Origin: Leptospiraceae bacterium
Lineage (GTDB): Bacteria > Spirochaetota > Leptospiria > Leptospirales > Leptospiraceae
DNA length: 64,000 nucleotides
Assembly (NCBI GenBank): GCA_022402465.1
Contig: JAKRSH010000033.1
Span: 1 to 64,000, forward strand
Direction: 5' to 3'
Each line of letters starts with the position of its first letter. Positions within the stretch are counted from its first letter, which is position 1. The translations under genes were made by a program, and so were the position numbers. The notes under the pieces are model-generated. The model made no database searches and was not told the DNA's origin. It saw only the letters and a list, made by a program, of their open reading frames with translations. Shown here piece by piece: positions 1-64,000 of this stretch.

Positions 1-2
1 GT

Positions 3-251
3 GTTGGAAGAAATTTTTCGATCAATTTGGCACGAGTCGTGCCAAATCTTGACCTGGGTTTTAGAGTAAAATACGAGTTAGGTGATAATTCTAGCTTGGA
101 TGGATTCAAATCGGGGGATCTTGTGTCTGTTCGTAAGTCAAGAAATAGTTTCCATTTTGAAAAGATTGCTAGCGTAAGAGAGCTGTTTACGTACAAAGCG
201 TACTTGGATAGGGTTGTGGACGGCGATACTTTGCTTGTTCAGATTGATTGA
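3..251 (+). pseudogene. truncated thermonuclease-like (SNase) protein, 5' end outside window
   Basis: The reading frame is open to the left edge, so the gene probably begins outside the window; a TTG at 27 is only a possible internal start. The last residues before the stop, YLDRVVDGDTLLVQID, match the first strand of staphylococcal-nuclease-like domains, which normally continue for about 100 more residues with the catalytic Arg/Glu/Arg positions. Here a TGA at 249-251 ends the protein at that strand. Translation past the TGA gives CFGI, close to the GFGI-type continuation of such domains, so a nonsense change is more likely than a natural end. The catalytic part is absent. I infer a decayed gene. 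The family assignment rests on one short motif and is moderate. Confidence 0.5.
25..47. repeat. perfect 11-bp-arm palindrome
   Basis: ATTTGGCACGA at 25-35 and TCGTGCCAAAT at 37-47 are exact inverted repeats around a single G. The palindrome lies within the open frame of the nuclease-like fragment. A degenerate copy with the same left flank (ATCAATT) lies at 353-380. Role unknown. Confidence 0.6.
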
Positions 252-605
252 TGTTTTGGAATTTTAATAGATCTAAGAAAGATTAAATTGATTTGGTTTT
301 TCTGTCTTGGGTATTTAGATGAGATAGGAGTAGATGAATCCTATCTTTTTCCATCAATTCGGCACTAAGTCTGCCAATAAGAAGCATAATATCCGTTAAC
401 TTAAATATTGGGAGCGGAAAGAAGCTAGTTGGTATTAAGTGAAACTTCTGTAGCTAATGAGCTTGGATAAGCGTACAAGTTATAGGCTGGAAAGTATATT
501 TCGAAGTAAAATATTATAAAAAATGATAGTAGATCCTTCCTAAGTTTTTATTAATTTAAGCAAAGTAGTCCTTGACTGAAGATTTTTACAAAGGAAAATA
601 AAGAT
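252..605. other. non-coding stretch with a degenerate copy of the 25-47 palindrome
   Basis: No convincing gene is seen. At 353-380 the sequence begins ATCAATTCGGCACTAAGT and ends CTGCCAATAA, which resembles 21-47 (ATCAATTTGGCACGAGTC...GTGCCAAAT) in both flank and arms but has lost perfect symmetry. The first part probably contains remains of the broken nuclease-like gene. The AAAGGA at about 590-595 is the ribosome site of the next small gene. Confidence 0.4.
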
Positions 606-776
606 ATGAAAATTACAATCCAAGCTGATAGCAAAACTTTTTCCTTTACTGAAATGAATTTTAGTGATATTAAGACAATTCGTGATGCTTGCAAATTATA
701 TAGTAAGAATGGATCAAGCCAATCGAATAAAATCTTAGAAGAAATAGAAGTAGTTCTAGAGAATGCTGTCTTATAA
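606..776 (+). CDS. small protein of 56 residues, unknown function
   Basis: An ATG at 606 lies about 10 bases after an AAGGA ribosome site (591-595) and opens a 56-codon frame ending TAA at 774-776. The protein starts MKITIQADSKTFSFTEMNF and ends with an acidic, amphipathic helix-like stretch (KILEEIEVVLENAVL). It has no signal peptide, membrane segment or cysteine motif, so a small cytoplasmic protein is likely. I do not recognise a family. It stands alone between repeat sequences, with no gene close enough for an operon. The good ribosome site and sensible amino-acid use favour a real gene over a chance frame, but its size keeps confidence moderate. Confidence 0.5.
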   Translation: MKITIQADSKTFSFTEMNFSDIKTIRDACKLYSKNGSSQSNKILEEIEVVLENAVL

Positions 777-803
777 TTTCAGATAAAATTCTTCTGCGTT
801 AGG

Positions 804-970
804 GATTGTAGCGGAAATCCTGCATTGCAACATGAGAATGTACAATCTGTTCGTAAGCTAGATTGAAACCAGAATGTTGCATTGCAGATTGCAGCGGAAA
901 GCCCGACCCAGCATCATTGCAACAAAAGAGCGTAAGCGACTGTATGATGCTGGGGAACGCCCAAGGATAA
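804..970. repeat. two-hairpin intergenic repeat element
   Basis: GATTGTAGCGGAAA at 804-817 recurs as GATTGCAGCGGAAA at 887-900. Each is followed by a hairpin. The first has arms TGCATTGCAACAT (821-833) and ATGTTGCATTGCA (874-886), with one mismatch. The second has arms CCCAGCATCAT (907-917) and ATGATGCTGGG (944-954), which are exact. Both loops contain a TTCGTAAGC or GCGTAAGC-like segment. It is more GC-rich than the surroundings and no gene is convincing within it. This has the form of a dispersed REP-like repeat unit present as two diverged copies; copies elsewhere in the genome cannot be seen from here. The rest of the gap up to 1208 is AT-rich and holds nothing recognisable. Confidence 0.6.
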
Positions 971-1208
971 ATTGGGAGTTTTTGAATTGCGCTATTTGGA
1001 AAGAAATTTCGGATCAAAATACCCTATAACAAATGGGTCTAAAACTTTTCTGAGATAAAAAGTATAAATAAATACTAGCTTTTAGAGGAAATAAATCATT
1101 TTTTTAGTCCAAAAAACTCAGCATGATCCGTAAATTTTTTATAGCTACAAATTACATCTTGTTATTTTTATCTAAGAATTGTAAATGTAAGTTATTGGCC
1201 TTATAACA

Positions 1209-4200
1209 ATGAAGCGTGAAGTATTTGGTAATTATCAATTAATAGATCAAATCTCTGAATCACAAAAGTCCTATGTTTATAGAGCAAAGTCTTTAAAGGA
1301 TCACAAAGCCGTTGTTCTCAAAATTTTAAAACGAGAATTCCACTCAGATTTTCTAATCGCAAGAACACGACAAGAGATACAACTTGTTCAGAATCTTGAG
1401 ATTGATGGCATCATTGCTGTAGATGGAATGATTCAAGTGGATTCTGAAATTGCCGTGGTCCTTGAAGATAAATCTGGGATATCCTTGAGAGACTATCTTA
1501 AGTCCCATGATGTAAGTATAGAAGAATTTTTTAATATCGCAATCCAACTAACAGATACTCTATCCAAAATTCATAATAAAAATATTATCCATAGAGATAT
1601 AAAACCTCATAATATCATAGTTAGCCTAAAGAGTTATTCTATAGATCGATGTTTTATAACGGATTTTGGGATTTCTGGTGTTTTTCAAGATGAAAGTTTG
1701 GATATATACAATCGCCATATAATAGAAGGCTCTCTTCCTTATATTTCGCCTGAACAAACTGGTCGTATGAATCTATCAGTTGATTATCGGTCTGATATTT
1801 ATTCTTTAGGAATTACTTTTTATGAAATACTAACTAAAACAGTACCATTTGTTTCTTTAGATCCCTTGGAATTAATTCATTCACATATTGCAGTTGAGCC
1901 GACTGCTTTAAATGATTTAAGAGAAGATATACCTTACAAATTGAATCAATTGATTCTTAAAATGTTAAATAAATCCCCTGAAAATCGGTACCAATCTGCA
2001 AATGGTTTGAAATTGGAATTAGAGTCTTTGCAGGAAATATTTTTAGCAAAAAAAGATATTTCAAATTTTGTAATAGGTTCCTTAGATTTTTCTTATAAAT
2101 TTGTCTATCCTCAGAAAATATTTGGTAGAGATTCTCAGATTAAGAAATTAATTTCATCTTATATCAATGTCTGCGAAGGAAGAAAAGAACTGATGTTAGT
2201 TTCTGGTTCACCTGGCATTGGTAAGTCGAGAGTGATTCAAGAGATACAAAAGTCTATAGTGGGTTCTAGAGGTTATTTTATAACAGGAAAGTATGAGATT
2301 CTTCGCAAAGATGTTCCCTTTAGTTCTATTATTCAGGCATTCCAAGACTTGATTCGACAAATCCTAACTGAGAGTGAAGAAAAGCAACAAGAACGAAAAC
2401 AAACTTTGCTCACGCATCTGAATACCAATGCTCAGGTAATCATAGATTTGATTCCAGAGCTAGAAATTTTATTAGGTAAACAAGCTACTCTCACGGATTT
2501 GAACCCAGAAGAAACTCAGAATCGCTTCTACCACAGTTTTAATTTATTCGTGAAAGCCTTAGCAAGTATGCATTCGCCTATTGTTTTATTTCTAGATGAT
2601 TTGCAATGGGCAGATCAACCAAGTTTGGATTTGTTAAAAAATATTTTAAATGATAAATCCATTCAATATTTATTTCCTATATTTGCATATCGTGATAATG
2701 AGACAAGGGCAGGTCATCCATTTCAAATTCTTGTGTCTGAGTTAAGAAAGAATAATCTGAGCATAAATGAAATCCATTTAGAGCCCTTAAATATAACGCA
2801 TGTAAAGTCATTGGTAGAACATTTAACGGGAGGACGTCAGGAATCAGATGAAATTGCGAAGATAGCTTTTCTTAAAACGGGAGGAAATCCTTTCTTTTTG
2901 AACCAGTTTCTGAAGTCTTTGTATGATGATAGAATTGTGATTTTTGAAATGGGTCTTGGTTGGAAATGGGATTTTGATAGGATGAGAAAATTATCTGTAA
3001 CAGAAAATGTTATAGATCTCATGGCATCAAAGATCATCAAGCTTTCTTTAGAAGCTCAGAATTTGTTAAAATTATGTGCCTGTATTGGTAATAGATTTAG
3101 TTTAGAATTTTTAGCTGAAATCATGGGTTATGAGTTTGAGAAGACTTTTCAAATCATTCGTGAAACAATAGACGAAGGCTTAATCACTCCTATTTTAAGT
3201 TCTTACCGTACAATTCGTATGGAAGATGGTTTGGTTTGTAAATTCTACCATGATAGAATCCAAGAAGCAGCTTATTCTTTATTGGATGAAAATGAAAAGG
3301 TTCATTACCATTCAAGGATAGGATATCATTATTTGACTCAAATTCAAACTGATCCTAACAGTAATAAAATTTATTATGTGACTGATCAGCTGAATGAAGC
3401 TTCAACTATAATTAAAGATTTTAGCAAAATTAAAGAGTTAGCAGAATTGAATTTTAGATCTGGGATTAAGGCCTTAGATTCTGGAGCTCATCAACCTGCT
3501 TATAAATACTTTAGACAAGCTTATGAATTATTGAATGTATTTTCGGATATCTGGAAATTGGAATACAATTTGATCTTTTCCATTTTGTTGAAAGCCCAAG
3601 AGACTTCCTATCTTTGTAGTGATTATGTAGAAACAGAAAGATACAATCACTTGCTATTGAAAAATTGTAAATCTGTAAATGATAAAGTTAAAATTTACGA
3701 AATAATGATAAAGACCTGCATGGCTAAGCATGATCTAGATAATGCAATCAAACAAGGCTTAGCGATACTAAAGACTTTACACATTTCTTTCCCTAGAAAA
3801 CCCAATCCCTTGCATTCTCTTATTTCATTGATAAAAGTTAAATTTCGAATTTATTTTATGAAAGAAAAAATTGAGGATTTATCGATTCTCGAAGATGAGA
3901 AGATTGAATCATCTATCCGTATTCTTTCTGCATTAAATTCTGCAGCTTACTGGCACCAGCCTGCACTATTACCATTGCTTATTCTTAAAGTCGTTCGCTT
4001 GTCTTTAAGGTATGGGAACAATATCCATTCTCCATACAATTATACTGGTCTAGGTTTGATTTATGCATCCTTAGAAATGTATGACGCTTCTTTTGAAATT
4101 GGTGTAACCGCCTTAAAAATTTCAGACAATCCCTTCTATAACAAAACAAGACCTAGAACTCAATTTGTTTTTTATACCTTCATTAGCCCCTGGAAGAACT

Positions 4201-6404
4201 CTATACGAACAAGTATCCATAAACTTGCAGAAATTTATAAGAATGCTATGTCGGTTGGAGATATTGAATTTGCTTCTCACACTGCCTTGGTAGCTGGATA
4301 CTATACCGTTTTATCAGGTATAGAGCTTTCTGAGGCTGAGATAGAAGTAAATAAATATATGAATTTTTCAAATGATTTAGTTCAGACCACTGATCTTAAA
4401 CTATTGAAATTGTATCGTCAAATCATTTCATTCTTAACGGGGGAGGAAGAGTTTACATCTAAGATGCAAGGAATTTATTTTGATGAAGTAAATTATCTTG
4501 CATCCTTTGAAGAATTGAATGATAGAACTAGTTTATTTCATTATTATCTGACTAATTTAAATATAAATTATTTACTTGGGAATTTTACTTTAGCCTTAGA
4601 ATTTAGCGATCTAAATTTAAAAACTTTAGATGGTGGACTTGCAGTGTTTGCTGTGATGAATACTTACTTTTTTGATTCCTTGAATAGAATTGAATTATTA
4701 AGATCAAATATTAATAAAAATAATAAAAAGAAATACTTGAAGCAAATACGAATAAACCTAAAAAAATTAATTAAAGCAGCAATATCATCACCAAGCAATT
4801 ATTTAGGTAAGAAATACTTGGTAGAAGCAGAACTAGCATCATTAAACAATAATTTCCAGAAGGCAGTTTTTCTCTATGAGGAGGCAATTAAAGTTTTGAA
4901 GGAAAATTTGTTTCTCCAAGATTATGCTTTGGCCTTAGAGCTTGCAGGCAAATTTTATTCTAGAAACAATTTAAAAAAATCTTCAAATACATATTTAATA
5001 CAAGCGAGAAATGCATGGAATCTTTGGGGAGCCTCTGCTATTGTAAAGAATTTTGATATAAAATACCCTGGGCTAAATGATAATTATCAGAAAAGTCTCT
5101 CTATTAGCGATGATACTTCAGTCTCTCAATCCTTAGTATCTAATATAGATTATTCTACTATTATGAAGTTCAGCCATTTAATTTCAAGTGAGATAGACTT
5201 TAATGTACTAGTAGAAAGAATTCTTTCTATGGCTATGGAGAATGCAGGAGCTCAGAAAGGAGCGTTAATACTCGAATTAAATGGAGAATTATGCGTAATT
5301 GCATCAGGTAAGACCAAAAGCAAGATGCTCAGGAAAGATCCTATTTTAATTAATGATTCTGATGAAATTCCTACATCAGTTATAAATTATGTTTGGTCAA
5401 CTCACGACAATGTCATCCTATCCGAAGCAGACCGAGAAGGTATTTTCGTTAAAGATCATTATGTACAGAAGAATCAAGTAAAATCAGTTCTTTGTGCACC
5501 CATCATCTATAAGAAAAAAGTATCAGGTATACTTTACCTAGAAAACAATCTTACTTCCAATGCATTTCCAGAAGAAAGAGTAGAGATGCTTTCCATGCTC
5601 TCTTCTCAGGCTGCTATTTCTATTGATAATGCATTGTTAGTCTCCCAGAAAGAAGATTCAGCTAAAATAGCGAAAGAAATGGAAATTACAGCAGAGATTC
5701 AATTGTCCTTAATCCCAAGAAAGCCAACTAGCAACGGATATATGATTTCTTCCTTTATGAAGCCTGCTGAATCTGTTGGTGGTGATTATTTTGATTTAAT
5801 CAATCATCCTGATGGTGATTGGTTTATAATTGGTGATGTAAGTGGCCATGGAATTTTATCTGGATTGATCATGATGATGGTTCAAACCAGTATTCAAATG
5901 GTACGATCTGAACTTAAAAATCACACTCCTTCCTCCTTGATTCTAAAGTTGATTGAGGGAGTAGAGGATAATTTTAAAAAGATCGCTGGCAAAGAATTTA
6001 AATATATGACCATAACCATTTTCAAGACACTTCCAACAGGGGAAGTAATGTATTCTGGGCAACACCAAGATTTATTAATTTACAGAAAACAGACAGCTTC
6101 CATTGAAAGAATTCAGACAGAAGGAATATGGATAGGTATGGGTGGTATGACAACTAACCCTGAGAAGTATCTTATGGATAAAGAATTTATTCTAGAATCA
6201 GGCGATGTTCTTTTGATTTATACTGATGGAATTACAGAAGGACTTGATTCCTTTCAATCTGCCTTAGGTGTGGATGGCCTTAGTGAGATACTTAAAAATT
6301 CAAACAAATCATCACCGGAGAGTATAAAAGAAGACATTCTTGCGGCAACTAGGCACTACCACTGCAACGATGATATAACCTTTATGATTATCCAAAAAGA
6401 TTGA
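1209..6404 (+). CDS. Ser/Thr protein kinase - AAA-type ATPase - TPR-like - GAF - SpoIIE phosphatase fusion
   Basis: A 1731-residue cytoplasmic signalling protein that joins a protein kinase and a protein phosphatase in one chain. Residues about 8-275 form a Hanks-type kinase with Lys38 in VLKIL, the catalytic HRD (128-130, then IKPHN), DFG (152-154) and a SPEQTGRMN activation segment. A predicted ATPase follows, with Walker A GSPGIGKS (333-340) and Walker B LFLDD (D463/D464) before LQWAD. Residues about 700-1280 are helical and TPR-like. A GAF domain spans about 1320-1480. The C-terminus is a SpoIIE/PP2C phosphatase with metal-binding GDYFD (1525-1529), GDVSGHG (1542-1548) and YTDG (1671-1674). 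All key catalytic residues are present. The layout resembles the PknK-like multi-domain family, whose output domain varies. It stands alone, more than 400 bases from the next gene. Substrates are unknown; an anti-sigma-antagonist would be usual for SpoIIE. Confidence 0.9.
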   Translation: MKREVFGNYQLIDQISESQKSYVYRAKSLKDHKAVVLKILKREFHSDFLIARTRQEIQLVQNLEIDGIIAVDGMIQVDSEIAVVLEDKSGISLRDYLKSHDVSIEEFFNIAIQLTDTLSKIHNKNIIHRDIKPHNIIVSLKSYSIDRCFITDFGISGVFQDESLDIYNRHIIEGSLPYISPEQTGRMNLSVDYRSDIYSLGITFYEILTKTVPFVSLDPLELIHSHIAVEPTALNDLREDIPYKLNQLILKMLNKSPENRYQSANGLKLELESLQEIFLAKKDISNFVIGSLDFSYKFVYPQKIFGRDSQIKKLISSYINVCEGRKELMLVSGSPGIGKSRVIQEIQKSIVGSRGYFITGKYEILRKDVPFSSIIQAFQDLIRQILTESEEKQQERKQTLLTHLNTNAQVIIDLIPELEILLGKQATLTDLNPEETQNRFYHSFNLFVKALASMHSPIVLFLDDLQWADQPSLDLLKNILNDKSIQYLFPIFAYRDNETRAGHPFQILVSELRKNNLSINEIHLEPLNITHVKSLVEHLTGGRQESDEIAKIAFLKTGGNPFFLNQFLKSLYDDRIVIFEMGLGWKWDFDRMRKLSVTENVIDLMASKIIKLSLEAQNLLKLCACIGNRFSLEFLAEIMGYEFEKTFQIIRETIDEGLITPILSSYRTIRMEDGLVCKFYHDRIQEAAYSLLDENEKVHYHSRIGYHYLTQIQTDPNSNKIYYVTDQLNEASTIIKDFSKIKELAELNFRSGIKALDSGAHQPAYKYFRQAYELLNVFSDIWKLEYNLIFSILLKAQETSYLCSDYVETERYNHLLLKNCKSVNDKVKIYEIMIKTCMAKHDLDNAIKQGLAILKTLHISFPRKPNPLHSLISLIKVKFRIYFMKEKIEDLSILEDEKIESSIRILSALNSAAYWHQPALLPLLILKVVRLSLRYGNNIHSPYNYTGLGLIYASLEMYDASFEIGVTALKISDNPFYNKTRPRTQFVFYTFISPWKNSIRTSIHKLAEIYKNAMSVGDIEFASHTALVAGYYTVLSGIELSEAEIEVNKYMNFSNDLVQTTDLKLLKLYRQIISFLTGEEEFTSKMQGIYFDEVNYLASFEELNDRTSLFHYYLTNLNINYLLGNFTLALEFSDLNLKTLDGGLAVFAVMNTYFFDSLNRIELLRSNINKNNKKKYLKQIRINLKKLIKAAISSPSNYLGKKYLVEAELASLNNNFQKAVFLYEEAIKVLKENLFLQDYALALELAGKFYSRNNLKKSSNTYLIQARNAWNLWGASAIVKNFDIKYPGLNDNYQKSLSISDDTSVSQSLVSNIDYSTIMKFSHLISSEIDFNVLVERILSMAMENAGAQKGALILELNGELCVIASGKTKSKMLRKDPILINDSDEIPTSVINYVWSTHDNVILSEADREGIFVKDHYVQKNQVKSVLCAPIIYKKKVSGILYLENNLTSNAFPEERVEMLSMLSSQAAISIDNALLVSQKEDSAKIAKEMEITAEIQLSLIPRKPTSNGYMISSFMKPAESVGGDYFDLINHPDGDWFIIGDVSGHGILSGLIMMMVQTSIQMVRSELKNHTPSSLILKLIEGVEDNFKKIAGKEFKYMTITIFKTLPTGEVMYSGQHQDLLIYRKQTASIERIQTEGIWIGMGGMTTNPEKYLMDKEFILESGDVLLIYTDGITEGLDSFQSALGVDGLSEILKNSNKSSPESIKEDILAATRHYHCNDDITFMIIQKD

Positions 6405-6853
6405 CCCTAATCAATGATAGTGCTAAGGACAATTTTATCACATATATAATACGATTTAATTCAATTTAGTGATTTGGATAAGTTGAAAGTATCGATAAAA
6501 AGGGATTGGTAAGCCCTAATTAGATAATTCATAAAATCAAATGTTCTAATAAGAATCATTTTCGCAAAAATTTTAGAAATTCCAATTCTGATAATATTGT
6601 AAACCTTGTCAAATGATATTTTAATGAGAATGATTTGTTATCTAATAATTATTATCTAATGTCTTTTAATTGGCAAAATTGTTCAAATTTATTGATTCTC
6701 CATTCTAAACAGATTCCTACTGTCTTTTTTATCAAGGTAGAACTTGAAGAAAAATTTTAATCTTTTAAAAAAAATATAGATAATCTAAGGCATAAAGTAC
6801 ACAATGTATAAGTTTTGTATAGTTTTTTAAGTTACTAAAGCAAAAGAGATCAA
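6405..6853. other. 449-base AT-rich intergenic region
   Basis: No gene is seen. The nonamer TTATCTAAT occurs at 6638-6646 and 6652-6660, and in inverted form at 6519-6527. AATAAGAATCATTTTC at 6548-6563 loosely resembles a Fur box but is too imperfect to call. The length suggests a long leader or promoter region for the gene at 6854. Confidence 0.4.
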
Positions 6854-8512
6854 ATGATTTTGGAAAAAATTACTCATATCCCACAGCCCATTCTCATTCT
6901 TCAGGATGAAGAAGTATATATGAGACTGAAACCGTATTATGCTCCAACTTCAAAGAATAAAAATAAAACTAGCTCACCTATCTCAAATTTGTATGATTTA
7001 ATACTAACTAAGACAAATTCCTTAAAATGGAACCAACTTTATCAATATGGCGAAGCAACTGAGTTTAGCTCTGAAGATGAAACGGTTCACCTTGTTCGAG
7101 AATTAATCCAGGAGAAATACGTTCAACAATTCTTCTATTATAAATATGATGATTATTTACAAAGAATTATCTTGGTTAATGTTTTAGTCGCTGGAACTAG
7201 AATCAAGAAAATATGGGAAGATTTAATTATTGCTTCCATCAATACCTTTTCGAAATATTTATTTACTAATTCTAAAATTGATGAATTATTCTTAAGAAAA
7301 ATATTTTGCTTATATAATAAGCTATTAAACGAATCTATTCCTCAAGATGAATTTCAACATTTGCCAGAAATGGATTCCATTATGGATTTTAATAATCCGA
7401 ATCTAACCGAAATTAAGCAAGATTTTTTTGCATCTATCTTTAATTCACTCAATCAGAATGAGAGTTTTATTTTCGCTAAGGGAGTTGGATTTTATTATCT
7501 ACCTGATAATTTTTCTGAGAAATTATTACCTATCATTGATAATAAATTGGATAGAGCAATTTTTTCAAAAATTAAAACACTTCTGCCAAATTGGGAGATT
7601 ACAGTCAAGCAATCAATCAACCTTTTTTTCCAAGCTAAGCCTTATTATGATCCGAAAAAATTGACATTAAGTGATTACTTTTTTTCCAAAATTGGTTTTA
7701 TTACAGAAAGAATCGATTTGTTTGAAGATCCTTCCTTGGTTTGGCTTATTGATTTTATAAGTAATATAGCACACAAATTGAAATTACATAAAACAAAGAA
7801 TTATGATAAATATGCAAACAAACGTGCAGATGTAATCAGAAAGATGATTGATATGGATAACGATATCTATTCAAGAGTACTAAAAATTAAAATTGATGAT
7901 GAAATTTTGGAAGGAAATGTTGTTGATACTTTATTTTCAGATCCAAATATTCTTCGTTCAGGATGGTATGAGAATAAAGAATATTTTTTTATATTTATTA
8001 AGAAAGACATTCATAACATAGAAGATCTCATTGATATTTTTTCTTCTTCTATTATTGGTAATGAATATGCAATTTACTTAGATAAAGTTTTAGAAGAATA
8101 TCCAAATTTGATAAAGTCCTTAAATCGAAACCAAAGTTTTAGAGATAAAAGAGTTAAATCCTTGTTTGCAGCCATATCTCATAATTATCCGTTTTACTAT
8201 AAGATTTTCTTTTTTTTTAATTGGGTATCCTTGCTAAAAGGACCTGTCCAAAATTACAAAGTAAAACAGAAGGTTTCGCAATTAGAAAGGAAAAAAAATT
8301 TTGAAAACCAAATTGCAAAATCCATTTTGGAAAAATCAGAAGCTTTGTTTCGTAGAGTTTTTATATACAACAAAACTCAAAAGTATGACTTTTATAAGGA
8401 AAGCGTTCACGAACTTCAACTGATTTATGGAGAAGAGATTGATCCTGATATGATTTACTCGGTCTGTCCCTTATTAAATTTATCAGAAATTGAGAATTAT
8501 CTTGGCAAATGA
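6854..8512 (+). CDS. hypothetical protein, 552 residues
   Basis: I do not recognise this protein. It is rich in Lys, Asn, Ile, Phe and Tyr and has no clear signal peptide, membrane helix or nucleotide-binding motif, so it is probably cytoplasmic and largely helical. It opens MILEKITHIPQPILILQDEE after AAGAGA a few bases upstream of the ATG. Aromatic clusters such as QQFFYYKYDDY near residue 90 and YKIFFFFNW near residue 455 are conspicuous. The last 100 residues are charged and may form coiled coil. It follows the kinase-phosphatase gene on the same strand but at 449 bases, so co-transcription is doubtful. Its composition matches the neighbours, giving no hint of recent transfer. Confidence 0.7.
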   Translation: MILEKITHIPQPILILQDEEVYMRLKPYYAPTSKNKNKTSSPISNLYDLILTKTNSLKWNQLYQYGEATEFSSEDETVHLVRELIQEKYVQQFFYYKYDDYLQRIILVNVLVAGTRIKKIWEDLIIASINTFSKYLFTNSKIDELFLRKIFCLYNKLLNESIPQDEFQHLPEMDSIMDFNNPNLTEIKQDFFASIFNSLNQNESFIFAKGVGFYYLPDNFSEKLLPIIDNKLDRAIFSKIKTLLPNWEITVKQSINLFFQAKPYYDPKKLTLSDYFFSKIGFITERIDLFEDPSLVWLIDFISNIAHKLKLHKTKNYDKYANKRADVIRKMIDMDNDIYSRVLKIKIDDEILEGNVVDTLFSDPNILRSGWYENKEYFFIFIKKDIHNIEDLIDIFSSSIIGNEYAIYLDKVLEEYPNLIKSLNRNQSFRDKRVKSLFAAISHNYPFYYKIFFFFNWVSLLKGPVQNYKVKQKVSQLERKKNFENQIAKSILEKSEALFRRVFIYNKTQKYDFYKESVHELQLIYGEEIDPDMIYSVCPLLNLSEIENYLGK

Positions 8513-8664
8513 CAATTTACCTCATCAGAATCAGGGACTAAAGTATTTTTAAATTCTATTTATTTCTTTTAGGACTTTGTGTTGAGACTCAAGAATAAAA
8601 TTATTTTATCTTGATTTAAATAACAAAATTACGAATGTATGAAATACAAAGGATTTAAAAATAT

Positions 8665-9078
8665 ATGGAATCTCTACCAACTCAATCTAGTAAAATACAA
8701 ATTGTATTCTTTTTCATTTTAGTCATTTTTTTCCTATTCGGCGGAATTAACCATTTTTTAAAACCTGAATTTTATTTACAGATGATTCCACCTTTTCTTC
8801 CTTTTCCTTATTGGATCAATATTCTAAGTGGACTTGCCGAAATAATTTTAGCAATACTCTTGTTAGTTCCAGCCACTCGTGTTTGGGCTTGCTATGGTTT
8901 AATCGCCTTATTAATTGCTATTTACCCTGCGAATATTTATATGTTTATGAATTCTTTAAATGGTTTTGTTTACAAGGTTCCAACCTGGGCTCTAGCTGTT
9001 CGTCTTCCCTTTCAATTTGTTTTTATTTACTGGGTATGGAAAATGAAAGATGTTGTGATCTTTCCGAATAAAGTATAA
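8665..9078 (+). CDS. DoxX-like small integral membrane protein
   Basis: A 137-residue protein with four predicted membrane helices at about residues 10-30, 48-68, 72-92 and 105-125. The segment GGINHFLKPEFYLQMIPPFLP is typical of DoxX-like proteins, where a Gly-x-x-His-Phe motif follows the first helix; the PPFLPFPYW loop and the GLAEI of helix 2 also fit. Function in this family is poorly defined; members are linked to quinone or thiol redox chemistry. An AAAGGA lies about 11 bases upstream of the ATG. It precedes the ABC exporter genes by only 17 bases in the same direction, so it may be co-transcribed with them, although no functional link is obvious. Confidence 0.75.
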   Translation: MESLPTQSSKIQIVFFFILVIFFLFGGINHFLKPEFYLQMIPPFLPFPYWINILSGLAEIILAILLLVPATRVWACYGLIALLIAIYPANIYMFMNSLNGFVYKVPTWALAVRLPFQFVFIYWVWKMKDVVIFPNKV

Positions 9079-9095
9079 TAGTATTTTAAATTTGT

Positions 9096-9899
9096 TTGTG
9101 TGAATTGGAAGGCGGATTGAATAAGCCTAGTAAACATAAAAAGCTAAAACAAAATTCCTCCCTAAATCCTAAAAGAACTTCGAAAGTGTCTGTAAGAGAT
9201 TCCATCTTACAGATTTCAGATCTTAGCAAGATATATAAAATGGGTGAAGTGACCTTGACCGCCTTGGATTCAATCAATCTTGAAATCTTTTCGGGTGAAT
9301 TCATTGTTATCTTAGGTGCATCTGGAAGCGGTAAATCTACTCTTTTGAATTTGCTAGGTGGCTTAGACCAACCAACAAAAGGGAAGGTGCTTTTTCATGG
9401 TAAAGACATTCACTTGGATGGGGATGAAGGTTTAACAAGGTTTCGACGAAAGCATGTTGGCTTTGTATTCCAATTTTACAATTTAATTCCAAGTCTTACA
9501 GCAATAGAGAATATTGAGTTAGTGACCGATTTGAAAACCCGAAGTATGAAAGCATCGGATGCCTTAGATTTAGTTGGGATTTTAGATCGCAAAGATCATT
9601 TTCCATCTCAGCTTTCAGGAGGACAGCAACAACGAGTAGCCATCGCAAGAGCAATCGCAAAGAAACCAGAAATTCTTTTATGTGATGAACCTACAGGTGC
9701 ATTGGATTTCAAGACGGGAAGGTTGGTATTAGAGGCTCTTTCGAATGTCAATGAAGTTCTTAAAACGACCACAATCATTATAACTCATAACGAATCCATC
9801 TCTGAAATAGCTGACCGTATAATTAGAATTAAAGATGGAAAAATTATTGCTGACGATTACAATAAAACGAAAAAAGTAATTGATGAGATTTCTTGGTGA
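9096..9899 (+). CDS. ABC transporter ATP-binding protein, LolD/MacB type
   Basis: Nucleotide-binding subunit of an exporter or lipoprotein/efflux machine. It has Walker A GASGSGKST, a Q-loop VFQFYNLIPSLTA, the signature LSGGQQQRVAIARA, Walker B ILLCDEPTGALD and an H-loop IITHN, all intact and in the usual order. The MacB/LolD subfamily is indicated by the QFYNLIPSLTAIENIE segment and the partner permease. The start is uncertain: TTG at 9096, TTG at 9117 (just after GGAAGG at 9107-9112) or GTG at 9186, which would remove a Lys-rich tail of 30 residues and fit the family length best. The 3' end overlaps the permease start by four bases (GTGA), a sign of translational coupling. The predicted complex is ATPase, permease and the periplasmic adaptor at 12236. 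Confidence 0.9.
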   Translation: MCELEGGLNKPSKHKKLKQNSSLNPKRTSKVSVRDSILQISDLSKIYKMGEVTLTALDSINLEIFSGEFIVILGASGSGKSTLLNLLGGLDQPTKGKVLFHGKDIHLDGDEGLTRFRRKHVGFVFQFYNLIPSLTAIENIELVTDLKTRSMKASDALDLVGILDRKDHFPSQLSGGQQQRVAIARAIAKKPEILLCDEPTGALDFKTGRLVLEALSNVNEVLKTTTIIITHNESISEIADRIIRIKDGKIIADDYNKTKKVIDEISW

Positions 9900-12235
9900 A
9901 TTCTTTAAATAAGAAATTAGTAAGAGATTTATATACTTTAAAGATACAATTTATTACAATTGGCTTGGTCATTGCAGCCGGTATTGCATACATGGTTGCT
10001 TCTTGGACTGCATACTATTCTCTTGTATCAGCTCAGGAAACATTCTATACTAAACAAAATTTGCAAGATGGATTTGCTTATTTAAAGAAAGCACCAATTT
10101 CTCTTATTTCAAAATTCAGAGCCATAGAAGGAATTGATTTCATTGAGACTAGAGTTGGGAATGAAGTTGTTTTGGATTTCCAAGAAGAAGTTCTACCATC
10201 CGCAGCAATGCTGCTTTCCTTGCCTGAATCTATCAATCAACTCAGTGTTCAATCAGGACAGCTACCTGAAACTAACGATGAGATAATTCTGAGTGAAGCA
10301 TTTGCAATTGAAAATCAACTCAAAGAAGGATCTAAGCTCATTGCCATAATTCATGGTCAGAAGGTTGTACTCAATGTAACTGGAACCGCATTGTCTCCAG
10401 AATTCGTCTACGTGTTTCGTCCATCCAATCCCATGCCTGACAATAAACACTATGGTGTAATTTGGATGAAAAAATCCGCATTAGAAAAGGCCTTATCGAT
10501 GGAAGCTTCCTTCAATCAGCTTGTTTTTAAAATGAATCGAAATCAATCCGAGATAAAAACATTCTACGAAATAGATGAAATCTTGAAACCCTATGGCGGT
10601 CTTGGTGCTAAAGGAAGAAATCATTTACCTTCACACTCCTTATTAGAAGATGAATTTAAACAATTGAGATCGACTTCCATTTTTTTGCCTGGAGTCTTTT
10701 TAGCTGTTGCAGCCTTCCTGCTCCATATCATTATCAATCGATTGATAAATAAAGAAAGGGAACAGATTGCTACCCTGCGAGCACTAGGATACAGCAAGAA
10801 TTCGATACTCTTTCATTATTCTAAACTTATAACTTCAGTTACTTTACTTAGTTCAAGTCTAGGAGTTATACTTGGTTTGTATCTAGGCAAATTAATGATA
10901 GATCTTTATGGAAACTACTATAAGTTCCCGGATCTAAAATTTGAAGTTCATTTTTTCTTGATCTTTATTGCATTTTTTGTAGGGATTGGATCAGGCTTAA
11001 TTGGATCTTGGTCTAGCTTAAAAAGTATTACAAATCTCGAACCAGCTATAGCTATGAAGCCTGCTCTGCCTGAGTCTTTTTCATCCTTTCGGGTGGATAA
11101 ATATATATCAAAAGTTTCTACTGAATTGCGAATGGTTCTACGAAATCTTTTTCAAAGACCGTTTCGTTCTATCTTAACAATGCTTGGTTTGTCAATGTCT
11201 GTGATGATCATGATTCTCGGATTATTCATACAAGACAGTATGGAATTTATAATCGATCTTCAATTCAACATAATACAAAGAGAAAAAATATCCTTAGGTT
11301 TTCTGAGTCCTATATCGGATTCATCCATGAAAGATTTATCAACAATGAAAGGCGTATTGAAAGTGGAGGCAGCAAGAATCGTCCCAGTTCGAATTCATAA
11401 AGGAAACTACACTAAGGACTCTGTTTTAACTGGTTTTGACCACGAAACGGAACTTAGACGATGTGTTGATTCGAATAGAAAAATTGTTACTTTGCCTAAG
11501 GACGGGATACTTTTGAATCAAGATATTGCCGCTAAACTAGGAATCCGAGTCGGAGACAAAATTCTTCTAGAAATTTTAGAGGGTGCAAAAGAAGAAAAAT
11601 ATGTTTCCATCCATGGACTTATTTCAGAAATTTTAGGACAGGGAATGTATATGGATCGTAAGTCATTGAATCGTTTGTTACTTGAGGGAAATTCGATCAA
11701 CCAAGTATACTTGAATATTGATCCTACTTATGAAGATAGCTTAATTCAAGAATGGAAGAATACTCCGAAGATTGCAGGAATCTCTAGTAAAAGAATTCTT
11801 TTAAAGTCTTTTAAGGATATTTTGGAACGATCAATGCAATCTTCCTCCATTTTCATTATCCTGTTCACAGTGATCATTTCTGTCGGTGTTGTTTATAACA
11901 TAGCAATGATTACTCTATCTGAGAGAATTTATGTGTTAGGAAGTCTTAGAATTTTAGGTTTTACCATCAATGAAGTTTTTAGAATCTTAATTACAGAGTT
12001 ATCTATTTTAGTTCTTTTGGCAGCACCTATCGGATGTGTATTCGGATTTTATTTAGCAAGTGCGATGATGAATATGAATGATACAGAAGGATTTAAATTT
12101 CCAATGAAAATTTTACCTTCTACCTACATTCTAGCAATAGGGTTAACAATTTTGACAGCTGTATTTAGTTATATTATTTTATTTTATAAAATAAAAAGTA
12201 TGGATCTAATGAATATACTTAAAGTGAGAGAGTAA
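9896..12235 (+). CDS. FtsX-family ABC transporter permease, two-repeat form
   Basis: Permease of about 779 residues, starting with GTG at 9896 (a TTG at 9893 is also in frame). It has a membrane helix near residues 18-40, a large periplasmic region, and an FtsX domain with helices around 260-390 (REQIATLRALGYSKNSILFHY is the typical cytoplasmic coupling segment). A second helix, periplasmic region and FtsX domain follow around 410-440 and 650-770 (SERIYVLGSLRILGFTINEVF). This doubled arrangement is that of DevC/MacB-like or lipoprotein-release permeases. It is coupled to the ATPase gene by a four-base overlap and to the adaptor gene by a TAAATG junction. The presence of an adaptor points to export across the periplasm. 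The substrate is unknown. Confidence 0.88.
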   Translation: MNSLNKKLVRDLYTLKIQFITIGLVIAAGIAYMVASWTAYYSLVSAQETFYTKQNLQDGFAYLKKAPISLISKFRAIEGIDFIETRVGNEVVLDFQEEVLPSAAMLLSLPESINQLSVQSGQLPETNDEIILSEAFAIENQLKEGSKLIAIIHGQKVVLNVTGTALSPEFVYVFRPSNPMPDNKHYGVIWMKKSALEKALSMEASFNQLVFKMNRNQSEIKTFYEIDEILKPYGGLGAKGRNHLPSHSLLEDEFKQLRSTSIFLPGVFLAVAAFLLHIIINRLINKEREQIATLRALGYSKNSILFHYSKLITSVTLLSSSLGVILGLYLGKLMIDLYGNYYKFPDLKFEVHFFLIFIAFFVGIGSGLIGSWSSLKSITNLEPAIAMKPALPESFSSFRVDKYISKVSTELRMVLRNLFQRPFRSILTMLGLSMSVMIMILGLFIQDSMEFIIDLQFNIIQREKISLGFLSPISDSSMKDLSTMKGVLKVEAARIVPVRIHKGNYTKDSVLTGFDHETELRRCVDSNRKIVTLPKDGILLNQDIAAKLGIRVGDKILLEILEGAKEEKYVSIHGLISEILGQGMYMDRKSLNRLLLEGNSINQVYLNIDPTYEDSLIQEWKNTPKIAGISSKRILLKSFKDILERSMQSSSIFIILFTVIISVGVVYNIAMITLSERIYVLGSLRILGFTINEVFRILITELSILVLLAAPIGCVFGFYLASAMMNMNDTEGFKFPMKILPSTYILAIGLTILTAVFSYIILFYKIKSMDLMNILKVRE

Positions 12236-13114
12236 ATGAATTTTACCGCGAAAATGATGAGATTTGTATTTAGTCCTTATGCAAAAATTGGCTTAGCTAT
12301 AAGTACTGGAATTATTTTACTGTATTTTATTCTAAGAGCACCCGCTAAGATAATTGAGACGACCAAGGTTGCGAAGGAGCCTTACCAAGAAATTTTACTA
12401 ACAGATGGAGTGACTCGAGTCAAAGAGATATATTCAATCTTATCTCCAGTGAACGGTGTGCTTCGTAGAATTCAAAAAAATGTAGGCGATACGGTTAAGA
12501 AAGGTGAAATCATAGCTACAGTTGATTGGGATATCAATCGTAAAATACAGTCTCCTACCAATGGGAAGATATTACGAATCTATCGTGAGAGTGAGGGTCC
12601 TGTCACCATGCAAGAAAAATTATTGGACATTGGAAATACACAAGAAATGTCTTTGATTGTGAAGATTCTTACAGAAGATATGAATCATCTAGATATCAAT
12701 GATCGCGTTGAAATTTCTGGTTATCAAGATCAGATTCTAATTGGAAGAATTTCCAAAATTGAACCCGCTGCTATAACCGAAGTATCTTCGTTAGGTGTAG
12801 AAGAACAAAAAGTACCAATCTGGATAGATTTTCCAATTCCTCAAGATATGGGTGAAGGTTATAAACTCGACGCTAAGATAATTCTTTTCGAGGAAATGGA
12901 TTCCTTGATAATTCCATCGGCTGCTTTAGTTCGAGACAAAGAAGGATGGATGGTATTTGCGGATATTAAAAACAAAGCACGAAAACGAAAAGTTACCATT
13001 TCGCATCAATCAGGTGGCAAGGTGAAAATTCTGAAAGGGCTGGAAGAAAATGAAGAAGTCCTCCTTTATCCAAGTGAAGATATGAAAGATGGAATGAAAA
13101 TTAAATCTGAATAA
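12236..13114 (+). CDS. periplasmic membrane-fusion (HlyD/RND-adaptor-like) protein
   Basis: A 292-residue adaptor with one N-terminal membrane anchor (residues about 14-33, AKIGLAISTGIILLYFIL), which links an inner-membrane transporter to the outer membrane. A biotinyl-lipoyl-like hairpin is split around GVLRRIQKNVGDTVKKGEII (about 74-95) and IQSPTNGKILRIY (about 103-115). It is followed by beta-barrel-like segments including VEISGYQDQILIGRISKIEP and a C-terminal VLLYPSEDMKDGMKIK. It is shorter than many HlyD proteins because the long coiled-coil hairpin is missing. The ATG directly follows the permease stop codon. Together with the two genes upstream it makes a MacAB-like or DevBCA-like exporter. 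An outer-membrane channel is not encoded next to it. Confidence 0.85.
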   Translation: MNFTAKMMRFVFSPYAKIGLAISTGIILLYFILRAPAKIIETTKVAKEPYQEILLTDGVTRVKEIYSILSPVNGVLRRIQKNVGDTVKKGEIIATVDWDINRKIQSPTNGKILRIYRESEGPVTMQEKLLDIGNTQEMSLIVKILTEDMNHLDINDRVEISGYQDQILIGRISKIEPAAITEVSSLGVEEQKVPIWIDFPIPQDMGEGYKLDAKIILFEEMDSLIIPSAALVRDKEGWMVFADIKNKARKRKVTISHQSGGKVKILKGLEENEEVLLYPSEDMKDGMKIKSE

Positions 13115-13154
13115 CATATTTCAATTGAAAAATGAAAGAACAAAGCACTTTCAC

Positions 13155-13233
13155 TTCTGCTTACTTTAGCAGAAAGTTTCCTTCAAGCTATTTCCTAGAG
13201 AAAAGAGGATTGAATCTATACATTACAATCCTC
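13155..13233. terminator. two hairpins between convergent operons
   Basis: TTCTGCT at 13155-13161 pairs with AGCAGAA at 13168-13174, and GAGGATTG at 13205-13212 pairs with CAATCCTC at 13226-13233. They lie between the stops of the exporter operon (13114) and the minus-strand SRPBCC gene (13277). No long T-run follows either, so their role as terminators is inferred from position. Confidence 0.4.
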
Positions 13234-13276
13234 CTAACTCTTTAGTTAACACAGGACTACAATTGAATGCTTAAAA

Positions 13277-13768
13277 TTATTTTATAGTTTTCATATAAGA
13301 AACCAATTGCTCCAATGCTGTTCCCCATCCATTTAAAAATCCCATCTCTTCATGTGAATTGCGATCTTTCACAGTCTTGTGCATAGCATGTGCTTTATAG
13401 AGAGTGCCATTATTAGCTTTTTCTAATGTTAAAATAGCCGTGAAGAATGCATTATCAGAAGGTCGAAATCCAGGTAGAAGAGCATCCGTCCATACCAATC
13501 TTTTCTCAGGGATGATTTCTAAGTAACATCCACTATTGTCCATTCGATCTCCATCAGGTGAAAGCATTACAGTTCTAAACTTTCCTCCAGGTATGAGATC
13601 GATTTCACATTCAATTGTTTTCCAAGGTGCAGGTGTAAACCAATGGACAATGTGTTCAGGTTTCGTCCATGCCTCCCACACTAATTGAACTGGGATATCT
13701 ACTGTTCTTTCTAAGAGTAAATCAAACTCAGGATTGAATTGTGGTTCAAAAGTCCTATTCGTAATCAT
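13277..13768 (-). CDS. SRPBCC/AHSA1-domain protein
   Basis: A 163-residue protein of the START-like fold, Aha1-C-terminal type. The pattern LLLERTVDIPVQLVWEAWTKPEHIVHWF at the start, PGGKFRTVM in the middle and the C-terminal helix GFLNGWGTALEQLVSYM are typical. Such proteins form a hydrophobic ligand pocket; their roles are mostly unknown, and they commonly sit beside an ArsR-type regulator of the kind found here at 15745. The start overlaps the stop of the upstream DoxX-like gene by four bases (ATGA), so translation is probably coupled. It is the last gene of a minus-strand cluster with DoxX, MATE and ArsR genes. No signal peptide; cytoplasmic. Confidence 0.85.
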   Translation of the reverse strand: MITNRTFEPQFNPEFDLLLERTVDIPVQLVWEAWTKPEHIVHWFTPAPWKTIECEIDLIPGGKFRTVMLSPDGDRMDNSGCYLEIIPEKRLVWTDALLPGFRPSDNAFFTAILTLEKANNGTLYKAHAMHKTVKDRNSHEEMGFLNGWGTALEQLVSYMKTIK

Positions 13769-14163
13769 TTCACTTTTAACAAATTTTTATAATTCTCTCT
13801 GTAAGCATAAAATAAAATACAGTTTGTAACAAATATGAAAGCAGCTGTTGGAATGCCTTCTGGCAGATGGAAGACATGAATCATTAAAATATTGAATGAT
13901 ATTGGAAAGATGACAATATTTGCTAAAGTAACAAGTCTCCCACTTAGAAAGCTAATTCCACAAAGTAACTCTAGTATTTTAACAGTAGGCAATAAATAGA
14001 TAGCTGCATCAAACCCGTCCATCATAACCTTTATATTTCCATCAAAAACGGGATCAGGAAATAATTTAAAAAAATATGCTAGAGATGCAAAAGTAAATAA
14101 TGCTCCTAGCAGGGTTCTTAAAACAATTACTCCAATTTTAAATGCCTTAGGTAAATTTTCCAT
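13765..14163 (-). CDS. DoxX-family membrane protein
   Basis: A 132-residue protein with four predicted membrane helices (about 8-30, 50-70, 75-95 and 105-122). The N-terminal segment RTLLGALFTFASLAYFFKLFP matches the first helix and the loop of DoxX proteins, and ILELLCGISFLSGRLVTLANI fits the second and third helices. The four-base overlap with the SRPBCC gene and the 55-base gap after the MATE gene suggest one transcript. DoxX proteins next to ArsR and SRPBCC genes are common in bacteria; their biochemical job is unclear. It is distinct from the DoxX-like protein at 8665, which has the GGINHFLKP signature. Confidence 0.75.
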   Translation of the reverse strand: MENLPKAFKIGVIVLRTLLGALFTFASLAYFFKLFPDPVFDGNIKVMMDGFDAAIYLLPTVKILELLCGISFLSGRLVTLANIVIFPISFNILMIHVFHLPEGIPTAAFIFVTNCILFYAYRENYKNLLKVK

Positions 14164-14218
14164 AGCTTCTTCCTCTTTATAATTTTATTCTAAAAATCAA
14201 ACCATACATTCGATCTAC

Positions 14219-15658
14219 TTAAATCGAATTTGTTTTCCATTTACCTTTTGTAAATAGCCAAAAGGTAAAAAGACCTACTAAAGTCTCAGAAATCATAATT
14301 GCCCAAAATACTCCAATATAACCAAAGTTTAACCCTTTGGAAAGAGTAAAAGCCAGCGGTATTTGAATCATCCAGAAAAATACTAAATTAATCTTAGTAG
14401 GTGTTAGGGTATCGCCTGAGCCATTGAAGGCCTGAGTCGCAACCATCCACCAAGCATAAACAAAATAAGAATATGAAATTATCTTGAGCCAGCTAGCCCC
14501 AATTCTTATCACTTCTAAATCATTGGAAAATAATTGAATTAGATTTTCACTATAAAAAAGATAGAATATAGAAACTAATATAAGGAAAATCATATTCCAA
14601 AAACCAGTTACCCAAACCGAACGTTCTGCACGATCAGGATGTCCTGCTCCAAGATTTTGTCCCACTAAGGTAGCTACAGCATTTGACATTCCCCAGGCTG
14701 GCATCATTGTAAACATCATAATCCTTAAAGCTATCGTTGAACCAGCAACAGCTTGGCTACCAAATTCTGCTATAATTCTCATGAGAAAGATCCAAGTAGT
14801 CATTGCAACAATCATTTGTCCTATTCCACCGATAGATGCTTTAAGAATAACTGAAATAACCTGCCAGTCCATCTTGATATGCGACCTTAATATTCGAATA
14901 TGCTTACCACCTTTCCATAGCATCAGCAATTGAATGAATACACCAACTGCTCTACCAACATTGGTTGCTATCGCAGCACCTTCTATACCCATTGCTGGGA
15001 TTGGGCCCCATCCATAAATAAATAATGGATCCAAGATGATATTTAAGCCATTTGAAATCCATAAAACTCTCATAGCTATAGCCGCATCACCTGCGCCACG
15101 AAATATTGCATTAATGACAAAAATAAGAACGATTACTATATTTCCACCTAGCATCCATTTTGTGTAGGCAGTTCCATGAGTCAAAGTCCATTCATCGGCA
15201 CCCATAATTTGCATCAGTTCTTTCGAATAGAATAAGCCAAGGAGTGCAAAAGGAAGAGAGGCTATCGAGCCTACAAGAATTGCTTGAAAGGCAGATTTCC
15301 CAGCCTCCAATCTTTCTCCTTCTCCTATCCTTCTTGCTATAATAGCCGTTACAGCCATAGACAGACCCATTGCTATTGAATAAAGGATAAATAGATAAGT
15401 CTCAGTAAGGCCAACTGTTGCTATTGCGGAAGCACCTAAGCCACCTACAAAGTAAATATCAACAACAGCAAATACAGACTCCAAAACTAGCTCTAAGATC
15501 ATTGGTACAGAAAGTAAGAAGATAGCTTTATTAATTCCTATTTTAGTGTAATCTGCTTCAGAGCCTTTCAGGGCTTCTTTGAGAGCACTCCAAATAGATT
15601 GTGGTGGAGCAGGAAGGTCAATGCTATTTTCTGTATTTAAATTATTATCAGTATTCAT
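14219..15658 (-). CDS. MATE-family multidrug efflux transporter
   Basis: A 479-residue protein with about 12 membrane helices, the usual length for the family. The two-half pattern is visible: SVPMILELVLESVFAVVDIYFVGGLGASAIATVGLTE near residue 50 opens the first half, and a related stretch GGIGQMIVAMTTWIFLMRIIAEFGSQAVAGSTIA opens the second, with VATLVGQNLGAGHPDRAERS as the typical loop. MATE proteins export cationic drugs or metabolites in exchange for Na+ or H+. It follows the ArsR gene with 86 bases between them that contain a long inverted repeat, so expression may be set by ArsR with an attenuation step. The best start is ATG at 15658. Confidence 0.92.
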   Translation of the reverse strand: MNTDNNLNTENSIDLPAPPQSIWSALKEALKGSEADYTKIGINKAIFLLSVPMILELVLESVFAVVDIYFVGGLGASAIATVGLTETYLFILYSIAMGLSMAVTAIIARRIGEGERLEAGKSAFQAILVGSIASLPFALLGLFYSKELMQIMGADEWTLTHGTAYTKWMLGGNIVIVLIFVINAIFRGAGDAAIAMRVLWISNGLNIILDPLFIYGWGPIPAMGIEGAAIATNVGRAVGVFIQLLMLWKGGKHIRILRSHIKMDWQVISVILKASIGGIGQMIVAMTTWIFLMRIIAEFGSQAVAGSTIALRIMMFTMMPAWGMSNAVATLVGQNLGAGHPDRAERSVWVTGFWNMIFLILVSIFYLFYSENLIQLFSNDLEVIRIGASWLKIISYSYFVYAWWMVATQAFNGSGDTLTPTKINLVFFWMIQIPLAFTLSKGLNFGYIGVFWAIMISETLVGLFTFWLFTKGKWKTNSI

Positions 15659-15693
15659 TATATAAATTTACCTTAAAAACTAAATCAATGTTA

Positions 15694-15729
15694 TAAACTA
15701 TAATATTATTATATTAATATCATAGTTTA
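15694..15729. repeat. 15-bp-arm inverted repeat between arsR-like and MATE genes
   Basis: TAAACTATAATATTA (15694-15708) and TAATATCATAGTTTA (15715-15729) pair at 14 of 15 positions with a six-base loop. On the minus strand it lies 16 bases after the ArsR stop and is followed by a T-rich run (TTTAGTTTTT) before the MATE start. It could be a partial terminator/attenuator or an operator; it does not contain the tandem motif seen at 16100-16131. Confidence 0.5.
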
Positions 15730-15744
15730 ATGTCGCTACAAAAA

Positions 15745-16107
15745 TTATTTTGAATTTTTGTAAGATTTCTTTTTGTTGATTTCTTGCAAATATGTATCCA
15801 ATTGATCAAACCTAGACTCCCAAATTTTTCTACAACGATCCAACCAATGATTTACTTCCTCCAATGGTTTTGTATTGACTTTACAAGGTCTCCATTGAGC
15901 TTTCTTACTGCGTTCAATGAGTCCGGCTTTTTCCAAGACTTTAAGATGCTTTGAAATGCCTGGTAGGCTCATCTGAAATGGCTTCGCCAGTTGTATCACA
16001 CTTGCCTCCCCATTCATCAGAGAAATAAGTATCTCTCTTCGAATTGGATTCGCCAGTGCTGAAAATGCTTGGTCTAAGATTTCAGAATTTTCTTTATATT
16101 TAACCAA
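15745..16107 (-). CDS. ArsR-family winged-helix repressor (SRPBCC-associated type)
   Basis: A 120-residue DNA-binding protein. Residues about 12-85 form the winged helix: FSALANPIRREILISLMNG, then the recognition region SLPGISKHLKVLEKAGLIERS and the wing. The C-terminal helix DRCRKIWESRFDQLDTYLQEI is typical of the ArsR subgroup that accompanies SRPBCC proteins, which lacks the metal-binding Cys of true ArsR. The only upstream initiation codon in frame is TTG at 16107, and no ribosome site precedes it; the start codon lies inside a tandem operator-like repeat (16100-16131), so a leaderless or very short leader transcript is possible. Probably represses itself and the MATE, DoxX and SRPBCC genes behind it. 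The signal is unknown. Confidence 0.85.
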   Translation of the reverse strand: MVKYKENSEILDQAFSALANPIRREILISLMNGEASVIQLAKPFQMSLPGISKHLKVLEKAGLIERSKKAQWRPCKVNTKPLEEVNHWLDRCRKIWESRFDQLDTYLQEINKKKSYKNSK

Positions 16108-16131
16108 TTAGTTAATTAACCTATTAGTTAA
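16100..16131. promoter_or_regulatory. tandem 16-bp near-palindromes over the ArsR start, probable autoregulatory operator
   Basis: TTAACCAATTAGTTAA (16100-16115) is followed directly by TTAACCTATTAGTTAA (16116-16131); they differ at one base and each has symmetric TTAAC/GTTAA ends. The ArsR start codon lies in the first copy. On the minus strand a TTGACT lies about 25 bases upstream of the repeat, so the repeat would cover the -10 region and transcript start. ArsR-family repressors usually bind such inverted repeats. Confidence 0.65.
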
Positions 16132-16307
16132 ATAAAGAAAAGACCCTTATCTTTAGTCAATATTTTTTTTTGATTTTCTCAATAAAGAATTTGGTGTTTT
16201 TGGTTCAACTTTTATTGTTTTTAATCTCTTTTCTAATAGAACTAGAGTTGAAGAATCTATTGCTGCAAAAAATAAGATCATACTTGATACCTTTGATGAT
16301 TCGTCTT

Positions 16308-17288
16308 TTAATCTTTCAAAATTTGAATTACTACATTCCCTTTTTTATGGCCAGAATCAACATATTCATGCGCCTTACAGAGTTCGACCATTGAATATAT
16401 TCTATCTATTACAGGTTTCCAAGTAGACCTCAGTAATTGTTCGTGAATTCTTCTAAAATCTTCTAAGCGTTCTTGCTTGGGCTTTAATCCTGTAGCAGAT
16501 ATCTTAACTTTTTTCCTGGAGAAATATTTGGTCCAAAGAACCAAAGGCAAGATGTCCAAAGTTATTCCAGCTTGCAGAAATATTCCTTGAGATTTTAAAA
16601 TATTTTTAATACTTCTGTATTTAACTTTTCCTACTGTATCGAAGACTATATCATATTGTTCTTTAATATTTTCGTAAGGTGTTGAATTGTAGTCTATGCA
16701 ATATTTGGCACCTAACATAAGAGCTAAATCATGATTTTTTTGACTGCAAGCAGCAGTAACTTCTAAGCCTAGGCTACTTGCAATTTGAACGGCAGCACTC
16801 CCTATAGAGCCACAGGCTCCAATTACCAAAATCGATTGTCCGGTTTCTGCCTTAGCTGTTTTATTTAGAAAGGAATAAGCTGTTAAGAATCCATCACAAC
16901 TTCCTGCAGCTTCAGGATAACTTAAATTTTTAGGTATGGAAAGAATTACTTCATTTTCATCCAGACATACATATTCCGCATAAGCACCAAAGTTAGTACC
17001 TGTAGTTCCAAATACTTTTTCCCCTAATTTAAATTTAGTTACGTTTTGACCAAGTCCTGTAACTACACCTGAGAATTCTTCACCTAGAATTTCAATTTTG
17101 GGTTTTAGTAAGCCTGTAAATAATCTAGAAAAATAAGGCCTGCCTCTTCGGAAGATTGCCTCAGTAGCTGTAACAGTTGTACAATATATTTGAATGAGGA
17201 TTTCTTTATCCTTAGGAATCGGTTTCACTGCTTCTTGTATTTGCAGGACTTCCGGTGTTCCGTATTTTAGATACCTAGCTACTTTCAT
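16308..17288 (-). CDS. zinc-independent MDR-family oxidoreductase (quinone-reductase-like)
   Basis: A 326-residue medium-chain dehydrogenase/reductase starting MKVARYLKYGTPEVL at 17288, with GGAAGAG just upstream; an ATG at 17414 in the same frame would add an unrelated hydrophobic tail and cross the operator region. The N-terminal GroES-like domain carries LGEEFSGVVTGLGQNVTKFKLGEKVFG. The Rossmann domain has GACGSIGSAAVQIA for NADPH. The structural and catalytic zinc ligands of alcohol dehydrogenases are absent, as in quinone oxidoreductases and enoyl reductases of this superfamily. It is divergent from the TetR gene at 17483, with two matched palindromes between them, so it is probably repressed by that regulator and induced by its ligand, perhaps a reactive carbonyl or quinone. 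Confidence 0.85.
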   Translation of the reverse strand: MKVARYLKYGTPEVLQIQEAVKPIPKDKEILIQIYCTTVTATEAIFRRGRPYFSRLFTGLLKPKIEILGEEFSGVVTGLGQNVTKFKLGEKVFGTTGTNFGAYAEYVCLDENEVILSIPKNLSYPEAAGSCDGFLTAYSFLNKTAKAETGQSILVIGACGSIGSAAVQIASSLGLEVTAACSQKNHDLALMLGAKYCIDYNSTPYENIKEQYDIVFDTVGKVKYRSIKNILKSQGIFLQAGITLDILPLVLWTKYFSRKKVKISATGLKPKQERLEDFRRIHEQLLRSTWKPVIDRIYSMVELCKAHEYVDSGHKKGNVVIQILKD

Positions 17289-17363
17289 GCACTCTTCCTT
17301 AGCAATACTAGCATATTGGTTTTTGTGTAATACATACAAAAGTATGGAAAAACTAAAATCCAA

Positions 17364-17401
17364 GCTTACTGCGTAAGCCAAAATTAGATTACAGTGTAAG
17401 C
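17364..17401. promoter_or_regulatory. paired TetR-type operators in divergent promoter region
   Basis: GCTTACTGCGTAAGC (17364-17378) has six-base inverted arms, and a second copy GATTACAGTGTAAGC (17387-17401) shares TTAC-NNN-GTAAGC. The centres are 23 bases apart, about two helical turns. They lie between the oxidoreductase start (17288) and the TetR start (17483). Two spaced palindromes in a divergent gap are the usual arrangement for TetR-family autoregulation. Confidence 0.65.
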
Positions 17402-17482
17402 TTGTCAAGTGCAAAAAGAAAATTTCCTTTTCTTTTAATCGAAGATTCTTAAATTAACATATGTCGAGAAATAGTTTTTAAA

Positions 17483-18172
17483 GTGAAAAAGCCAAAAGTT
17501 AAAAAGCAAATCAATAAACCCAAAAGGCAGGCTTTGAGCAAAGATAAGATTTTGCGTAAGGCCTTAGAGATAGCGGATGCAGGAGGGCTTGCTTCTTTGT
17601 CTATGAGAAGTTTAGCTAAGCAGCTTAATGTAGAAGCAATGTCACTTTATAAGCATATTAAGAATAAGGAAGATGTTTTGGACGGGCTAGCTGATCTTGT
17701 AATCTTAGAAATGAAACTAGCACCCTTGGATTCGAATTGGAAGGATGCTATACATATAAGATCCCATTCAGCCAGAGAGGTTTTTCGTAAGCATGCTTGG
17801 GCTCCGGCTATTTTTGAATCAAGGATAGTACCATCTGAAGCACGATTAGAATACATTGAAAATATATTCTCCATTCTTACTGCTAATGGATTTAGTATAA
17901 CAAAGGCCTATCGAATCAATTTGATTGTTGATAGCTATGTTTATGGATTCAATGTTCAAGAAGCCAATTGGAGATTTGATTCTATTCCTGATGAACAAAT
18001 AATGGAAAGTGATGACAATCCATTTAAACTAGTTGAAAACTATCCAAAGACCTTTGAATTTATGAAAATATTTTTAGACAATAAGCACAAAAACCAATTA
18101 AAAAAAATGTGCGATGAAGATTTTCAATTCGGTATAGAACAAATTATCCAAGGTATAGATGATGAACTTTGA
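17483..18172 (+). CDS. TetR-family transcriptional regulator (TetR_C type)
   Basis: A 229-residue repressor starting at GTG 17483; a nearby upstream ATG runs into a stop. After a Lys-rich N-terminus, the HTH occupies residues about 22-65: DKILRKALEIADAGGLASLSMRSLAKQLNVEAMSLYKHIKNKEDVLDGL. The phrase SMRSLAKQLNVEAMSLYKHI is typical of the TetR subgroup with the TetR_C ligand domain, including Tet-repressor-like regulators. The C-terminal helices give no ligand clue. It is divergent from the oxidoreductase gene and convergent with the ferritin-like gene, whose stop is 26 bases away. The palindromes at 17364-17401 are its probable binding sites. Confidence 0.88.
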   Translation: MKKPKVKKQINKPKRQALSKDKILRKALEIADAGGLASLSMRSLAKQLNVEAMSLYKHIKNKEDVLDGLADLVILEMKLAPLDSNWKDAIHIRSHSAREVFRKHAWAPAIFESRIVPSEARLEYIENIFSILTANGFSITKAYRINLIVDSYVYGFNVQEANWRFDSIPDEQIMESDDNPFKLVENYPKTFEFMKIFLDNKHKNQLKKMCDEDFQFGIEQIIQGIDDEL

Positions 18173-18198
18173 TATTTTTTTTTATTAAATAATAGAAT

Positions 18199-20217
18199 TC
18201 ATTCAACCCTATCAATAAATCCTGCACCAATGTGAGAACCATCACACAAAGGTTTATTTTTAGATTGACCACAGCGACAAAGTTTTACTTCAGAAGTTCT
18301 TAACACAAGCCTTCCAGTCCCAGCACAAATTTCTATGTTCCCTTGGACATGGTAAGGTCCGTCGTTTAATCGATTGATTTTTAATTTGCCATTTCGAACG
18401 GCTAAGGCATCGACTTGCATGCTAAGAGGTTCCCCACTTGCAGAAAAACCAGCATCCACATGTGCCCCATCACAAAACGGTTTATTCTTAGATTGACCAC
18501 AGCGACATAGGGTGGCTCTATAGCCAACTTCTGCATTATCAATTGTTAGGTCTGCTAGTAAAGCATAAGGACCATTTTCTCGCAGTCGTAATATATTCAC
18601 ATCAGGTATAGGTTCTTCGGTTCCACCATCTTTTCTTTTGAAGCGTATCGCACCAGATGGACACTCCCTTGCAACCATGGACAATATGTTCGGATCAGTG
18701 TTCTCAGCAAAAATCCATTTCCCCGGAGTATTTGCTTTGAAGACATTTGGAAGTTCTGTTACACAATGTCTGGAATGAATGCACTTTTTGCCTTCGAACT
18801 CCAATCGTATTGCATCCGTTTCAGAAACTTCAATGTCTGTTTCTTCAGTATTCGTGGGTTTAACTTTTATAGACTCTAGTTTTACTGAATTATCCTCTGG
18901 CAGAGCAGCACTTGATTTGCTTGTAATTTCTGGATCTGGCATCTTAGTAATTTCTGTATGCATTTTTTGTAAATCATTACGTGTTCTTATTAATGAATCC
19001 AAAGTATAATCAGCTGCAGAAGCTTGGAATTTACTTTCTGAAAGTCCAATTTCTAGCTCTTTCATATTTTCTAAGATTTCTTTAATTCTCTCCGATAGAA
19101 TTTTCTTTTCAGAGTTTCTTTCTAAGGGGGCTAGGGAACGAACCATTGCGAAACTCATCCCAGATAATATTTCTGGATGTTCTTCGCTTGATTTTAAAAA
19201 TGTCAAAGCTTCTGCAATATTTGCCATTCCATGCATCAAAGTATAGGATGAATCTATAAGAATTTTTTTGGAGATTGAACTTCTTTCATCTATGGAATAG
19301 ATTTGCACCAGAACTCTAAGCATTAACACATAAAGAGTGTTAGCTAAATCCATATATCTTGCTGCAAGTGGTTCTGTGATCCAAACTCGATTTTCTGGGT
19401 TCAATGGCTTTCGCATAACAGGGTTCCTGGCGGAAGGTCTGGATGGTTCAAATTTTGGATTTTCTTTTAATAGTTCTAAGTATTCATTCTTTATTCCAAG
19501 AAATCTTTGAAAGTGAGAGTCTTCAATATCTGTTGCTCCCTCTCCTTGGGATATAATTGTATCAATAGCCTTCAATGCCTCTTGTAAGCTTCCTACCAGT
19601 GTTAATCCTGGAAGAGTGGAATCCAAGGGACCTATTTGTAATTTTCTTGAACCACAGAAAAGTTGTTCTTCTCCCATTTTTTCACTTAGCTCAATCAAGC
19701 CTTCTCGTATGCATTCATAGAGTTCTCCTACCGTTTGGTAATCTCCTGAGCTTGGCATAAGTCTTCCTTTTTCAGAGAGTCTAGTATATTCATGATTGTG
19801 AAGAAATTCATTTCCATCCTGGAGATCCTGGTCTTTGGGTCTCTCCAAGTAGATAAAATGTTCAATCGTGCTAAGATTAAATGGTGCAAGTTCTATGATG
19901 AGTCCAGCAGGATAAGGACCTGGTGAGCTTGGAAAATTGGGTCGCATAAAATTAGGAGCACAACCAATCGAAGACATGATGTTAGAGACGAGTGTCAAAT
20001 GATTCATCTCTTCCAGAGCAACTCCTAGAATAACTTTCCTCCAACGATTCACGGCTATGGTTTCTTTTTCGGAAAATCCTTCCTTGCTAGAACGTTTGAG
20101 ACCAAACATAGAATATAGATACAGACACATTAGATTGTGCTCAATTTCAGAGGCCTCTACAAGGGCGGAAAATAGTTGGATACGCGATTCAATGGCAAAA
20201 TTATTTCTTGTTTTCAT
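18199..20217 (-). CDS. ferritin-like - 4Fe-4S mono-cluster - double CDGSH iron-sulfur fusion protein
   Basis: A 672-residue cytoplasmic redox protein. The N-terminal region of about 350 residues is ferritin-like in the VioB/iminophenyl-pyruvate-dimer-synthase style, with EASEIEHNLMCLYLYSMF near residue 22 and ALEEMNHL near residue 70 as the expected Glu and ExxH metal ligands. After a helical linker, residues about 475-530 form a divergent 4Fe-4S mono-cluster domain (KKCIHSRHCVTELPNVF, then CPSGAIRF). Two CDGSH zinc-finger-like 2Fe-2S domains follow, with CRCGQSKNKPFCDGAH near 571-586 and CRCGQSKNKPLCDGSH near 646-662. All cluster ligands are present. The fusion suggests an oxygen- or iron-dependent oxidase with its own electron wire. 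The substrate is unknown. It stands alone, convergent with the TetR gene. Confidence 0.85.
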   Translation of the reverse strand: MKTRNNFAIESRIQLFSALVEASEIEHNLMCLYLYSMFGLKRSSKEGFSEKETIAVNRWRKVILGVALEEMNHLTLVSNIMSSIGCAPNFMRPNFPSSPGPYPAGLIIELAPFNLSTIEHFIYLERPKDQDLQDGNEFLHNHEYTRLSEKGRLMPSSGDYQTVGELYECIREGLIELSEKMGEEQLFCGSRKLQIGPLDSTLPGLTLVGSLQEALKAIDTIISQGEGATDIEDSHFQRFLGIKNEYLELLKENPKFEPSRPSARNPVMRKPLNPENRVWITEPLAARYMDLANTLYVLMLRVLVQIYSIDERSSISKKILIDSSYTLMHGMANIAEALTFLKSSEEHPEILSGMSFAMVRSLAPLERNSEKKILSERIKEILENMKELEIGLSESKFQASAADYTLDSLIRTRNDLQKMHTEITKMPDPEITSKSSAALPEDNSVKLESIKVKPTNTEETDIEVSETDAIRLEFEGKKCIHSRHCVTELPNVFKANTPGKWIFAENTDPNILSMVARECPSGAIRFKRKDGGTEEPIPDVNILRLRENGPYALLADLTIDNAEVGYRATLCRCGQSKNKPFCDGAHVDAGFSASGEPLSMQVDALAVRNGKLKINRLNDGPYHVQGNIEICAGTGRLVLRTSEVKLCRCGQSKNKPLCDGSHIGAGFIDRVE

Positions 20218-20665
20218 AGCTACTTATTTCCACTTAGGATTTTTTCAAGCATCTATGAAACTATTTATTTTTGCTATTTTATATTTTATTGTAAGCACTT
20301 GATAATGTATTTTTATTAAACACAAGTCGCCTCTCTTTTCCAATTTCTGATGGAACAGCTATAAGTAAGGCTTGCTTTTGTCCAATTTTTATCCTTTGTT
20401 TACTTTTATAAAATAGAGATCTTTTCTTATAATTAAACTCTTGTTAGTTCTATAAAATAACAAGAAGGCAATCATTTTTTAGAAAATCTGCTTTAAGGAT
20501 ACTATCAAAAAATAGCAATAAAAGAAAAACCTTAGATTTGAATTTTTAAGATTACAAATTTATTTCCAAATCAGTTTTTCTTGGCAATAAATCCTAAATT
20601 ACAAAGAGAATTCATTTTTTTGAGTGGAAATATAGAATTGGGTTTGTCGAATAGACCAAGATCAA
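20218..20665. other. 448-base divergent intergenic region
   Basis: No gene is seen. It serves as promoter space for the ferritin-like gene (minus) and the HD-GYP regulator (plus). An inverted repeat TCTTGTTA (20439-20446) / TAACAAGA (20458-20465) could be a regulator site or weak hairpin. The rest is AT-rich. Confidence 0.4.
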
Positions 20666-21655
20666 ATGAACGAAACTAAGAGTAAGATATTAATTGTAGA
20701 TGATGAAGCTACCAATCATTTGATTCTGAAAGAATCTCTGAAATCGGATTATGAACTCTTTTTTGCTGAAAGTGGAAGGGAAGCGCTTGAGAAGACATAT
20801 TCTATTTGCCCAGATATAATACTTTTGGATGTTATGATGCCTGGTATGAGTGGTCATGAGGTTTGTTCCATTTTGAAATCGGATTCCAAAACCCAGGGTA
20901 TACCCATTATTTTTATCTCTAGTCTATCAGCTGTTTATGATGAGACCACTGGTTTTTCACTAGGTGCTGTTGATTATATTTCCAAGCCTGTTCGTCCTTC
21001 TATCGTTCGAGCTAGAATTAAAACCCACCTATCTCTTGTGCATATGGAAGAACTTAAGAAAACTCAGCTCCAGATTGTTCAAAGATTGGGTTATGCCGCT
21101 GAATACAAAGACAATGAAACAGGGCGACATGTGATCAGGATGAGCCATTATTCTAGGATTCTTGCTGAGTCACTTGGATTTTCTGCGGCTAGAGTAGATG
21201 AAATTTTTAATGCAGCTCCTATGCATGATATAGGTAAAATTGGAATTCCTGATACCATCCTTAAGAAAAATGGGAAATTAAATGAAGATGAATGGCAGAT
21301 TATGAAGAACCATCCTGTAATAGGAGCGAAAATTATAGGCGAGCATAATGATGGTCTTCTGAAAGTTGCAAAGCAGATTGCCTTGAGCCATCATGAAAAA
21401 TGGGATGGAACAGGCTATCCATACGGATTGAAAAAAGAAGAAATAAACTTAGAGGCACGCATAATTGCAATAGCCGATGTTTTTGATGCTTTAACAACTG
21501 CTAGACCTTATAAGAGTGCCTGGTCTATTCATGAAGCAACTAGCTTTCTGAATGATCAAGCAGGCAAGCATTTTGATCCAAATTTGATTTCCTTGTTTCT
21601 CCAGAAACTTCCTGAAGTACTTTTAGTCCGCGAGCAGTGGAAAGAATCCGCCTAA
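20666..21655 (+). CDS. response regulator with HD-GYP domain (RpfG-like c-di-GMP phosphodiesterase)
   Basis: A 329-residue two-domain protein. The receiver has acidic residues D12/D13, phospho-acceptor D55 (in LLDVMMPG) and the conserved Lys in ISKPVRP. The HD-GYP domain spans about 140-325, with ETGRHVIRMS, the HD pair H187/D188 (MHDIGKIGIPD), NHPVIGAKI, SHHEKWDGTGYP (GYP at 250-252), and IAIADVFDALTTARPYKSAW. All metal-binding positions of active HD-GYP phosphodiesterases are present, so it probably degrades cyclic di-GMP when phosphorylated. The hybrid kinase at 21681 begins 25 bases downstream in the same direction and is the likely phosphoryl donor through its Hpt domain. Confidence 0.92.
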   Translation: MNETKSKILIVDDEATNHLILKESLKSDYELFFAESGREALEKTYSICPDIILLDVMMPGMSGHEVCSILKSDSKTQGIPIIFISSLSAVYDETTGFSLGAVDYISKPVRPSIVRARIKTHLSLVHMEELKKTQLQIVQRLGYAAEYKDNETGRHVIRMSHYSRILAESLGFSAARVDEIFNAAPMHDIGKIGIPDTILKKNGKLNEDEWQIMKNHPVIGAKIIGEHNDGLLKVAKQIALSHHEKWDGTGYPYGLKKEEINLEARIIAIADVFDALTTARPYKSAWSIHEATSFLNDQAGKHFDPNLISLFLQKLPEVLLVREQWKESA

Positions 21656-21680
21656 GATCCTTAGGAAATAAATTATAGAT

Positions 21681-24563
21681 ATGAGAAATAAATTTCCTAT
21701 CTTGATTTACTTTTTTATTTTTTCTTTCTGCAATCCATTAAACCAACTATATAATGTAAGGTCTCCTGAGGTGAATCGAGGTATCCTTAATCTGGGTGGC
21801 TGGGATGCTGATCGTGATGAGCTTTTGAATCTAGATGGAGATTGGGAATTCTACTGGATGAAATCTTATACCCATACTGATTTCAAATCAGGAAGACTTG
21901 AAGAGCCTTTATGGATTCATCTGCCATCCACTTGGACTGAGTTGGAAGTAGCTGGGAAGAAGCTACCCTACTTAGGATATGCAACTTTTCGCTTAAGGGT
22001 TGAATCTACTAAAAAACAGCAACTTGCAATTTTTTTAATGAATAGAGCAACAAATTATAAGCTCTTTATTGATGATGTATTAATTAACTCCAATGGATAT
22101 GGAGAAGCTAACAAAAGTATTGCTAATTTCGTAACAGAGGCTGAGAGCTTTGATATTATCATCCATGTAAAGAATGACTACCATGCTTTCGGAGGTTTAT
22201 GGAAGCATACTAAACTTGGGAGTTTAGATAAAATCCGAACCCATGCAGATAGGGCACTAGGTTTAGATTTCTTGGTTGCAGGATGTCTTCTTATGATGGG
22301 AATTTATCATCTATTGATTACGGGTCTAAGAAGAATTGACCATTCAGCATTTTGGTTTGGAATTTTTTGTATAATTTTTGCTCTGCGAACATCTGTTACG
22401 GGCGAATATTTATTTATATATCTTTTTCCCGATTTTTCAATGGATTGGCTATTTCGTTTAGAATTTTTTAGTTTGTTTTCTATCATTCCTGCGGGTATTT
22501 ATCTATTACGTTCCCTCTTTCCTAAAGAAGTGAATCGATTGATTTTTTATATACTCTTTTTCTTATCTGTACCTCTTGCACTTTGTAGCTTTGTCTTTCC
22601 TCAATATTTGAGTCGTTATTTTCCTCCTTTATTATTGCTAGTAATCGTAACAGCAAGTTATGCATTTTATGTTGTTCTATTTGCGGTAATTCAAAGAAGA
22701 TCAGGTGGAAAAGTATTCTTTATTGGTTACCTCGGATTCTTTTTAACAGTTGTTAATGATTTACTTTACCCAAATTATGTTAATACAGGTTTAATAACCT
22801 CTTATGGGATTTTATTTTTAATGTTTTGTCAATCTTATGTTCTCTCCTTGAGGATTTCGGAAGGATTTGAAGCTGTTCAATTAGCCACCAAAAATTTAGA
22901 AATATCCAATCTTGAACTTGCGCATTTAAAAAGCGAATTAGAAGCCAAGGTTGAAGAGAGAACTAAAGAACTCATTATAGCCAAAGACTCAGCCGAAATA
23001 GCAAATAGATATAAATCTGAGTTTCTTGCAAATATGAGCCACGAGATTAGGACACCCTTAAATGGTGTGATTGGTTTTACGGATCTTTTGCTAGATACAA
23101 ATCTAAATGATGCCCAATCTGAATATTTAACTATAGTTAATAAATCTGCAAATTCTTTGATGGATCTCTTAAATGATATTCTGGATTTTTCTAAAATTGA
23201 AGTTGGTGGCTTGGAATTAAATATTGAAAGTTTAGATATTATGGAATTAGCCAAACAGGCATTAGATATCATTAAATTCAAAGCAATGGAGAAAAATCTT
23301 AGAATCAAACTTAACACATCTTCAGATCTTCCTAGATTTATATATTCTGATCCTGTCCGCCTCAGACAAATTCTAATAAACCTTCTTGGCAATGCTGTGA
23401 AATTCACGGAAAAAGGTGAAATTGAAATCAATATTAAAGTCCATCAATCTTATCAGGAGAGCTCTAGGAAAGAAATTTCTTTCTCAGTCCGAGACACTGG
23501 TATAGGAATTTCCACTGAAAAGCAAGCTATCATCTTTACAGCATTTTCTCAGGCAGATTCAACAATAGCAAGACAGTTTGGAGGAACTGGATTAGGATTA
23601 ACTATTTCCAATCGCTTGCTATCTTTGATGAATTCGAAAATTGAATTAGTATCTGAAATTTCCAAGGGAAGTACATTTAGTTTTATTTTAAATGTTGATA
23701 CCTCTGAGTCTTCCTTATCCAAAGATAAGAACTCAGATACCAAGCCAGCTCCCAAACTAAAACGCAATTTATCGACACTGGCTAATCAAAGAAAGGATCT
23801 TGTTATTTTAATCGCTGATGATGTTGAAATAAATTTGATCTTAGCAAAGAATATGTTAAAATCGATTTTAGAGGAATCCAAAATATGTATGGCTAGCAAC
23901 GGTAGAGAAGCTGTCAAAATTTTTCTAGAACATAAACCTGATATTATATTCATGGATGTGAATATGCCCATTTTGAATGGCTTTGAAGCAACAAGAGAGA
24001 TTCGAAGGATTGAACAGAATAAGAGAACGCCCATTATAGCTCTCTCAGCGGAAACTGTTAAAGAAGAAATTGATAAATGCTATGCAGCAGGAATGGATGC
24101 TTATGTGAGTAAACCAGTAGTATTGTCCACTTTCGTAGAAATTTTGGACAAATGGTGTAGTTCACTCAATCCGAATTCTACAGAATCTGCAAATTCTGAA
24201 AAAAGCAAACACAACTTAGATCATTTTGATTTTTATAGACTTAAATCCGAACTTGGAATGGAGGATTCTGTTATATCTCAAATCTTGGCTTCTGCTCTTA
24301 AGACATTCAAAGAAAGTTCTTATGAACTATTGAATTACAAGATTGAATTCGATTTGATTAGAATTTCTGACACCATACATAGATTGAAGGGAACGGCAAT
24401 GTCAATCTGTTGCCCTTCATTAATTAAGTTATCTGAGTCTTTAGAGGATCTATCGAATCTAGAAAGAGATTTCGTTTCCAATCAGATTCTACTCATAAAG
24501 ACTGAAATTGAATCCCTAGAAATTCTTATACAAAAGAAAATAGAAGAAATTAGTTCATCATGA
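21681..24563 (+). CDS. hybrid sensor histidine kinase: 7TMR-DISM - HisKA - HATPase - REC - Hpt
   Basis: A 960-residue membrane kinase. The N-terminus is a short lipid-like or signal segment, then a periplasmic DISMED2-like ligand domain (about 45-180, with LDGDWEFYW and LPSTWTE). Seven membrane helices span about 190-400 and a coiled coil about 405-440. The kinase core has the H-box FLANMSHEIRTPLNGVIGF with phospho-acceptor H454, followed by N, G1 (DTGIGI) and G2 (GGTGLGLTI) boxes. The receiver has D759 (FMDVNMP), and the C-terminal Hpt has H900 (IHRLKGTAMS). All relay residues are intact. The dimerisation hairpin has normal length, unlike the kinases at 34.6-54.4 kb. It overlaps the Crp-like gene by four bases and follows the HD-GYP regulator by 25, making a three-gene relay operon. 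The ligand is unknown. Confidence 0.92.
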   Translation: MRNKFPILIYFFIFSFCNPLNQLYNVRSPEVNRGILNLGGWDADRDELLNLDGDWEFYWMKSYTHTDFKSGRLEEPLWIHLPSTWTELEVAGKKLPYLGYATFRLRVESTKKQQLAIFLMNRATNYKLFIDDVLINSNGYGEANKSIANFVTEAESFDIIIHVKNDYHAFGGLWKHTKLGSLDKIRTHADRALGLDFLVAGCLLMMGIYHLLITGLRRIDHSAFWFGIFCIIFALRTSVTGEYLFIYLFPDFSMDWLFRLEFFSLFSIIPAGIYLLRSLFPKEVNRLIFYILFFLSVPLALCSFVFPQYLSRYFPPLLLLVIVTASYAFYVVLFAVIQRRSGGKVFFIGYLGFFLTVVNDLLYPNYVNTGLITSYGILFLMFCQSYVLSLRISEGFEAVQLATKNLEISNLELAHLKSELEAKVEERTKELIIAKDSAEIANRYKSEFLANMSHEIRTPLNGVIGFTDLLLDTNLNDAQSEYLTIVNKSANSLMDLLNDILDFSKIEVGGLELNIESLDIMELAKQALDIIKFKAMEKNLRIKLNTSSDLPRFIYSDPVRLRQILINLLGNAVKFTEKGEIEINIKVHQSYQESSRKEISFSVRDTGIGISTEKQAIIFTAFSQADSTIARQFGGTGLGLTISNRLLSLMNSKIELVSEISKGSTFSFILNVDTSESSLSKDKNSDTKPAPKLKRNLSTLANQRKDLVILIADDVEINLILAKNMLKSILEESKICMASNGREAVKIFLEHKPDIIFMDVNMPILNGFEATREIRRIEQNKRTPIIALSAETVKEEIDKCYAAGMDAYVSKPVVLSTFVEILDKWCSSLNPNSTESANSEKSKHNLDHFDFYRLKSELGMEDSVISQILASALKTFKESSYELLNYKIEFDLIRISDTIHRLKGTAMSICCPSLIKLSESLEDLSNLERDFVSNQILLIKTEIESLEILIQKKIEEISSS

Positions 24564-25138
24564 TTGATAAATTACTCAATATTTTTGAAAAATCAAATTA
24601 TAAGCTACCTGAAGCTGATATTGGTTTGCTTATGCAATATATTGAATTCAAAGAAGTCACTAAAAAGAATGAAATACTTTTGAATGCGAATGATGTTGAG
24701 ACCAAATCTTACTTTTTATTAGAAGGTATCTTACGAATTTATAATTTTGAGAATGGACGAGAATATACGAGAAATATATTTACTGAGGGTGATTTCTTTA
24801 CAGAGAGTTCCAGCTTCTTTACTGGTATGAGTCATGGCTTTCAGATAGACTCATTAATGCCTTCCAAGATATATTATATACGAAAAGAGAATTTTCTTGA
24901 GTTACAAACAAAGTCTCAAGTTTTAAATCAATTTTTCAATAAGCAATTAGAACGTGCACTAGTCTTTATGATACTTAGAAATTGCGAACTTCAGAAACCT
25001 GCTATAGAAAAGTACAAATCCTTCCGTAGACAAAAACCACAATTATTCGGCAAAGTTCCCGATTATATTCTTTCTTCCTATTTGAACATCACTCCAGAGG
25101 CATTTAGTCGCATCCAAAAATCTTTGAATATTCAATAA
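24560..25138 (+). CDS. Crp/Fnr-family regulator
   Basis: A 192-residue protein. Residues about 20-125 form a cyclic-nucleotide-binding-like beta roll (LLEGILRIYNFENGREYTRNIFTEGDFF), but the Arg-Ala-Ala phosphate-binding cassette that recognises cAMP is not seen, so the effector may differ. The C-terminus VPDYILSSYLNITPEAFSRIQKSL is the recognition helix of a helix-turn-helix. The gene starts in a four-base overlap (ATGA) with the hybrid kinase, so it is translated as part of that operon. It is related in layout to the regulator at 27637. Probably tunes transcription in response to the same stimulus. Confidence 0.8.
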   Translation: MIDKLLNIFEKSNYKLPEADIGLLMQYIEFKEVTKKNEILLNANDVETKSYFLLEGILRIYNFENGREYTRNIFTEGDFFTESSSFFTGMSHGFQIDSLMPSKIYYIRKENFLELQTKSQVLNQFFNKQLERALVFMILRNCELQKPAIEKYKSFRRQKPQLFGKVPDYILSSYLNITPEAFSRIQKSLNIQ

Positions 25139-25240
25139 TTCAGCTTGTAGACCAAAATCTTGATCTAGTCCTAATTTTGATTCATTTTATATCTATTTAG
25201 GGGAATTTTAAGTTGCAAAAATATGTATTACAATAATTAT

Positions 25241-25256
25241 GAGACCAACTGGTCTC
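25241..25256. promoter_or_regulatory. TetR-type operator GAGACCN4GGTCTC, copy 1
   Basis: GAGACCAACTGGTCTC is a perfect palindrome just upstream of the TetR start at 25263; an ATG at 25239 in the same frame overlaps it. The same motif recurs at 25865-25880. The core AGACC-N4-GGTCT equals that described for NemR-type TetR repressors. Confidence 0.75.
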
Positions 25257-25262
25257 ATAATT

Positions 25263-25847
25263 ATGAAAGGAAAAGTTACCAAAGAGCGAATTATCAACCA
25301 AAGCTTAGCTCTATTTAATAAATTTGGTTATAAGGGTACCTCCATTTCTGACCTGATGAACGCAAGCAATTTAGAAAAAGGTGGCATATACAGGCATTTC
25401 GAAAGTAAAGATCAAATCCTTGAAGATGCTTTGCAATTATACCTGTCAAGAATTGAGTCTAGACTAAGGAAAGCAACAGAGGGAATTCTTTCGCCTAAAG
25501 AAAGGCTTAAAGAAATCATTAAATCTTTTGTTCGCATCTCGGAGGATCCTATAGTTCCAGGTGGTTGCTTCATAATGAATATGGCAGTTGATACTGATCA
25601 TCAAGAATCTGGTCCCCATCCACTCGTGGTAATGAGTTTTAAAAAGTGGGAAAAATTATTTATTTCGGAAATAAATAATGGAATTAAGGCAGGTGAATTT
25701 CGAAACAACATAGATGCGAAATCATTCGCAGCCATTGCTATTTGCTCAATAGAAGGTTCTATTGTTTTATCCTCCAGCTATCCTGGTCTGAAATCATCAA
25801 GAGCAATCGAAAATCACTTGCTTGATTTAATTGAAAAGTTTTCATAA
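25263..25847 (+). CDS. TetR-family transcriptional regulator (NemR/YxaF-like)
   Basis: A repressor of about 194 residues. I choose the ATG at 25263 because the in-frame ATG at 25239 would put the operator palindrome inside the coding sequence; neither has a good ribosome site. The HTH is KERIINQSLALFNKFGYKGTSISDLMNASNLEKGGIYRHFESKDQIL (residues about 5-52). KGTSISDLM and KGGIYRHFESK are typical of the NemR, YxaF and AcuR-like branch. The C-terminal half, with PGGCFIMNMAVDTDH, fits that branch's ligand domain. A Cys in this position is used for electrophile sensing in some relatives; that is inference here. It probably represses itself and the thioesterase gene through the two GAGACCN4GGTCTC sites. 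Confidence 0.88.
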   Translation: MKGKVTKERIINQSLALFNKFGYKGTSISDLMNASNLEKGGIYRHFESKDQILEDALQLYLSRIESRLRKATEGILSPKERLKEIIKSFVRISEDPIVPGGCFIMNMAVDTDHQESGPHPLVVMSFKKWEKLFISEINNGIKAGEFRNNIDAKSFAAIAICSIEGSIVLSSSYPGLKSSRAIENHLLDLIEKFS

Positions 25848-25864
25848 AAAAATTTAACAAAAAA

Positions 25865-25880
25865 GAGACCGAACGGTCTC
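25865..25880. promoter_or_regulatory. TetR-type operator GAGACCN4GGTCTC, copy 2
   Basis: GAGACCGAACGGTCTC is a perfect palindrome 16 bases upstream of the thioesterase start at 25897 and just before its ribosome site GGAGAGG. It has the same ends and spacing as 25241-25256, so the TetR protein most likely controls both genes. Confidence 0.75.
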
Positions 25881-25896
25881 AAATGGAGAGGAAAAT

Positions 25897-26391
25897 ATGA
25901 ATAAAGAACCAGAATCAGAAGCTAGAATCTTGTTTGAACATTGTGATCCTTTTGGACACTTAAATAACATGCAGTATCTAAGTTATATGATGACTGCTAG
26001 AACGAATCACCTACGTGATGAATATAATTTCGATTTATTCGAACACGGTAAGCTTACAGGAAATAACTGGGTGGTAACGCGCACTCGTATCAACTACATT
26101 TCACCAATTAAGTTCAATGATATAGCAACATTTAAGACGCGATTACTTTTTTCAGACAAAAATAAAGTAATACCAGAAGTAATTCTTTATAATTCTGATA
26201 AGACAAAATTACATGCATTAGCCTGGATTGAATTCACATACTTTAATTTGAGCCGAGCTAAACCAGTACGACATGAGCCTGATTTATGTGATTTTTTATC
26301 TTCTATTGAATACTCCTTGAATGACTTCCATTTAGAAAAAATTGATTCAAGAACTAATGAAGTTTATAGGTCACTAATTCCTAAAAAATAA
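25897..26391 (+). CDS. acyl-CoA thioesterase-like hotdog-fold protein
   Basis: A 164-residue protein of the 4-hydroxybenzoyl-CoA thioesterase-like hotdog family. The start RILFEHCDPFGHLNNMQYLSYMMTAR contains the family's Asp-Pro-x-Gly-His-x-N pattern, with the catalytic Asp in HCDPFGHLNN. Downstream, WVVTRTRINYISPIKFNDIATFKTRL gives the central strands. Such enzymes hydrolyse acyl-CoA or acyl-ACP thioesters; the chain specificity cannot be read. A strong GGAGAGG ribosome site precedes the ATG by seven bases. It lies behind the TetR gene and directly after the second TetR operator, so it is probably induced when the repressor meets its ligand. A perfect palindrome follows at 26431. Confidence 0.85.
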   Translation: MNKEPESEARILFEHCDPFGHLNNMQYLSYMMTARTNHLRDEYNFDLFEHGKLTGNNWVVTRTRINYISPIKFNDIATFKTRLLFSDKNKVIPEVILYNSDKTKLHALAWIEFTYFNLSRAKPVRHEPDLCDFLSSIEYSLNDFHLEKIDSRTNEVYRSLIPKK

Positions 26392-26430
26392 AATAGAAAT
26401 TTTTTAGAAAAAATATAATACTAAGTAAAC

Positions 26431-26460
26431 CTAGAATCTTGATCAAGATCAAGATTCTAG
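26431..26460. terminator. perfect 30-base palindrome, probable terminator
   Basis: CTAGAATCTTGATC (26431-26444) and GATCAAGATTCTAG (26447-26460) are exact inverted repeats around AA, 39 bases after the thioesterase stop. A pyrimidine-rich CTGTATTTCTT follows. A symmetric operator for the gene at 26530 is the alternative. Confidence 0.5.
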
Positions 26461-26529
26461 CTGTATTTCTTATCCAAGATCATTTTATCTCCCTTAGATC
26501 TGTGTTATCTTTTCTTCAGAGGATAAAAG

Positions 26530-27162
26530 ATGATTAAGATAAAAATATTTTTCAGTTTAGTAATTTCATTCTGTCTAGGTGTAATTTCACTAGAGGCAAA
26601 AGATACAAAGTGGACCATAGAGACAGAATTAGTTCAACCTTTTTTACCAACAGTAGGAATAGGAAGAATTCAAGTGAACAGAACACTTTGGGGCAATTGG
26701 AAGGAAGAGCATGGAGAATTGGTTCTTGGTACCTTCATGCGACCTGGAATCAAGCATGATGTAGTTGAACAAATTACAGAATATGCAGGTTCTATTGGAT
26801 ATAGACATTATTTTAATTCCAATTGGCATATTGAAGCTAAATACTATCTAGGTTATGTATGGGCAAGAAATAATTTACAAAACCGAAGGGACTACGAACC
26901 TGTATTCTATCTATCCGACATCCCAGCAGTTCAATTAGCAGCTTACCAAGAGATACGTAAGGATTATAAGGGAACAGTCCAATTTGCTGAGGCACTAGTG
27001 GGTTATAGATTTTTACTTTCCGATAGCGAAGAAAGAAGTGTCTTTATAATGCCTCAATTTGGAGTCTTACATGGCTTACATGGTTCTGATATAATTGGAC
27101 CGAGGAATGGTAAAGAAGAAACATTTATAGTTGGAAACCTTATCCTAGGAATCAGTTTATAA
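26530..27162 (+). CDS. predicted outer-membrane beta-barrel protein
   Basis: A 210-residue protein with a clear signal peptide (MIKIKIFFSLVISFCLGVISLEAKD, cleavage near residue 23). The mature part shows alternating strands rich in aromatic residues, for example IGYRHYFNSNWHIEAKYYLGYVWA and FAEALVGYRFLL, as in small outer-membrane barrels. The C-terminal strand ends ILGISL. I do not recognise a specific family. AGAGGA lies eight bases before the ATG. It overlaps the convergent DUF4345-like gene by six bases at the 3' ends. The length would suit an eight-stranded barrel. Function unknown; a structural or small-molecule pore role is only a guess. Confidence 0.65.
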   Translation: MIKIKIFFSLVISFCLGVISLEAKDTKWTIETELVQPFLPTVGIGRIQVNRTLWGNWKEEHGELVLGTFMRPGIKHDVVEQITEYAGSIGYRHYFNSNWHIEAKYYLGYVWARNNLQNRRDYEPVFYLSDIPAVQLAAYQEIRKDYKGTVQFAEALVGYRFLLSDSEERSVFIMPQFGVLHGLHGSDIIGPRNGKEETFIVGNLILGISL

Positions 27163-27516
27163 AATAGAACAATTTCCCAGGATTAACAAGCAACCAATAC
27201 CTGATTCAAAGAATACAGCGAGGACATTTTTACTAGTAAAGCAACTGTCTGCAACAATGGAAACTGCTCTTCCTATGCCAGTTGCTATCCAAGCTAAACC
27301 AACAAGAAGATAGCCTTGGGGATTGCCTATCCACAAGGGAAAAAGACCCAAAGCTATAAATAATCCTCCAAAGGTAGCTCGAAACTCTGAGCTTCCTTCT
27401 TTGGTCGATGAACTCAAACCAGTAAACTTCATGGCAAGTTTGGGAGCAAGAAATCCCATAAGCCCGAGTAGTGTTGTTATACTTGCACCAATTTGATTGA
27501 ATAGTATCATATCCAT
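27157..27516 (-). CDS. DUF4345-like small membrane protein
   Basis: A 119-residue protein with about four membrane helices (residues 8-25, 45-62, 68-88 and 98-116). The sequence FRATFGGLFIALGLFPLWIG followed by GIGRAVSIVAD is characteristic of DUF4345-type proteins. GGAGAA lies five bases before the ATG. It is divergent from the Crp-like regulator at 27637 with 120 bases between, a layout that suggests control by that regulator. No enzymatic residues are known for this family, and the function is unknown. Confidence 0.7.
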   Translation of the reverse strand: MDMILFNQIGASITTLLGLMGFLAPKLAMKFTGLSSSTKEGSSEFRATFGGLFIALGLFPLWIGNPQGYLLVGLAWIATGIGRAVSIVADSCFTSKNVLAVFFESGIGCLLILGNCSIL

Positions 27517-27636
27517 AGTTATTCTCCATTGAAATAGAATTATAATTATTCTCGCACAAAAAACTACATTGTCAAGATAGCTGAGATAATTTATTATATG
27601 AAAAATTAATCTAGATTAAGAAATTCTACTAAAATA

Positions 27637-28236
27637 ATGTCAGCAATAGACTCTAAATATTCTCTTCTTATCCAAGCTATAAACAAAATAGAACCCTTTG
27701 AAATGAATGAGATAAAAACTATCTTAGATTTTTTTGAAATTGTTTGTGTTGGAAAGAATCATCCTTTGGTCGCTTATAAAAGTCATACGAAGTATATCTA
27801 CTTCATCAATAAAGGTTTTCTTCGTCTTTATATTCCTTTTCAAGACAAGGAATACACTCGTTTTATTGCTAGTGAAGGGAGCTTTATTTCTGCCTTTCCT
27901 TCATTCATCAACCAAAAAGAATCTCTAGAAGTCTTAGAAAGTATTTCAGAATGTGAGCTCTTGAGAATATCTAGAAATGATTTTGAAAAGTTACGTAACT
28001 TAAGTTTGAAATCATCTAAATTAATCATTCAAATTTACCAACAAACAATAATTTCCTTGGAAGCCAGATCATTAGAGCTTATGCTTCTTAGCGCAGAACA
28101 AAGATTTAATGCTATACTCAAACAGCATCCAGAATACTTCCAGTCCATTCCCTCTAAAATTTTGGCATCCTATATAGGAATGCAACCAGAAACATTTAGT
28201 AAATTTAAGAATAAGTTTAAAAAGTCTATAAATTGA
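27637..28236 (+). CDS. Crp/Fnr-family regulator
   Basis: A 199-residue regulator with a cyclic-nucleotide-binding-like roll (residues about 30-130; YIYFINKGFLRLYIPFQDKEYTRFIASEGSFI) and a C-terminal helix-turn-helix (SIPSKILASYIGMQPETFSKFKNKF). As with the protein at 24560, the cAMP phosphate-binding cassette is not apparent. The fold and length match the short Crp-like regulators common in Leptospira and Bacteroidetes. It is divergent from the DUF4345-like gene, its likely target. A small hairpin GAATGAT/ATCATTC at 28260-28277 follows the stop. Confidence 0.8.
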   Translation: MSAIDSKYSLLIQAINKIEPFEMNEIKTILDFFEIVCVGKNHPLVAYKSHTKYIYFINKGFLRLYIPFQDKEYTRFIASEGSFISAFPSFINQKESLEVLESISECELLRISRNDFEKLRNLSLKSSKLIIQIYQQTIISLEARSLELMLLSAEQRFNAILKQHPEYFQSIPSKILASYIGMQPETFSKFKNKFKKSIN

Positions 28237-28524
28237 AAAAGCAGATTCAGCAATAAGTGGAATGATTCAGATCATTCTCAAAAAGGCTTCATTCGGAGTT
28301 TTATAACCTAATTTTATTTAAATCTATTGTTTAATGCATTCTAGACTATCTCAACTTCTTTTTGAGTAAGATTTGTAAAATCTGTATTCTTAGGAAAATT
28401 CTGTCTAATCAAACCCTTAGTATTTTTATTTTTAGAGCTTTACCAAAAAGAATAAGGATTAGCAAAAATGCCTTTCGTCATTTGTAGCACTTATTGCTTG
28501 AATTCATCCTATTTTTCCTTAGAA

Positions 28525-29832
28525 TTAATTATTATTCATATAAGCCGAGAGTAAGACAGAATTACAAAACGTTTCACCGAGATCTACAACCAAAATCGGT
28601 CGATTAGCCACAATAGGAAAATAATAGATTTTCCCATTTCCCGCAAGAGTCGCTCCAATCCAATTGCCTATCTGATTCGTAATTTCTGGTACTATAGATT
28701 GCCCTAGGGATACCTCTTGGTTGAGACTATTTACAATCAATAATCTGTCATTGTCTATAGAAACATAAGGAGAGGAGATGATTTGTCCTGAGGGTGTTAA
28801 CTTCCCATTGATATACTTTCCCCCAGCGTTGGTTAGTGGTTGGTTCGGGTTATTGAGAAGACGGAATGTATTATCTTCCGGAGATACTCTGAGAATATTT
28901 GTAGTCTCTCTAGGAAACATATAGATAGCTCCATCCATACCCAAGACTGCACCTTCAAAGTAGCGAATCAAAATATCTGGATTTACTTGAGGTATTGTAT
29001 CCAAACGTGCCTGCTTTAATCCTGGATTAACGGTAAGTACATTGGTTTGGTTAGCTGGTGCTCCAAAAATACGACCATCAGGTGACAAGGCAGCTCCCAC
29101 GTATTGGACAGTAGATGTTGTAAAATTTGGTCCAACCGGAATTAAACTAAAAGCATCCAGCTCTATGTTGTAAACCAATACATTTTCACCTGTGCGGTTC
29201 ATCATAAAAATTTCTTGTCCTACAACAACTCCTCCTTGGAAATTGGCTGTGCCACTCGGTGCAACTTTGATTGCAATTTCATCATTTGCAGAATCATAGA
29301 CTAGCATCTTCCCCCCAGGAGAGGGGATTCCATATGCCTTTCCATTCGGACCTAAAATATAGCCACGAAGAGCTATAGCTTCAGGCATGGTCAATGTTCT
29401 CATCGAATCATCCCTAGGATCTAAAATTAAAATACTATTAGAGGGTGTTGCAGGCATTGCTAGGATCTTTCCATTGGGCAATAATCCAGAACTATAAAAT
29501 CCAACAGGGGAAAGAGAATTGGACAAAGGGATAGTATAGATTTGTTGAATAGTTCTATTGGATTCTCGTGCTTTGCTTTGGAAATAAATCTGTAACTTTC
29601 TCCAATTCTCGGGTAGAGAAACTTGAGAATAGGGAAGATCGCAGATTGGGCGTTCCACTTTGTATCCACAGAAATTGCTTCTATCATCAATCAGCCATCG
29701 TAATGCAAGTGTTAAGGTGAATTCCTTGTTGGATGGATCACAAGGGTTACTTAGCTCAGTATTTATACAAAAATGAAATTGAAATAATAAAGTAACTATT
29801 AAGAATCTTTTAACAGACTGGATCAAATGCAT
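28525..29832 (-). CDS. lipoprotein with beta-propeller-like repeats
   Basis: A 435-residue protein. I choose the ATG at 29832 because it opens directly into a lipoprotein signal (MHLIQSVKRFLIVTLLFQFHFC, lipidated Cys at residue 22); an upstream start at 29937 would bury this signal. The mature part carries repeats of about 45 residues with the pattern Pro-Asn/Asp-Gly-Lys-x-Tyr/Phe-x-x-Pro followed by I-L-x-x-D-P: for instance NGKILAMPATPSNSILILDP, NGKAYGIPSPGGKMLVYD, DGRIFGAPANQTNVLTV and DGAIYMFPRETTNILRV. Such repeats build a beta-propeller. It would sit on the periplasmic or outer face of a membrane. Leptospira genomes carry several such lipoproteins of unknown function. Confidence 0.75.
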   Translation of the reverse strand: MHLIQSVKRFLIVTLLFQFHFCINTELSNPCDPSNKEFTLTLALRWLIDDRSNFCGYKVERPICDLPYSQVSLPENWRKLQIYFQSKARESNRTIQQIYTIPLSNSLSPVGFYSSGLLPNGKILAMPATPSNSILILDPRDDSMRTLTMPEAIALRGYILGPNGKAYGIPSPGGKMLVYDSANDEIAIKVAPSGTANFQGGVVVGQEIFMMNRTGENVLVYNIELDAFSLIPVGPNFTTSTVQYVGAALSPDGRIFGAPANQTNVLTVNPGLKQARLDTIPQVNPDILIRYFEGAVLGMDGAIYMFPRETTNILRVSPEDNTFRLLNNPNQPLTNAGGKYINGKLTPSGQIISSPYVSIDNDRLLIVNSLNQEVSLGQSIVPEITNQIGNWIGATLAGNGKIYYFPIVANRPILVVDLGETFCNSVLLSAYMNNN

Positions 29833-30262
29833 AATAAGTAACTGCACCTTTGGTTTAGATTTTAAACATACCGTACGAAATTTTAGCTTTTTCTTTTCTC
29901 TTGGATTTGAATCCTGCAATCTGTATTTTGAATTCATTTAAGAAACCTTTGTATAAGAATGTAATATTCGGTGTTAAACTAGGAATATTGGACATATTGC
30001 TCCTAAAGGTAATAATTAATGCTCCATAAAAGATCGGTTTTATTAAATTTTGCATCAATATATTGTTAAATGAATAATTAAAATTTGACCCAATATGAGT
30101 ATGAATGCGTATTCTGTGCAAGAAAAAAATAAAAATTAATAAGATATTTCCTAATGTAAAATAATTAGAATATTTGATGCTTGAGACTTTACAATACCAG
30201 AAATTTTAATTTAGAGACTTGTTTCTTATCGTGCCTCTGCTTGAGTCCCAGGGATATTAAAC

Positions 30263-30290
30263 AAGAATAGAGAATGTCTTCTCTATTCTT
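30263..30290. terminator. 12-bp-arm hairpin after the gene ending at 30363
   Basis: AAGAATAGAGAA (30263-30274) and TTCTCTATTCTT (30279-30290) pair perfectly around TGTC. It lies 73 bases beyond the stop of the minus-strand gene at 30363. On the minus strand a weak T-rich run follows. The rest of the 29833-30362 gap is AT-rich; a short frame on the minus strand (29855-30121) is not convincing. Confidence 0.5.
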
Positions 30291-30362
30291 CTTGTGTTGC
30301 AGAAATTTCTGCTGTATTTTATTCTATCTAGTTTATAAATTGAACCACAAAATCCGATCAGA

Positions 30363-31130
30363 TTATAATTTTTTATAATATCCTACGGAGACATTTGCAA
30401 ACAAGCCAACATCGTGAGCCTTATGAACGCCTAAGACGCCAAACTTATTTTCGAAGGCTACTTTTTCAGGAGCATCATCCCAAACATTGGGCCAATAGCG
30501 TATAGAAGGCTCAAGCATCAATCCTTCGTCTCCACCTAATGGAAAATAACGATAGTATAAGCCAAGTCCAACAGATCTCGTGCGATATCGTAAAGTAGAA
30601 TTGGGAGCAACATATTTAGCTCCACTTAGTTCTGCGAATACTGCTTTTTGAATTGTCAATTCAATAGGATCTGTATTGCGAATCGGTGGCAGCCAATTTT
30701 CCAATCCATTTCCAGTGATGGGAAGATCCGATCTTATTCCAGCCAATTGATAGGCAGCTATTTCATCTAGGCTATCATTGGATTTCACACGGTATAGGTT
30801 CTCTTTGATTTCTAGTCTAATATCTAAGTTTTTAGTTATCAAATAACCAATTCCTAAGCCGGTAGAGTAGGGTGCGAATACAGAAAGATCCTGTTCTTTC
30901 TCATCCTTAGATAATCCAAGTCCACCATTTGCTCCAAAATTCAAATTGGTCCCGTGGGAGTATTCAAACACAAATTTCTCGCCGTAATAGGTTGCTGCTA
31001 TATTGCTTCCTTGCAAAAGCAAGGGTTGGTTTAAACCGCCTTGGATAGATACTGCTTGGGAATACATAGGAACTACAGAGAGGACAACTAAACTGTAGAT
31101 GATTGACTTTTTGAAAAAATTTATTTTCAT
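30363..31130 (-). CDS. predicted outer-membrane beta-barrel protein
   Basis: A 255-residue protein starting MKINFFKKSIIYSLVVLSVV at 31130, preceded by GAGGT at a seven-base distance; a longer form from 31172 adds residues ahead of the signal peptide and is unlikely. After signal cleavage near QA-VSIQ, the mature protein shows beta-barrel strands such as STGLGIGYLITKNLDIRLEIK, TRSVGLGLYYRYFPLG and LFANVSVGYYKKL at the C-terminus. The pattern resembles OmpW or general outer-membrane protein beta-barrel families. It is divergent from the AraC-type gene at 31224, with a good dyad between them, so it is probably that regulator's target. Confidence 0.7.
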   Translation of the reverse strand: MKINFFKKSIIYSLVVLSVVPMYSQAVSIQGGLNQPLLLQGSNIAATYYGEKFVFEYSHGTNLNFGANGGLGLSKDEKEQDLSVFAPYSTGLGIGYLITKNLDIRLEIKENLYRVKSNDSLDEIAAYQLAGIRSDLPITGNGLENWLPPIRNTDPIELTIQKAVFAELSGAKYVAPNSTLRYRTRSVGLGLYYRYFPLGGDEGLMLEPSIRYWPNVWDDAPEKVAFENKFGVLGVHKAHDVGLFANVSVGYYKKL

Positions 31131-31178
31131 TAACTTTACCTCATTGATTGTAAAAATTATACTATCAATCAAGGTGGC

Positions 31179-31208
31179 TGTCGTCCCAACCGATCGGATG
31201 GGACAACA
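31179..31208. promoter_or_regulatory. dyad operator between outer-membrane protein and AraC-type genes
   Basis: TGTCGTCCCA (31179-31188) and TGGGACAACA (31199-31208) pair at nine of ten positions around the central ACCGATCGGA. It ends 15 bases before the AraC-type start and is GC-rich in an AT-rich gap, as expected for a regulator binding site in a divergent promoter. Confidence 0.6.
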
Positions 31209-31223
31209 TTTTTAAGAAAAAGT

Positions 31224-32306
31224 ATGATAGGAAATATTATTATTAGTGGAGCTTTACTGCAATGCTTTGTAGTGAGTTACTTCTTTCTTCAATCGGATAA
31301 AATAGGAAGAAATGGAAAATATCTATCTTTATTCTTCTTACTGAATTCTATCTTGATGTTTATCAATCTTCTTGTATACAATCAAGCCTTGGATAAATAC
31401 CCGCATTTTATAAAGCTCGGATTTTTATTCGCATTTTTAGTAGCTCCACTTTTTATGATTGCTATAGAAAAATATTTTGGCTTGCCTTTTGAAAATAAAA
31501 TTTTCATCGCCTTGAGTTTTATACCCTTTCTTTCTCTATTAATTTACCAGTTGCCATTTTATCTCTCATCCTCTGAAGAAAAGTTGGTCTATTTGAGCCA
31601 AATTGACAATCCAGATCATGAGATACAAAGAAGGATACTATTTACATTAACTTTCGTATTTAACGCTCTTATATTCATTCGAATTTATATTCGATTTCGC
31701 CATTTATCTGAAGAATTTTCCAAGAATAATTTTATTGAACAACAAAAGTTTCAAAAAAACTTAATCGTACTTATCATTTGGTTGATTGCCTCCATTTCTT
31801 TTGCTCTCATTTTTGATATTGAGATTGCGGAGAATTTAAGTTCTTTGGGTTTTGCTCTTTGGATGATCGCGTTTGCTTGGCAGAGAGTTTACTTAGATCA
31901 GTCTGAACTGAGCCAAGAGACTAAACAATCTTTAACCGATCCAGAAAAATACAAAAAGTCTTTTCTTAACGAAGATAAGGTGAATGAGCTAGGACTTAAA
32001 ATCAATTTACTTCTAGCTCAAGATGAGATCTTACTTGATTCAGAGCTTACTCTGCCAAAATTAGCAATCCAAATGAATGTCTCAAATCATATTTGTTCTC
32101 AAGTCATCAATCGTTATTTTAATAAAAGCTTTCTGGAACTATTAAGGGAAAAAAGAATCTACAAATCACTTGAATTATTGAAAAATACAGAATTACCAAT
32201 ACTCCGAATTTGTTATGATTCTGGATTCAATTCCAAAAATAGTTTCATTCGTGCCTTTCGAGAAGTAACCGGAAAGACACCTTCCGAATATAAAAAAGGA
32301 ACTTAG
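31224..32306 (+). CDS. AraC-family regulator with N-terminal membrane domain
   Basis: A 360-residue protein with about seven membrane helices over residues 5-230 and a C-terminal AraC helix-turn-helix pair over about 260-358. The DNA-binding part has LPKLAIQMNVSNHICSQVINRYFNKSF and the typical second helix ILRICYDSGFNSKNSFIRAFREVTGKTPSEYKK. The layout, a membrane sensor joined directly to an AraC domain without a phosphorelay, is common in Leptospira and Bacteroidetes. It probably reads a membrane signal and controls the divergent outer-membrane protein gene at 30363. It converges on the glutathione-transferase gene with a two-base gap. Confidence 0.85.
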   Translation: MIGNIIISGALLQCFVVSYFFLQSDKIGRNGKYLSLFFLLNSILMFINLLVYNQALDKYPHFIKLGFLFAFLVAPLFMIAIEKYFGLPFENKIFIALSFIPFLSLLIYQLPFYLSSSEEKLVYLSQIDNPDHEIQRRILFTLTFVFNALIFIRIYIRFRHLSEEFSKNNFIEQQKFQKNLIVLIIWLIASISFALIFDIEIAENLSSLGFALWMIAFAWQRVYLDQSELSQETKQSLTDPEKYKKSFLNEDKVNELGLKINLLLAQDEILLDSELTLPKLAIQMNVSNHICSQVINRYFNKSFLELLREKRIYKSLELLKNTELPILRICYDSGFNSKNSFIRAFREVTGKTPSEYKKGT

Positions 32307-32308
32307 AC

Positions 32309-32956
32309 TTACATCTTACAAACTTCAAGACCTCTGAGACTTGCTGGTCTTTGCATAATTCTTGAGATCCAAGACTGAATATTTTTGTATTCCTTAAGTT
32401 CCAAGATTTCATTTGCTTCATAAAACTTATCCAAGCAAAGTACCCATGGAAAGATAGCCATATCCGCGATTGAATATTCATCTCCAACCATAAATGTTCG
32501 ACCATCCAATCTTTTATCTATAACGGAAAGTAGGCGCTTAGTTTCTGTTTTGTATCTATCTAAAGGGTAGGGATGATCGCATTTATCTTTAGCAAATTTG
32601 AAAAAGTGGCCAAATTGTCCAAACATAGGTCCAACTCCGCCCATTTGAAAGAAAAGCCATTGGATGGTTTCGCTTCTACTTTTAGGATCTTTAGAAAGGA
32701 ATTTACCAGATTTTTCAGCTAGGTGAAGCAGAATTGCACCTGATTCAATGATGGAAATAGATTCACCGTGAAAATCAGGATCTACAATAGCAGGAATTTT
32801 TGAATTAGGATTGATTGTAAGGAAGGGTTCTTGGAACTGATCACCTTTCATTATATTGATGGTATGCGGTTCATATTCTAAGCCCATTTCTTCCAAGGCA
32901 ATACCTACTTTTTGGCCATTGGGTGTAGCGAGTGAATACAATTGAATTTTGGACAT
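32309..32956 (-). CDS. glutathione S-transferase, YghU/YfcG-like (Nu class)
   Basis: A 215-residue enzyme. The thioredoxin-like N-terminal domain has SLATPNGQKVGIALEEMGLEYEPHTINI and the glutathione-binding NSKIPAIVD followed by a SIIESGAIL segment. The helical domain has QMGGVGPMFGQFGHF, the marker of the YghU/YfcG group, and a C-terminal YSIADMAIFPWV. Enzymes of this group bind glutathione disulphide and act as disulphide-bond reductases or peroxidases. It is convergent with the AraC gene and lies 133 bases upstream, on the minus strand, of the signalling array's last gene. Confidence 0.88.
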   Translation of the reverse strand: MSKIQLYSLATPNGQKVGIALEEMGLEYEPHTINIMKGDQFQEPFLTINPNSKIPAIVDPDFHGESISIIESGAILLHLAEKSGKFLSKDPKSRSETIQWLFFQMGGVGPMFGQFGHFFKFAKDKCDHPYPLDRYKTETKRLLSVIDKRLDGRTFMVGDEYSIADMAIFPWVLCLDKFYEANEILELKEYKNIQSWISRIMQRPASLRGLEVCKM

Positions 32957-33089
32957 GAGTACCTCTAGAAGCCTAGAATCGCTAATGTCGTGGTTTAGTC
33001 AGTATTAATTTACTATTTGTATAGGTAGTAAAACTGAAAAAATAGTCTTACCAATTTCGCTTGAGACTAGTATTCGACCAGAATGAGTA

Positions 33090-34187
33090 TTAAATTCTAC
33101 GAGCACTGCCCACTTCATAGATTTCTATTCCTTCTAATTTACCTCTAATCTCTTGATTAGGAATTAGTTTAAGTTCGTATTTGCTTGGATCTTCCAGCTC
33201 ATCTTTGGTCTTTGATGATAGCAGTAAACTTCGCCCAACTTCTTTGGTTAAGCTCTCAATACGAGCAGCTATATTAACCGTGTCACCGATTACAGTTGTT
33301 TGGAACCTTTGATCTTCACCTATGGTTCCCAAAATAAGATTTCCGGAATTAATTCCAATACCTATGGCAATAGGGATTTCCGATTTTTGCATTCTTTCTG
33401 TATTGTAGTCTTTCAATTTTTCTAACATATGAATACTAGCTTCCATAGCATCATCTGCCTTTTCAAAGAGTGCCATAATAGAATCACCAATATAACTATC
33501 AATGAAGCCATTGTGTTTGTAAATGATAGGAGCCATATACCTAAGATATTCATTGAGTAAATCAAAGACTCGATTCGAAGGAATCAATTCGCATAGAGAT
33601 GTAAAACCTCTAATGTCAGAGAAAAGTACGGTTAGATGTTTTTCTTGAGAATGGCTTAAATTTACATTAGAATATTCTGATTCGTGAAAGCCAAGTAATT
33701 TCAGAAATTGACTAGGAACAAAACGAAAGAAAGCTTTTGCATTCTTTGCAAGAACTTCGGATTGAGCTTTGAGTTCTAATTCATTTCCATACCTTCTGAG
33801 CGCTTCTTGTATTGTGAGTTGCAGATCATTGGCTTCCCAGGGCTTGGATATATATCGATATAAACTACCGCTGTTTACTATGTTACCAACTGCTTCTGCA
33901 TTCGCTTGGCCTGTGAGAAGTATCTTCAAGGTATCGGGATAAGACTTATGTGTCAGAATCAGAAATTCATCACCCTTCATGCCTGGCATAATTTGGTCAG
34001 AAATAATCAAAGGAACTTGAAAACCATCCTCATGCAATTCTTTTAGTAATTCTAAAGCGTCTTCTGCACTTTCCGTAATTTCTATACGATATTGCTCACC
34101 AAAGACTCGTTTCAATTGCTCTTTCAGGCTAATCAAAACCGTGGATTCATCATCTACACAAAGAATCGTTGGTTTCTTAAGCTTCAT
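33090..34187 (-). CDS. response regulator with class III nucleotide cyclase domain (module A)
   Basis: A 365-residue output protein. The receiver (1-125) has D12/D13, phospho-acceptor D64 (ISDQIMPG) and K115 in SKPW. A helix follows, then a CHD-type cyclase domain (about 180-355). The metal-binding residues are D191 (LFSDIRGFTSL) and D235 (IGDSIMALF), and the transition-state N305 and R309 are in VNIAARIE. The position that is Lys in adenylate cyclases is Ser231, and the partner position is T298, so base selection may be relaxed or different. The gene directly follows the lone receiver (stop and start adjacent). It is the last gene of the 41433-33090 operon. Its paralogue is at 41712. Confidence 0.9.
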   Translation of the reverse strand: MKLKKPTILCVDDESTVLISLKEQLKRVFGEQYRIEITESAEDALELLKELHEDGFQVPLIISDQIMPGMKGDEFLILTHKSYPDTLKILLTGQANAEAVGNIVNSGSLYRYISKPWEANDLQLTIQEALRRYGNELELKAQSEVLAKNAKAFFRFVPSQFLKLLGFHESEYSNVNLSHSQEKHLTVLFSDIRGFTSLCELIPSNRVFDLLNEYLRYMAPIIYKHNGFIDSYIGDSIMALFEKADDAMEASIHMLEKLKDYNTERMQKSEIPIAIGIGINSGNLILGTIGEDQRFQTTVIGDTVNIAARIESLTKEVGRSLLLSSKTKDELEDPSKYELKLIPNQEIRGKLEGIEIYEVGSARRI

Positions 34188-34583
34188 TTATTTTAATCCT
34201 TCTAAAATAGTATCGATTAAATCTTGTTCATCCCAAGGTTTGTTGAGACATTTGAAAAGATTTGCTTCTTTCTCTGCTCTTTCAATAGCAGATTTCTCGG
34301 CTTGACCAGTTAACATTACTTTGGTGATTCCAGGAAATTTTTGATGAACTAAGATCAGAAATTCATCCCCTTTAATTCCAGGCATGAGCCAATCAGATAC
34401 AATTACCAAAACTTGTATTCCATTTTGGTACAACTCTTCAATGACTTCAAATGCCTCATCAGCACTCTCTGCAAATTCTAAGCGGTAGGCAGATTGAAAC
34501 TTGTTTTTCAATTGAGATTTAAGACTATTCAATACCATTTTTTCATCATCAACACATAGAATAGCGGATTTATTCATACTCAT
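34188..34583 (-). CDS. single-domain response regulator (module A)
   Basis: A 131-residue lone receiver with the acidic pair in CVDDE (D12/D13), phospho-acceptor D64 (VSDWLMPG), the conserved Thr/Ser region LTGQAEKS and Lys in LNKPWDE. It has no output domain, so it either passes phosphate to another protein or binds a target directly. It lies 14 bases after the DISM kinase and is directly adjacent to the receiver-cyclase gene, in one operon. It is about 80-85% identical by eye to the receiver at 42810. With no Hpt protein visible, it may act as a phosphate sink or adaptor between the kinases and the receiver-cyclase. Confidence 0.92.
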   Translation of the reverse strand: MSMNKSAILCVDDEKMVLNSLKSQLKNKFQSAYRLEFAESADEAFEVIEELYQNGIQVLVIVSDWLMPGIKGDEFLILVHQKFPGITKVMLTGQAEKSAIERAEKEANLFKCLNKPWDEQDLIDTILEGLK

Positions 34584-34597
34584 CTTCCTCAGAAATT

Positions 34598-36922
34598 TTA
34601 TTGTTCTATTTTATTTGGATAAGGCAGCAGAATCTTAAAACAGGTCATACCTAACTTAGAGTCCAGTTGAATCATTCCATTGTGCTTTTCAATAATTTGT
34701 TTTGTGATATGAAGACCGAGTCCAGTTCCTTCTCCAATTGGTTTGGTAGTAAAAAATGGATCAAATATTTTTTCCATGAATTCTTTGGGAACTCCTTTGC
34801 CAGAATCTAAAAAGCTTGCTTGGATATAATTTTTATTTTGGAATTGGATGGTTTTTACTTGAATTTTTAAATTTCCTCTTCCATCCATAGCTTGAATTGC
34901 ATTATGAATTAAATTTGTCCAGACTTGAGTTAGCTCATCCGGATAACAGGGTATTGATGGAATTTCCTCAAACTCTTTCTCGATTTGTATTCCTTTCTTA
35001 ATCGAATTCTCAAATACTGTAAGAACATTTTCTATGCTATTGATAATATTATGGTTCGTGATGTTGGCATTAGGATCAAAGTGTGTAAATGTCTTAAGTG
35101 ACAGTACAATTTTACCTGCTCGTATGGATGCTGTGTATATATTCACAACCAAATCTAAGATTTGCTTCCAAGACAAAGCATAATCTAGAAATTTATGAGA
35201 ATCTTCTTTTAACTCCTGGATTCTTTCTTCAGGAAGTGAGTGAATTCCTAGATCTGAAATCTTATCTATAAGTTCATCAGTCGCCTCAATGGAGGAATCC
35301 TCCAAAACACGAGTCAATTGTCTGCGGTTTTCTCTTTCTTCTTTACTAGAAAGAAATTTTTTCTTTCCTTCAGAAAGATCTATCCAATTCTGAATTTTTT
35401 GAAAGCCTTCTTTTTCCAGTAATAAAGTTAAATTGGGAAGATTCTTCCAAAACATCTTCAATCTTTCTTCTAGGGATGAAGAAGAAGATTGGATAGCACC
35501 AAGCGGGGAGTTGATTTCATGTGCCACGCCTGCTACCATAACTCCAAGTGTAGAAAGTTTCTCAGATTGTATGAGTTGGTATTGAGCGGCCTTTAGTCCT
35601 TGTTCTGCTTCCTTCTGTTCTTCTGAGCTGAGAATAGAGAGGTAAATTGTTTGAAATAAGGAAAAAATCAACAATCCAAAGCTCAGCATGAATCCTTCTC
35701 TATAATTCAATATACTAATATAGATATCATAAACTGAAAAACTTACTAAAACTAAGAAGCTAGCTACCAGCCAATGTCGTCCATATTTAGAAAATCGAAA
35801 GACTTGGATTAGAGTATAGATTATAACAATTCCAGTTAATAAGGATAGAATTTGCATAGGAAATAAGGTCTTCGTTAAATGGTATTGGTATCCAAAAATC
35901 GTAAGAATTATGGGAACTATGAAAAATAATAAGAAGAGATGGCACCACTTTTTTGAAAAGATGGTCTCTTGTTTGGCTAGGGAATGAACATAGTACAAAG
36001 TTATAAGCACCGAAGCATAAAATCCTAGATATTCAAATCGAATGAACAAATTCATAGGTAACTTTGGAAGCATAAAATGCAGAGCTACTTCACCCATAGA
36101 TAGAATACGAAGAGAAGCTAAAAAGCAAAAACAGGAAAAAAGCAAAGATCTGTAATTAAATCGCCTGACACTATATTGGACAAATTGATACAAACCGAGA
36201 AGAATTAATCCCCCTGCAATAAAGGAAGTAGAAGTTAATTTACTTTGGAAGGAAGTATCGATCAATTTATGAGAACCAATGATGGGTGATGTCCATAGAC
36301 CACCTCTTGGGTGGCCAAAGTTTGATATTTGTATCGCCAATCTATTGATAGGTTGTATATTTTTTAGTAAATATATTTGTTCATATCTAGAAGGTTGGAA
36401 TCTTGAAAAGTCTTGCTCATTTTGAAAGTTTCCATTCTCCCCTAAGTATCTACCATTCCAATAGATTCTATAGGCTCCACCGAGAATCTTTATGTAGAGA
36501 ACGGGATCTTGGAGTACATCTTCTAAGGGCAGTTGAATATCTACCATGTAGGTTCCGACTGCAAAACTTGCGTCCAATTGGGATTTTGTATATTCTTCAT
36601 CCAGATAAGAATTCCAAATTCCTTGCTTGGCGATCTTCATAGACTTGGACTCAGGTAGAGAACCAATGCTAGATTCAGATCCAGTTAACAATTGGTGGGG
36701 ATAAAAATTCCAATCTGTTTGCAAGCGAACAGATTCATTAGAAAAATTAAATTTTCTAAAATCTAAAAGAATGGGCGATTGATTTGCTAAGCTTGAGACT
36801 TTGCTCTCAGGCTCTAATTTTGTTTTGTTTACTTCTTGGGAATACAAACTTCTTGGCGAAGAAATGACAATTGCTGACAAAAACCAAATGGATAAATAAT
36901 ATACAACGGAACTTAATTTCAT
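34598..36922 (-). CDS. 7TMR-DISM sensor histidine kinase (module A)
   Basis: A 774-residue membrane kinase. A signal peptide (1-28) is followed by a periplasmic DISMED2-like domain (about 45-210, with FAVGTYMVDIQLP and YRIYWNGRYLGENGNF), seven membrane helices (about 215-410) and a coiled coil. The phospho-acceptor is H468 in GVAHEINSPLGAI. A segment of about 90 extra residues, including LSSKEERENRR, separates it from the second helix AGKIVLSLKTFTHF. The ATPase domain has the N-box WTNLIHNAIQAMD, G1 DSGKGVP and G2 GEGTGLGLHI. No receiver is attached. The start overlaps the giant kinase stop by four bases. It is a close paralogue of the protein at 43224. Confidence 0.9.
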   Translation of the reverse strand: MKLSSVVYYLSIWFLSAIVISSPRSLYSQEVNKTKLEPESKVSSLANQSPILLDFRKFNFSNESVRLQTDWNFYPHQLLTGSESSIGSLPESKSMKIAKQGIWNSYLDEEYTKSQLDASFAVGTYMVDIQLPLEDVLQDPVLYIKILGGAYRIYWNGRYLGENGNFQNEQDFSRFQPSRYEQIYLLKNIQPINRLAIQISNFGHPRGGLWTSPIIGSHKLIDTSFQSKLTSTSFIAGGLILLGLYQFVQYSVRRFNYRSLLFSCFCFLASLRILSMGEVALHFMLPKLPMNLFIRFEYLGFYASVLITLYYVHSLAKQETIFSKKWCHLFLLFFIVPIILTIFGYQYHLTKTLFPMQILSLLTGIVIIYTLIQVFRFSKYGRHWLVASFLVLVSFSVYDIYISILNYREGFMLSFGLLIFSLFQTIYLSILSSEEQKEAEQGLKAAQYQLIQSEKLSTLGVMVAGVAHEINSPLGAIQSSSSSLEERLKMFWKNLPNLTLLLEKEGFQKIQNWIDLSEGKKKFLSSKEERENRRQLTRVLEDSSIEATDELIDKISDLGIHSLPEERIQELKEDSHKFLDYALSWKQILDLVVNIYTASIRAGKIVLSLKTFTHFDPNANITNHNIINSIENVLTVFENSIKKGIQIEKEFEEIPSIPCYPDELTQVWTNLIHNAIQAMDGRGNLKIQVKTIQFQNKNYIQASFLDSGKGVPKEFMEKIFDPFFTTKPIGEGTGLGLHITKQIIEKHNGMIQLDSKLGMTCFKILLPYPNKIEQ

Positions 36923-39900
36923 TTGGTCTCCTCCAAATTCTCTAGGCTTTTTGGTAAAATGATTCGAAATAGAGTTTTCCCAGGTTTAGATTCGAATTCT
37001 ATGTTTCCCTTATGCTTCTCTATGATCTGTTTGGTGATATGAAGACCTAAGCCAGATCCTTCTCCTCTAGCTTTGGTTGTAAAGAATGCTTGGAAAATCT
37101 TCTCTTGTATTTGCAAGGGAATCCCCGGTCCATTGTCTTCAAATTCCACTACTATGCTATTCTGATCTGAGTCGAGTCTTGTACGTATTGTGATGCTTCC
37201 TTTGTTGTTCATAGCTTGGATACTATTTTGAAGAAGATTCGTCCAGATTTGGTTGAGTTCATCTGGATAACAAAGAATAGATGGTATCTCTTGGAAATCA
37301 GTATGAAGTTCAATTCCTTGTTTCAAAGAGTTTTGGTATATAGTTAAAACTGTTTCTATTCCTTCTCTGATATTGGCAGATTGTTTGAGACCTATTTGAT
37401 CAAAGTGGCTATAGTTTTTCAATGCGAATACAATTTTACCAGCTTTATCAACGGCAGACTGTATTGTATTAGCCTTAGCTTGAAAACCGACCAAATTGTA
37501 CGCAAGTTGGAGTGGATTTGTTTTCTTAAGTTGAAATAAGGGTAAAAATTCTTGCACGGATGAATAAAGACCCATGTCTACTAAATAGTCTGAGATGCCT
37601 TCTGGATCGTCTAGATTCATAGTTTCTAATTCTTGCGTAAGACTAGCTTTTATTTTTCTTTCTTCTCTGGTTGAAAGAATTTTCTTCTCTTCTTTAGCTC
37701 TTGCTAACAGCTTATAGAACAGTTGCAAATTTTCATCAGACAGTGTTTGAATTACCGTAGGAAAATCCATGATGGTTTCTTCTAAGGAAGTTGTGATATT
37801 TTGAATACTAGCCTTGATAGCTCCAAGTGGAGTGTTGATTTCGTGTGCTACTCCTGCTACCAATTGTCCAAGAGCTGCCATTTTCTCAGATTGAATCAAT
37901 TGTTCCTGGGATTCTTTGAGTTCGAAGTATGTTTGGTTAAGGTTATCGAATAACAAAGATTTATAAAGAGAGCTCGTAATCTGATTTGCAAAAGTATCTA
38001 TCTTACTGATATAGGTTCTATTGAATTCTGTTTTGGATAGATTGATATTAGCTAGCATAATAAATCCTATTGTTTTAGATTGAATCACTAAAGGAGATAT
38101 AATACTATTGTGGATTTGAGTTTGTTCTAAGATTTCCTTTTCTATGGGATGGATTCTATGAGTAACTTGTTTATTGAATATAGATTTTCCTACTTTCTTT
38201 GCCCAAAAGAAAGCACCAAGTGGTCCATTTAAGGGGATACGATTCTGCAATAGAATATTGCTATGATCCGATAAAGATCGATTATCTTCTGCATCTGTGG
38301 GAATGTATTCCGCATAACTTCCATCATCTGATACTTTGAAAAGGAAATGATATTGAATTTCAAAATCCCTTTTCAGGAATGAAATCACCTTTTCAAAGAA
38401 TTCATTGATGCTGACGCTCTCATTGAGTGACTGATTTAATTCATTCATTTGCATCAATTCATTCGCAAGTCCCAAAGACTGTGTTTTAGCTTCGACCGTT
38501 TCTTCATAAAGAAGGGATCTTTCTAAGGCACCAGCTATTTGGTTACTGAAGAATTCTATGTTATTTAGATCGGATCTACTGAGAGAAGTCTTATGTGATG
38601 AAAAATCAATACTTAGAATTCCTATGCATTGCTTGTTGGCAACTATGGGTTGCAATAAAAAAGATTTAAGATCCAAGGTGTTAATAATTTTTTGATCGGT
38701 TGCCTGGAAATTCGCTCTCTTGCTTATACTTGGAATATAAAAATTTTTCTTCTTTAGAAAGACCCTATACAGCATACCAAGATCTGGATTCAATTCAGCG
38801 CGAAAAGAATTGATGAATTCGATTTGTTCCGTATTATAATTTCCAAAGGAACTAAAGGAATCCGTCTCTAAATACCTTCCATCTTTGCTTACTTTTAAAA
38901 ACCACATTTCACCAGTTAGAAATTCAATATGAAGGTAGGATTTCACAATCTCTATCATTTGTGATATATTGGATGCCTTGCTGAGTTGTATGGAAACTTC
39001 ATACAGATTTCGAATGGCATTTTGAGCAGATTCAACTATCCTTTTTTCTTTTTGCAATTGCTCCACAAGACTTGAACGTATAAATACACCTGTTAGCTGG
39101 TCTGCTATTCTAGATAAATCTTTGATATTCTTTTTACTTAGATTCAATTCCTTTGACATTTGGTCAGAGAGGGCGAGTGCACCTACAGTTTTATTTTCCA
39201 ATTCCAAAGGAATTAAAAGGCAATTTCGTATTCCACCTTTGAAATAGATTTCAAAGTCTTTATTGAAATATTTGCTAGAAGAAAATCTCTGGAACAAATC
39301 AGGTTTCTTCTCTTGGATTTTTTGTATTCGATCCAATCGACTTGAATTTCTAAATAAGATAGGTTTGCGTCTTTGGATGGTTTCTATGAGTATAGACTTA
39401 CCTTGTTGATTTTCCACCTGAAAGTTCTTTATGAACTCATTTTGGCTTGGACTAAGATCTTTACCAGATCGCCAAATTCTAGATTGTAGATACTTTTGGT
39501 CTTCTGATATTTCAAGTAGCCATACTCCTGTTATATTGTATCTATTTTCTAAAAAATGATAGGTATAATCTATGACTGAATCTAAATCTATACTTGAATT
39601 GATCATTTTTGTAAAGAGATTGATATCTCGGATTTCTAAATTGGCTTGTTCCGCTAAAGTTTTCTCTTCTTGGATTTCCAATATGATTTCATCTAAGGTA
39701 TTCGCTATAGGTCTAGTTAGGATAAAAGAAAATGAATACAAACCAATCAACATGGGAGAACCAACAAGTATTACATGGAGAATTCTTTGCTGCCAATCTG
39801 CATTAACTGGCAATTCAAAATAATAGATCAACAGTGTTAAAGGTAGAATCAGAAAAGAAATCATAGACACACGATTGGAGATACTAGCTGCTTTGCCCTT

Positions 39901-41433
39901 TTGAATTAAGCCTTCATGCTTCACAACTGCATACCCTATCATTATAAAAGGGATAAAAGATAGATTTGCCATAGGATAAATAGCATAGCCCATAGTGGCT
40001 GGAAGATTCATGAGTATAAGGAAACCATTGATAAGAAAGAAGGTGAAAATATACTTTTTAACTGGACTTACAGGTTCTTTCGTTGATCGAATGAAACGTA
40101 TAGACAAAAATAACAAAAAAATGTTTAAGATCAATCCGAAACCACCAAACAACTGAAGTACGATTCCCGATTTAGATATTCTACCAAATTGATATAAGAA
40201 GTAGCCATCAAAAAGGTAGGGACTCATGGAACCTATGGAAGCAAAAATAGAGACAGTATCCACTATCCTTTGAATTTTTTTAGATTTGAAGTCAACTAAA
40301 TAGGCAATGAACCTGTAAGTGAGCGATGTGATAAAAGTAAACGGAATGTAAAACAATTGTTCTAAGCGAAGTGCGATTAGATCAGGTAATTCTATATTTC
40401 GAATAACTAAGATGATTTGAAGAAAGCTGCTAATCAAAAGAACCATAGAGGCATAGATATTAATTTTCTCTGTTGGATTGATTCCCGCTATATATGCACT
40501 CAAGATTAAACCTAAGATGGCAGAAAGCAAGGGTATGAGAAGTAAAGGATGGTAGATCTCTTGTCCTTCTACTGGCTTCAAGGCTATAGAAATGAGAAGG
40601 GAAATAAGAATAAGCCCTAGGCTTACCATCCCAGAGCTTAAATAAAAAATGCCTTTGCGAGCAAATAAAAAATCAGCGAGGTTGGCGAAGTTGGAACGAT
40701 AGATTCCATAGACCAAAAACACCATGGGTAAGAAAAAAAAGCCACCTCCAGGGTAGATAGGAATACCGATCAAGCTAGGAAAATTGGAAAGTAGTAATAT
40801 TGATGTTAGATGGAATCCAAAATGGCTTTGCCAGATAATTTTTTCTCTATCTTTTCGTAGATAATAATGGATAAAGAAAATCAAAGAAAAAAGATATAAA
40901 AAGGCATTGAAACCTCCCCATACCCTAAGGGCAAGGCCCCCAAGAGGATAATTCCCAAAGCTATAATGGATCCATTCACCTGTAAAAGCAGATCCCATGT
41001 ACAGGGCTACATAAGCGAAGACTATGCTTAGCGAACAGAAAAACAATAAAAGATAGAATATTTTATAGCGAAAGTTTAAAATAATATGACCTACCAAGAT
41101 TAAAAAAAATGGCAGCCAAACACAAAACCAATACAAGGTATAATTCCAATCCAAAAGTAGACTTAGTTCCTTGATGGAAGATCTAAGTGAAAGCAGGAGA
41201 GATAGGGAAGAAAGAGAGAGGATTAATCCTATATAAAAAAGAGTGATGATTTTTTGGTCATTTTGCTTCCAATTGTACACTAACAATACAATTAAGATGA
41301 GCCCAGTAAATAAGGTTAAAAATCCAGGAAGAGAGTAAGGAATCTGAAACCAGAAATAATCCCAACCTTGGGGATTGTGTGGAATTTCGTAAATACGAGG
41401 TAAAAGTTTGGTGAACATATGAGAATGGAACAA
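36919..41433 (-). CDS. giant multi-TM, three-GAF sensor histidine kinase (copy A)
   Basis: A 1504-residue kinase. Residues about 30-590 hold 15-16 membrane helices that look like two repeats of an eight-helix module (see findings). GAF-like domains follow at about 611-777, 821-971 and 998-1158. The coiled-coil [20 protein letters not shown] leads into [18 protein letters not shown] with phospho-acceptor H1197. An insert of about 90 residues ([21 protein letters not shown]) precedes [15 protein letters not shown]. The ATPase domain has [20 protein letters not shown] and [10 protein letters not shown]. It is the first gene of module A and overlaps the DISM kinase by four bases. The signals sensed by the membrane part and GAF domains are unknown. 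Copies B and C are at 45530 and 49965. Confidence 0.9.
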
Positions 41434-41711
41434 GACTTAAGGATTCTTCTTATCTTGGCAAGAGTTTTATAAATAAAACTAACATTAATACAATAAATAT
41501 TAACAGAATTTAGCAAAAGTTTGAAAGAATTTAGAATTGTAATTTAAGATTTGGATTGAATTTTTGAAAGCTGGGGAAGAAAACTAACGAAAAATTAATC
41601 ATGAATAAATTTGAGCAATAAGAGAAATTTCCTAGAGTGATTCCTCTTTTGCCTGGTTTAACCGTATTCTTAAGAATTGTTTCCAGAAATAGCCAATTCC
41701 TAAGGAGGTGC
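41434..41711. other. junction between the two signalling modules
   Basis: This 278-base AT-rich gap separates the stop of receiver-cyclase B (41712) from the start of giant kinase A (41433). It is the only sizeable gap inside the array and is where a separate promoter for module A would lie. I see no strong hairpin or clear -35/-10 pair. Confidence 0.4.
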
Positions 41712-42809
41712 TTACTTTTTCCTCTCTATCCCAACTTCATAAACTTCTATACCTTCTAATTTTCCACGTATCTCAGTTTTTGGTACAAGATTAAAAAGAT
41801 ATTTTTCCTTATTAGTCAATTGGTGAATCGTATCACCTGATACTAGTAGACTGCGTCCTGCATCCTTAGTTAAGCCTTCAATACGAGCAGCTATATTAAC
41901 TGTATCCCCAATAACAGTAGTTTGAATTCTTTTCTCTTCGCCTATAGTTCCCAAAATGAGATTTCCAGTATTTATGCCTATACCGATAGCTAGAGGAATT
42001 CCAGATTCTTCTATTCTTTTATCGTTGTATTTCTTTAGAGCTTGAAGCATCTCTAAGCTTGCTTCAATTGCTTCTTCGGGTTTATGAAAAAGTGCCATAA
42101 TAGAATCACCTATATAACTATCTATAAATCCATTGTGTTTATAAATGATAGGAGCCATATGACTTAAGTATTCATTCAAAAGAGTGAATATAGAATCAGT
42201 AGGAATAAGTTCACATAATGATGTGAAGCCACGAATATCAGAAAAGAGTACTGTCAAATTTTTTTCTAAGGAATGTCCTAAGGTAACTTCTGAATATTCT
42301 GTTTCAGTAAATCCTAATAATTCAAGAAATTGACTTGGTACAAAACGAAAGAATGCTTTTGCGTTTTTAGAGAGATTCTCTGTTTTTAATTGAATTTCTT
42401 TTTCATTGGAATATCTTCTAAGTGCTTCTTGTATTGTAAGTTGTAAGTCATTTGCCTCCCATGGTTTAGCAATATATCGATATAAACCACCATGATTCAC
42501 TGCATTTCCTACTGCCTCTGCATTTGCCTGTCCTGTGAGTAAAATTTTTAGAGTTATCGGATTCGATTTATGAACCTTAATTAAGAATTCATCTCCTTTT
42601 AAGCCAGGCATGATTTGGTCGGATATTATTAAAGGAATCTCAACAGAATCATCTTCTAATTCTTGGATGATTTCTAGAGCATCCTCTGCTGATTCAGCTA
42701 CTTCTATTCGATATGTATCACCGAAGACACGTTTTAATTGTTCTTTTAAGCTTACTAGTACAGTTGATTCATCGTCTACGCAGATGATTGTTGGCTTCTT
42801 TTGTTTCAT
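41712..42809 (-). CDS. response regulator with class III nucleotide cyclase domain (module B)
   Basis: A 365-residue paralogue of the protein at 33090 with the same length and no obvious gaps. The receiver has D12/D13, D64 (ISDQIMPG) and KPW at 115-117. The cyclase domain has LFSDIRGFTSL and IGDSIMALF for metals and VNIAARIE for the transition state. As in the paralogue, the adenine-selecting Lys position is Ser (FIDSYIGD) and the partner is Thr (TTVIGD). The start directly follows the receiver gene stop. The preserved catalytic metals in both copies argue that both are active enzymes. Divergence is greatest in the receiver's middle helices and the C-terminal tail, where different partners could be recognised. 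Confidence 0.9.
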   Translation of the reverse strand: MKQKKPTIICVDDESTVLVSLKEQLKRVFGDTYRIEVAESAEDALEIIQELEDDSVEIPLIISDQIMPGLKGDEFLIKVHKSNPITLKILLTGQANAEAVGNAVNHGGLYRYIAKPWEANDLQLTIQEALRRYSNEKEIQLKTENLSKNAKAFFRFVPSQFLELLGFTETEYSEVTLGHSLEKNLTVLFSDIRGFTSLCELIPTDSIFTLLNEYLSHMAPIIYKHNGFIDSYIGDSIMALFHKPEEAIEASLEMLQALKKYNDKRIEESGIPLAIGIGINTGNLILGTIGEEKRIQTTVIGDTVNIAARIEGLTKDAGRSLLVSGDTIHQLTNKEKYLFNLVPKTEIRGKLEGIEVYEVGIERKK

Positions 42810-43199
42810 TTATTTTAATCCTGCAAGAATTGTATCGATTAGTTCTTGTTCATCCCATGGCTTATTTAAGCATTTAAAAAGATTAGCCTCTTTTTCAGCT
42901 CTTTCAATAGCTGATTTCTCTGCTTGCCCTGTTAATAATACCTTGGTAATTTTGGGAAATTTTTTATGAACTTGAATTAAAAACTCATCTCCCTTGATTC
43001 CTGGCATCAACCAATCGGAAACAATGATCAATACATTTACACCTGACAGATCAAAATCATCTATAACTTCCAGCGCCTCATCAGCACTTTCAGCAAATTC
43101 CAATCTATATTCAGATTGAAATCTGTTTTTTAGTTGTGACTTTAAACTATTCAATACCATTTTCTCATCATCGACACACAAAATTGCTGCTTTGCTCAT
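42810..43199 (-). CDS. single-domain response regulator (module B)
   Basis: A 129-residue lone receiver with CVDDE, phospho-acceptor D62 (VSDWLMPG), LTGQAEKSAIE and LNKPWDEQEL. It matches the receiver at 34188 almost throughout; most differences cluster in the segment before the phospho-acceptor strand (EVIDDFDLSGVNVL against EVIEELYQNGIQVL), which lies away from the usual kinase-docking helix 1. That helix (KMVLNSLKSQLKN) is identical, so cross-talk between modules is plausible. It lies 24 bases after the DISM kinase gene and abuts the cyclase gene. Confidence 0.92.
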   Translation of the reverse strand: MSKAAILCVDDEKMVLNSLKSQLKNRFQSEYRLEFAESADEALEVIDDFDLSGVNVLIIVSDWLMPGIKGDEFLIQVHKKFPKITKVLLTGQAEKSAIERAEKEANLFKCLNKPWDEQELIDTILAGLK

Positions 43200-43223
43200 T
43201 TTATTCTCCTTTCTCTGGCTTTG

Positions 43224-45533
43224 TTAATTATTTTTAATTGGAATCAGAATCCTAAAAATCGTCTTCCCAGGATTTGAATCCAATTGAATGATTCCATTGT
43301 GTTTTTCAATTATTTGTTTAGTTATGTGAAGTCCCAATCCTGTTCCTTCGCCTATAGGTTTAGTAGTAAAAAATGGATCGAAGATTTTTTGTTTTAACTC
43401 TTCAGGAACACCCTTACCATTATCTTGGAAACTCGTAGATATATATTCTTTATTTTCAAGTAATTCTCTTTTTACTTCAATAATTAATTTACCTTTTCCA
43501 TCCATGGCTTGAATTGCATTGTGTATCATATTTGTCCATACTTGAATTAATTCATCAGGATAACATTGGATAGATGGTATTTCATCGAAATCAGTATGTA
43601 GATCTATTCCTTTTTTAATAGAATTATGAAATACTTCTATTACATTCTCTATCGATTCAATGATGTTATGCTCTGTATTTTGGGCATTGGGATCAAAATG
43701 TGTGAATGTTTTTAGAGAGAGGACAATTTTGCCTGCCCTTAAGGAAGCCTTATGAATATTACTAACTAAATGTAATAATTCTTTCCAACGTAAGGCCCAA
43801 TCTAAATAAAAATGATTCGAATCTTTTAATTCTTGGAAAGAAGTTTCTGGGATTTCATGGAGACCAAGATCGGAAGCTTTGTCTACGATTTCATCTGCAT
43901 CTTCTAAACCATGTTCTTCTAATCTAGATAAGAGTTTGCGTTTTATCTCACGCTCTTCTTTGCTTGATAGAGTTTTCTTATCATAATTGGAAAGTTCAAG
44001 CCAGTTTTGAATCTTGGGAAGACCTCCATCGTTTATAATTTTATTTAAATCAGAAATCCTATTCCAAAATGAATTGAGGGATTCTTCCAGAGAAGAGGAG
44101 GACGACTTAATAGCACCTAATGGTGAATTAATTTCATGTGCTACTCCAGCAACCATGATTCCTAAGGTTGATAATTTTTCTGATTGGATCAATTGATACT
44201 GGGCAGCCTTAAGACCTTGTTCGGCTTCTCTCTGTTCTTCGGAACTAAGGCTAGATAGATAAACGGCCTGCAATAAAGAAAATGCAAGGAGAGCAAATCC
44301 CATGAGGAAACCCTCGCGGGTATTACTTAAGCTAATATAGATATCATATAAGGAAGCAAAAATTAAAATTAAAAAACTACTCATGAGCCAAATTTTTCCA
44401 AATTTTGCATATCGAAATATTTGTACTAAGAAAAAAATTATTAAAAATGATGTTATTATTGAAATGATTTGCATGTAAAAAAGGGTATTAACTAATAAAT
44501 ACAAACTACCAAATAAACAAAATAAGATTGGAATAATAAAGAAAATCGAAAGTATTTTAAGCCAGAGAATGTTTATTGCTTTCTCTTTTGGAATAAGCGA
44601 ATAACAGTAATAAACTGCAACTAGAACTCCTCCATAAAATCCTAAATACTCAAAACGTAAAAATAGATTTCTAGGAAGCTGGGGAATCATTGAATGCAAA
44701 GCAACCTCTGCCATAGATAAAATTCTAAGACTTGTTAATATGCAAAATATTGCGAATAAAAGAGATCTATAATTAGATTTTTTTCCGAAGAACTGAACCA
44801 ATTGATATAGTCCTAATAAAATTAAACCCCCCGCTATAAAAGAAGTATTAGCAATATTTTTGTGATACTCTTCTTCTAATTCTTTCTTTATGCCTATAGT
44901 TGGATTTGTCCAAAGTCCTCCTCTTGGGTGATTAAAATTGGAAATCTGAATTGCAAGAACATTTGTATCAGCTAGATTATTAATAGCGAAAATTTTTTCA
45001 AATCTTGATGGTTCAATTTTTTTATCTGAATGATTAAGTTGAAAATTTCCTTCACTTCCAAGAAACTTACCATTCCAATACGCTCTGTATGACCCACCTA
45101 CATTTTTTAATTTAATTGCTAGCTCATCTTCAATCTTATTAGAGTCCAGTTTAATTAACATTATATAGGTTCCAATCGCAAAACTTGGATCTGATTCTTT
45201 AGATACTACATCAGGTTTTAAATATTGACTCCAAATTCCTTTACTAACAAGAATTCCTTCTTGGATTAAATTGATTTCATTATTTTGGAATTCCTCTCCT
45301 GTTAATAAATGATGTGCATAAAATATCCAATTCGAATCAATTTTAACGGGATTATCTTTGAAATTAATTTGAGTGTAGTCCTTAATTGCTGATAAATACT
45401 CTTTGTAAGTATTTTTGATTTCATTTGGGTCTGCAGAATAGATTGAAGGAATGAATAAGATAAGAAGTGTAAGAAAAAGTAAACGAAGTTTAAAAATAAT
45501 TATTTTATGTTTTTTGTTTTTTGTTTTTTTCAT
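43224..45533 (-). CDS. 7TMR-DISM sensor histidine kinase (module B)
   Basis: A 769-residue paralogue of the kinase at 34598. A Lys-rich N-terminus and signal segment (about 10-32) precede the DISMED2-like domain (FAIGTYIMLIKLD, YRAYWNGKFLGSEGNF), seven membrane helices and a coiled coil. The phospho-acceptor is H466 in GVAHEINSPLGAI. The insert again carries LSSKEEREIKR and the second helix AGKIVLSLKTFTHF. N, G1 and G2 boxes are intact. The periplasmic ligand domain is less similar to module A than the kinase core, so the two copies may sense different ligands and feed the same pathway. It overlaps giant kinase B by four bases. Confidence 0.9.
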   Translation of the reverse strand: MKKTKNKKHKIIIFKLRLLFLTLLILFIPSIYSADPNEIKNTYKEYLSAIKDYTQINFKDNPVKIDSNWIFYAHHLLTGEEFQNNEINLIQEGILVSKGIWSQYLKPDVVSKESDPSFAIGTYIMLIKLDSNKIEDELAIKLKNVGGSYRAYWNGKFLGSEGNFQLNHSDKKIEPSRFEKIFAINNLADTNVLAIQISNFNHPRGGLWTNPTIGIKKELEEEYHKNIANTSFIAGGLILLGLYQLVQFFGKKSNYRSLLFAIFCILTSLRILSMAEVALHSMIPQLPRNLFLRFEYLGFYGGVLVAVYYCYSLIPKEKAINILWLKILSIFFIIPILFCLFGSLYLLVNTLFYMQIISIITSFLIIFFLVQIFRYAKFGKIWLMSSFLILIFASLYDIYISLSNTREGFLMGFALLAFSLLQAVYLSSLSSEEQREAEQGLKAAQYQLIQSEKLSTLGIMVAGVAHEINSPLGAIKSSSSSLEESLNSFWNRISDLNKIINDGGLPKIQNWLELSNYDKKTLSSKEEREIKRKLLSRLEEHGLEDADEIVDKASDLGLHEIPETSFQELKDSNHFYLDWALRWKELLHLVSNIHKASLRAGKIVLSLKTFTHFDPNAQNTEHNIIESIENVIEVFHNSIKKGIDLHTDFDEIPSIQCYPDELIQVWTNMIHNAIQAMDGKGKLIIEVKRELLENKEYISTSFQDNGKGVPEELKQKIFDPFFTTKPIGEGTGLGLHITKQIIEKHNGIIQLDSNPGKTIFRILIPIKNN

Positions 45534-48500
45534 GATTCAAATCCTACTTTGTTCAATTCTGTTGGTAGATAAATTTGAAAGCATGTTTTGTTTGGGATAG
45601 ACGAAAATTGAATTCTTCCATTATGCTTATCAATAATTTGTTTGGTAATATGAAGTCCTAATCCAGAACCTTCACCTCGATTTTTAGTTGTGAAGAAAGC
45701 TTGAAATATTTTTTCTTGGATTTCAATAGGTATACCTGGACCATTGTCTTCAAATTCTACCATAATTTCTTTCTGATCTGAATTGTAATTTGTGCGAATT
45801 GATATTACTCCTTTGTTATTCATAGACTGGATGCTATTCTGCAAGAGATTCGTCCATACTTGATTTAGCTCATCCAGATAACAATTGATATCTGGAATAG
45901 CTTGGAAATCTGTGTTAAGTTCGATACCTTGTTTGATTGAATTCTGGTATATAGTAATTATAGTTTCAATTCCATCGATAATATTTGCAGATTGCATTTC
46001 TTCGTTTTGATCGAAATGACTGTAATTCTTAAGTGCAAAAACGATTTTGCCAGCCTTATCCACAGCAGATTGGATAGTATTCGTTTTGGATTGAAAGCCT
46101 GCTAAGTTATAGGCTAGTTGAACTGGATTAACTTTTGTTATTCTGAATAGTGGCTCAAATTCGGAAACTGAATCGTAAATTCCCATATCTACTAAATAAT
46201 CTGAGATTTCTTCCGGATCAGGAAGATCTAATTCTTCTAAGTCATTACTTAAGTCAGATTTAATTTTTCGTTCTTCTCTAGTGGATAGAATTTTCTTTTC
46301 GAGTTTTGCTCGGTGTAATAATCTATAAAAAAGTTCTAAATCTTGTTCTGATAATTCTTGAATTACCTTAGGATAGTCATTCAAAGTTTCTTCTAGAGAA
46401 GTTGTGATATTTTGAATACTTGCTTTTATTGCACCCAGTGGTGTATTGATTTCGTGAGCAACCCCTGCAACCAATTGACCCAGAGCCGCCATTTTTTCTG
46501 ATTGAATCAATTGTTCTTGGGAATTTTTCAATTCTTTGTAAGTCTGATTTAAATCGTTGAAAAGCAAAGATTTATACAAAGAGCTAGCGATTTGAGCTGC
46601 GAAGGAATCTATTTTTCGGTTGTAATTATTTTTGAAATCACTTCGAGATATTGAGAGATTACAAAGCATAATAAATCCAATGGTCTTTCCTTCAATAATC
46701 AATGGAGATATTAATATATTATTTACTAAGTAATTATCTGTTATGAATTTTTCTGTTGAATTTAATCTATGGGAAATTACTTTCAGGGGAGCAAATTGAG
46801 ATCGTTGTAATTTATTTACCCAAGAGAAAGATCCATGATTGTTCAATGGTATTGGATTTTGAACCATTAAATTTGAAAGATTTCTTAAGTTTTGGTTTTG
46901 GAAATCTGAAGTAGGAATATATTCTGCTGTGTTATTCTGTTCATTTAATTTAAACAAGAAATAGGTATCGAAAGTAAATTCATTCTTTAAGAAAGAAATT
47001 GCCTTTTCAAAAAATTCTTTAATATCAATACTTTCATTCAGCGTTTGGTTCAAATTATTTAATTGTTGTAGATCATCTGCTAGATCTAATGATTTCGCTT
47101 TTGCATTCAGAGCTTCTTCATAGAGAAGTGATCTTTCTAAGGCTCCTCCAATTTGTTGGCTAAAGAACTCTACACTATTCAATTCAGCCTTAGTCAACCT
47201 TTCCGTTCTTTCAGAAAGATTGATTGCGAATATACCTAAACACTTGTTATTTGATACAATAGGTTGTAATAATAACGACTTTATCTTAAAAATTGATATG
47301 ATTTCTCGATCTGTTTCATGGAAATTTGAAATATGAGAAGTATTGGATAGATAAAAGTTCTTCTTTCTTTTGAACACATTGTACATTCTTCCAAGATCTT
47401 CATTGATTTGTTTTTTGAAATTAGACATAAATATCAGTTGATCTGCTTCTAAATTATCGGTTTTGCTAGTGGACAGGTCACTCTCCAAATATTTACCATC
47501 TTCCACAGCAAGAAGAACCCAGAAATATCCAGCTTTTAATTCATTAAAGATATATTTTTTAACTATATCCATCATTAGAATGAAATTTGAAGCTTTACTT
47601 AATTGAACCGAAACTTCATTTAAATTACGAACTAAACGTTCTGATGTTTCTACCATCTTCTTTTCTGATTTTAATTGATCTATGATACTAGATCTTTGGA
47701 AAACACCTGCTAACTGGTCAGCTATTCTTACAATACTATTAACATCTTTTTTGGATATATTTAGGGTTGATTTTTTTTTATCAGTAAGTGCCAAAACTCC
47801 AATTGGTTTATTTTCTAATAACAAAGGAATAACTAGTGCGTTGTTGATTCCTCCCATTTTATTGATTTTTAGATCCCCAGGAAATGCTCCTTTGGAATAA
47901 AACTTTTTAAAGAGAAATGGTTTTTTCCTAAGTAAAGTATCTATAACAATAGATTGATTCTTTTTTACTTCAATTTGGAAATTTTTTATAAAATCAGATT
48001 GCGAATAATCTAGATAAATTGAAGATCTATAGATTTTTGACTTTAGTATTGTTCCATCTTTATTTAACTCTAATAACCAAGCGCTAGTTATTTCATATTT
48101 TTGTTCTAGAAATAAATGTGTATAGTCAATCACAGATTCGAGATCTAAGCTTGAATTGATCATTTTTGTAAAAAGATTTAAATCTCGAATTTCTTTATTT
48201 GCTTCTTGTATTAATTCTTGTTCATTTTGAATTTCTAGAATAGTTGAATCTAGGCTATTAGCAATTGGTCTTGTTAGAATGAAAGATAAAGAATAAAAGG
48301 CTATAAGTAAAGGTGAACCTACAACGGTTAGGTGTAAAAGTTTCTGATCAATTGCAATAGCATCTTGTAATTCAAAATAGTACATTGTGGTTACAAAAGG
48401 AATAATGAAGAAGGATAAAACAGAGATTCGGTTCGATATGCTTGCTGCTTTTCCATTCTCCGATAGTCCATCATATTTAATAACGGCATATCCAATTAAA

Positions 48501-49975
48501 AGATAGGGAATGAAACCAAAATTTGAAAAAGTATAAACTGGGTATCCTTTTGTAGCAGGAAGGTTAAGTAATATTAAAAATGCGTTAATAATAAAAAAAG
48601 AAAATATAAATTTGTTAGCTTGGGTTACAGGTTCTTTTAATATTCGAATTTTATAAAACGAAAGTCCTAGTATAAATAAATTTACAAATGTTCCAAGTCC
48701 ACCATACAATTGTACCAAGATTCCTGAATTGGAAATTTTACCAAAACTATATTGGTAGTATCCATCGAATAGATATGGACTCATAGAACCAAAAGCAAGT
48801 AAGGTGCAAGAGATATCTATACAATATGTTATGATCTTAGACTCAAAATTTAGTATATAAGTAAGGAATCTATAACTTAGTGAAATAATAAAAGCAAAGG
48901 GAATAAATAATAGCTGTTCTAAACGTAAGGATATAAGGTCTGATAATTCTAAATTTTTTGTAACCATTATAATTTGCATACAAGAACTTATGAGCAATGT
49001 CATAGAAGCATAGATGTTTATTTTCTGCGAAGGATTACTGCCTGCTATATAAATACTTAGAATAAGTCCAATTAATCCTGAGAATAGTGGTAAAAGAAGA
49101 TGTGTGTTGTAGATTTCGCTATCAACCGATGGCTTTAGGCTTATTGAGATTGCGATCGAAACAAGTATCAGTACAACACTAATACTAAAAGAAATTAAAT
49201 AAAATAAGCCTTTTTGATTAAAAAGAAAATCATTGAGATTAGAATAATTAGAGCGAAAGAATCCATAGATTAAAAAGACCATAGGAATAAAAAAGAAACC
49301 TCCACCTGGATACAATGGGATACCTGCCAAGCTTGGAAGGTGAGAAATAACTAATATACAAATGGAATGAAAGGCAAAATGGCTCTGCCAAATAATAGGT
49401 CCCTTATCCTTGCTTAGATAAAAACGAATAAAAGCTAAAATAGAAATTATATATGTAAAAGTACTATATGCTCCCCAAATTTGTAGAGCAAGTCCTCCTG
49501 TTGGGTAGCTTCCAAAACTGTAATGTATCCATTTACCTGTAAATGCGGTCCCTCTATACAAATCCAAATAAGAGTAAAGAATTGTGAAAAAACTAATTCC
49601 CATTAAGTACAAAAGATATTTGTGTCTCTTATTTAGTATTATATATCCAAGGTACAACATACAAATCGGTAAACAGACACAAAACCAATATAAAGTATAA
49701 TTGAATTTTAATAATAAGTCTAAGTCTTGTATGTTGGAACGAAGTGATACAAGTAAGGCAAGTGAAGAAAGCGATAAAATTATTCCTAAATAGGAAATAG
49801 TTATCCAAGTATTTTCTCTTTCCTTCCATTTATAAATCAAAAGTGTAATTAAAATTATTCCTATTAAGAAAGTAAGATAACCTGGTAAGGCAAAGGGTAA
49901 TTGTACCCAGAAATAATCCCAACCAGTCGGATTCTCAGGAAAGATGAATGGTATAGGTGTCAACTTATTGAACAT
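45530..49975 (-). CDS. giant multi-TM, three-GAF sensor histidine kinase (copy B)
   Basis: A 1481-residue kinase starting MFNKLTPIPFIFP at 49975, with AAGGAAG seven bases upstream; an in-frame start at 50083 would lie deep inside copy C and is rejected. Its start overlaps the stop of copy C by 11 bases. The domain order equals copy A: 15-16 membrane helices, three GAF-like domains, the HisKA region with H1174 in [13 protein letters not shown], the STREERKIK insert and an intact ATPase domain. It looks more AT-rich than copy A. The first residues FNKLTPIPFIFPENPTGWDYFWVQLPFALPGYL are nearly those of copy C, pointing to a relatively recent common origin of B and C. Confidence 0.9.
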   Translation of the reverse strand: MFNKLTPIPFIFPENPTGWDYFWVQLPFALPGYLTFLIGIILITLLIYKWKERENTWITISYLGIILSLSSLALLVSLRSNIQDLDLLLKFNYTLYWFCVCLPICMLYLGYIILNKRHKYLLYLMGISFFTILYSYLDLYRGTAFTGKWIHYSFGSYPTGGLALQIWGAYSTFTYIISILAFIRFYLSKDKGPIIWQSHFAFHSICILVISHLPSLAGIPLYPGGGFFFIPMVFLIYGFFRSNYSNLNDFLFNQKGLFYLISFSISVVLILVSIAISISLKPSVDSEIYNTHLLLPLFSGLIGLILSIYIAGSNPSQKINIYASMTLLISSCMQIIMVTKNLELSDLISLRLEQLLFIPFAFIISLSYRFLTYILNFESKIITYCIDISCTLLAFGSMSPYLFDGYYQYSFGKISNSGILVQLYGGLGTFVNLFILGLSFYKIRILKEPVTQANKFIFSFFIINAFLILLNLPATKGYPVYTFSNFGFIPYLLIGYAVIKYDGLSENGKAASISNRISVLSFFIIPFVTTMYYFELQDAIAIDQKLLHLTVVGSPLLIAFYSLSFILTRPIANSLDSTILEIQNEQELIQEANKEIRDLNLFTKMINSSLDLESVIDYTHLFLEQKYEITSAWLLELNKDGTILKSKIYRSSIYLDYSQSDFIKNFQIEVKKNQSIVIDTLLRKKPFLFKKFYSKGAFPGDLKINKMGGINNALVIPLLLENKPIGVLALTDKKKSTLNISKKDVNSIVRIADQLAGVFQRSSIIDQLKSEKKMVETSERLVRNLNEVSVQLSKASNFILMMDIVKKYIFNELKAGYFWVLLAVEDGKYLESDLSTSKTDNLEADQLIFMSNFKKQINEDLGRMYNVFKRKKNFYLSNTSHISNFHETDREIISIFKIKSLLLQPIVSNNKCLGIFAINLSERTERLTKAELNSVEFFSQQIGGALERSLLYEEALNAKAKSLDLADDLQQLNNLNQTLNESIDIKEFFEKAISFLKNEFTFDTYFLFKLNEQNNTAEYIPTSDFQNQNLRNLSNLMVQNPIPLNNHGSFSWVNKLQRSQFAPLKVISHRLNSTEKFITDNYLVNNILISPLIIEGKTIGFIMLCNLSISRSDFKNNYNRKIDSFAAQIASSLYKSLLFNDLNQTYKELKNSQEQLIQSEKMAALGQLVAGVAHEINTPLGAIKASIQNITTSLEETLNDYPKVIQELSEQDLELFYRLLHRAKLEKKILSTREERKIKSDLSNDLEELDLPDPEEISDYLVDMGIYDSVSEFEPLFRITKVNPVQLAYNLAGFQSKTNTIQSAVDKAGKIVFALKNYSHFDQNEEMQSANIIDGIETIITIYQNSIKQGIELNTDFQAIPDINCYLDELNQVWTNLLQNSIQSMNNKGVISIRTNYNSDQKEIMVEFEDNGPGIPIEIQEKIFQAFFTTKNRGEGSGLGLHITKQIIDKHNGRIQFSSIPNKTCFQIYLPTELNKVGFES

Positions 49976-52900
49976 TAAAGGCTTCCTTAAGCGGTTTCGT
50001 AGTTTTATCAATTGGAAGATAGATTTGAAATAATGTCTTACCTGGAGTAGAAGAGAAATCAATTCGTCCCCTATGTTTGTCAATAATTTGTTTTGTAATA
50101 TGAAGTCCTAGACCGGATCCTTCTCCCCTTGGCTTTGTTGTAAAAAATGCTTGAAAGATTTTTTCTTGGATATCTGGAGGAACACCAGGACCATTATCTT
50201 GGAATTCTACAAGAATTTCATTTTCTTCCTTTAGTAATTTTGTTCGAATAAGGATCTCTCCTTTATTATTCATTGCTTGTATGCTATTTTGCAATAGATT
50301 AGTCCATACTTGGTTGAGCTCATCTAAATAACAATAGATAGATGGAATAGATTGAAAGTCAGTGATAAGATCTATACCCTGCTTAATAGAATTTTGGTAA
50401 ATGGTGAGTACTGTTTCTATACCATCTATGATGCTTGCAATTTGCATTTCTTCTCTCTGATCAACATGGCTATAGTTCTTGAGTGCGAATACAATTTTGC
50501 CTGCCTTATCAACAGCAGATTGAATCATACTTGTCTTAGATTGAAAACCAACTAAATTGTAAGCCAATTGAATTGGATTAACATTTGTTAGGTAAAATAA
50601 GGGTTCAAATTCTGTGACAGAGGAATAGATTCCCATATCAACTAGATAGTCGGATATTTCTTCAGGATCAGAAAGATTCATCTCTTCAAGTTCTTCTGTG
50701 AGTTTGGATTTGATTTTTCTTTCTTCTTTAGTTGAAAGCATTTTCTTTTCTGCTTTCGCACGATTCAAGAGACGGTTGAAAAGATCTAGATGTTCAGGAG
50801 AAAGTTTATTAATTACTTGTGGATAATCATTCAAAGTCTCCTCAAGAGATGTGGTAATATTTTGAATACTTGCTTTTATGGCACCCAGCGGTGTGTTGAT
50901 TTCGTGAGCAACCCCTGCAACCAATTGACCAAGAGCTGCCATTTTTTCAGATTGGATCAATTGGTCTTGGGAATTTTTCAATTCTTTATAAGTTTGATTT
51001 AGATTATTAAATAGCAAGGATTTGTATAAGCAACTAGCAATTTGAGCCGAGTAAGCATCAAACTTAGCTGAATATCGAGAAACGAATTCGGATTTTGTTA
51101 AATTAATGTTAATATTAGCGAGCATAATAAATCCAATCGTCTTATTTTGGATTTTTAATGGGGATATGATAGAATTCTTAATTTTAAAAAGTTCAATAAC
51201 TTGTTTCTCTATAGGCTGTGCTCTATGTAATGGTTTTGTATTGAAAATGGACTTTCCAATTTTATTTGCCCAGAAAAAACCACCTGATACATCTAATTTA
51301 ATTGGATTTTTAAAAACAAAATTGCTATGCTCATTTAAGTTTTTATCTTCGAAAGTTGTAGTTGGAATGTATTCAACTGAGTTTGATTCTTCATTCATTT
51401 TAACAAGAAAATGATATTCGAAATCAAATTCCTTCTTTAAGAAAGTTGTTACATGGTTGAATGATTCGATTAATCCAACAGCTTCATTCAAGGATTGATT
51501 CAGGCTATTGATTTCCTGTAATTCCTTTGCGAGAACTAAAGATTTCGATTTTGCTTCTAATGTTTTTTCAAATAGAATTGATCTTTCAATGGCTCCACCA
51601 ATTTGTTGAGTATACAATTCTATACTTTTTAATTCAGATCGTTTTAACCTTTCCTTTCTCATAGAAAGATCAATAAAAATAATTCCAACACATTCCTTAT
51701 TAAAGACAAGAGGTTGGGCTATCATTGATTTTAATTGAAAATTTTGAATAATTTCTTGATCTGCTTCTTTTTGATTGGGAATTTTTGAGGTATCGGGAAG
51801 ATATAAATTCTTTTTTCTTTGAAAAATAGTGTAAATTAATCCTAACTCTGGATTTAACTCTTTGCGAAAGTTCATTGCAAATTTTATTGCTTGGTTAGGA
51901 TAAATCCCATATTCATAGAAGGAATCAGTAAAGATATATTTTCGATCTTCACTAACTCTTAATATCCAAATTGGTCCTGTATTGAATTCTCTATGTAAAT
52001 AATTTTGTGCAACCTCCATCAATTCGGTAAAATCTGTTGCCTTACTAATTTGAAGAGAAATTTCATTTAAATTGCGGATAATTTTCTCTGAAGATTCTAA
52101 TATATTTTTTTCCTTGTTCAATTGTTCTAATAAGCTAGATCTAAGAATAACTCCAGATAGTTGGTCAGCTATTCTACTAATACTGTTTACTTCTTTCTTC
52201 GATAAATCTAAAATAGGAGATTCTATATTAGAAAGCTTCAAGACCCCTACAGCTTTATCTTCTAATAACAAAGGTAAAACGAGAGCATTTTCAACTTTTA
52301 ATGATTGATTAATTTCTACATCAGAATCTAAAAATGAATGAGGATTCCTACGAATGAGTATTGGTTTTTTTCTAAGGATTGACTCTACGGCAATGCTCAA
52401 TCCAGATTTCATTTCTATCGTGAATGTTTCTATAAAGTTCTTTTGAGCGGAATTTAATTCAAAGCTGGACTTCCATATCTTTGATTTTAATGAATTAGAA
52501 TTAGGCTCTATTTCAAACAACCAAATAGCCGTTATCCCATATTTATTATTTAGAAAACTATAAGTTGAATCCATTATGGAATTCAAATCTGTATTGGAGT
52601 TGATTAGTTTAGTAAAAAGATTCAAATCTCTTATTTCGGAGGTTGCTTGTAAGGTTAAATTCTTTTCTTCTTCCATTTTAAGAATTGTTTCATCCAAGTT
52701 ATTTGCAATAGGACGCGTGAGAATAAAAGAGAAAGAATATAAACCAATGAGTAATGGGGATCCAAATAAAACAGAATGAAGGATTCTCTGATCTAGGCCT
52801 ATCATCTGAGAAAGGTTCAAGAAATAAATTAAAATAGCAATTGGTAGTATGCCAAAGGAAAGTATTGATACGCGATTAGAAATACTTGCAGCCTTTCCTT

Positions 52901-54419
52901 GAGACGATAAGCCTTGGTATCTAATTACAGCATAGGCAATTACTAAAAAAGTAAGAAATGTAAAGTTGGAAAAAGTATAAAAAGTTATACCCATTGTTGC
53001 AGGAAGATTTAGTAAGACCAAAGTACAATTTAAAAAGAAACCAGATAAGATGAATTTACTAACAGCTGGAAGTTCAAAATTCTGAATTACAATTCTATAA
53101 ATTGCAAGCAATATTAGAAAAACATTTAATAAAATTCCAAATCCTCCAAAAATTTGAATTTGAATGCCTGCTTGTGAAATTTTTCCAAAACTATAAGTAA
53201 AATATCCTGTAAACAGATAAGGGCTCATAGCACCAAGAGCCATTAAGGTAACAACAGAATCAACGAGAAGTAAAATCGTTCTAGATTGGAAATTTAATAA
53301 ATGCGTAATAAATCTAAATAATAAAGAAGCTCCGAATGCTATTGGAATATAAAGTATTTGCTCTAATCTTAGAGATATCAGATCAGAAATTTCTAAATTC
53401 TTTATTATTAAAATAATTTCTAGACAAGATATCAAAACAAAACTTAAGGAAGCGTATATATTTAATTTCTCACTTGGATTAATACCTGCTATATAAGCAC
53501 TAAGTATTAGGCCTGTAATCACAGAAAATAAAGGAACAAGTAAATGTGGATGATAAATTTCAAAATCAGTTTGTGGCTTTAATCCTATAGAAATTATTGC
53601 AGAAAAAAGAATTAATATAAAACTAATGAGCGAAGTGCTAATATAGAAAATACCTTTTCGATTAAAAAGAAAATCATTTAAATTTGAAAAAGTTGATTGA
53701 AACATTCCGTACACCAAAAAAAGCATAGGAACGAATAAAAATCCACCTAAAGGATAGATTGGAAAACCAACTAAGCTAGGAAGATTAGAAAATAAAAGTA
53801 AGGAAAAACCATGAAAAGCAAAATGACTCTGCCATACAAATGCTTTCTGATCTTTACTAAAATAGAAGTGAATAAATGGAACTAAACTTATAAAATAACT
53901 AAGAGCATTATAGATTCCCCATATTCGTAAGGAAAGTCCACCAACTGGATAATTACCAAAACTGTAATTGATCCATCCTCCTGTAAAGGCGGAACCATTA
54001 ATAAGTGTTAAATAGACATATGCGATTGTAAAAAGAGAAATAATTCTCAAATAGTAAAATATACGATACCTATGGAATAGTATAATATCACCAAAAGATA
54101 TTATAAAAAAAGGAAGCCAAGCAGAGATCCAATAAAGACTTGTATTCCAATATAAAAGTAAATCCAGATCATGGATAGTTGATCTAAGTGAGAGTAAAAG
54201 TGAAAGTGAAGTTAAACTAAAAAGCAAACCAATATAAATAAAACTAGTATATTTACTTTCAGCCTCTTTCCATTTGAATATCAAAAGAGAAATAAGCAAA
54301 ATCCCTATAATGCATGTTAGAAATCCAGGTAAGGCATAAGGCAGTTGAACCCAGAAATAATCCCATCCAGTCGGGTTCACTGGAAAAATATACGGATTAG
54401 GATTTAACTTATCAAACAT
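49965..54419 (-). CDS. giant multi-TM, three-GAF sensor histidine kinase (copy C)
   Basis: A 1484-residue kinase, first gene of the long minus-strand array. It has the same organisation as copies A and B: multi-helix membrane part (about 30-580), three GAF-like domains, H1172 in [13 protein letters not shown], an insert with LSTKEERKIK and DYLVDMGIY, and an ATPase domain with [13 protein letters not shown] and [10 protein letters not shown]. It has no DISM kinase or receiver of its own; it overlaps copy B by 11 bases, so the two are probably co-expressed. The catalytic region is closer to B than to A even at DNA level, while the GAF regions differ more. A GC-rich hairpin lies about 100 bases upstream of its start. 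Confidence 0.9.
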   Translation of the reverse strand: MFDKLNPNPYIFPVNPTGWDYFWVQLPYALPGFLTCIIGILLISLLIFKWKEAESKYTSFIYIGLLFSLTSLSLLLSLRSTIHDLDLLLYWNTSLYWISAWLPFFIISFGDIILFHRYRIFYYLRIISLFTIAYVYLTLINGSAFTGGWINYSFGNYPVGGLSLRIWGIYNALSYFISLVPFIHFYFSKDQKAFVWQSHFAFHGFSLLLFSNLPSLVGFPIYPLGGFLFVPMLFLVYGMFQSTFSNLNDFLFNRKGIFYISTSLISFILILFSAIISIGLKPQTDFEIYHPHLLVPLFSVITGLILSAYIAGINPSEKLNIYASLSFVLISCLEIILIIKNLEISDLISLRLEQILYIPIAFGASLLFRFITHLLNFQSRTILLLVDSVVTLMALGAMSPYLFTGYFTYSFGKISQAGIQIQIFGGFGILLNVFLILLAIYRIVIQNFELPAVSKFILSGFFLNCTLVLLNLPATMGITFYTFSNFTFLTFLVIAYAVIRYQGLSSQGKAASISNRVSILSFGILPIAILIYFLNLSQMIGLDQRILHSVLFGSPLLIGLYSFSFILTRPIANNLDETILKMEEEKNLTLQATSEIRDLNLFTKLINSNTDLNSIMDSTYSFLNNKYGITAIWLFEIEPNSNSLKSKIWKSSFELNSAQKNFIETFTIEMKSGLSIAVESILRKKPILIRRNPHSFLDSDVEINQSLKVENALVLPLLLEDKAVGVLKLSNIESPILDLSKKEVNSISRIADQLSGVILRSSLLEQLNKEKNILESSEKIIRNLNEISLQISKATDFTELMEVAQNYLHREFNTGPIWILRVSEDRKYIFTDSFYEYGIYPNQAIKFAMNFRKELNPELGLIYTIFQRKKNLYLPDTSKIPNQKEADQEIIQNFQLKSMIAQPLVFNKECVGIIFIDLSMRKERLKRSELKSIELYTQQIGGAIERSILFEKTLEAKSKSLVLAKELQEINSLNQSLNEAVGLIESFNHVTTFLKKEFDFEYHFLVKMNEESNSVEYIPTTTFEDKNLNEHSNFVFKNPIKLDVSGGFFWANKIGKSIFNTKPLHRAQPIEKQVIELFKIKNSIISPLKIQNKTIGFIMLANININLTKSEFVSRYSAKFDAYSAQIASCLYKSLLFNNLNQTYKELKNSQDQLIQSEKMAALGQLVAGVAHEINTPLGAIKASIQNITTSLEETLNDYPQVINKLSPEHLDLFNRLLNRAKAEKKMLSTKEERKIKSKLTEELEEMNLSDPEEISDYLVDMGIYSSVTEFEPLFYLTNVNPIQLAYNLVGFQSKTSMIQSAVDKAGKIVFALKNYSHVDQREEMQIASIIDGIETVLTIYQNSIKQGIDLITDFQSIPSIYCYLDELNQVWTNLLQNSIQAMNNKGEILIRTKLLKEENEILVEFQDNGPGVPPDIQEKIFQAFFTTKPRGEGSGLGLHITKQIIDKHRGRIDFSSTPGKTLFQIYLPIDKTTKPLKEAFNVQ

Positions 54420-54517
54420 AGAAGATTAGCTAAAAATAAAATACAAGTATTCTATAAACAATTAAAAATTTTGAAAAATATTGACAATCACTCGAAAACT
54501 TATAAAAAATTCAAATA

Positions 54518-54541
54518 TTCACCCCCTGTTCAGGGGGTGAA
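54518..54541. terminator. GC-rich hairpin upstream of the signalling array
   Basis: TTCACCCCCTG (54518-54528) and CAGGGGGTGAA (54531-54541) pair perfectly around TT. It stands out in an AT-rich gap between the pseudogene and giant kinase C. On the minus strand a TTGAATTTTTT run follows a few bases later. It probably terminates the former Rieske/TPP gene; a regulatory site for the array is the alternative. Confidence 0.5.
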
Positions 54542-54600
54542 ATTGGAAAAAATCTCTTTAATCATAGTTTAATTATAATTAGAATATGAAAATATTAGAA

Positions 54601-55075
54601 TTAAATAAATAAATAATTATGATTTTCAGTAGCCATTGGATCGAAATCAATTTGGATAATTGGTTTCTTAGGGGTAATACCTGTATGATTAGAAAAAGAA
54701 GAACCAATTACAATCAGTAGGTCTGATTCATTCATAAAATTAGAAGCTATTGGGATTCCCGATCTACCGAGAACGCCACAACCAAGAGGGTGGGAGTCAG
54801 AAATTTGACCTTTTCCTTTGAATGTAGTCATAACAGGGGCATCTTAGCAAACCATTTTCAATCGAGCCTGCTCCTAGCGGACCACCTTGGTGGGGGCATT
54901 TATTAGAAATTGCTTGAAACCCATTATCAAAATGCGACAAGCAAACTTGAGTATGTCCAGCTCTCAAAGTCATTACTCTGTTTTCTTGTTGGAAATTTTT
55001 ATTTTCTAATACTTTATGCCATATAATTTTATTCTGCATTCTTTGCCCCGTTTTCTTTGATAAAAAACCTACCAT
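54601..55075 (-). pseudogene. remnant of a Rieske - thiamine-pyrophosphate enzyme fusion gene
   Basis: Two overlapping frames carry pieces of what was probably one gene. The first (from 55075, perhaps really from the Met at 55039) holds a Rieske 2Fe-2S start: HTQVCLSHFDNGFQAISNKCPHQGGPLGAG, then ENGLLRCPCYDY, in which the second Cys-Pro-x-His motif is ruined. The second frame (54831-54601) holds the central domain of a TPP enzyme of the acetolactate-synthase/pyruvate-oxidase type: MTTFKGKGQISDSHPLGCGV and SDLLIVIGSSFSNHTG, ending early at IDFDPMATENHNYLFI. The rest of the Rieske domain, the TPP-enzyme N-terminal domain and the whole catalytic C-terminus are missing, so at least two deletions occurred. 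It cannot encode an active enzyme. Confidence 0.7.
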
Positions 55076-55153
55076 TCATTTTATATTTTGGCTTCATTCT
55101 TTTTAAGAAAGAGAATTGACTCAAGTGTTTTACTCTTTTACATTCATTTTAAT

Positions 55154-57106
55154 ATGAAACAAATTACTTTAAGGGCTAATAATGAAGAGGAAGTAAGAGA
55201 GCAATTGAATGATTTAGAAGTAAAATCATTTCATCCTAGCTTAGCCTTTATTTTTATTTTGGATAAATCTTTATCTTTAGATCTTGTTAAACCTTTTTAT
55301 GATTTGAATATAGAAATATTTGCAAGCTGTTCTGCTGAATTGATCTATAATGGAGGTAAATCAGAATTCTCAATTATAGCCTTATTGTTAGAGATTCCAA
55401 GAGAATACTTTCGCCTAAGAGTATTTAACGAAAATATTGATTCTACTCTAATGGGAAATGAAATCGCTCAGTTTGCATTAAGCAGTTTTCACAAACCTTC
55501 CATTTTGCTATTGCTTTCATTTAGAGATTTAAGCTTTGAACCAGAAAAATTAATCCAAGGTATTCTTTCTTTAGATAGCAGGCTTAAAATATTCGGAGGA
55601 ATAGCTAGTAGTTTTGGGGAAGTGGAACATCCACCTTTTATTTCAAGACAAGGATTTGAAACCCAAGGAGCCTGCGCATTAATTTTTGACCAAGAAAAAA
55701 TTGAAATCAATGGTTTAGCTGTTAGTGGATGGCAAGAGCTTGGAACACCTAAGAAAGTTACTAAAGCGAAAGGAAGAAAAGTTTTTGAAATTGAAGGTAT
55801 GCCAGCTACTGATTTTTATGCCAGGTATTTCGGTATTAAACAGAACAATTCAGGAATTCGAAGAAATCATATCGATTCTGAATTACTTGCAGTAAGCGAA
55901 TTCCCATTAATGATTCATAAAGAAGATGGATCCGAGGTAATGAGAGTTTCTATTCAAATGGATTCTGAGGAAAAATCTGTATCGTATGGTGGAGATATTC
56001 CTGAAGGTTCCTTAGTCCGATTTTGTTCACCTAATACTATGGATACGATTCAACATTCTTATGAAGAAATGTCATCTTTTCGATCCAATTTAAAAGACAC
56101 GATTCCAGATTTTATATTAATGTTTAATTGTGCTGTACGTTCAAGATCTCTCGGATCTTATATGAATACAGAACTAAAGGCAATCCACAATTTATGGAAG
56201 AAGCCGATTATAGGATTTAGTTCTTGGGGTGAGATTGGGAATTCAAAAAATAGTTCTTGTGGATTACATAATACAGTAATCTCCATAGTTGCAATTCGAG
56301 AAGTAAGCCAAAATACGGACTCTTTGTATCAAAGTTTATTTCTTGCACCTGAAGAATTCAAATTCGAACCCATGGAACAAGCATTAAGCTTAGAGCAGAT
56401 GCGAAAAGAGATAACTCAATTGCAAAGAGATAAAAGAATTCTTGGACACTTCCTGAGACTTACTTCTGATGATTTGCAGCAAGAAGAAGAAAAATCAAGC
56501 AAGCTTCTGTTAAATATTCTTCCTAAAGAAACGGCGAGTAGACTTAAAGCAGGAGAGGTTAATATTTCACAAAGAGTGAATTCCGCTTCTGTGCTTTTCG
56601 CAGATATAGTCGGATTTACCTCGCTTGCTTCTAGAACAGATCCAGAAGAGTTGGTGGCTATGCTCAATAAAATATTTACAAACTTTGATGATCTTACATT
56701 GAGTTATGGTATTGAAAAAATTAAAACTATAGGAGATGCCTACATGGTAGCAGCAGGCGTTCCGCACCAAGTTGACAAGCATTCTGATTTATGTTTTGCC
56801 TTGGCTAAAGATATGATTGAGTTTATGAAAGACTTTTCAACTAAGGAGGGTTTAGATCTTAAAATACGAGTTGGAATTAATTCAGGACTTGTCACAGCTG
56901 GTGTGATAGGAAAGCATAAATTCACCTACGATCTTTGGGGTGATACAGTAAATCTAGCCCAACGTATGGAATCAAATGGCGAACCAAATTCTATTCAAGT
57001 TTCAGAGAATACTTATAAATTATTAAGCAACAAACAAAGTTTTGTTTCAAGGATTATTCAAGTTAAAGGTATAGGTGAAATGAATGCATACATTTACAAT
57101 CTTTAA
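55154..57106 (+). CDS. FIST-domain class III adenylate cyclase
   Basis: A 650-residue soluble protein starting MKQITLRANNEEEVREQL at 55154; an earlier ATG at 55088 adds 22 unlikely residues. FIST_N (about 10-200) and FIST_C (about 205-345) form a sensory pair thought to bind small ligands such as amino acids. A coiled coil (about 375-425) leads to the cyclase domain (about 440-635). Metal-binding D484 (LFADIVGFTSLA) and D528 (IGDAYM), the adenine-selecting pair K524 and D593 (KIKTIGD; YDLWGDTVN), and the transition-state Asn/Arg (VNLAQRME) are all present, so this should be a true adenylate cyclase. The gene is divergent from the pseudogene and convergent with the histidine kinase at 57125. 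Confidence 0.9.
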   Translation: MKQITLRANNEEEVREQLNDLEVKSFHPSLAFIFILDKSLSLDLVKPFYDLNIEIFASCSAELIYNGGKSEFSIIALLLEIPREYFRLRVFNENIDSTLMGNEIAQFALSSFHKPSILLLLSFRDLSFEPEKLIQGILSLDSRLKIFGGIASSFGEVEHPPFISRQGFETQGACALIFDQEKIEINGLAVSGWQELGTPKKVTKAKGRKVFEIEGMPATDFYARYFGIKQNNSGIRRNHIDSELLAVSEFPLMIHKEDGSEVMRVSIQMDSEEKSVSYGGDIPEGSLVRFCSPNTMDTIQHSYEEMSSFRSNLKDTIPDFILMFNCAVRSRSLGSYMNTELKAIHNLWKKPIIGFSSWGEIGNSKNSSCGLHNTVISIVAIREVSQNTDSLYQSLFLAPEEFKFEPMEQALSLEQMRKEITQLQRDKRILGHFLRLTSDDLQQEEEKSSKLLLNILPKETASRLKAGEVNISQRVNSASVLFADIVGFTSLASRTDPEELVAMLNKIFTNFDDLTLSYGIEKIKTIGDAYMVAAGVPHQVDKHSDLCFALAKDMIEFMKDFSTKEGLDLKIRVGINSGLVTAGVIGKHKFTYDLWGDTVNLAQRMESNGEPNSIQVSENTYKLLSNKQSFVSRIIQVKGIGEMNAYIYNL

Positions 57107-57124
57107 AGTAGCAGGAAATTATTA

Positions 57125-58396
57125 TTAGATTGAATTAGAAATTTTGAATTCGAAACAATTTCCATCATCTAAGGGAATGTATTGCAAAGTTGCTCCAATA
57201 TTATTTGCTATGGATTGACAAAGATAAAGACCTACTCCTGATCCATTTTTGGAGCTAATTGCTTCTTTAAATAGCTTACTTTCTATTTCAGAAGGAATCT
57301 TTTTCGCTTTATCTTGAATCCGCCAGATCAGTTCTGTTTCAGAACATATTAATTTTACAATTATTTCTGAATCTGAAGGTGAAAATTTTGATGCATTATT
57401 GAGTAAATTTTTTATTATGATAGTTGCCTCACTTATAAATTTATCAAAATTCAATGGAGATGATCCCGTGTTTTCACTAAGGATAGATACATTTTGGTAT
57501 TTGTTTAGGAAAATCTTCTTTGATTCATCAACAATTTTTTGAGTCAAATCCAAAGCTGTAATCTTGTTAGCGAGATACAATTCTGATTCAGGATTTCGTT
57601 TAATGTTCCCTAGTATACTTTCAATATTATATTTTAGATCGTTTACTCTAGTTTTCAAACCATTTATAAATTGTTTAAATTCTAAATTAGTTAAATTATC
57701 TTCACTAGATAGTTCTACCAATTCTCCAAGATTGTTAATTGGGCTTTTAACATCATGTGCTAGGATACGAAGAAGTGTTTCATTTTTTTCTTTTTCTGAA
57801 TTTGCAAGTGCCAATTGTTCATGCAGTTTATTCTGAAAATAGATCAACTCAAGATTTTGTTTTTTATAGAAATCTAAGACTAGTGTAACCAAAATTGCCA
57901 GAAATGTTGCAACTGCTATGAATGTAAATAAATGATCCTGGTATTGATCCATAGAATTGGGGTATTCGGAGATGATTAGGTTAGTCTTATCGGAGCCTAC
58001 ATACAAGAGAATAGAAATTACGATCAGAGTTAGGATTGTATAAAACCATCTCCATTTTCGTGAAAGAAGAATAGGGTAAGTAACAAAAAGAGTTAATACT
58101 CCATACATAGTAGGGCCTTGGGTTCCTTGGTTGCCCAAATAATTAAAAACAAAAAAGATAATGATGGGTAGATTTACAAAATGTGTGTATCTTTCTTTGA
58201 ATCCGCTTATTTTCAGTTTGATATATGCCATTAAAAGGATAAAAATTATCGGAATTTTTAAGAGTACAATAAAATACAAACCTAAGACAAGATCATCAAA
58301 GATAATCAATAAGATTAAAATCCCAGAAGCTACTAAAACAGTTTCAGCCACTTTTTCTTGAAGTTTTTCTATGTTATTTATTTTTTCTTTTTCCAT
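57125..58396 (-). CDS. membrane sensor histidine kinase
   Basis: A 423-residue kinase with about six membrane helices in residues 18-185 and no periplasmic domain of note, then a coiled coil and a HisKA region with LLRILAHDVKSPINNLGEL, where the His of AHDVKSP is the phospho-acceptor. The ATPase domain has the N-box IIIKNLLNNASKFSP and a G2-like NGSGVGLYLCQSI; the G1 box (RIQDKAKKIP) is degenerate. The His-Asp-Val-Lys H-box places it near the HPK family with HDxK signatures. There is no partner response regulator next to it, so it is an orphan kinase. It ends 19 bases from the FIST-cyclase stop. Signal unknown. Confidence 0.85.
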   Translation of the reverse strand: MEKEKINNIEKLQEKVAETVLVASGILILLIIFDDLVLGLYFIVLLKIPIIFILLMAYIKLKISGFKERYTHFVNLPIIIFFVFNYLGNQGTQGPTMYGVLTLFVTYPILLSRKWRWFYTILTLIVISILLYVGSDKTNLIISEYPNSMDQYQDHLFTFIAVATFLAILVTLVLDFYKKQNLELIYFQNKLHEQLALANSEKEKNETLLRILAHDVKSPINNLGELVELSSEDNLTNLEFKQFINGLKTRVNDLKYNIESILGNIKRNPESELYLANKITALDLTQKIVDESKKIFLNKYQNVSILSENTGSSPLNFDKFISEATIIIKNLLNNASKFSPSDSEIIVKLICSETELIWRIQDKAKKIPSEIESKLFKEAISSKNGSGVGLYLCQSIANNIGATLQYIPLDDGNCFEFKISNSI

Positions 58397-58488
58397 TTGG
58401 AGTTAATTTGACTTAAAGTTATTTAAATTTACTTTATAATTCATGATTTAAGGAAAATATTGAAATAAATTTTTGACAAGCAGGGAAG

Positions 58489-59502
58489 TTAATTTATTTC
58501 CATTACTACTTTTCCAAAATGCTTACCCTTAGGAAATTCTTTCAAGACTCCAATGGCATCCTTCCAATAGAGTAGAGGCTCAAGAACAGGCTTAAGGTCC
58601 CACACCTCTATAGCTCGGCACATTCTATCTAAGGCACGAACTGAACCTACAACAATACCTTGCATTCGAATCTGATTCATTACAACAGGCAAAAGATTTG
58701 CATCCATGGAATTACCACCTAGGACTCCTATAAGCGAAATAGTTCCAAATGAGGAAGAGGCTGCTATGGATTGAGATAAGGTATTCATGCCACCAATTTC
58801 AATAATATGATCTACTCCGCGTTTATCAGTAATCTTACGAGCTTCTTTGCTCCATTCAGGAAATTCCTTAGTTGAGATGATGAAATCCGCTCCTAAATTT
58901 TTTGCTTTTTCAAATTTTTCAGGAGAACTTGATGTACAAATCACTTTTGCACCAAGCTTCTTTGCTATTTGTAAAGCAAATAAGGAAACTCCACCTGTAC
59001 CTTGCACAAGTACAGTTTGTCCAGGAAGAATAGGATTTGCTTCCATAAGTGCCGACCAAGCAGTGAGTGCGGCACATGGTAGACTCGAACTCTGAGCTAA
59101 AGATAAGTTAGATGGAGATTTCACAATTGACTTAGCAGAGAAGATTCCAAATTCTCTCAATGTTCCATCCAAAGGACCACCTAGAGTGCTTCGAAATTCT
59201 TCTCGTCGAGGAATTCCATCTCTCCATTCTGGTGCAAAGGCTGTGATGACAGAATCTCCTACTTTAAAGTCAGTTACATCTTCACCAACTTCTAGGATGA
59301 TTCCTGCTCCATCACTTAAAGGAACCATAGGCAGAGGAAAGCGCGGATCGTATTTTCCTGCTATAACGAGGGTATCACGGTAATTTATAGAACAATTTTT
59401 AAATTGAATCAGCACTTCCCCTTTGTTTGGGGAAGTGGGATCAGCTATTGATTGTAGCTTAAGGTTTTCTAAGCCGAAAGATTCTAAAACATAAGCTTTC
59501 AA
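58489..59502 (-). CDS. MDR-family NAD(P)H-dependent oxidoreductase (quinone-reductase-like)
   Basis: A 337-residue enzyme of the zinc-free medium-chain family. The GroES-like domain has NYRDTLVIAGKYDPRFPLPMVPLSDGAG, and the Rossmann domain has VQGTGGVSLFALQIAKKLGA, the nucleotide-binding turn. Related proteins are annotated as NADPH:quinone reductases or zinc-type alcohol dehydrogenase-like proteins. It lies only four bases after the crotonyl-CoA carboxylase/reductase gene and must share its transcript, so it may reduce an enoyl-CoA or aldehyde in the same route. It is not close to the other MDR enzyme at 16308. A substrate cannot be deduced from sequence. Confidence 0.85.
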   Translation of the reverse strand: MKAYVLESFGLENLKLQSIADPTSPNKGEVLIQFKNCSINYRDTLVIAGKYDPRFPLPMVPLSDGAGIILEVGEDVTDFKVGDSVITAFAPEWRDGIPRREEFRSTLGGPLDGTLREFGIFSAKSIVKSPSNLSLAQSSSLPCAALTAWSALMEANPILPGQTVLVQGTGGVSLFALQIAKKLGAKVICTSSSPEKFEKAKNLGADFIISTKEFPEWSKEARKITDKRGVDHIIEIGGMNTLSQSIAASSSFGTISLIGVLGGNSMDANLLPVVMNQIRMQGIVVGSVRALDRMCRAIEVWDLKPVLEPLLYWKDAIGVLKEFPKGKHFGKVVMEIN

Positions 59503-59506
59503 TTTT

Positions 59507-60760
59507 TTATTTCTTTCCTAGGCCAGTTTGGCTTGCGCCAACTAAGATGGACATATTCCCTGATGGATGTTTATTGTCCTTCATAAGTTGATGACAAGCA
59601 CCAGTCTCATAGAACTCGAATGTTCTAGCAAGAACTGGATCTACCTTCTTGTCGATTACTAAATCATTGATTCCTTTGCAGTTCACATCATTTGCAAAAT
59701 GTGAGCCTTGGAATCTTTTTTGACGCATCCAAAGATAACGAAGATCAATACTTGCATTGAAGCCAGTGGTACCAGCACATATTACAACCATACCTCCAGT
59801 TTCACATACAAAAGCAGAGGTAGGAACGGTTGATTCACCTGGATGTTCAAATACAATTTGTGGATTTTTCCCTTTACCTGCTATTTCCCAAATCGCTTTG
59901 CCAAACTCTCTAGCAGCTTTAGTCCATTGACCGAATACTTCTGGTTTGTTGATTTCAGAAGTGATTGCGCCCCAATGGGTAAATTTATTTCTATTGATGA
60001 CACCAGAAGCTCCAAGCTTCATACAGAAATCAATTTTATCATCTGAGCTAACAACTGCAATGGGAATTCCACCTGCTGCCTTTACTATTTGTATAGCCAT
60101 AGCACCAAGTCCTCCAGCACCACCCCAAATTAAAACAACATCATCTTTTTTAACTGAATTTGGTTCCCAGTGGTGAAGCATTCTATACGCAGTCGCACCA
60201 ACTAACATATAAGCTGCAGATTCTTCCCAACTTAGGTGTTTTGGTTTAGGCAAACATTGATGGTCTTGAACTTTACAAAATTGAGCAAAGGAACCCCAAT
60301 TAGTTTCATATCCCCAGATCAATTGGGAGGGTGCAAACATAGGATCTTTTCCTGCTTTCACCCAAGGATCATTCTTATCCCAAATTCCACAATGAACTAC
60401 AACCTCGTCTCCAACTTTTACATTCTTAACTTCAGAACCGACCTTATAGACAATTCCAGAAGCATCAGATCCTCCAATATGAAATGGCTCTGGTTCACCT
60501 TTCTTATTTCTAGCTCCGATTACATCCACAGGATAGCCAAGAGCTGCCCAGACATTATTGTAATTAACTCCAGCAGCCATAACTGCAACTAATACTTCAT
60601 CGCCTTTGATTTCTGGAACTTGGATTTGTTCTAATTGGAAGGCTTGCGTCGGTTCTCCGTAACGTTCAGGACGGATGACTTGAGCGTACATTTTGGACGG
60701 AACTTCGCCTAGAGGTGGAAGTTCACCGATTGGATAGATCTCTTTTGTTGACATAGACAA
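59507..60760 (-). CDS. ccrA: crotonyl-CoA carboxylase/reductase
   Basis: A 417-residue enzyme that reduces crotonyl-CoA with NADPH while fixing CO2 to give ethylmalonyl-CoA. The recognisable segments are [20 protein letters not shown] (CO2-site Asn region), [15 protein letters not shown], the NADPH turn [20 protein letters not shown] and [11 protein letters not shown], whose His belongs to the CO2 pocket. The extra N-terminal and insert segments distinguish it from plain crotonyl-CoA or quinone reductases of similar fold. It is the first gene of a two-gene operon with the oxidoreductase at 58489. It could serve the ethylmalonyl-CoA pathway or supply extender units and propionyl-type intermediates; no other pathway gene is in the window. 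Confidence 0.88.
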
Positions 60761-60901
60761 ATAATTTTATCTTATGAAATTTTTTCTATAGGAAAAATAT
60801 TTTCAATTTTCCCATTTCAATCAGATTCGAATCAATTTCTTGCTTTTTTGATTTAAAATTATTCTAAACACTATAAAAAAAATCGATAGTAGTGCTTTGA
60901 A

Positions 60902-63367
60902 ATGAAACACAGTGGCACTCATCCTAATCTAAAAAAAAATTGCCCTATGCGAGCTTTTTGCAACAACATTGCGTTATTAATACTACTTATAATTATTTAT
61001 CCGACTTTTAGTTTATTTTCTGCAGATTTTATTCTCTCAGGTAAAGTAAGTTCGACAGATGGTAGCCCAGTCGAGTATGCAAAAGTCTCAATACTCGAAA
61101 TTAGAAAAGATTACCAAGCGGATTTGGATGGTAATTTTAAATTTGAACATTTGCCGGCTGGCTCTTATACCATAGTAGTTAGTCAGTATGGATTCAAAAG
61201 CGAAACGAAGAATATACTTATTAAAGATAAAGATGAGGTTTGGAATCCAAGTTTAAATTTTTCTCTCTTAGAAGATAGTGCTATTGTTGTAAGCGGAAAG
61301 TCTATCAATTCTCAGATTCTTACTTCCTCTCAGAGCACTACAGTTGTCGAAGGGAGAAGATTGGATAAGATGCGTGGACAGAATGTAATGGCGACTATTC
61401 AAGATCTTCCTGGAATTAGTGTACTTACAACAGGAGCAGGTACAGCTAAACCTGTCATCCGAGGTTTGACTGGTCCTAGAGTTCTTGTTCTAACCGATGG
61501 AATACGACAAGAAGAACAGCAGTTTGGAGAGGATCATACGGTTGATCTTGATGCTTTCAATATGCAAAGGATAGAAGTTGTAAGAGGGCCGCAGAGTGTT
61601 TTATATGGTTCAGATGCCTTTGGTGGAGTTGTAAATGTTGTTCGAGAGAAAGCTCCACTTGCAAAGGATGGAGCTCCGACTATAGGTGGTTATGTGAGTT
61701 CCAACAGCTTTTCCAATAACAAGCAAGATGCAGGAAATCTCAATGTTTATGGATACAATAATGGTATAGGTTATAGAGCAGCCGTTAACCAAAGGAAAGC
61801 AGGAAGGATTCAGACACCCAATGGAAGTTTACCTAATACAGGATTCTGGGAGAAGAACACCTCCGCATCCATTGGAACCGATGGTTCCTGGGGAAATATT
61901 TATCTAGATTCTTTTCGTAGAGAGGCAGAACAGGATATTTATAACAACCCAGTTGAAGAGCCAATAAGTAACGGATACCAAAGAGTGGTTCATGACAAAT
62001 CTCATTTGCACGCATTTTTAATTTATGCAATAGGAAATTTGGAACTAGATTTAGGATACCAGAGGAACAACAGAAGAGAGATACCAGGCAAAAATATTTT
62101 TGCTCCCATCTATGCTGAATTAGTTGATCCGAATATAGAAGATTTTTCTAAGATTTATTCTATAGCACAAGTTAGCCAAAATCCATATAAAGAAAAACAA
62201 GGATTGAATCTTTTTTTAGATACTACGACTTTTGATACTAAATTTCACCATAAGCCTATAGGAAATTTAAAGGGAACTCTTGGAGTTTCTGGGATGAACC
62301 AAAGAAATTCTACCATAGGAAGAGAACCTCTCATCCCAGGTTATGGATTGGTGAATATAGCAGTTTTTATTCTTGAGCAGTATTCTATCAATGAGTCTAT
62401 GAATCTAACTGCGGGCTATAGAATGGATAGACGAGGAATCGATTTCAAATCAAATGCAGATCTTGGTATAAGTCAAAATACTAAAAATTTTGAAGCAAAG
62501 ACAGGAACCTTGGGCTACGTTTGGCGATTTAAAAAAGAAATGGCATTTGCAGCTAACTACGGTAAGGGATTTAGGGCACCAACACCTTTTGAGATGTTTT
62601 CGAATGGTGTTCATGAAGGAACGGGTCGTTTTGAGGTGGGCTCCGAATTTTTAAAGCCTGAATATTCTGATAGTTATGATATAGCCTTACGATATATTTC
62701 TAATAAAGTTAAGTCTGAAATTTCTATCTTTCAACAAAATATTCAAAATTTCATTTATTCTACCAATGCTGGTCGAATAGATGATGATAGTGGTCTGCCT
62801 GTTTTTAATTATCGCCAAGACAAGGCAGTCTTGAAAGGTGGTGAAATTTCTTTAGAGGCTGAAATTACCAGATGCTTGGTGTTAAATGGAGGAATTGATT
62901 TCCTTCATGGGACTGCTTACAAATCTTTAGACCAAAGAACTGCTCTTTCAATATTAAATGGGGAGACAGATGCTACCAAGGTTTTGGAAGATCTACAAAC
63001 AAATAATGGATCAGCCTTGCCGCGTATGACTCCGAATAGAGGAAGAGCTGGTATTAAGCTTACAACAAGCAAGTTAATCGGACTTGAAAACCCTTATTTA
63101 CAATTCTCAGGAAGATTTATCGACAGACAATACAGAGTCGATAAACTAGAAACCAGGACAGGTTCTTATAATTTATATGATATTAGTTTAGGTTGGGAAT
63201 TAAGTTCTCTTCAGAAAAATACAGACAGAGCTAGCTTTGATGTTATCGTACAAAATGTATTTAATAAGGATTATGTTGATCATCTCAGTAGATACAAAGA
63301 TTACGCCTTAAATCCAGGAATCAATGCTATTTTCAAAGCGAACATTCCATTTACAATTATTGAATAG
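60902..63367 (+). CDS. TonB-dependent outer-membrane receptor
   Basis: An 821-residue receptor (shorter from the ATG at 60947, which directly opens the signal peptide MRAFCNNIALLILLIIIYPT). After the signal, residues about 45-120 form a carboxypeptidase-regulatory-like domain (GKVSSTDGSPVEYAKVSI, LDGNFKFEHLPAGSYTIVVS). DSAIVVSG near 124 is a plausible TonB box. The plug (about 140-260) has ATIQDLPGISVLTTGAG, RGLTGPRVLVLTDGIRQEE and RGPQSVLYGSDAFGGVVNVV. The remaining 560 residues are barrel strands, with YGKGFRAPTPFEMFSNG as the usual conserved segment. It imports a ligand such as an iron or cobalamin complex using TonB energy; the ligand cannot be read. The Cys-rich lipoprotein at 63375 begins eight bases after its stop. 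Confidence 0.93.
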   Translation: MKHSGTHPNLKKNCPMRAFCNNIALLILLIIIYPTFSLFSADFILSGKVSSTDGSPVEYAKVSILEIRKDYQADLDGNFKFEHLPAGSYTIVVSQYGFKSETKNILIKDKDEVWNPSLNFSLLEDSAIVVSGKSINSQILTSSQSTTVVEGRRLDKMRGQNVMATIQDLPGISVLTTGAGTAKPVIRGLTGPRVLVLTDGIRQEEQQFGEDHTVDLDAFNMQRIEVVRGPQSVLYGSDAFGGVVNVVREKAPLAKDGAPTIGGYVSSNSFSNNKQDAGNLNVYGYNNGIGYRAAVNQRKAGRIQTPNGSLPNTGFWEKNTSASIGTDGSWGNIYLDSFRREAEQDIYNNPVEEPISNGYQRVVHDKSHLHAFLIYAIGNLELDLGYQRNNRREIPGKNIFAPIYAELVDPNIEDFSKIYSIAQVSQNPYKEKQGLNLFLDTTTFDTKFHHKPIGNLKGTLGVSGMNQRNSTIGREPLIPGYGLVNIAVFILEQYSINESMNLTAGYRMDRRGIDFKSNADLGISQNTKNFEAKTGTLGYVWRFKKEMAFAANYGKGFRAPTPFEMFSNGVHEGTGRFEVGSEFLKPEYSDSYDIALRYISNKVKSEISIFQQNIQNFIYSTNAGRIDDDSGLPVFNYRQDKAVLKGGEISLEAEITRCLVLNGGIDFLHGTAYKSLDQRTALSILNGETDATKVLEDLQTNNGSALPRMTPNRGRAGIKLTTSKLIGLENPYLQFSGRFIDRQYRVDKLETRTGSYNLYDISLGWELSSLQKNTDRASFDVIVQNVFNKDYVDHLSRYKDYALNPGINAIFKANIPFTIIE

Positions 63368-63374
63368 GCATTTA

Positions 63375-63860
63375 ATGGAGAAAATTCAAATGATTCAGAC
63401 TATGGTTTCACGAATTAAAAAACATAATATAAATTTTAGTCTTGCTACGATTTTTACTGAAACTAAAAAAATTAATATCTTAATCTTATTATTCTTTGGA
63501 TTATTTTTTCTTAGCTGTGATATAATGAATAGAACAGAATTGGATAAGAAGGAAAAAGAGTCTGCACGAAATGCGAATGCTCTTTTATTTCTTCTTAATT
63601 CAGAATCTACATCAGATTGTATCTTTTGTACGGATACACAAGCGAACCAAGGCAATTGTACATGTTATTCAAAAATTACACTTGGTACCTGCCAAGGCTT
63701 TAGCCTCGGTAAAGGAAAGTCAAATTCGTACAGAATTTCTTGTGAAGCACTTGTGAGTAAAGGGATTTGGACTCTTCTGGATGATGGATCACAATTTTGT
63801 CCTTACCAGTCTTGCCCAGTTGAGGCTTATAGAGCCGCCTTCACCGCATTTGGTGAGTGA
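63375..63860 (+). CDS. cysteine-rich lipoprotein downstream of TonB receptor
   Basis: About 161 residues. The ATG at 63375 is reached eight bases after the receptor stop; an alternative ATG at 63390 has GGAG nine bases upstream and is equally good. The lipoprotein signal is internal to a long N-terminus (ILILLFFGLFFLSC, lipidated Cys followed by DIMNR). The mature part has eight further cysteines in pairs and singles: SDCIFC, NCTCYS, GTCQ, ISCE and FCPYQSC, so disulphides or metal binding are likely. I know no family for it. Its position behind a TonB receptor suggests it helps bind or pass on the receptor's ligand at the outer membrane. Confidence 0.7.
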   Translation: MEKIQMIQTMVSRIKKHNINFSLATIFTETKKINILILLFFGLFFLSCDIMNRTELDKKEKESARNANALLFLLNSESTSDCIFCTDTQANQGNCTCYSKITLGTCQGFSLGKGKSNSYRISCEALVSKGIWTLLDDGSQFCPYQSCPVEAYRAAFTAFGE

Positions 63861-63924
63861 AAAATTTTCCAAAAGAAATAGATAGGTCGTTACATAATTT
63901 GTCTCAAAAAAAATCATAACATAT

Positions 63925-64000
63925 ATGATTCAAAAAATACTATTATTTCTTCTCTCATTCTTTCTCTGTACCTGCTTGGGCATGCCTAAGCAAGTAAAAC
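63925..64000 (+). CDS. start of a further lipoprotein, cut by window edge
   Basis: ATG at 63925 opens MIQKILLFLLSFFLCTCLG, a lipoprotein signal with candidate lipidated Cys at 15 or 17, followed by MPKQVK, and the frame runs off the window. It follows the Cys-rich lipoprotein by 64 bases on the same strand and is probably part of the receptor gene cluster. Nothing can be said of its function. Confidence 0.6.
   Translation, partial: MIQKILLFLLSFFLCTCLGMPKQVK

Follow-up and report, generated by a model that had tools for sequence, protein, structure and literature searches.

What does a protein do that joins a ferritin-like domain to three predicted iron-sulphur domains in a single chain? The question is raised by a gene of a Leptospiraceae bacterium, located in a stretch of 64,000 nucleotides that was analysed as a whole and is called the window here. 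Bacterial CDGSH proteins are widespread and have no settled function in the literature that we found. In the window's protein, the CDGSH clusters would be covalently tied to a likely diiron site, so that CDGSH function becomes directly testable in one purified chain, which offers defined metals and one measurable electron path.

The domain combination is already in print, CDGSH having been catalogued in bacteria together with Fer4_19 and with ferritin-like domains (PMC5859297, Sci Rep 2018), and the window's protein adds another member. The passages of that source on ferritin-type CDGSH proteins say nothing of a function, of ligands, of a permuted domain order or of a fusion to globin, and the open PMC literature yielded neither a functional study of the ferritin-like/Fer4_19/CDGSH architecture nor a paper linking CDGSH with VioB. 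Two features described below, the ferritin-bearing proteins of permuted order and the fusion to a globin, may be unreported.

Gene and domain layout

The gene is an intact, ATG-started ORF on the minus strand that occupies exactly positions 18199-20217 of the window and encodes 672 aa. Its features are as follows.

18199..20217, minus strand: whole coding sequence, 672 aa, ferritin-like / Fer4_19 / CDGSH / CDGSH (ORF translation and Pfam)
19492..20160, minus strand: PF12902 ferritin-like domain, residues 20-242 (Pfam, ligand conservation and fold of residues 1-275)
18934..19377, minus strand: second four-helix bundle, residues 281-428, without a Pfam family (structure match to 9qq5)
18841..18915, minus strand: linker of low confidence, residues 435-459 (pLDDT below 50)
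18637..18813, minus strand: Fer4_19 domain, residues 469-527, with C479, H481, C485 and C519 (Pfam and alignment)
18460..18576, minus strand: first CDGSH domain, with C571, C573, C582 and H586 (alignment)
18232..18363, minus strand: second CDGSH domain, with C647, C649, C658 and H662 (Pfam and alignment)

The initial annotation had placed ferritin-like, 4Fe-4S and two CDGSH domains in one protein, and all of them score above the curated Pfam cut-offs: PF12902 over residues 20-242 (E 1.2e-38, 133.6 bits vs a gathering cut-off of 22.3), PF06902 (Fer4_19) over residues 469-527 (E 7.6e-10, 39.1 bits vs 24), and PF09360 (CDGSH), matched twice (E 1.9e-28, best stretch 619-662). The architecture is also more than a chance arrangement, with at least 45 full-length relatives from other genomes aligning at about 27-50% identity. 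No other PF12902 protein and no further CDGSH domain were found in the source genome. Our best reading is that the protein is a soluble single chain joining a ferritin-like core to a putative Fe-S arm.

The ferritin-like core

A full-length AlphaFold2 model, built on a 45-sequence alignment, reached a mean pLDDT of 88.9 and a pTM of 0.68, with one weak linker (residues 435-459). Over residues 8-357 this model matches CC_0557 of Caulobacter vibrioides (PDB 3hl1), a ferritin-like protein, with Z 24.2 over 262 residues (rmsd 2.7, 21% identity), and 3hl1 was the only Foldseek match passing E 0.001. A separate model of residues 1-275 (pLDDT 87.3) again matches 3hl1 (Z 16.8, 200 residues, rmsd 3.3), along with 1nf4 (Z 12.6, 148 residues, rmsd 3.0) and nigerythrin (Z 12.1), and for residues 10-258 as a separate model, bacterioferritins and Dps are matched at Z values of about 12-13. 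Because values near 13 are weak evidence for helical bundles, the ferritin-like assignment is carried by the Pfam score and by 3hl1. CC_0557 shares the ExxH and GEG motifs as well as the fold, but is a protein of 317 aa without Fe-S domains. Since the confident model gives the N-terminal region a ferritin-like fold and conservation supplies candidate metal ligands, the outcome that would have refuted the domain first proposed did not arise.

Diiron ligands had been expected around residues 22-30 and 70-75, where conservation now points to E26 and to E70 and H73 as candidates. In an alignment of 60 ferritin domains (39 same-order fused proteins, the window's included, 8 permuted, 3 StaD-type and 10 unfused), E70, H73, E125 and E226 are present in 60/60, E26 in 59/60 (with one gap), Y167 in 59/60 and H235 in 58/60. 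The canonical ligand count of a ferritin-like diiron site is four Glu and two His, and E125, E226 and H235 would complete such a candidate site with E26, E70 and H73. Between helices 2 and 3, the fused proteins conserve R92, N94, P96, E125 and R146, a stretch that looks like the lining of a pocket.

Pfam's 221-residue PF12902 model spans the first bundle only. The second bundle, residues 281-428, matches the mini-bacterioferritin 9qq5 (Z 15.5, rmsd 2.3 over 133 residues), and no conserved ExxH pair was seen there in the alignments of relatives, for which reason we read it as probably a metal-free bundle of bacterioferritin-like fold. A 306-aa 'bacterioferritin' in the PDB (9viw_A) matches both bundles weakly in the same order and is perhaps a tandem ferritin-like didomain.

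Kinship with StaD, RebD and VioB

Three plasmid-borne matches of StaD/RebD type align with the window's protein at 24-28% identity over about residues 6-387. Each of their genes adjoins an FAD oxidoreductase gene, and the stretches fetched around them hold a cytochrome P450 in 3/3 cases, an FAD monooxygenase in 2/3 and a tryptophan halogenase in 1/3, a layout that we take to be that of bisindole clusters. A profile of the core matches the C-terminal parts of the three proteins over about 390 residues (E 7.6e-50, 5.3e-48 and 1.8e-46), so that the last 400 or so residues of these chromopyrrolic-acid/VioB-type synthase relatives are homologous to both bundles. E26, E70, H73, E125, E226 and H235 are kept in them. 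They differ in having a long N-terminal part of their own (about 640 residues), no Fe-S arm, Leu in place of His27, and a location in bisindole-type gene clusters. Because the core is homologous to the C-terminal parts of proteins from such clusters, we regard it as a putative enzyme-type ferritin domain.

The initial annotation had called the domain VioB-like, which holds at the level of the family (PF12902) but not for VioB itself: the VioB equivalog model TIGR04492, of about 1000 residues, gave 58.8 bits vs a cut-off of 1250, and its best stretch covers only profile positions 738-915 of a model that the 672-aa protein falls well short of in length. Membership of VioB/StaD was rejected, with score, length and neighbourhood all against it.

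The iron-sulphur arm

Across the 38 same-order proteins, the window's included, C479, H481, C485 and C519 of Fer4_19 are invariant (38/38), as are all eight CDGSH ligands in the alignment (38/38). Both CDGSH domains have the motif C-x-C ... C-D-x-x-H, with three Cys and one His, and both motifs are kept in 8/8 permuted proteins. Position 482, where the second Cys usually lies, is A in 26, S in 11 and T in 1 of the same 38 proteins and never Cys; its equivalent in 34 stand-alone modules is A in 19, S in 10, V in 3 and I in 2.

Ferredoxins with CXX?XXC(X)nCP motifs, which lack a Cys at this place, have been described as isolated in [3Fe-4S] form (PMC6237146). As the Fer4_19 domain has only three Cys and the invariant His481, its one predicted cluster could equally be [3Fe-4S] or [4Fe-4S]. 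The earlier '4Fe-4S' label is therefore apt as the name of a Pfam family match, but as a cluster type it is no more likely than [3Fe-4S], given three Cys only and no Cys at 482. Since CDGSH proteins reportedly transfer entire clusters in addition to electrons (PMC5859297), the arm might serve for something other than electron relay.

Relatives, domain orders and spread

The genome scan was read from the best 80 loci of at least 561 confirmed stretches, and the full-length set, a lower bound, comprises 44 of these 80 loci and L082, giving 45 relatives. Left out were L034, which is split into two ORFs, and L037, which is cut at a contig edge; L053 was retained despite starting at one. Among the matches listed, 37/45 full-length relatives have the order ferritin / Fer4_19 / CDGSH / CDGSH, and 8/45, all titled Eremiobacterota or Eremiobacteria, have the permuted order ferritin / CDGSH / Fer4_19 / CDGSH. 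The arm also occurs by itself: stand-alone Fer4_19-CDGSH-CDGSH proteins of about 210 aa were found in at least 34 loci, plus Haloarcula, and carry the same module at 38-55% identity, but without a ferritin-like domain in the protein or in the flanks covered (34/34 loci). Stand-alone modules of permuted order were seen in L085, which comes from the same phylum as the window, and in Roseobacter.

Matches to the permuted protein that span 600 or more of 659 residues occur in 22/148 genomes of a phylum set centred on one Eremiobacterota genome, the 8 seed genomes included. The same-order full-length protein is rare: it is found in 2/369 genomes of a class set around a Rhodanobacter genome (24 further genomes of this set match the module only) and in 2/289 genomes of a class set around an Asticcacaulis genome, each count including the central genome. 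In the window's phylum, PF12902 is matched in 16/392 genomes, and below E 1e-30 only in the window's genome and in one other (G023); the gene is patchily spread in its phylum.

In 2/148 genomes of the Eremiobacterota-centred set (G1196 and G1174), proteins of about 600 aa carry a PF01152 bacterial globin domain (Pfam E 9.2e-7 and 1.2e-9) behind the permuted module, and their first 130 aa or so have no Pfam match.

L158 1645-3441, minus strand: CDGSH-Fer4_19-CDGSH and PF01152 globin, about 600 aa, an apparent single-chain globin with an Fe-S arm
L159 3892-5700, minus strand: CDGSH-Fer4_19-CDGSH and PF01152 globin, about 600 aa, an apparent single-chain globin with an Fe-S arm

The module is thus paired repeatedly with iron domains of the O2 type, and the presence of a similar arm on a globin and on the ferritin-like core is our best hint that such an arm serves O2- or NO-reactive iron centres.

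Origin of the gene and of the fusions

In the ferritin-domain tree, the window's protein is sister to a Nevskia protein (100/98) within Pseudomonadota and Myxococcota sequences, and G023, the only other long match in its phylum, is placed elsewhere. With a GC3 of 0.276, the gene falls within the range of 12 other measured genes of the window (0.222-0.303) and hence does not have the look of a recent foreign insert. Since it is patchy in the phylum and nearest to a gammaproteobacterial copy, the simplest reading is that it was probably acquired horizontally, at a time remote enough for its compositional signature to have faded.

The module tree places the fused modules in one clade (98/96), made up of 39 fused and 2 stand-alone rows (L042 and L044, the latter beginning at a contig edge and perhaps a cut fused protein), which is nested among the stand-alone modules and adjoins alphaproteobacterial ones. 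An unfused Methylobacterium protein falls together with the permuted ferritin domains (97/89), but a single clade of all fused proteins is not rejected (AU p 0.052, with 19/39 same-order proteins used and long branches). Taken together, this is no more than suggestive of two fusions of independent origin, for which the different domain orders are the stronger argument, because stand-alone proteins of both orders exist.

Gene neighbourhood

The window gene is accompanied by genes for a TetR regulator (convergent), a zinc-type alcohol dehydrogenase, ArsR, MatE and a response-regulator HD protein (divergent). That no pathway genes adjoin it, as first noted, is borne out in the window and extends to the relatives, in which no neighbour is conserved. 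When selected ORFs of at least 90 aa in the 45 full-length loci and L001 were clustered, the largest shared cluster was a mixed one from 15 loci, among whose members is the response-regulator protein encoded beside the gene in the window. Of 81 adjacent ORFs, 60 were tallied by Pfam, the 21 left out being mainly very long or probably antisense, and no family occurred in more than 3. An operon logic was rejected, no neighbour being conserved across relatives. Neither a reductase partner nor a substrate pathway was found in the neighbourhood of the gene, and a scan for promoters and terminators gave a signal no better than that of shuffles. The gene acts alone or with widely scattered partners.

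Possible functions

In light of this architecture, what might the protein do? We tentatively favour, at just short of an even chance, a single-chain, O2-reactive non-haem diiron oxidase or oxygenase with a built-in electron arm and a small organic substrate. The PF12902 core (the diiron bundle and the metal-free second bundle) would be the catalytic part; electrons from an outside donor would enter the Fer4_19-CDGSH-CDGSH arm and be passed on to the diiron site, and the reduced site would activate O2 and so oxidise a small organic molecule. This proposal builds on the domains, fold, conserved candidate ligands, StaD/RebD homology and repeated pairings found by computation, and would entail metal binding, electron flow from module to diiron site, and organic oxidation rather than water as the outcome. 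It is supported by two domain orders reaching the same composition and by the permuted module occurring also on a globin, and the absence of conserved neighbours is in keeping with an enzyme that brings an electron arm with it. The 'self-contained redox chain' of the initial annotation goes too far as it was put, since an outside reductant would still be needed and the chain is itself a putative one.

The main alternative, rather unlikely but with real points in its favour, is a rubrerythrin-like reductase of peroxide, O2 or NO for stress defence, in which the diiron site would turn H2O2 or O2 into water, the fused arm would supply electrons and no organic substrate would be involved. Rubrerythrin and nigerythrin likewise hold a diiron ferritin-like domain and an electron-transfer domain in one chain, and the nigerythrin fold match (Z 12.1), the orphan gene with no pathway around it, its patchy spread and the fusion of the permuted module to a globin, a domain type used for O2/NO chemistry, would all suit this role. 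However, the window's protein has a predicted three-cluster arm of CDGSH and Fer4_19 and no rubredoxin domain (Pfam scan, E up to 0.1), the StaD/RebD-type proteins are the nearest relatives of the core for which a pathway can be recognised, and a pocket-like lining of R92, N94, P96, E125 and R146 would seem unneeded for simple peroxide reduction. We consider it improbable that the protein handles iron or Fe-S clusters, its core storing or sensing iron while the CDGSH arms load or unload clusters, or control the release of iron in the way that Bfd does for bacterioferritin. Both bundles are bacterioferritin-like by fold, and CDGSH proteins can hand on clusters (PMC5859297), but storage proteins are much poorer matches to the core than 3hl1 (Z 24.2) and the StaD-type proteins (E 1.8e-46 or lower), and no isc or suf family stood out among the 25/52 neighbour families listed. 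Least credible, and very improbable in our judgement, is a coupling enzyme of bisindole (VioB/StaD) type: the PF12902 and TIGR04492 matches and the homology to StaD-type C-terminal parts speak for it, but against it stand the TIGR04492 score far below the cut-off, the absence of the N-terminal part of about 640 residues, and a Pfam scan of nine neighbouring ORFs that showed no bisindole-type cluster partner, be it a VioA/RebO-like or a P450 gene.

Returning to the favoured oxidase or oxygenase, an arm that feeds the diiron site would make the protein a self-sufficient oxidase built without flavin and its core a simpler cousin of the bisindole synthases. It is possible, with our doubt outweighing our belief, that the CDGSH/Fer4_19 arm is a portable, flavin-free three-cluster module that was joined separately to O2-activating iron domains, namely PF12902 (in two orders) and globin. 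If so, these proteins would make up a class of their own among single-chain oxygenases or reductases, a new one, and the CDGSH domains of bacteria would gain a definite part in catalysis.

Other observations

Two unfused PF12902 genes (L148 666-3747 and L152 2812-5891) lie next to, or one small ORF from, a gene for MbnB/TglH/ChrH (PF05114), a RiPP-modifying enzyme, suggesting that PF12902 enzymes occur in peptide natural-product clusters. On a Nostoc plasmid (L108 6001-10842), a radical SAM gene is flanked by two ferritin-like genes, the other parts of whose products presumably are LodA-like. PF12902 genes have been described near fungal lodA-like genes (PMC4417212). On a Methylobacterium plasmid (L109 3911-7218), genes for a GMC oxidoreductase and a sugar dehydrogenase small subunit are followed directly, on the downstream side, by that of an unfused PF12902 protein of 411 aa.

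Elsewhere in the window, positions 33090-50083 (minus strand) hold two successive sets of genes, for proteins of 365, 131, 774 and 1504 aa and then of 365, 129, 769 and 1517 aa. The first set encodes a response regulator with a cyclase domain (365 aa) and a 7TMR-DISM histidine kinase (774 aa), and the region looks like a duplicated signalling cluster. At 55088-57106 (plus strand), FIST sensor domains are fused to an adenylate/guanylate cyclase.
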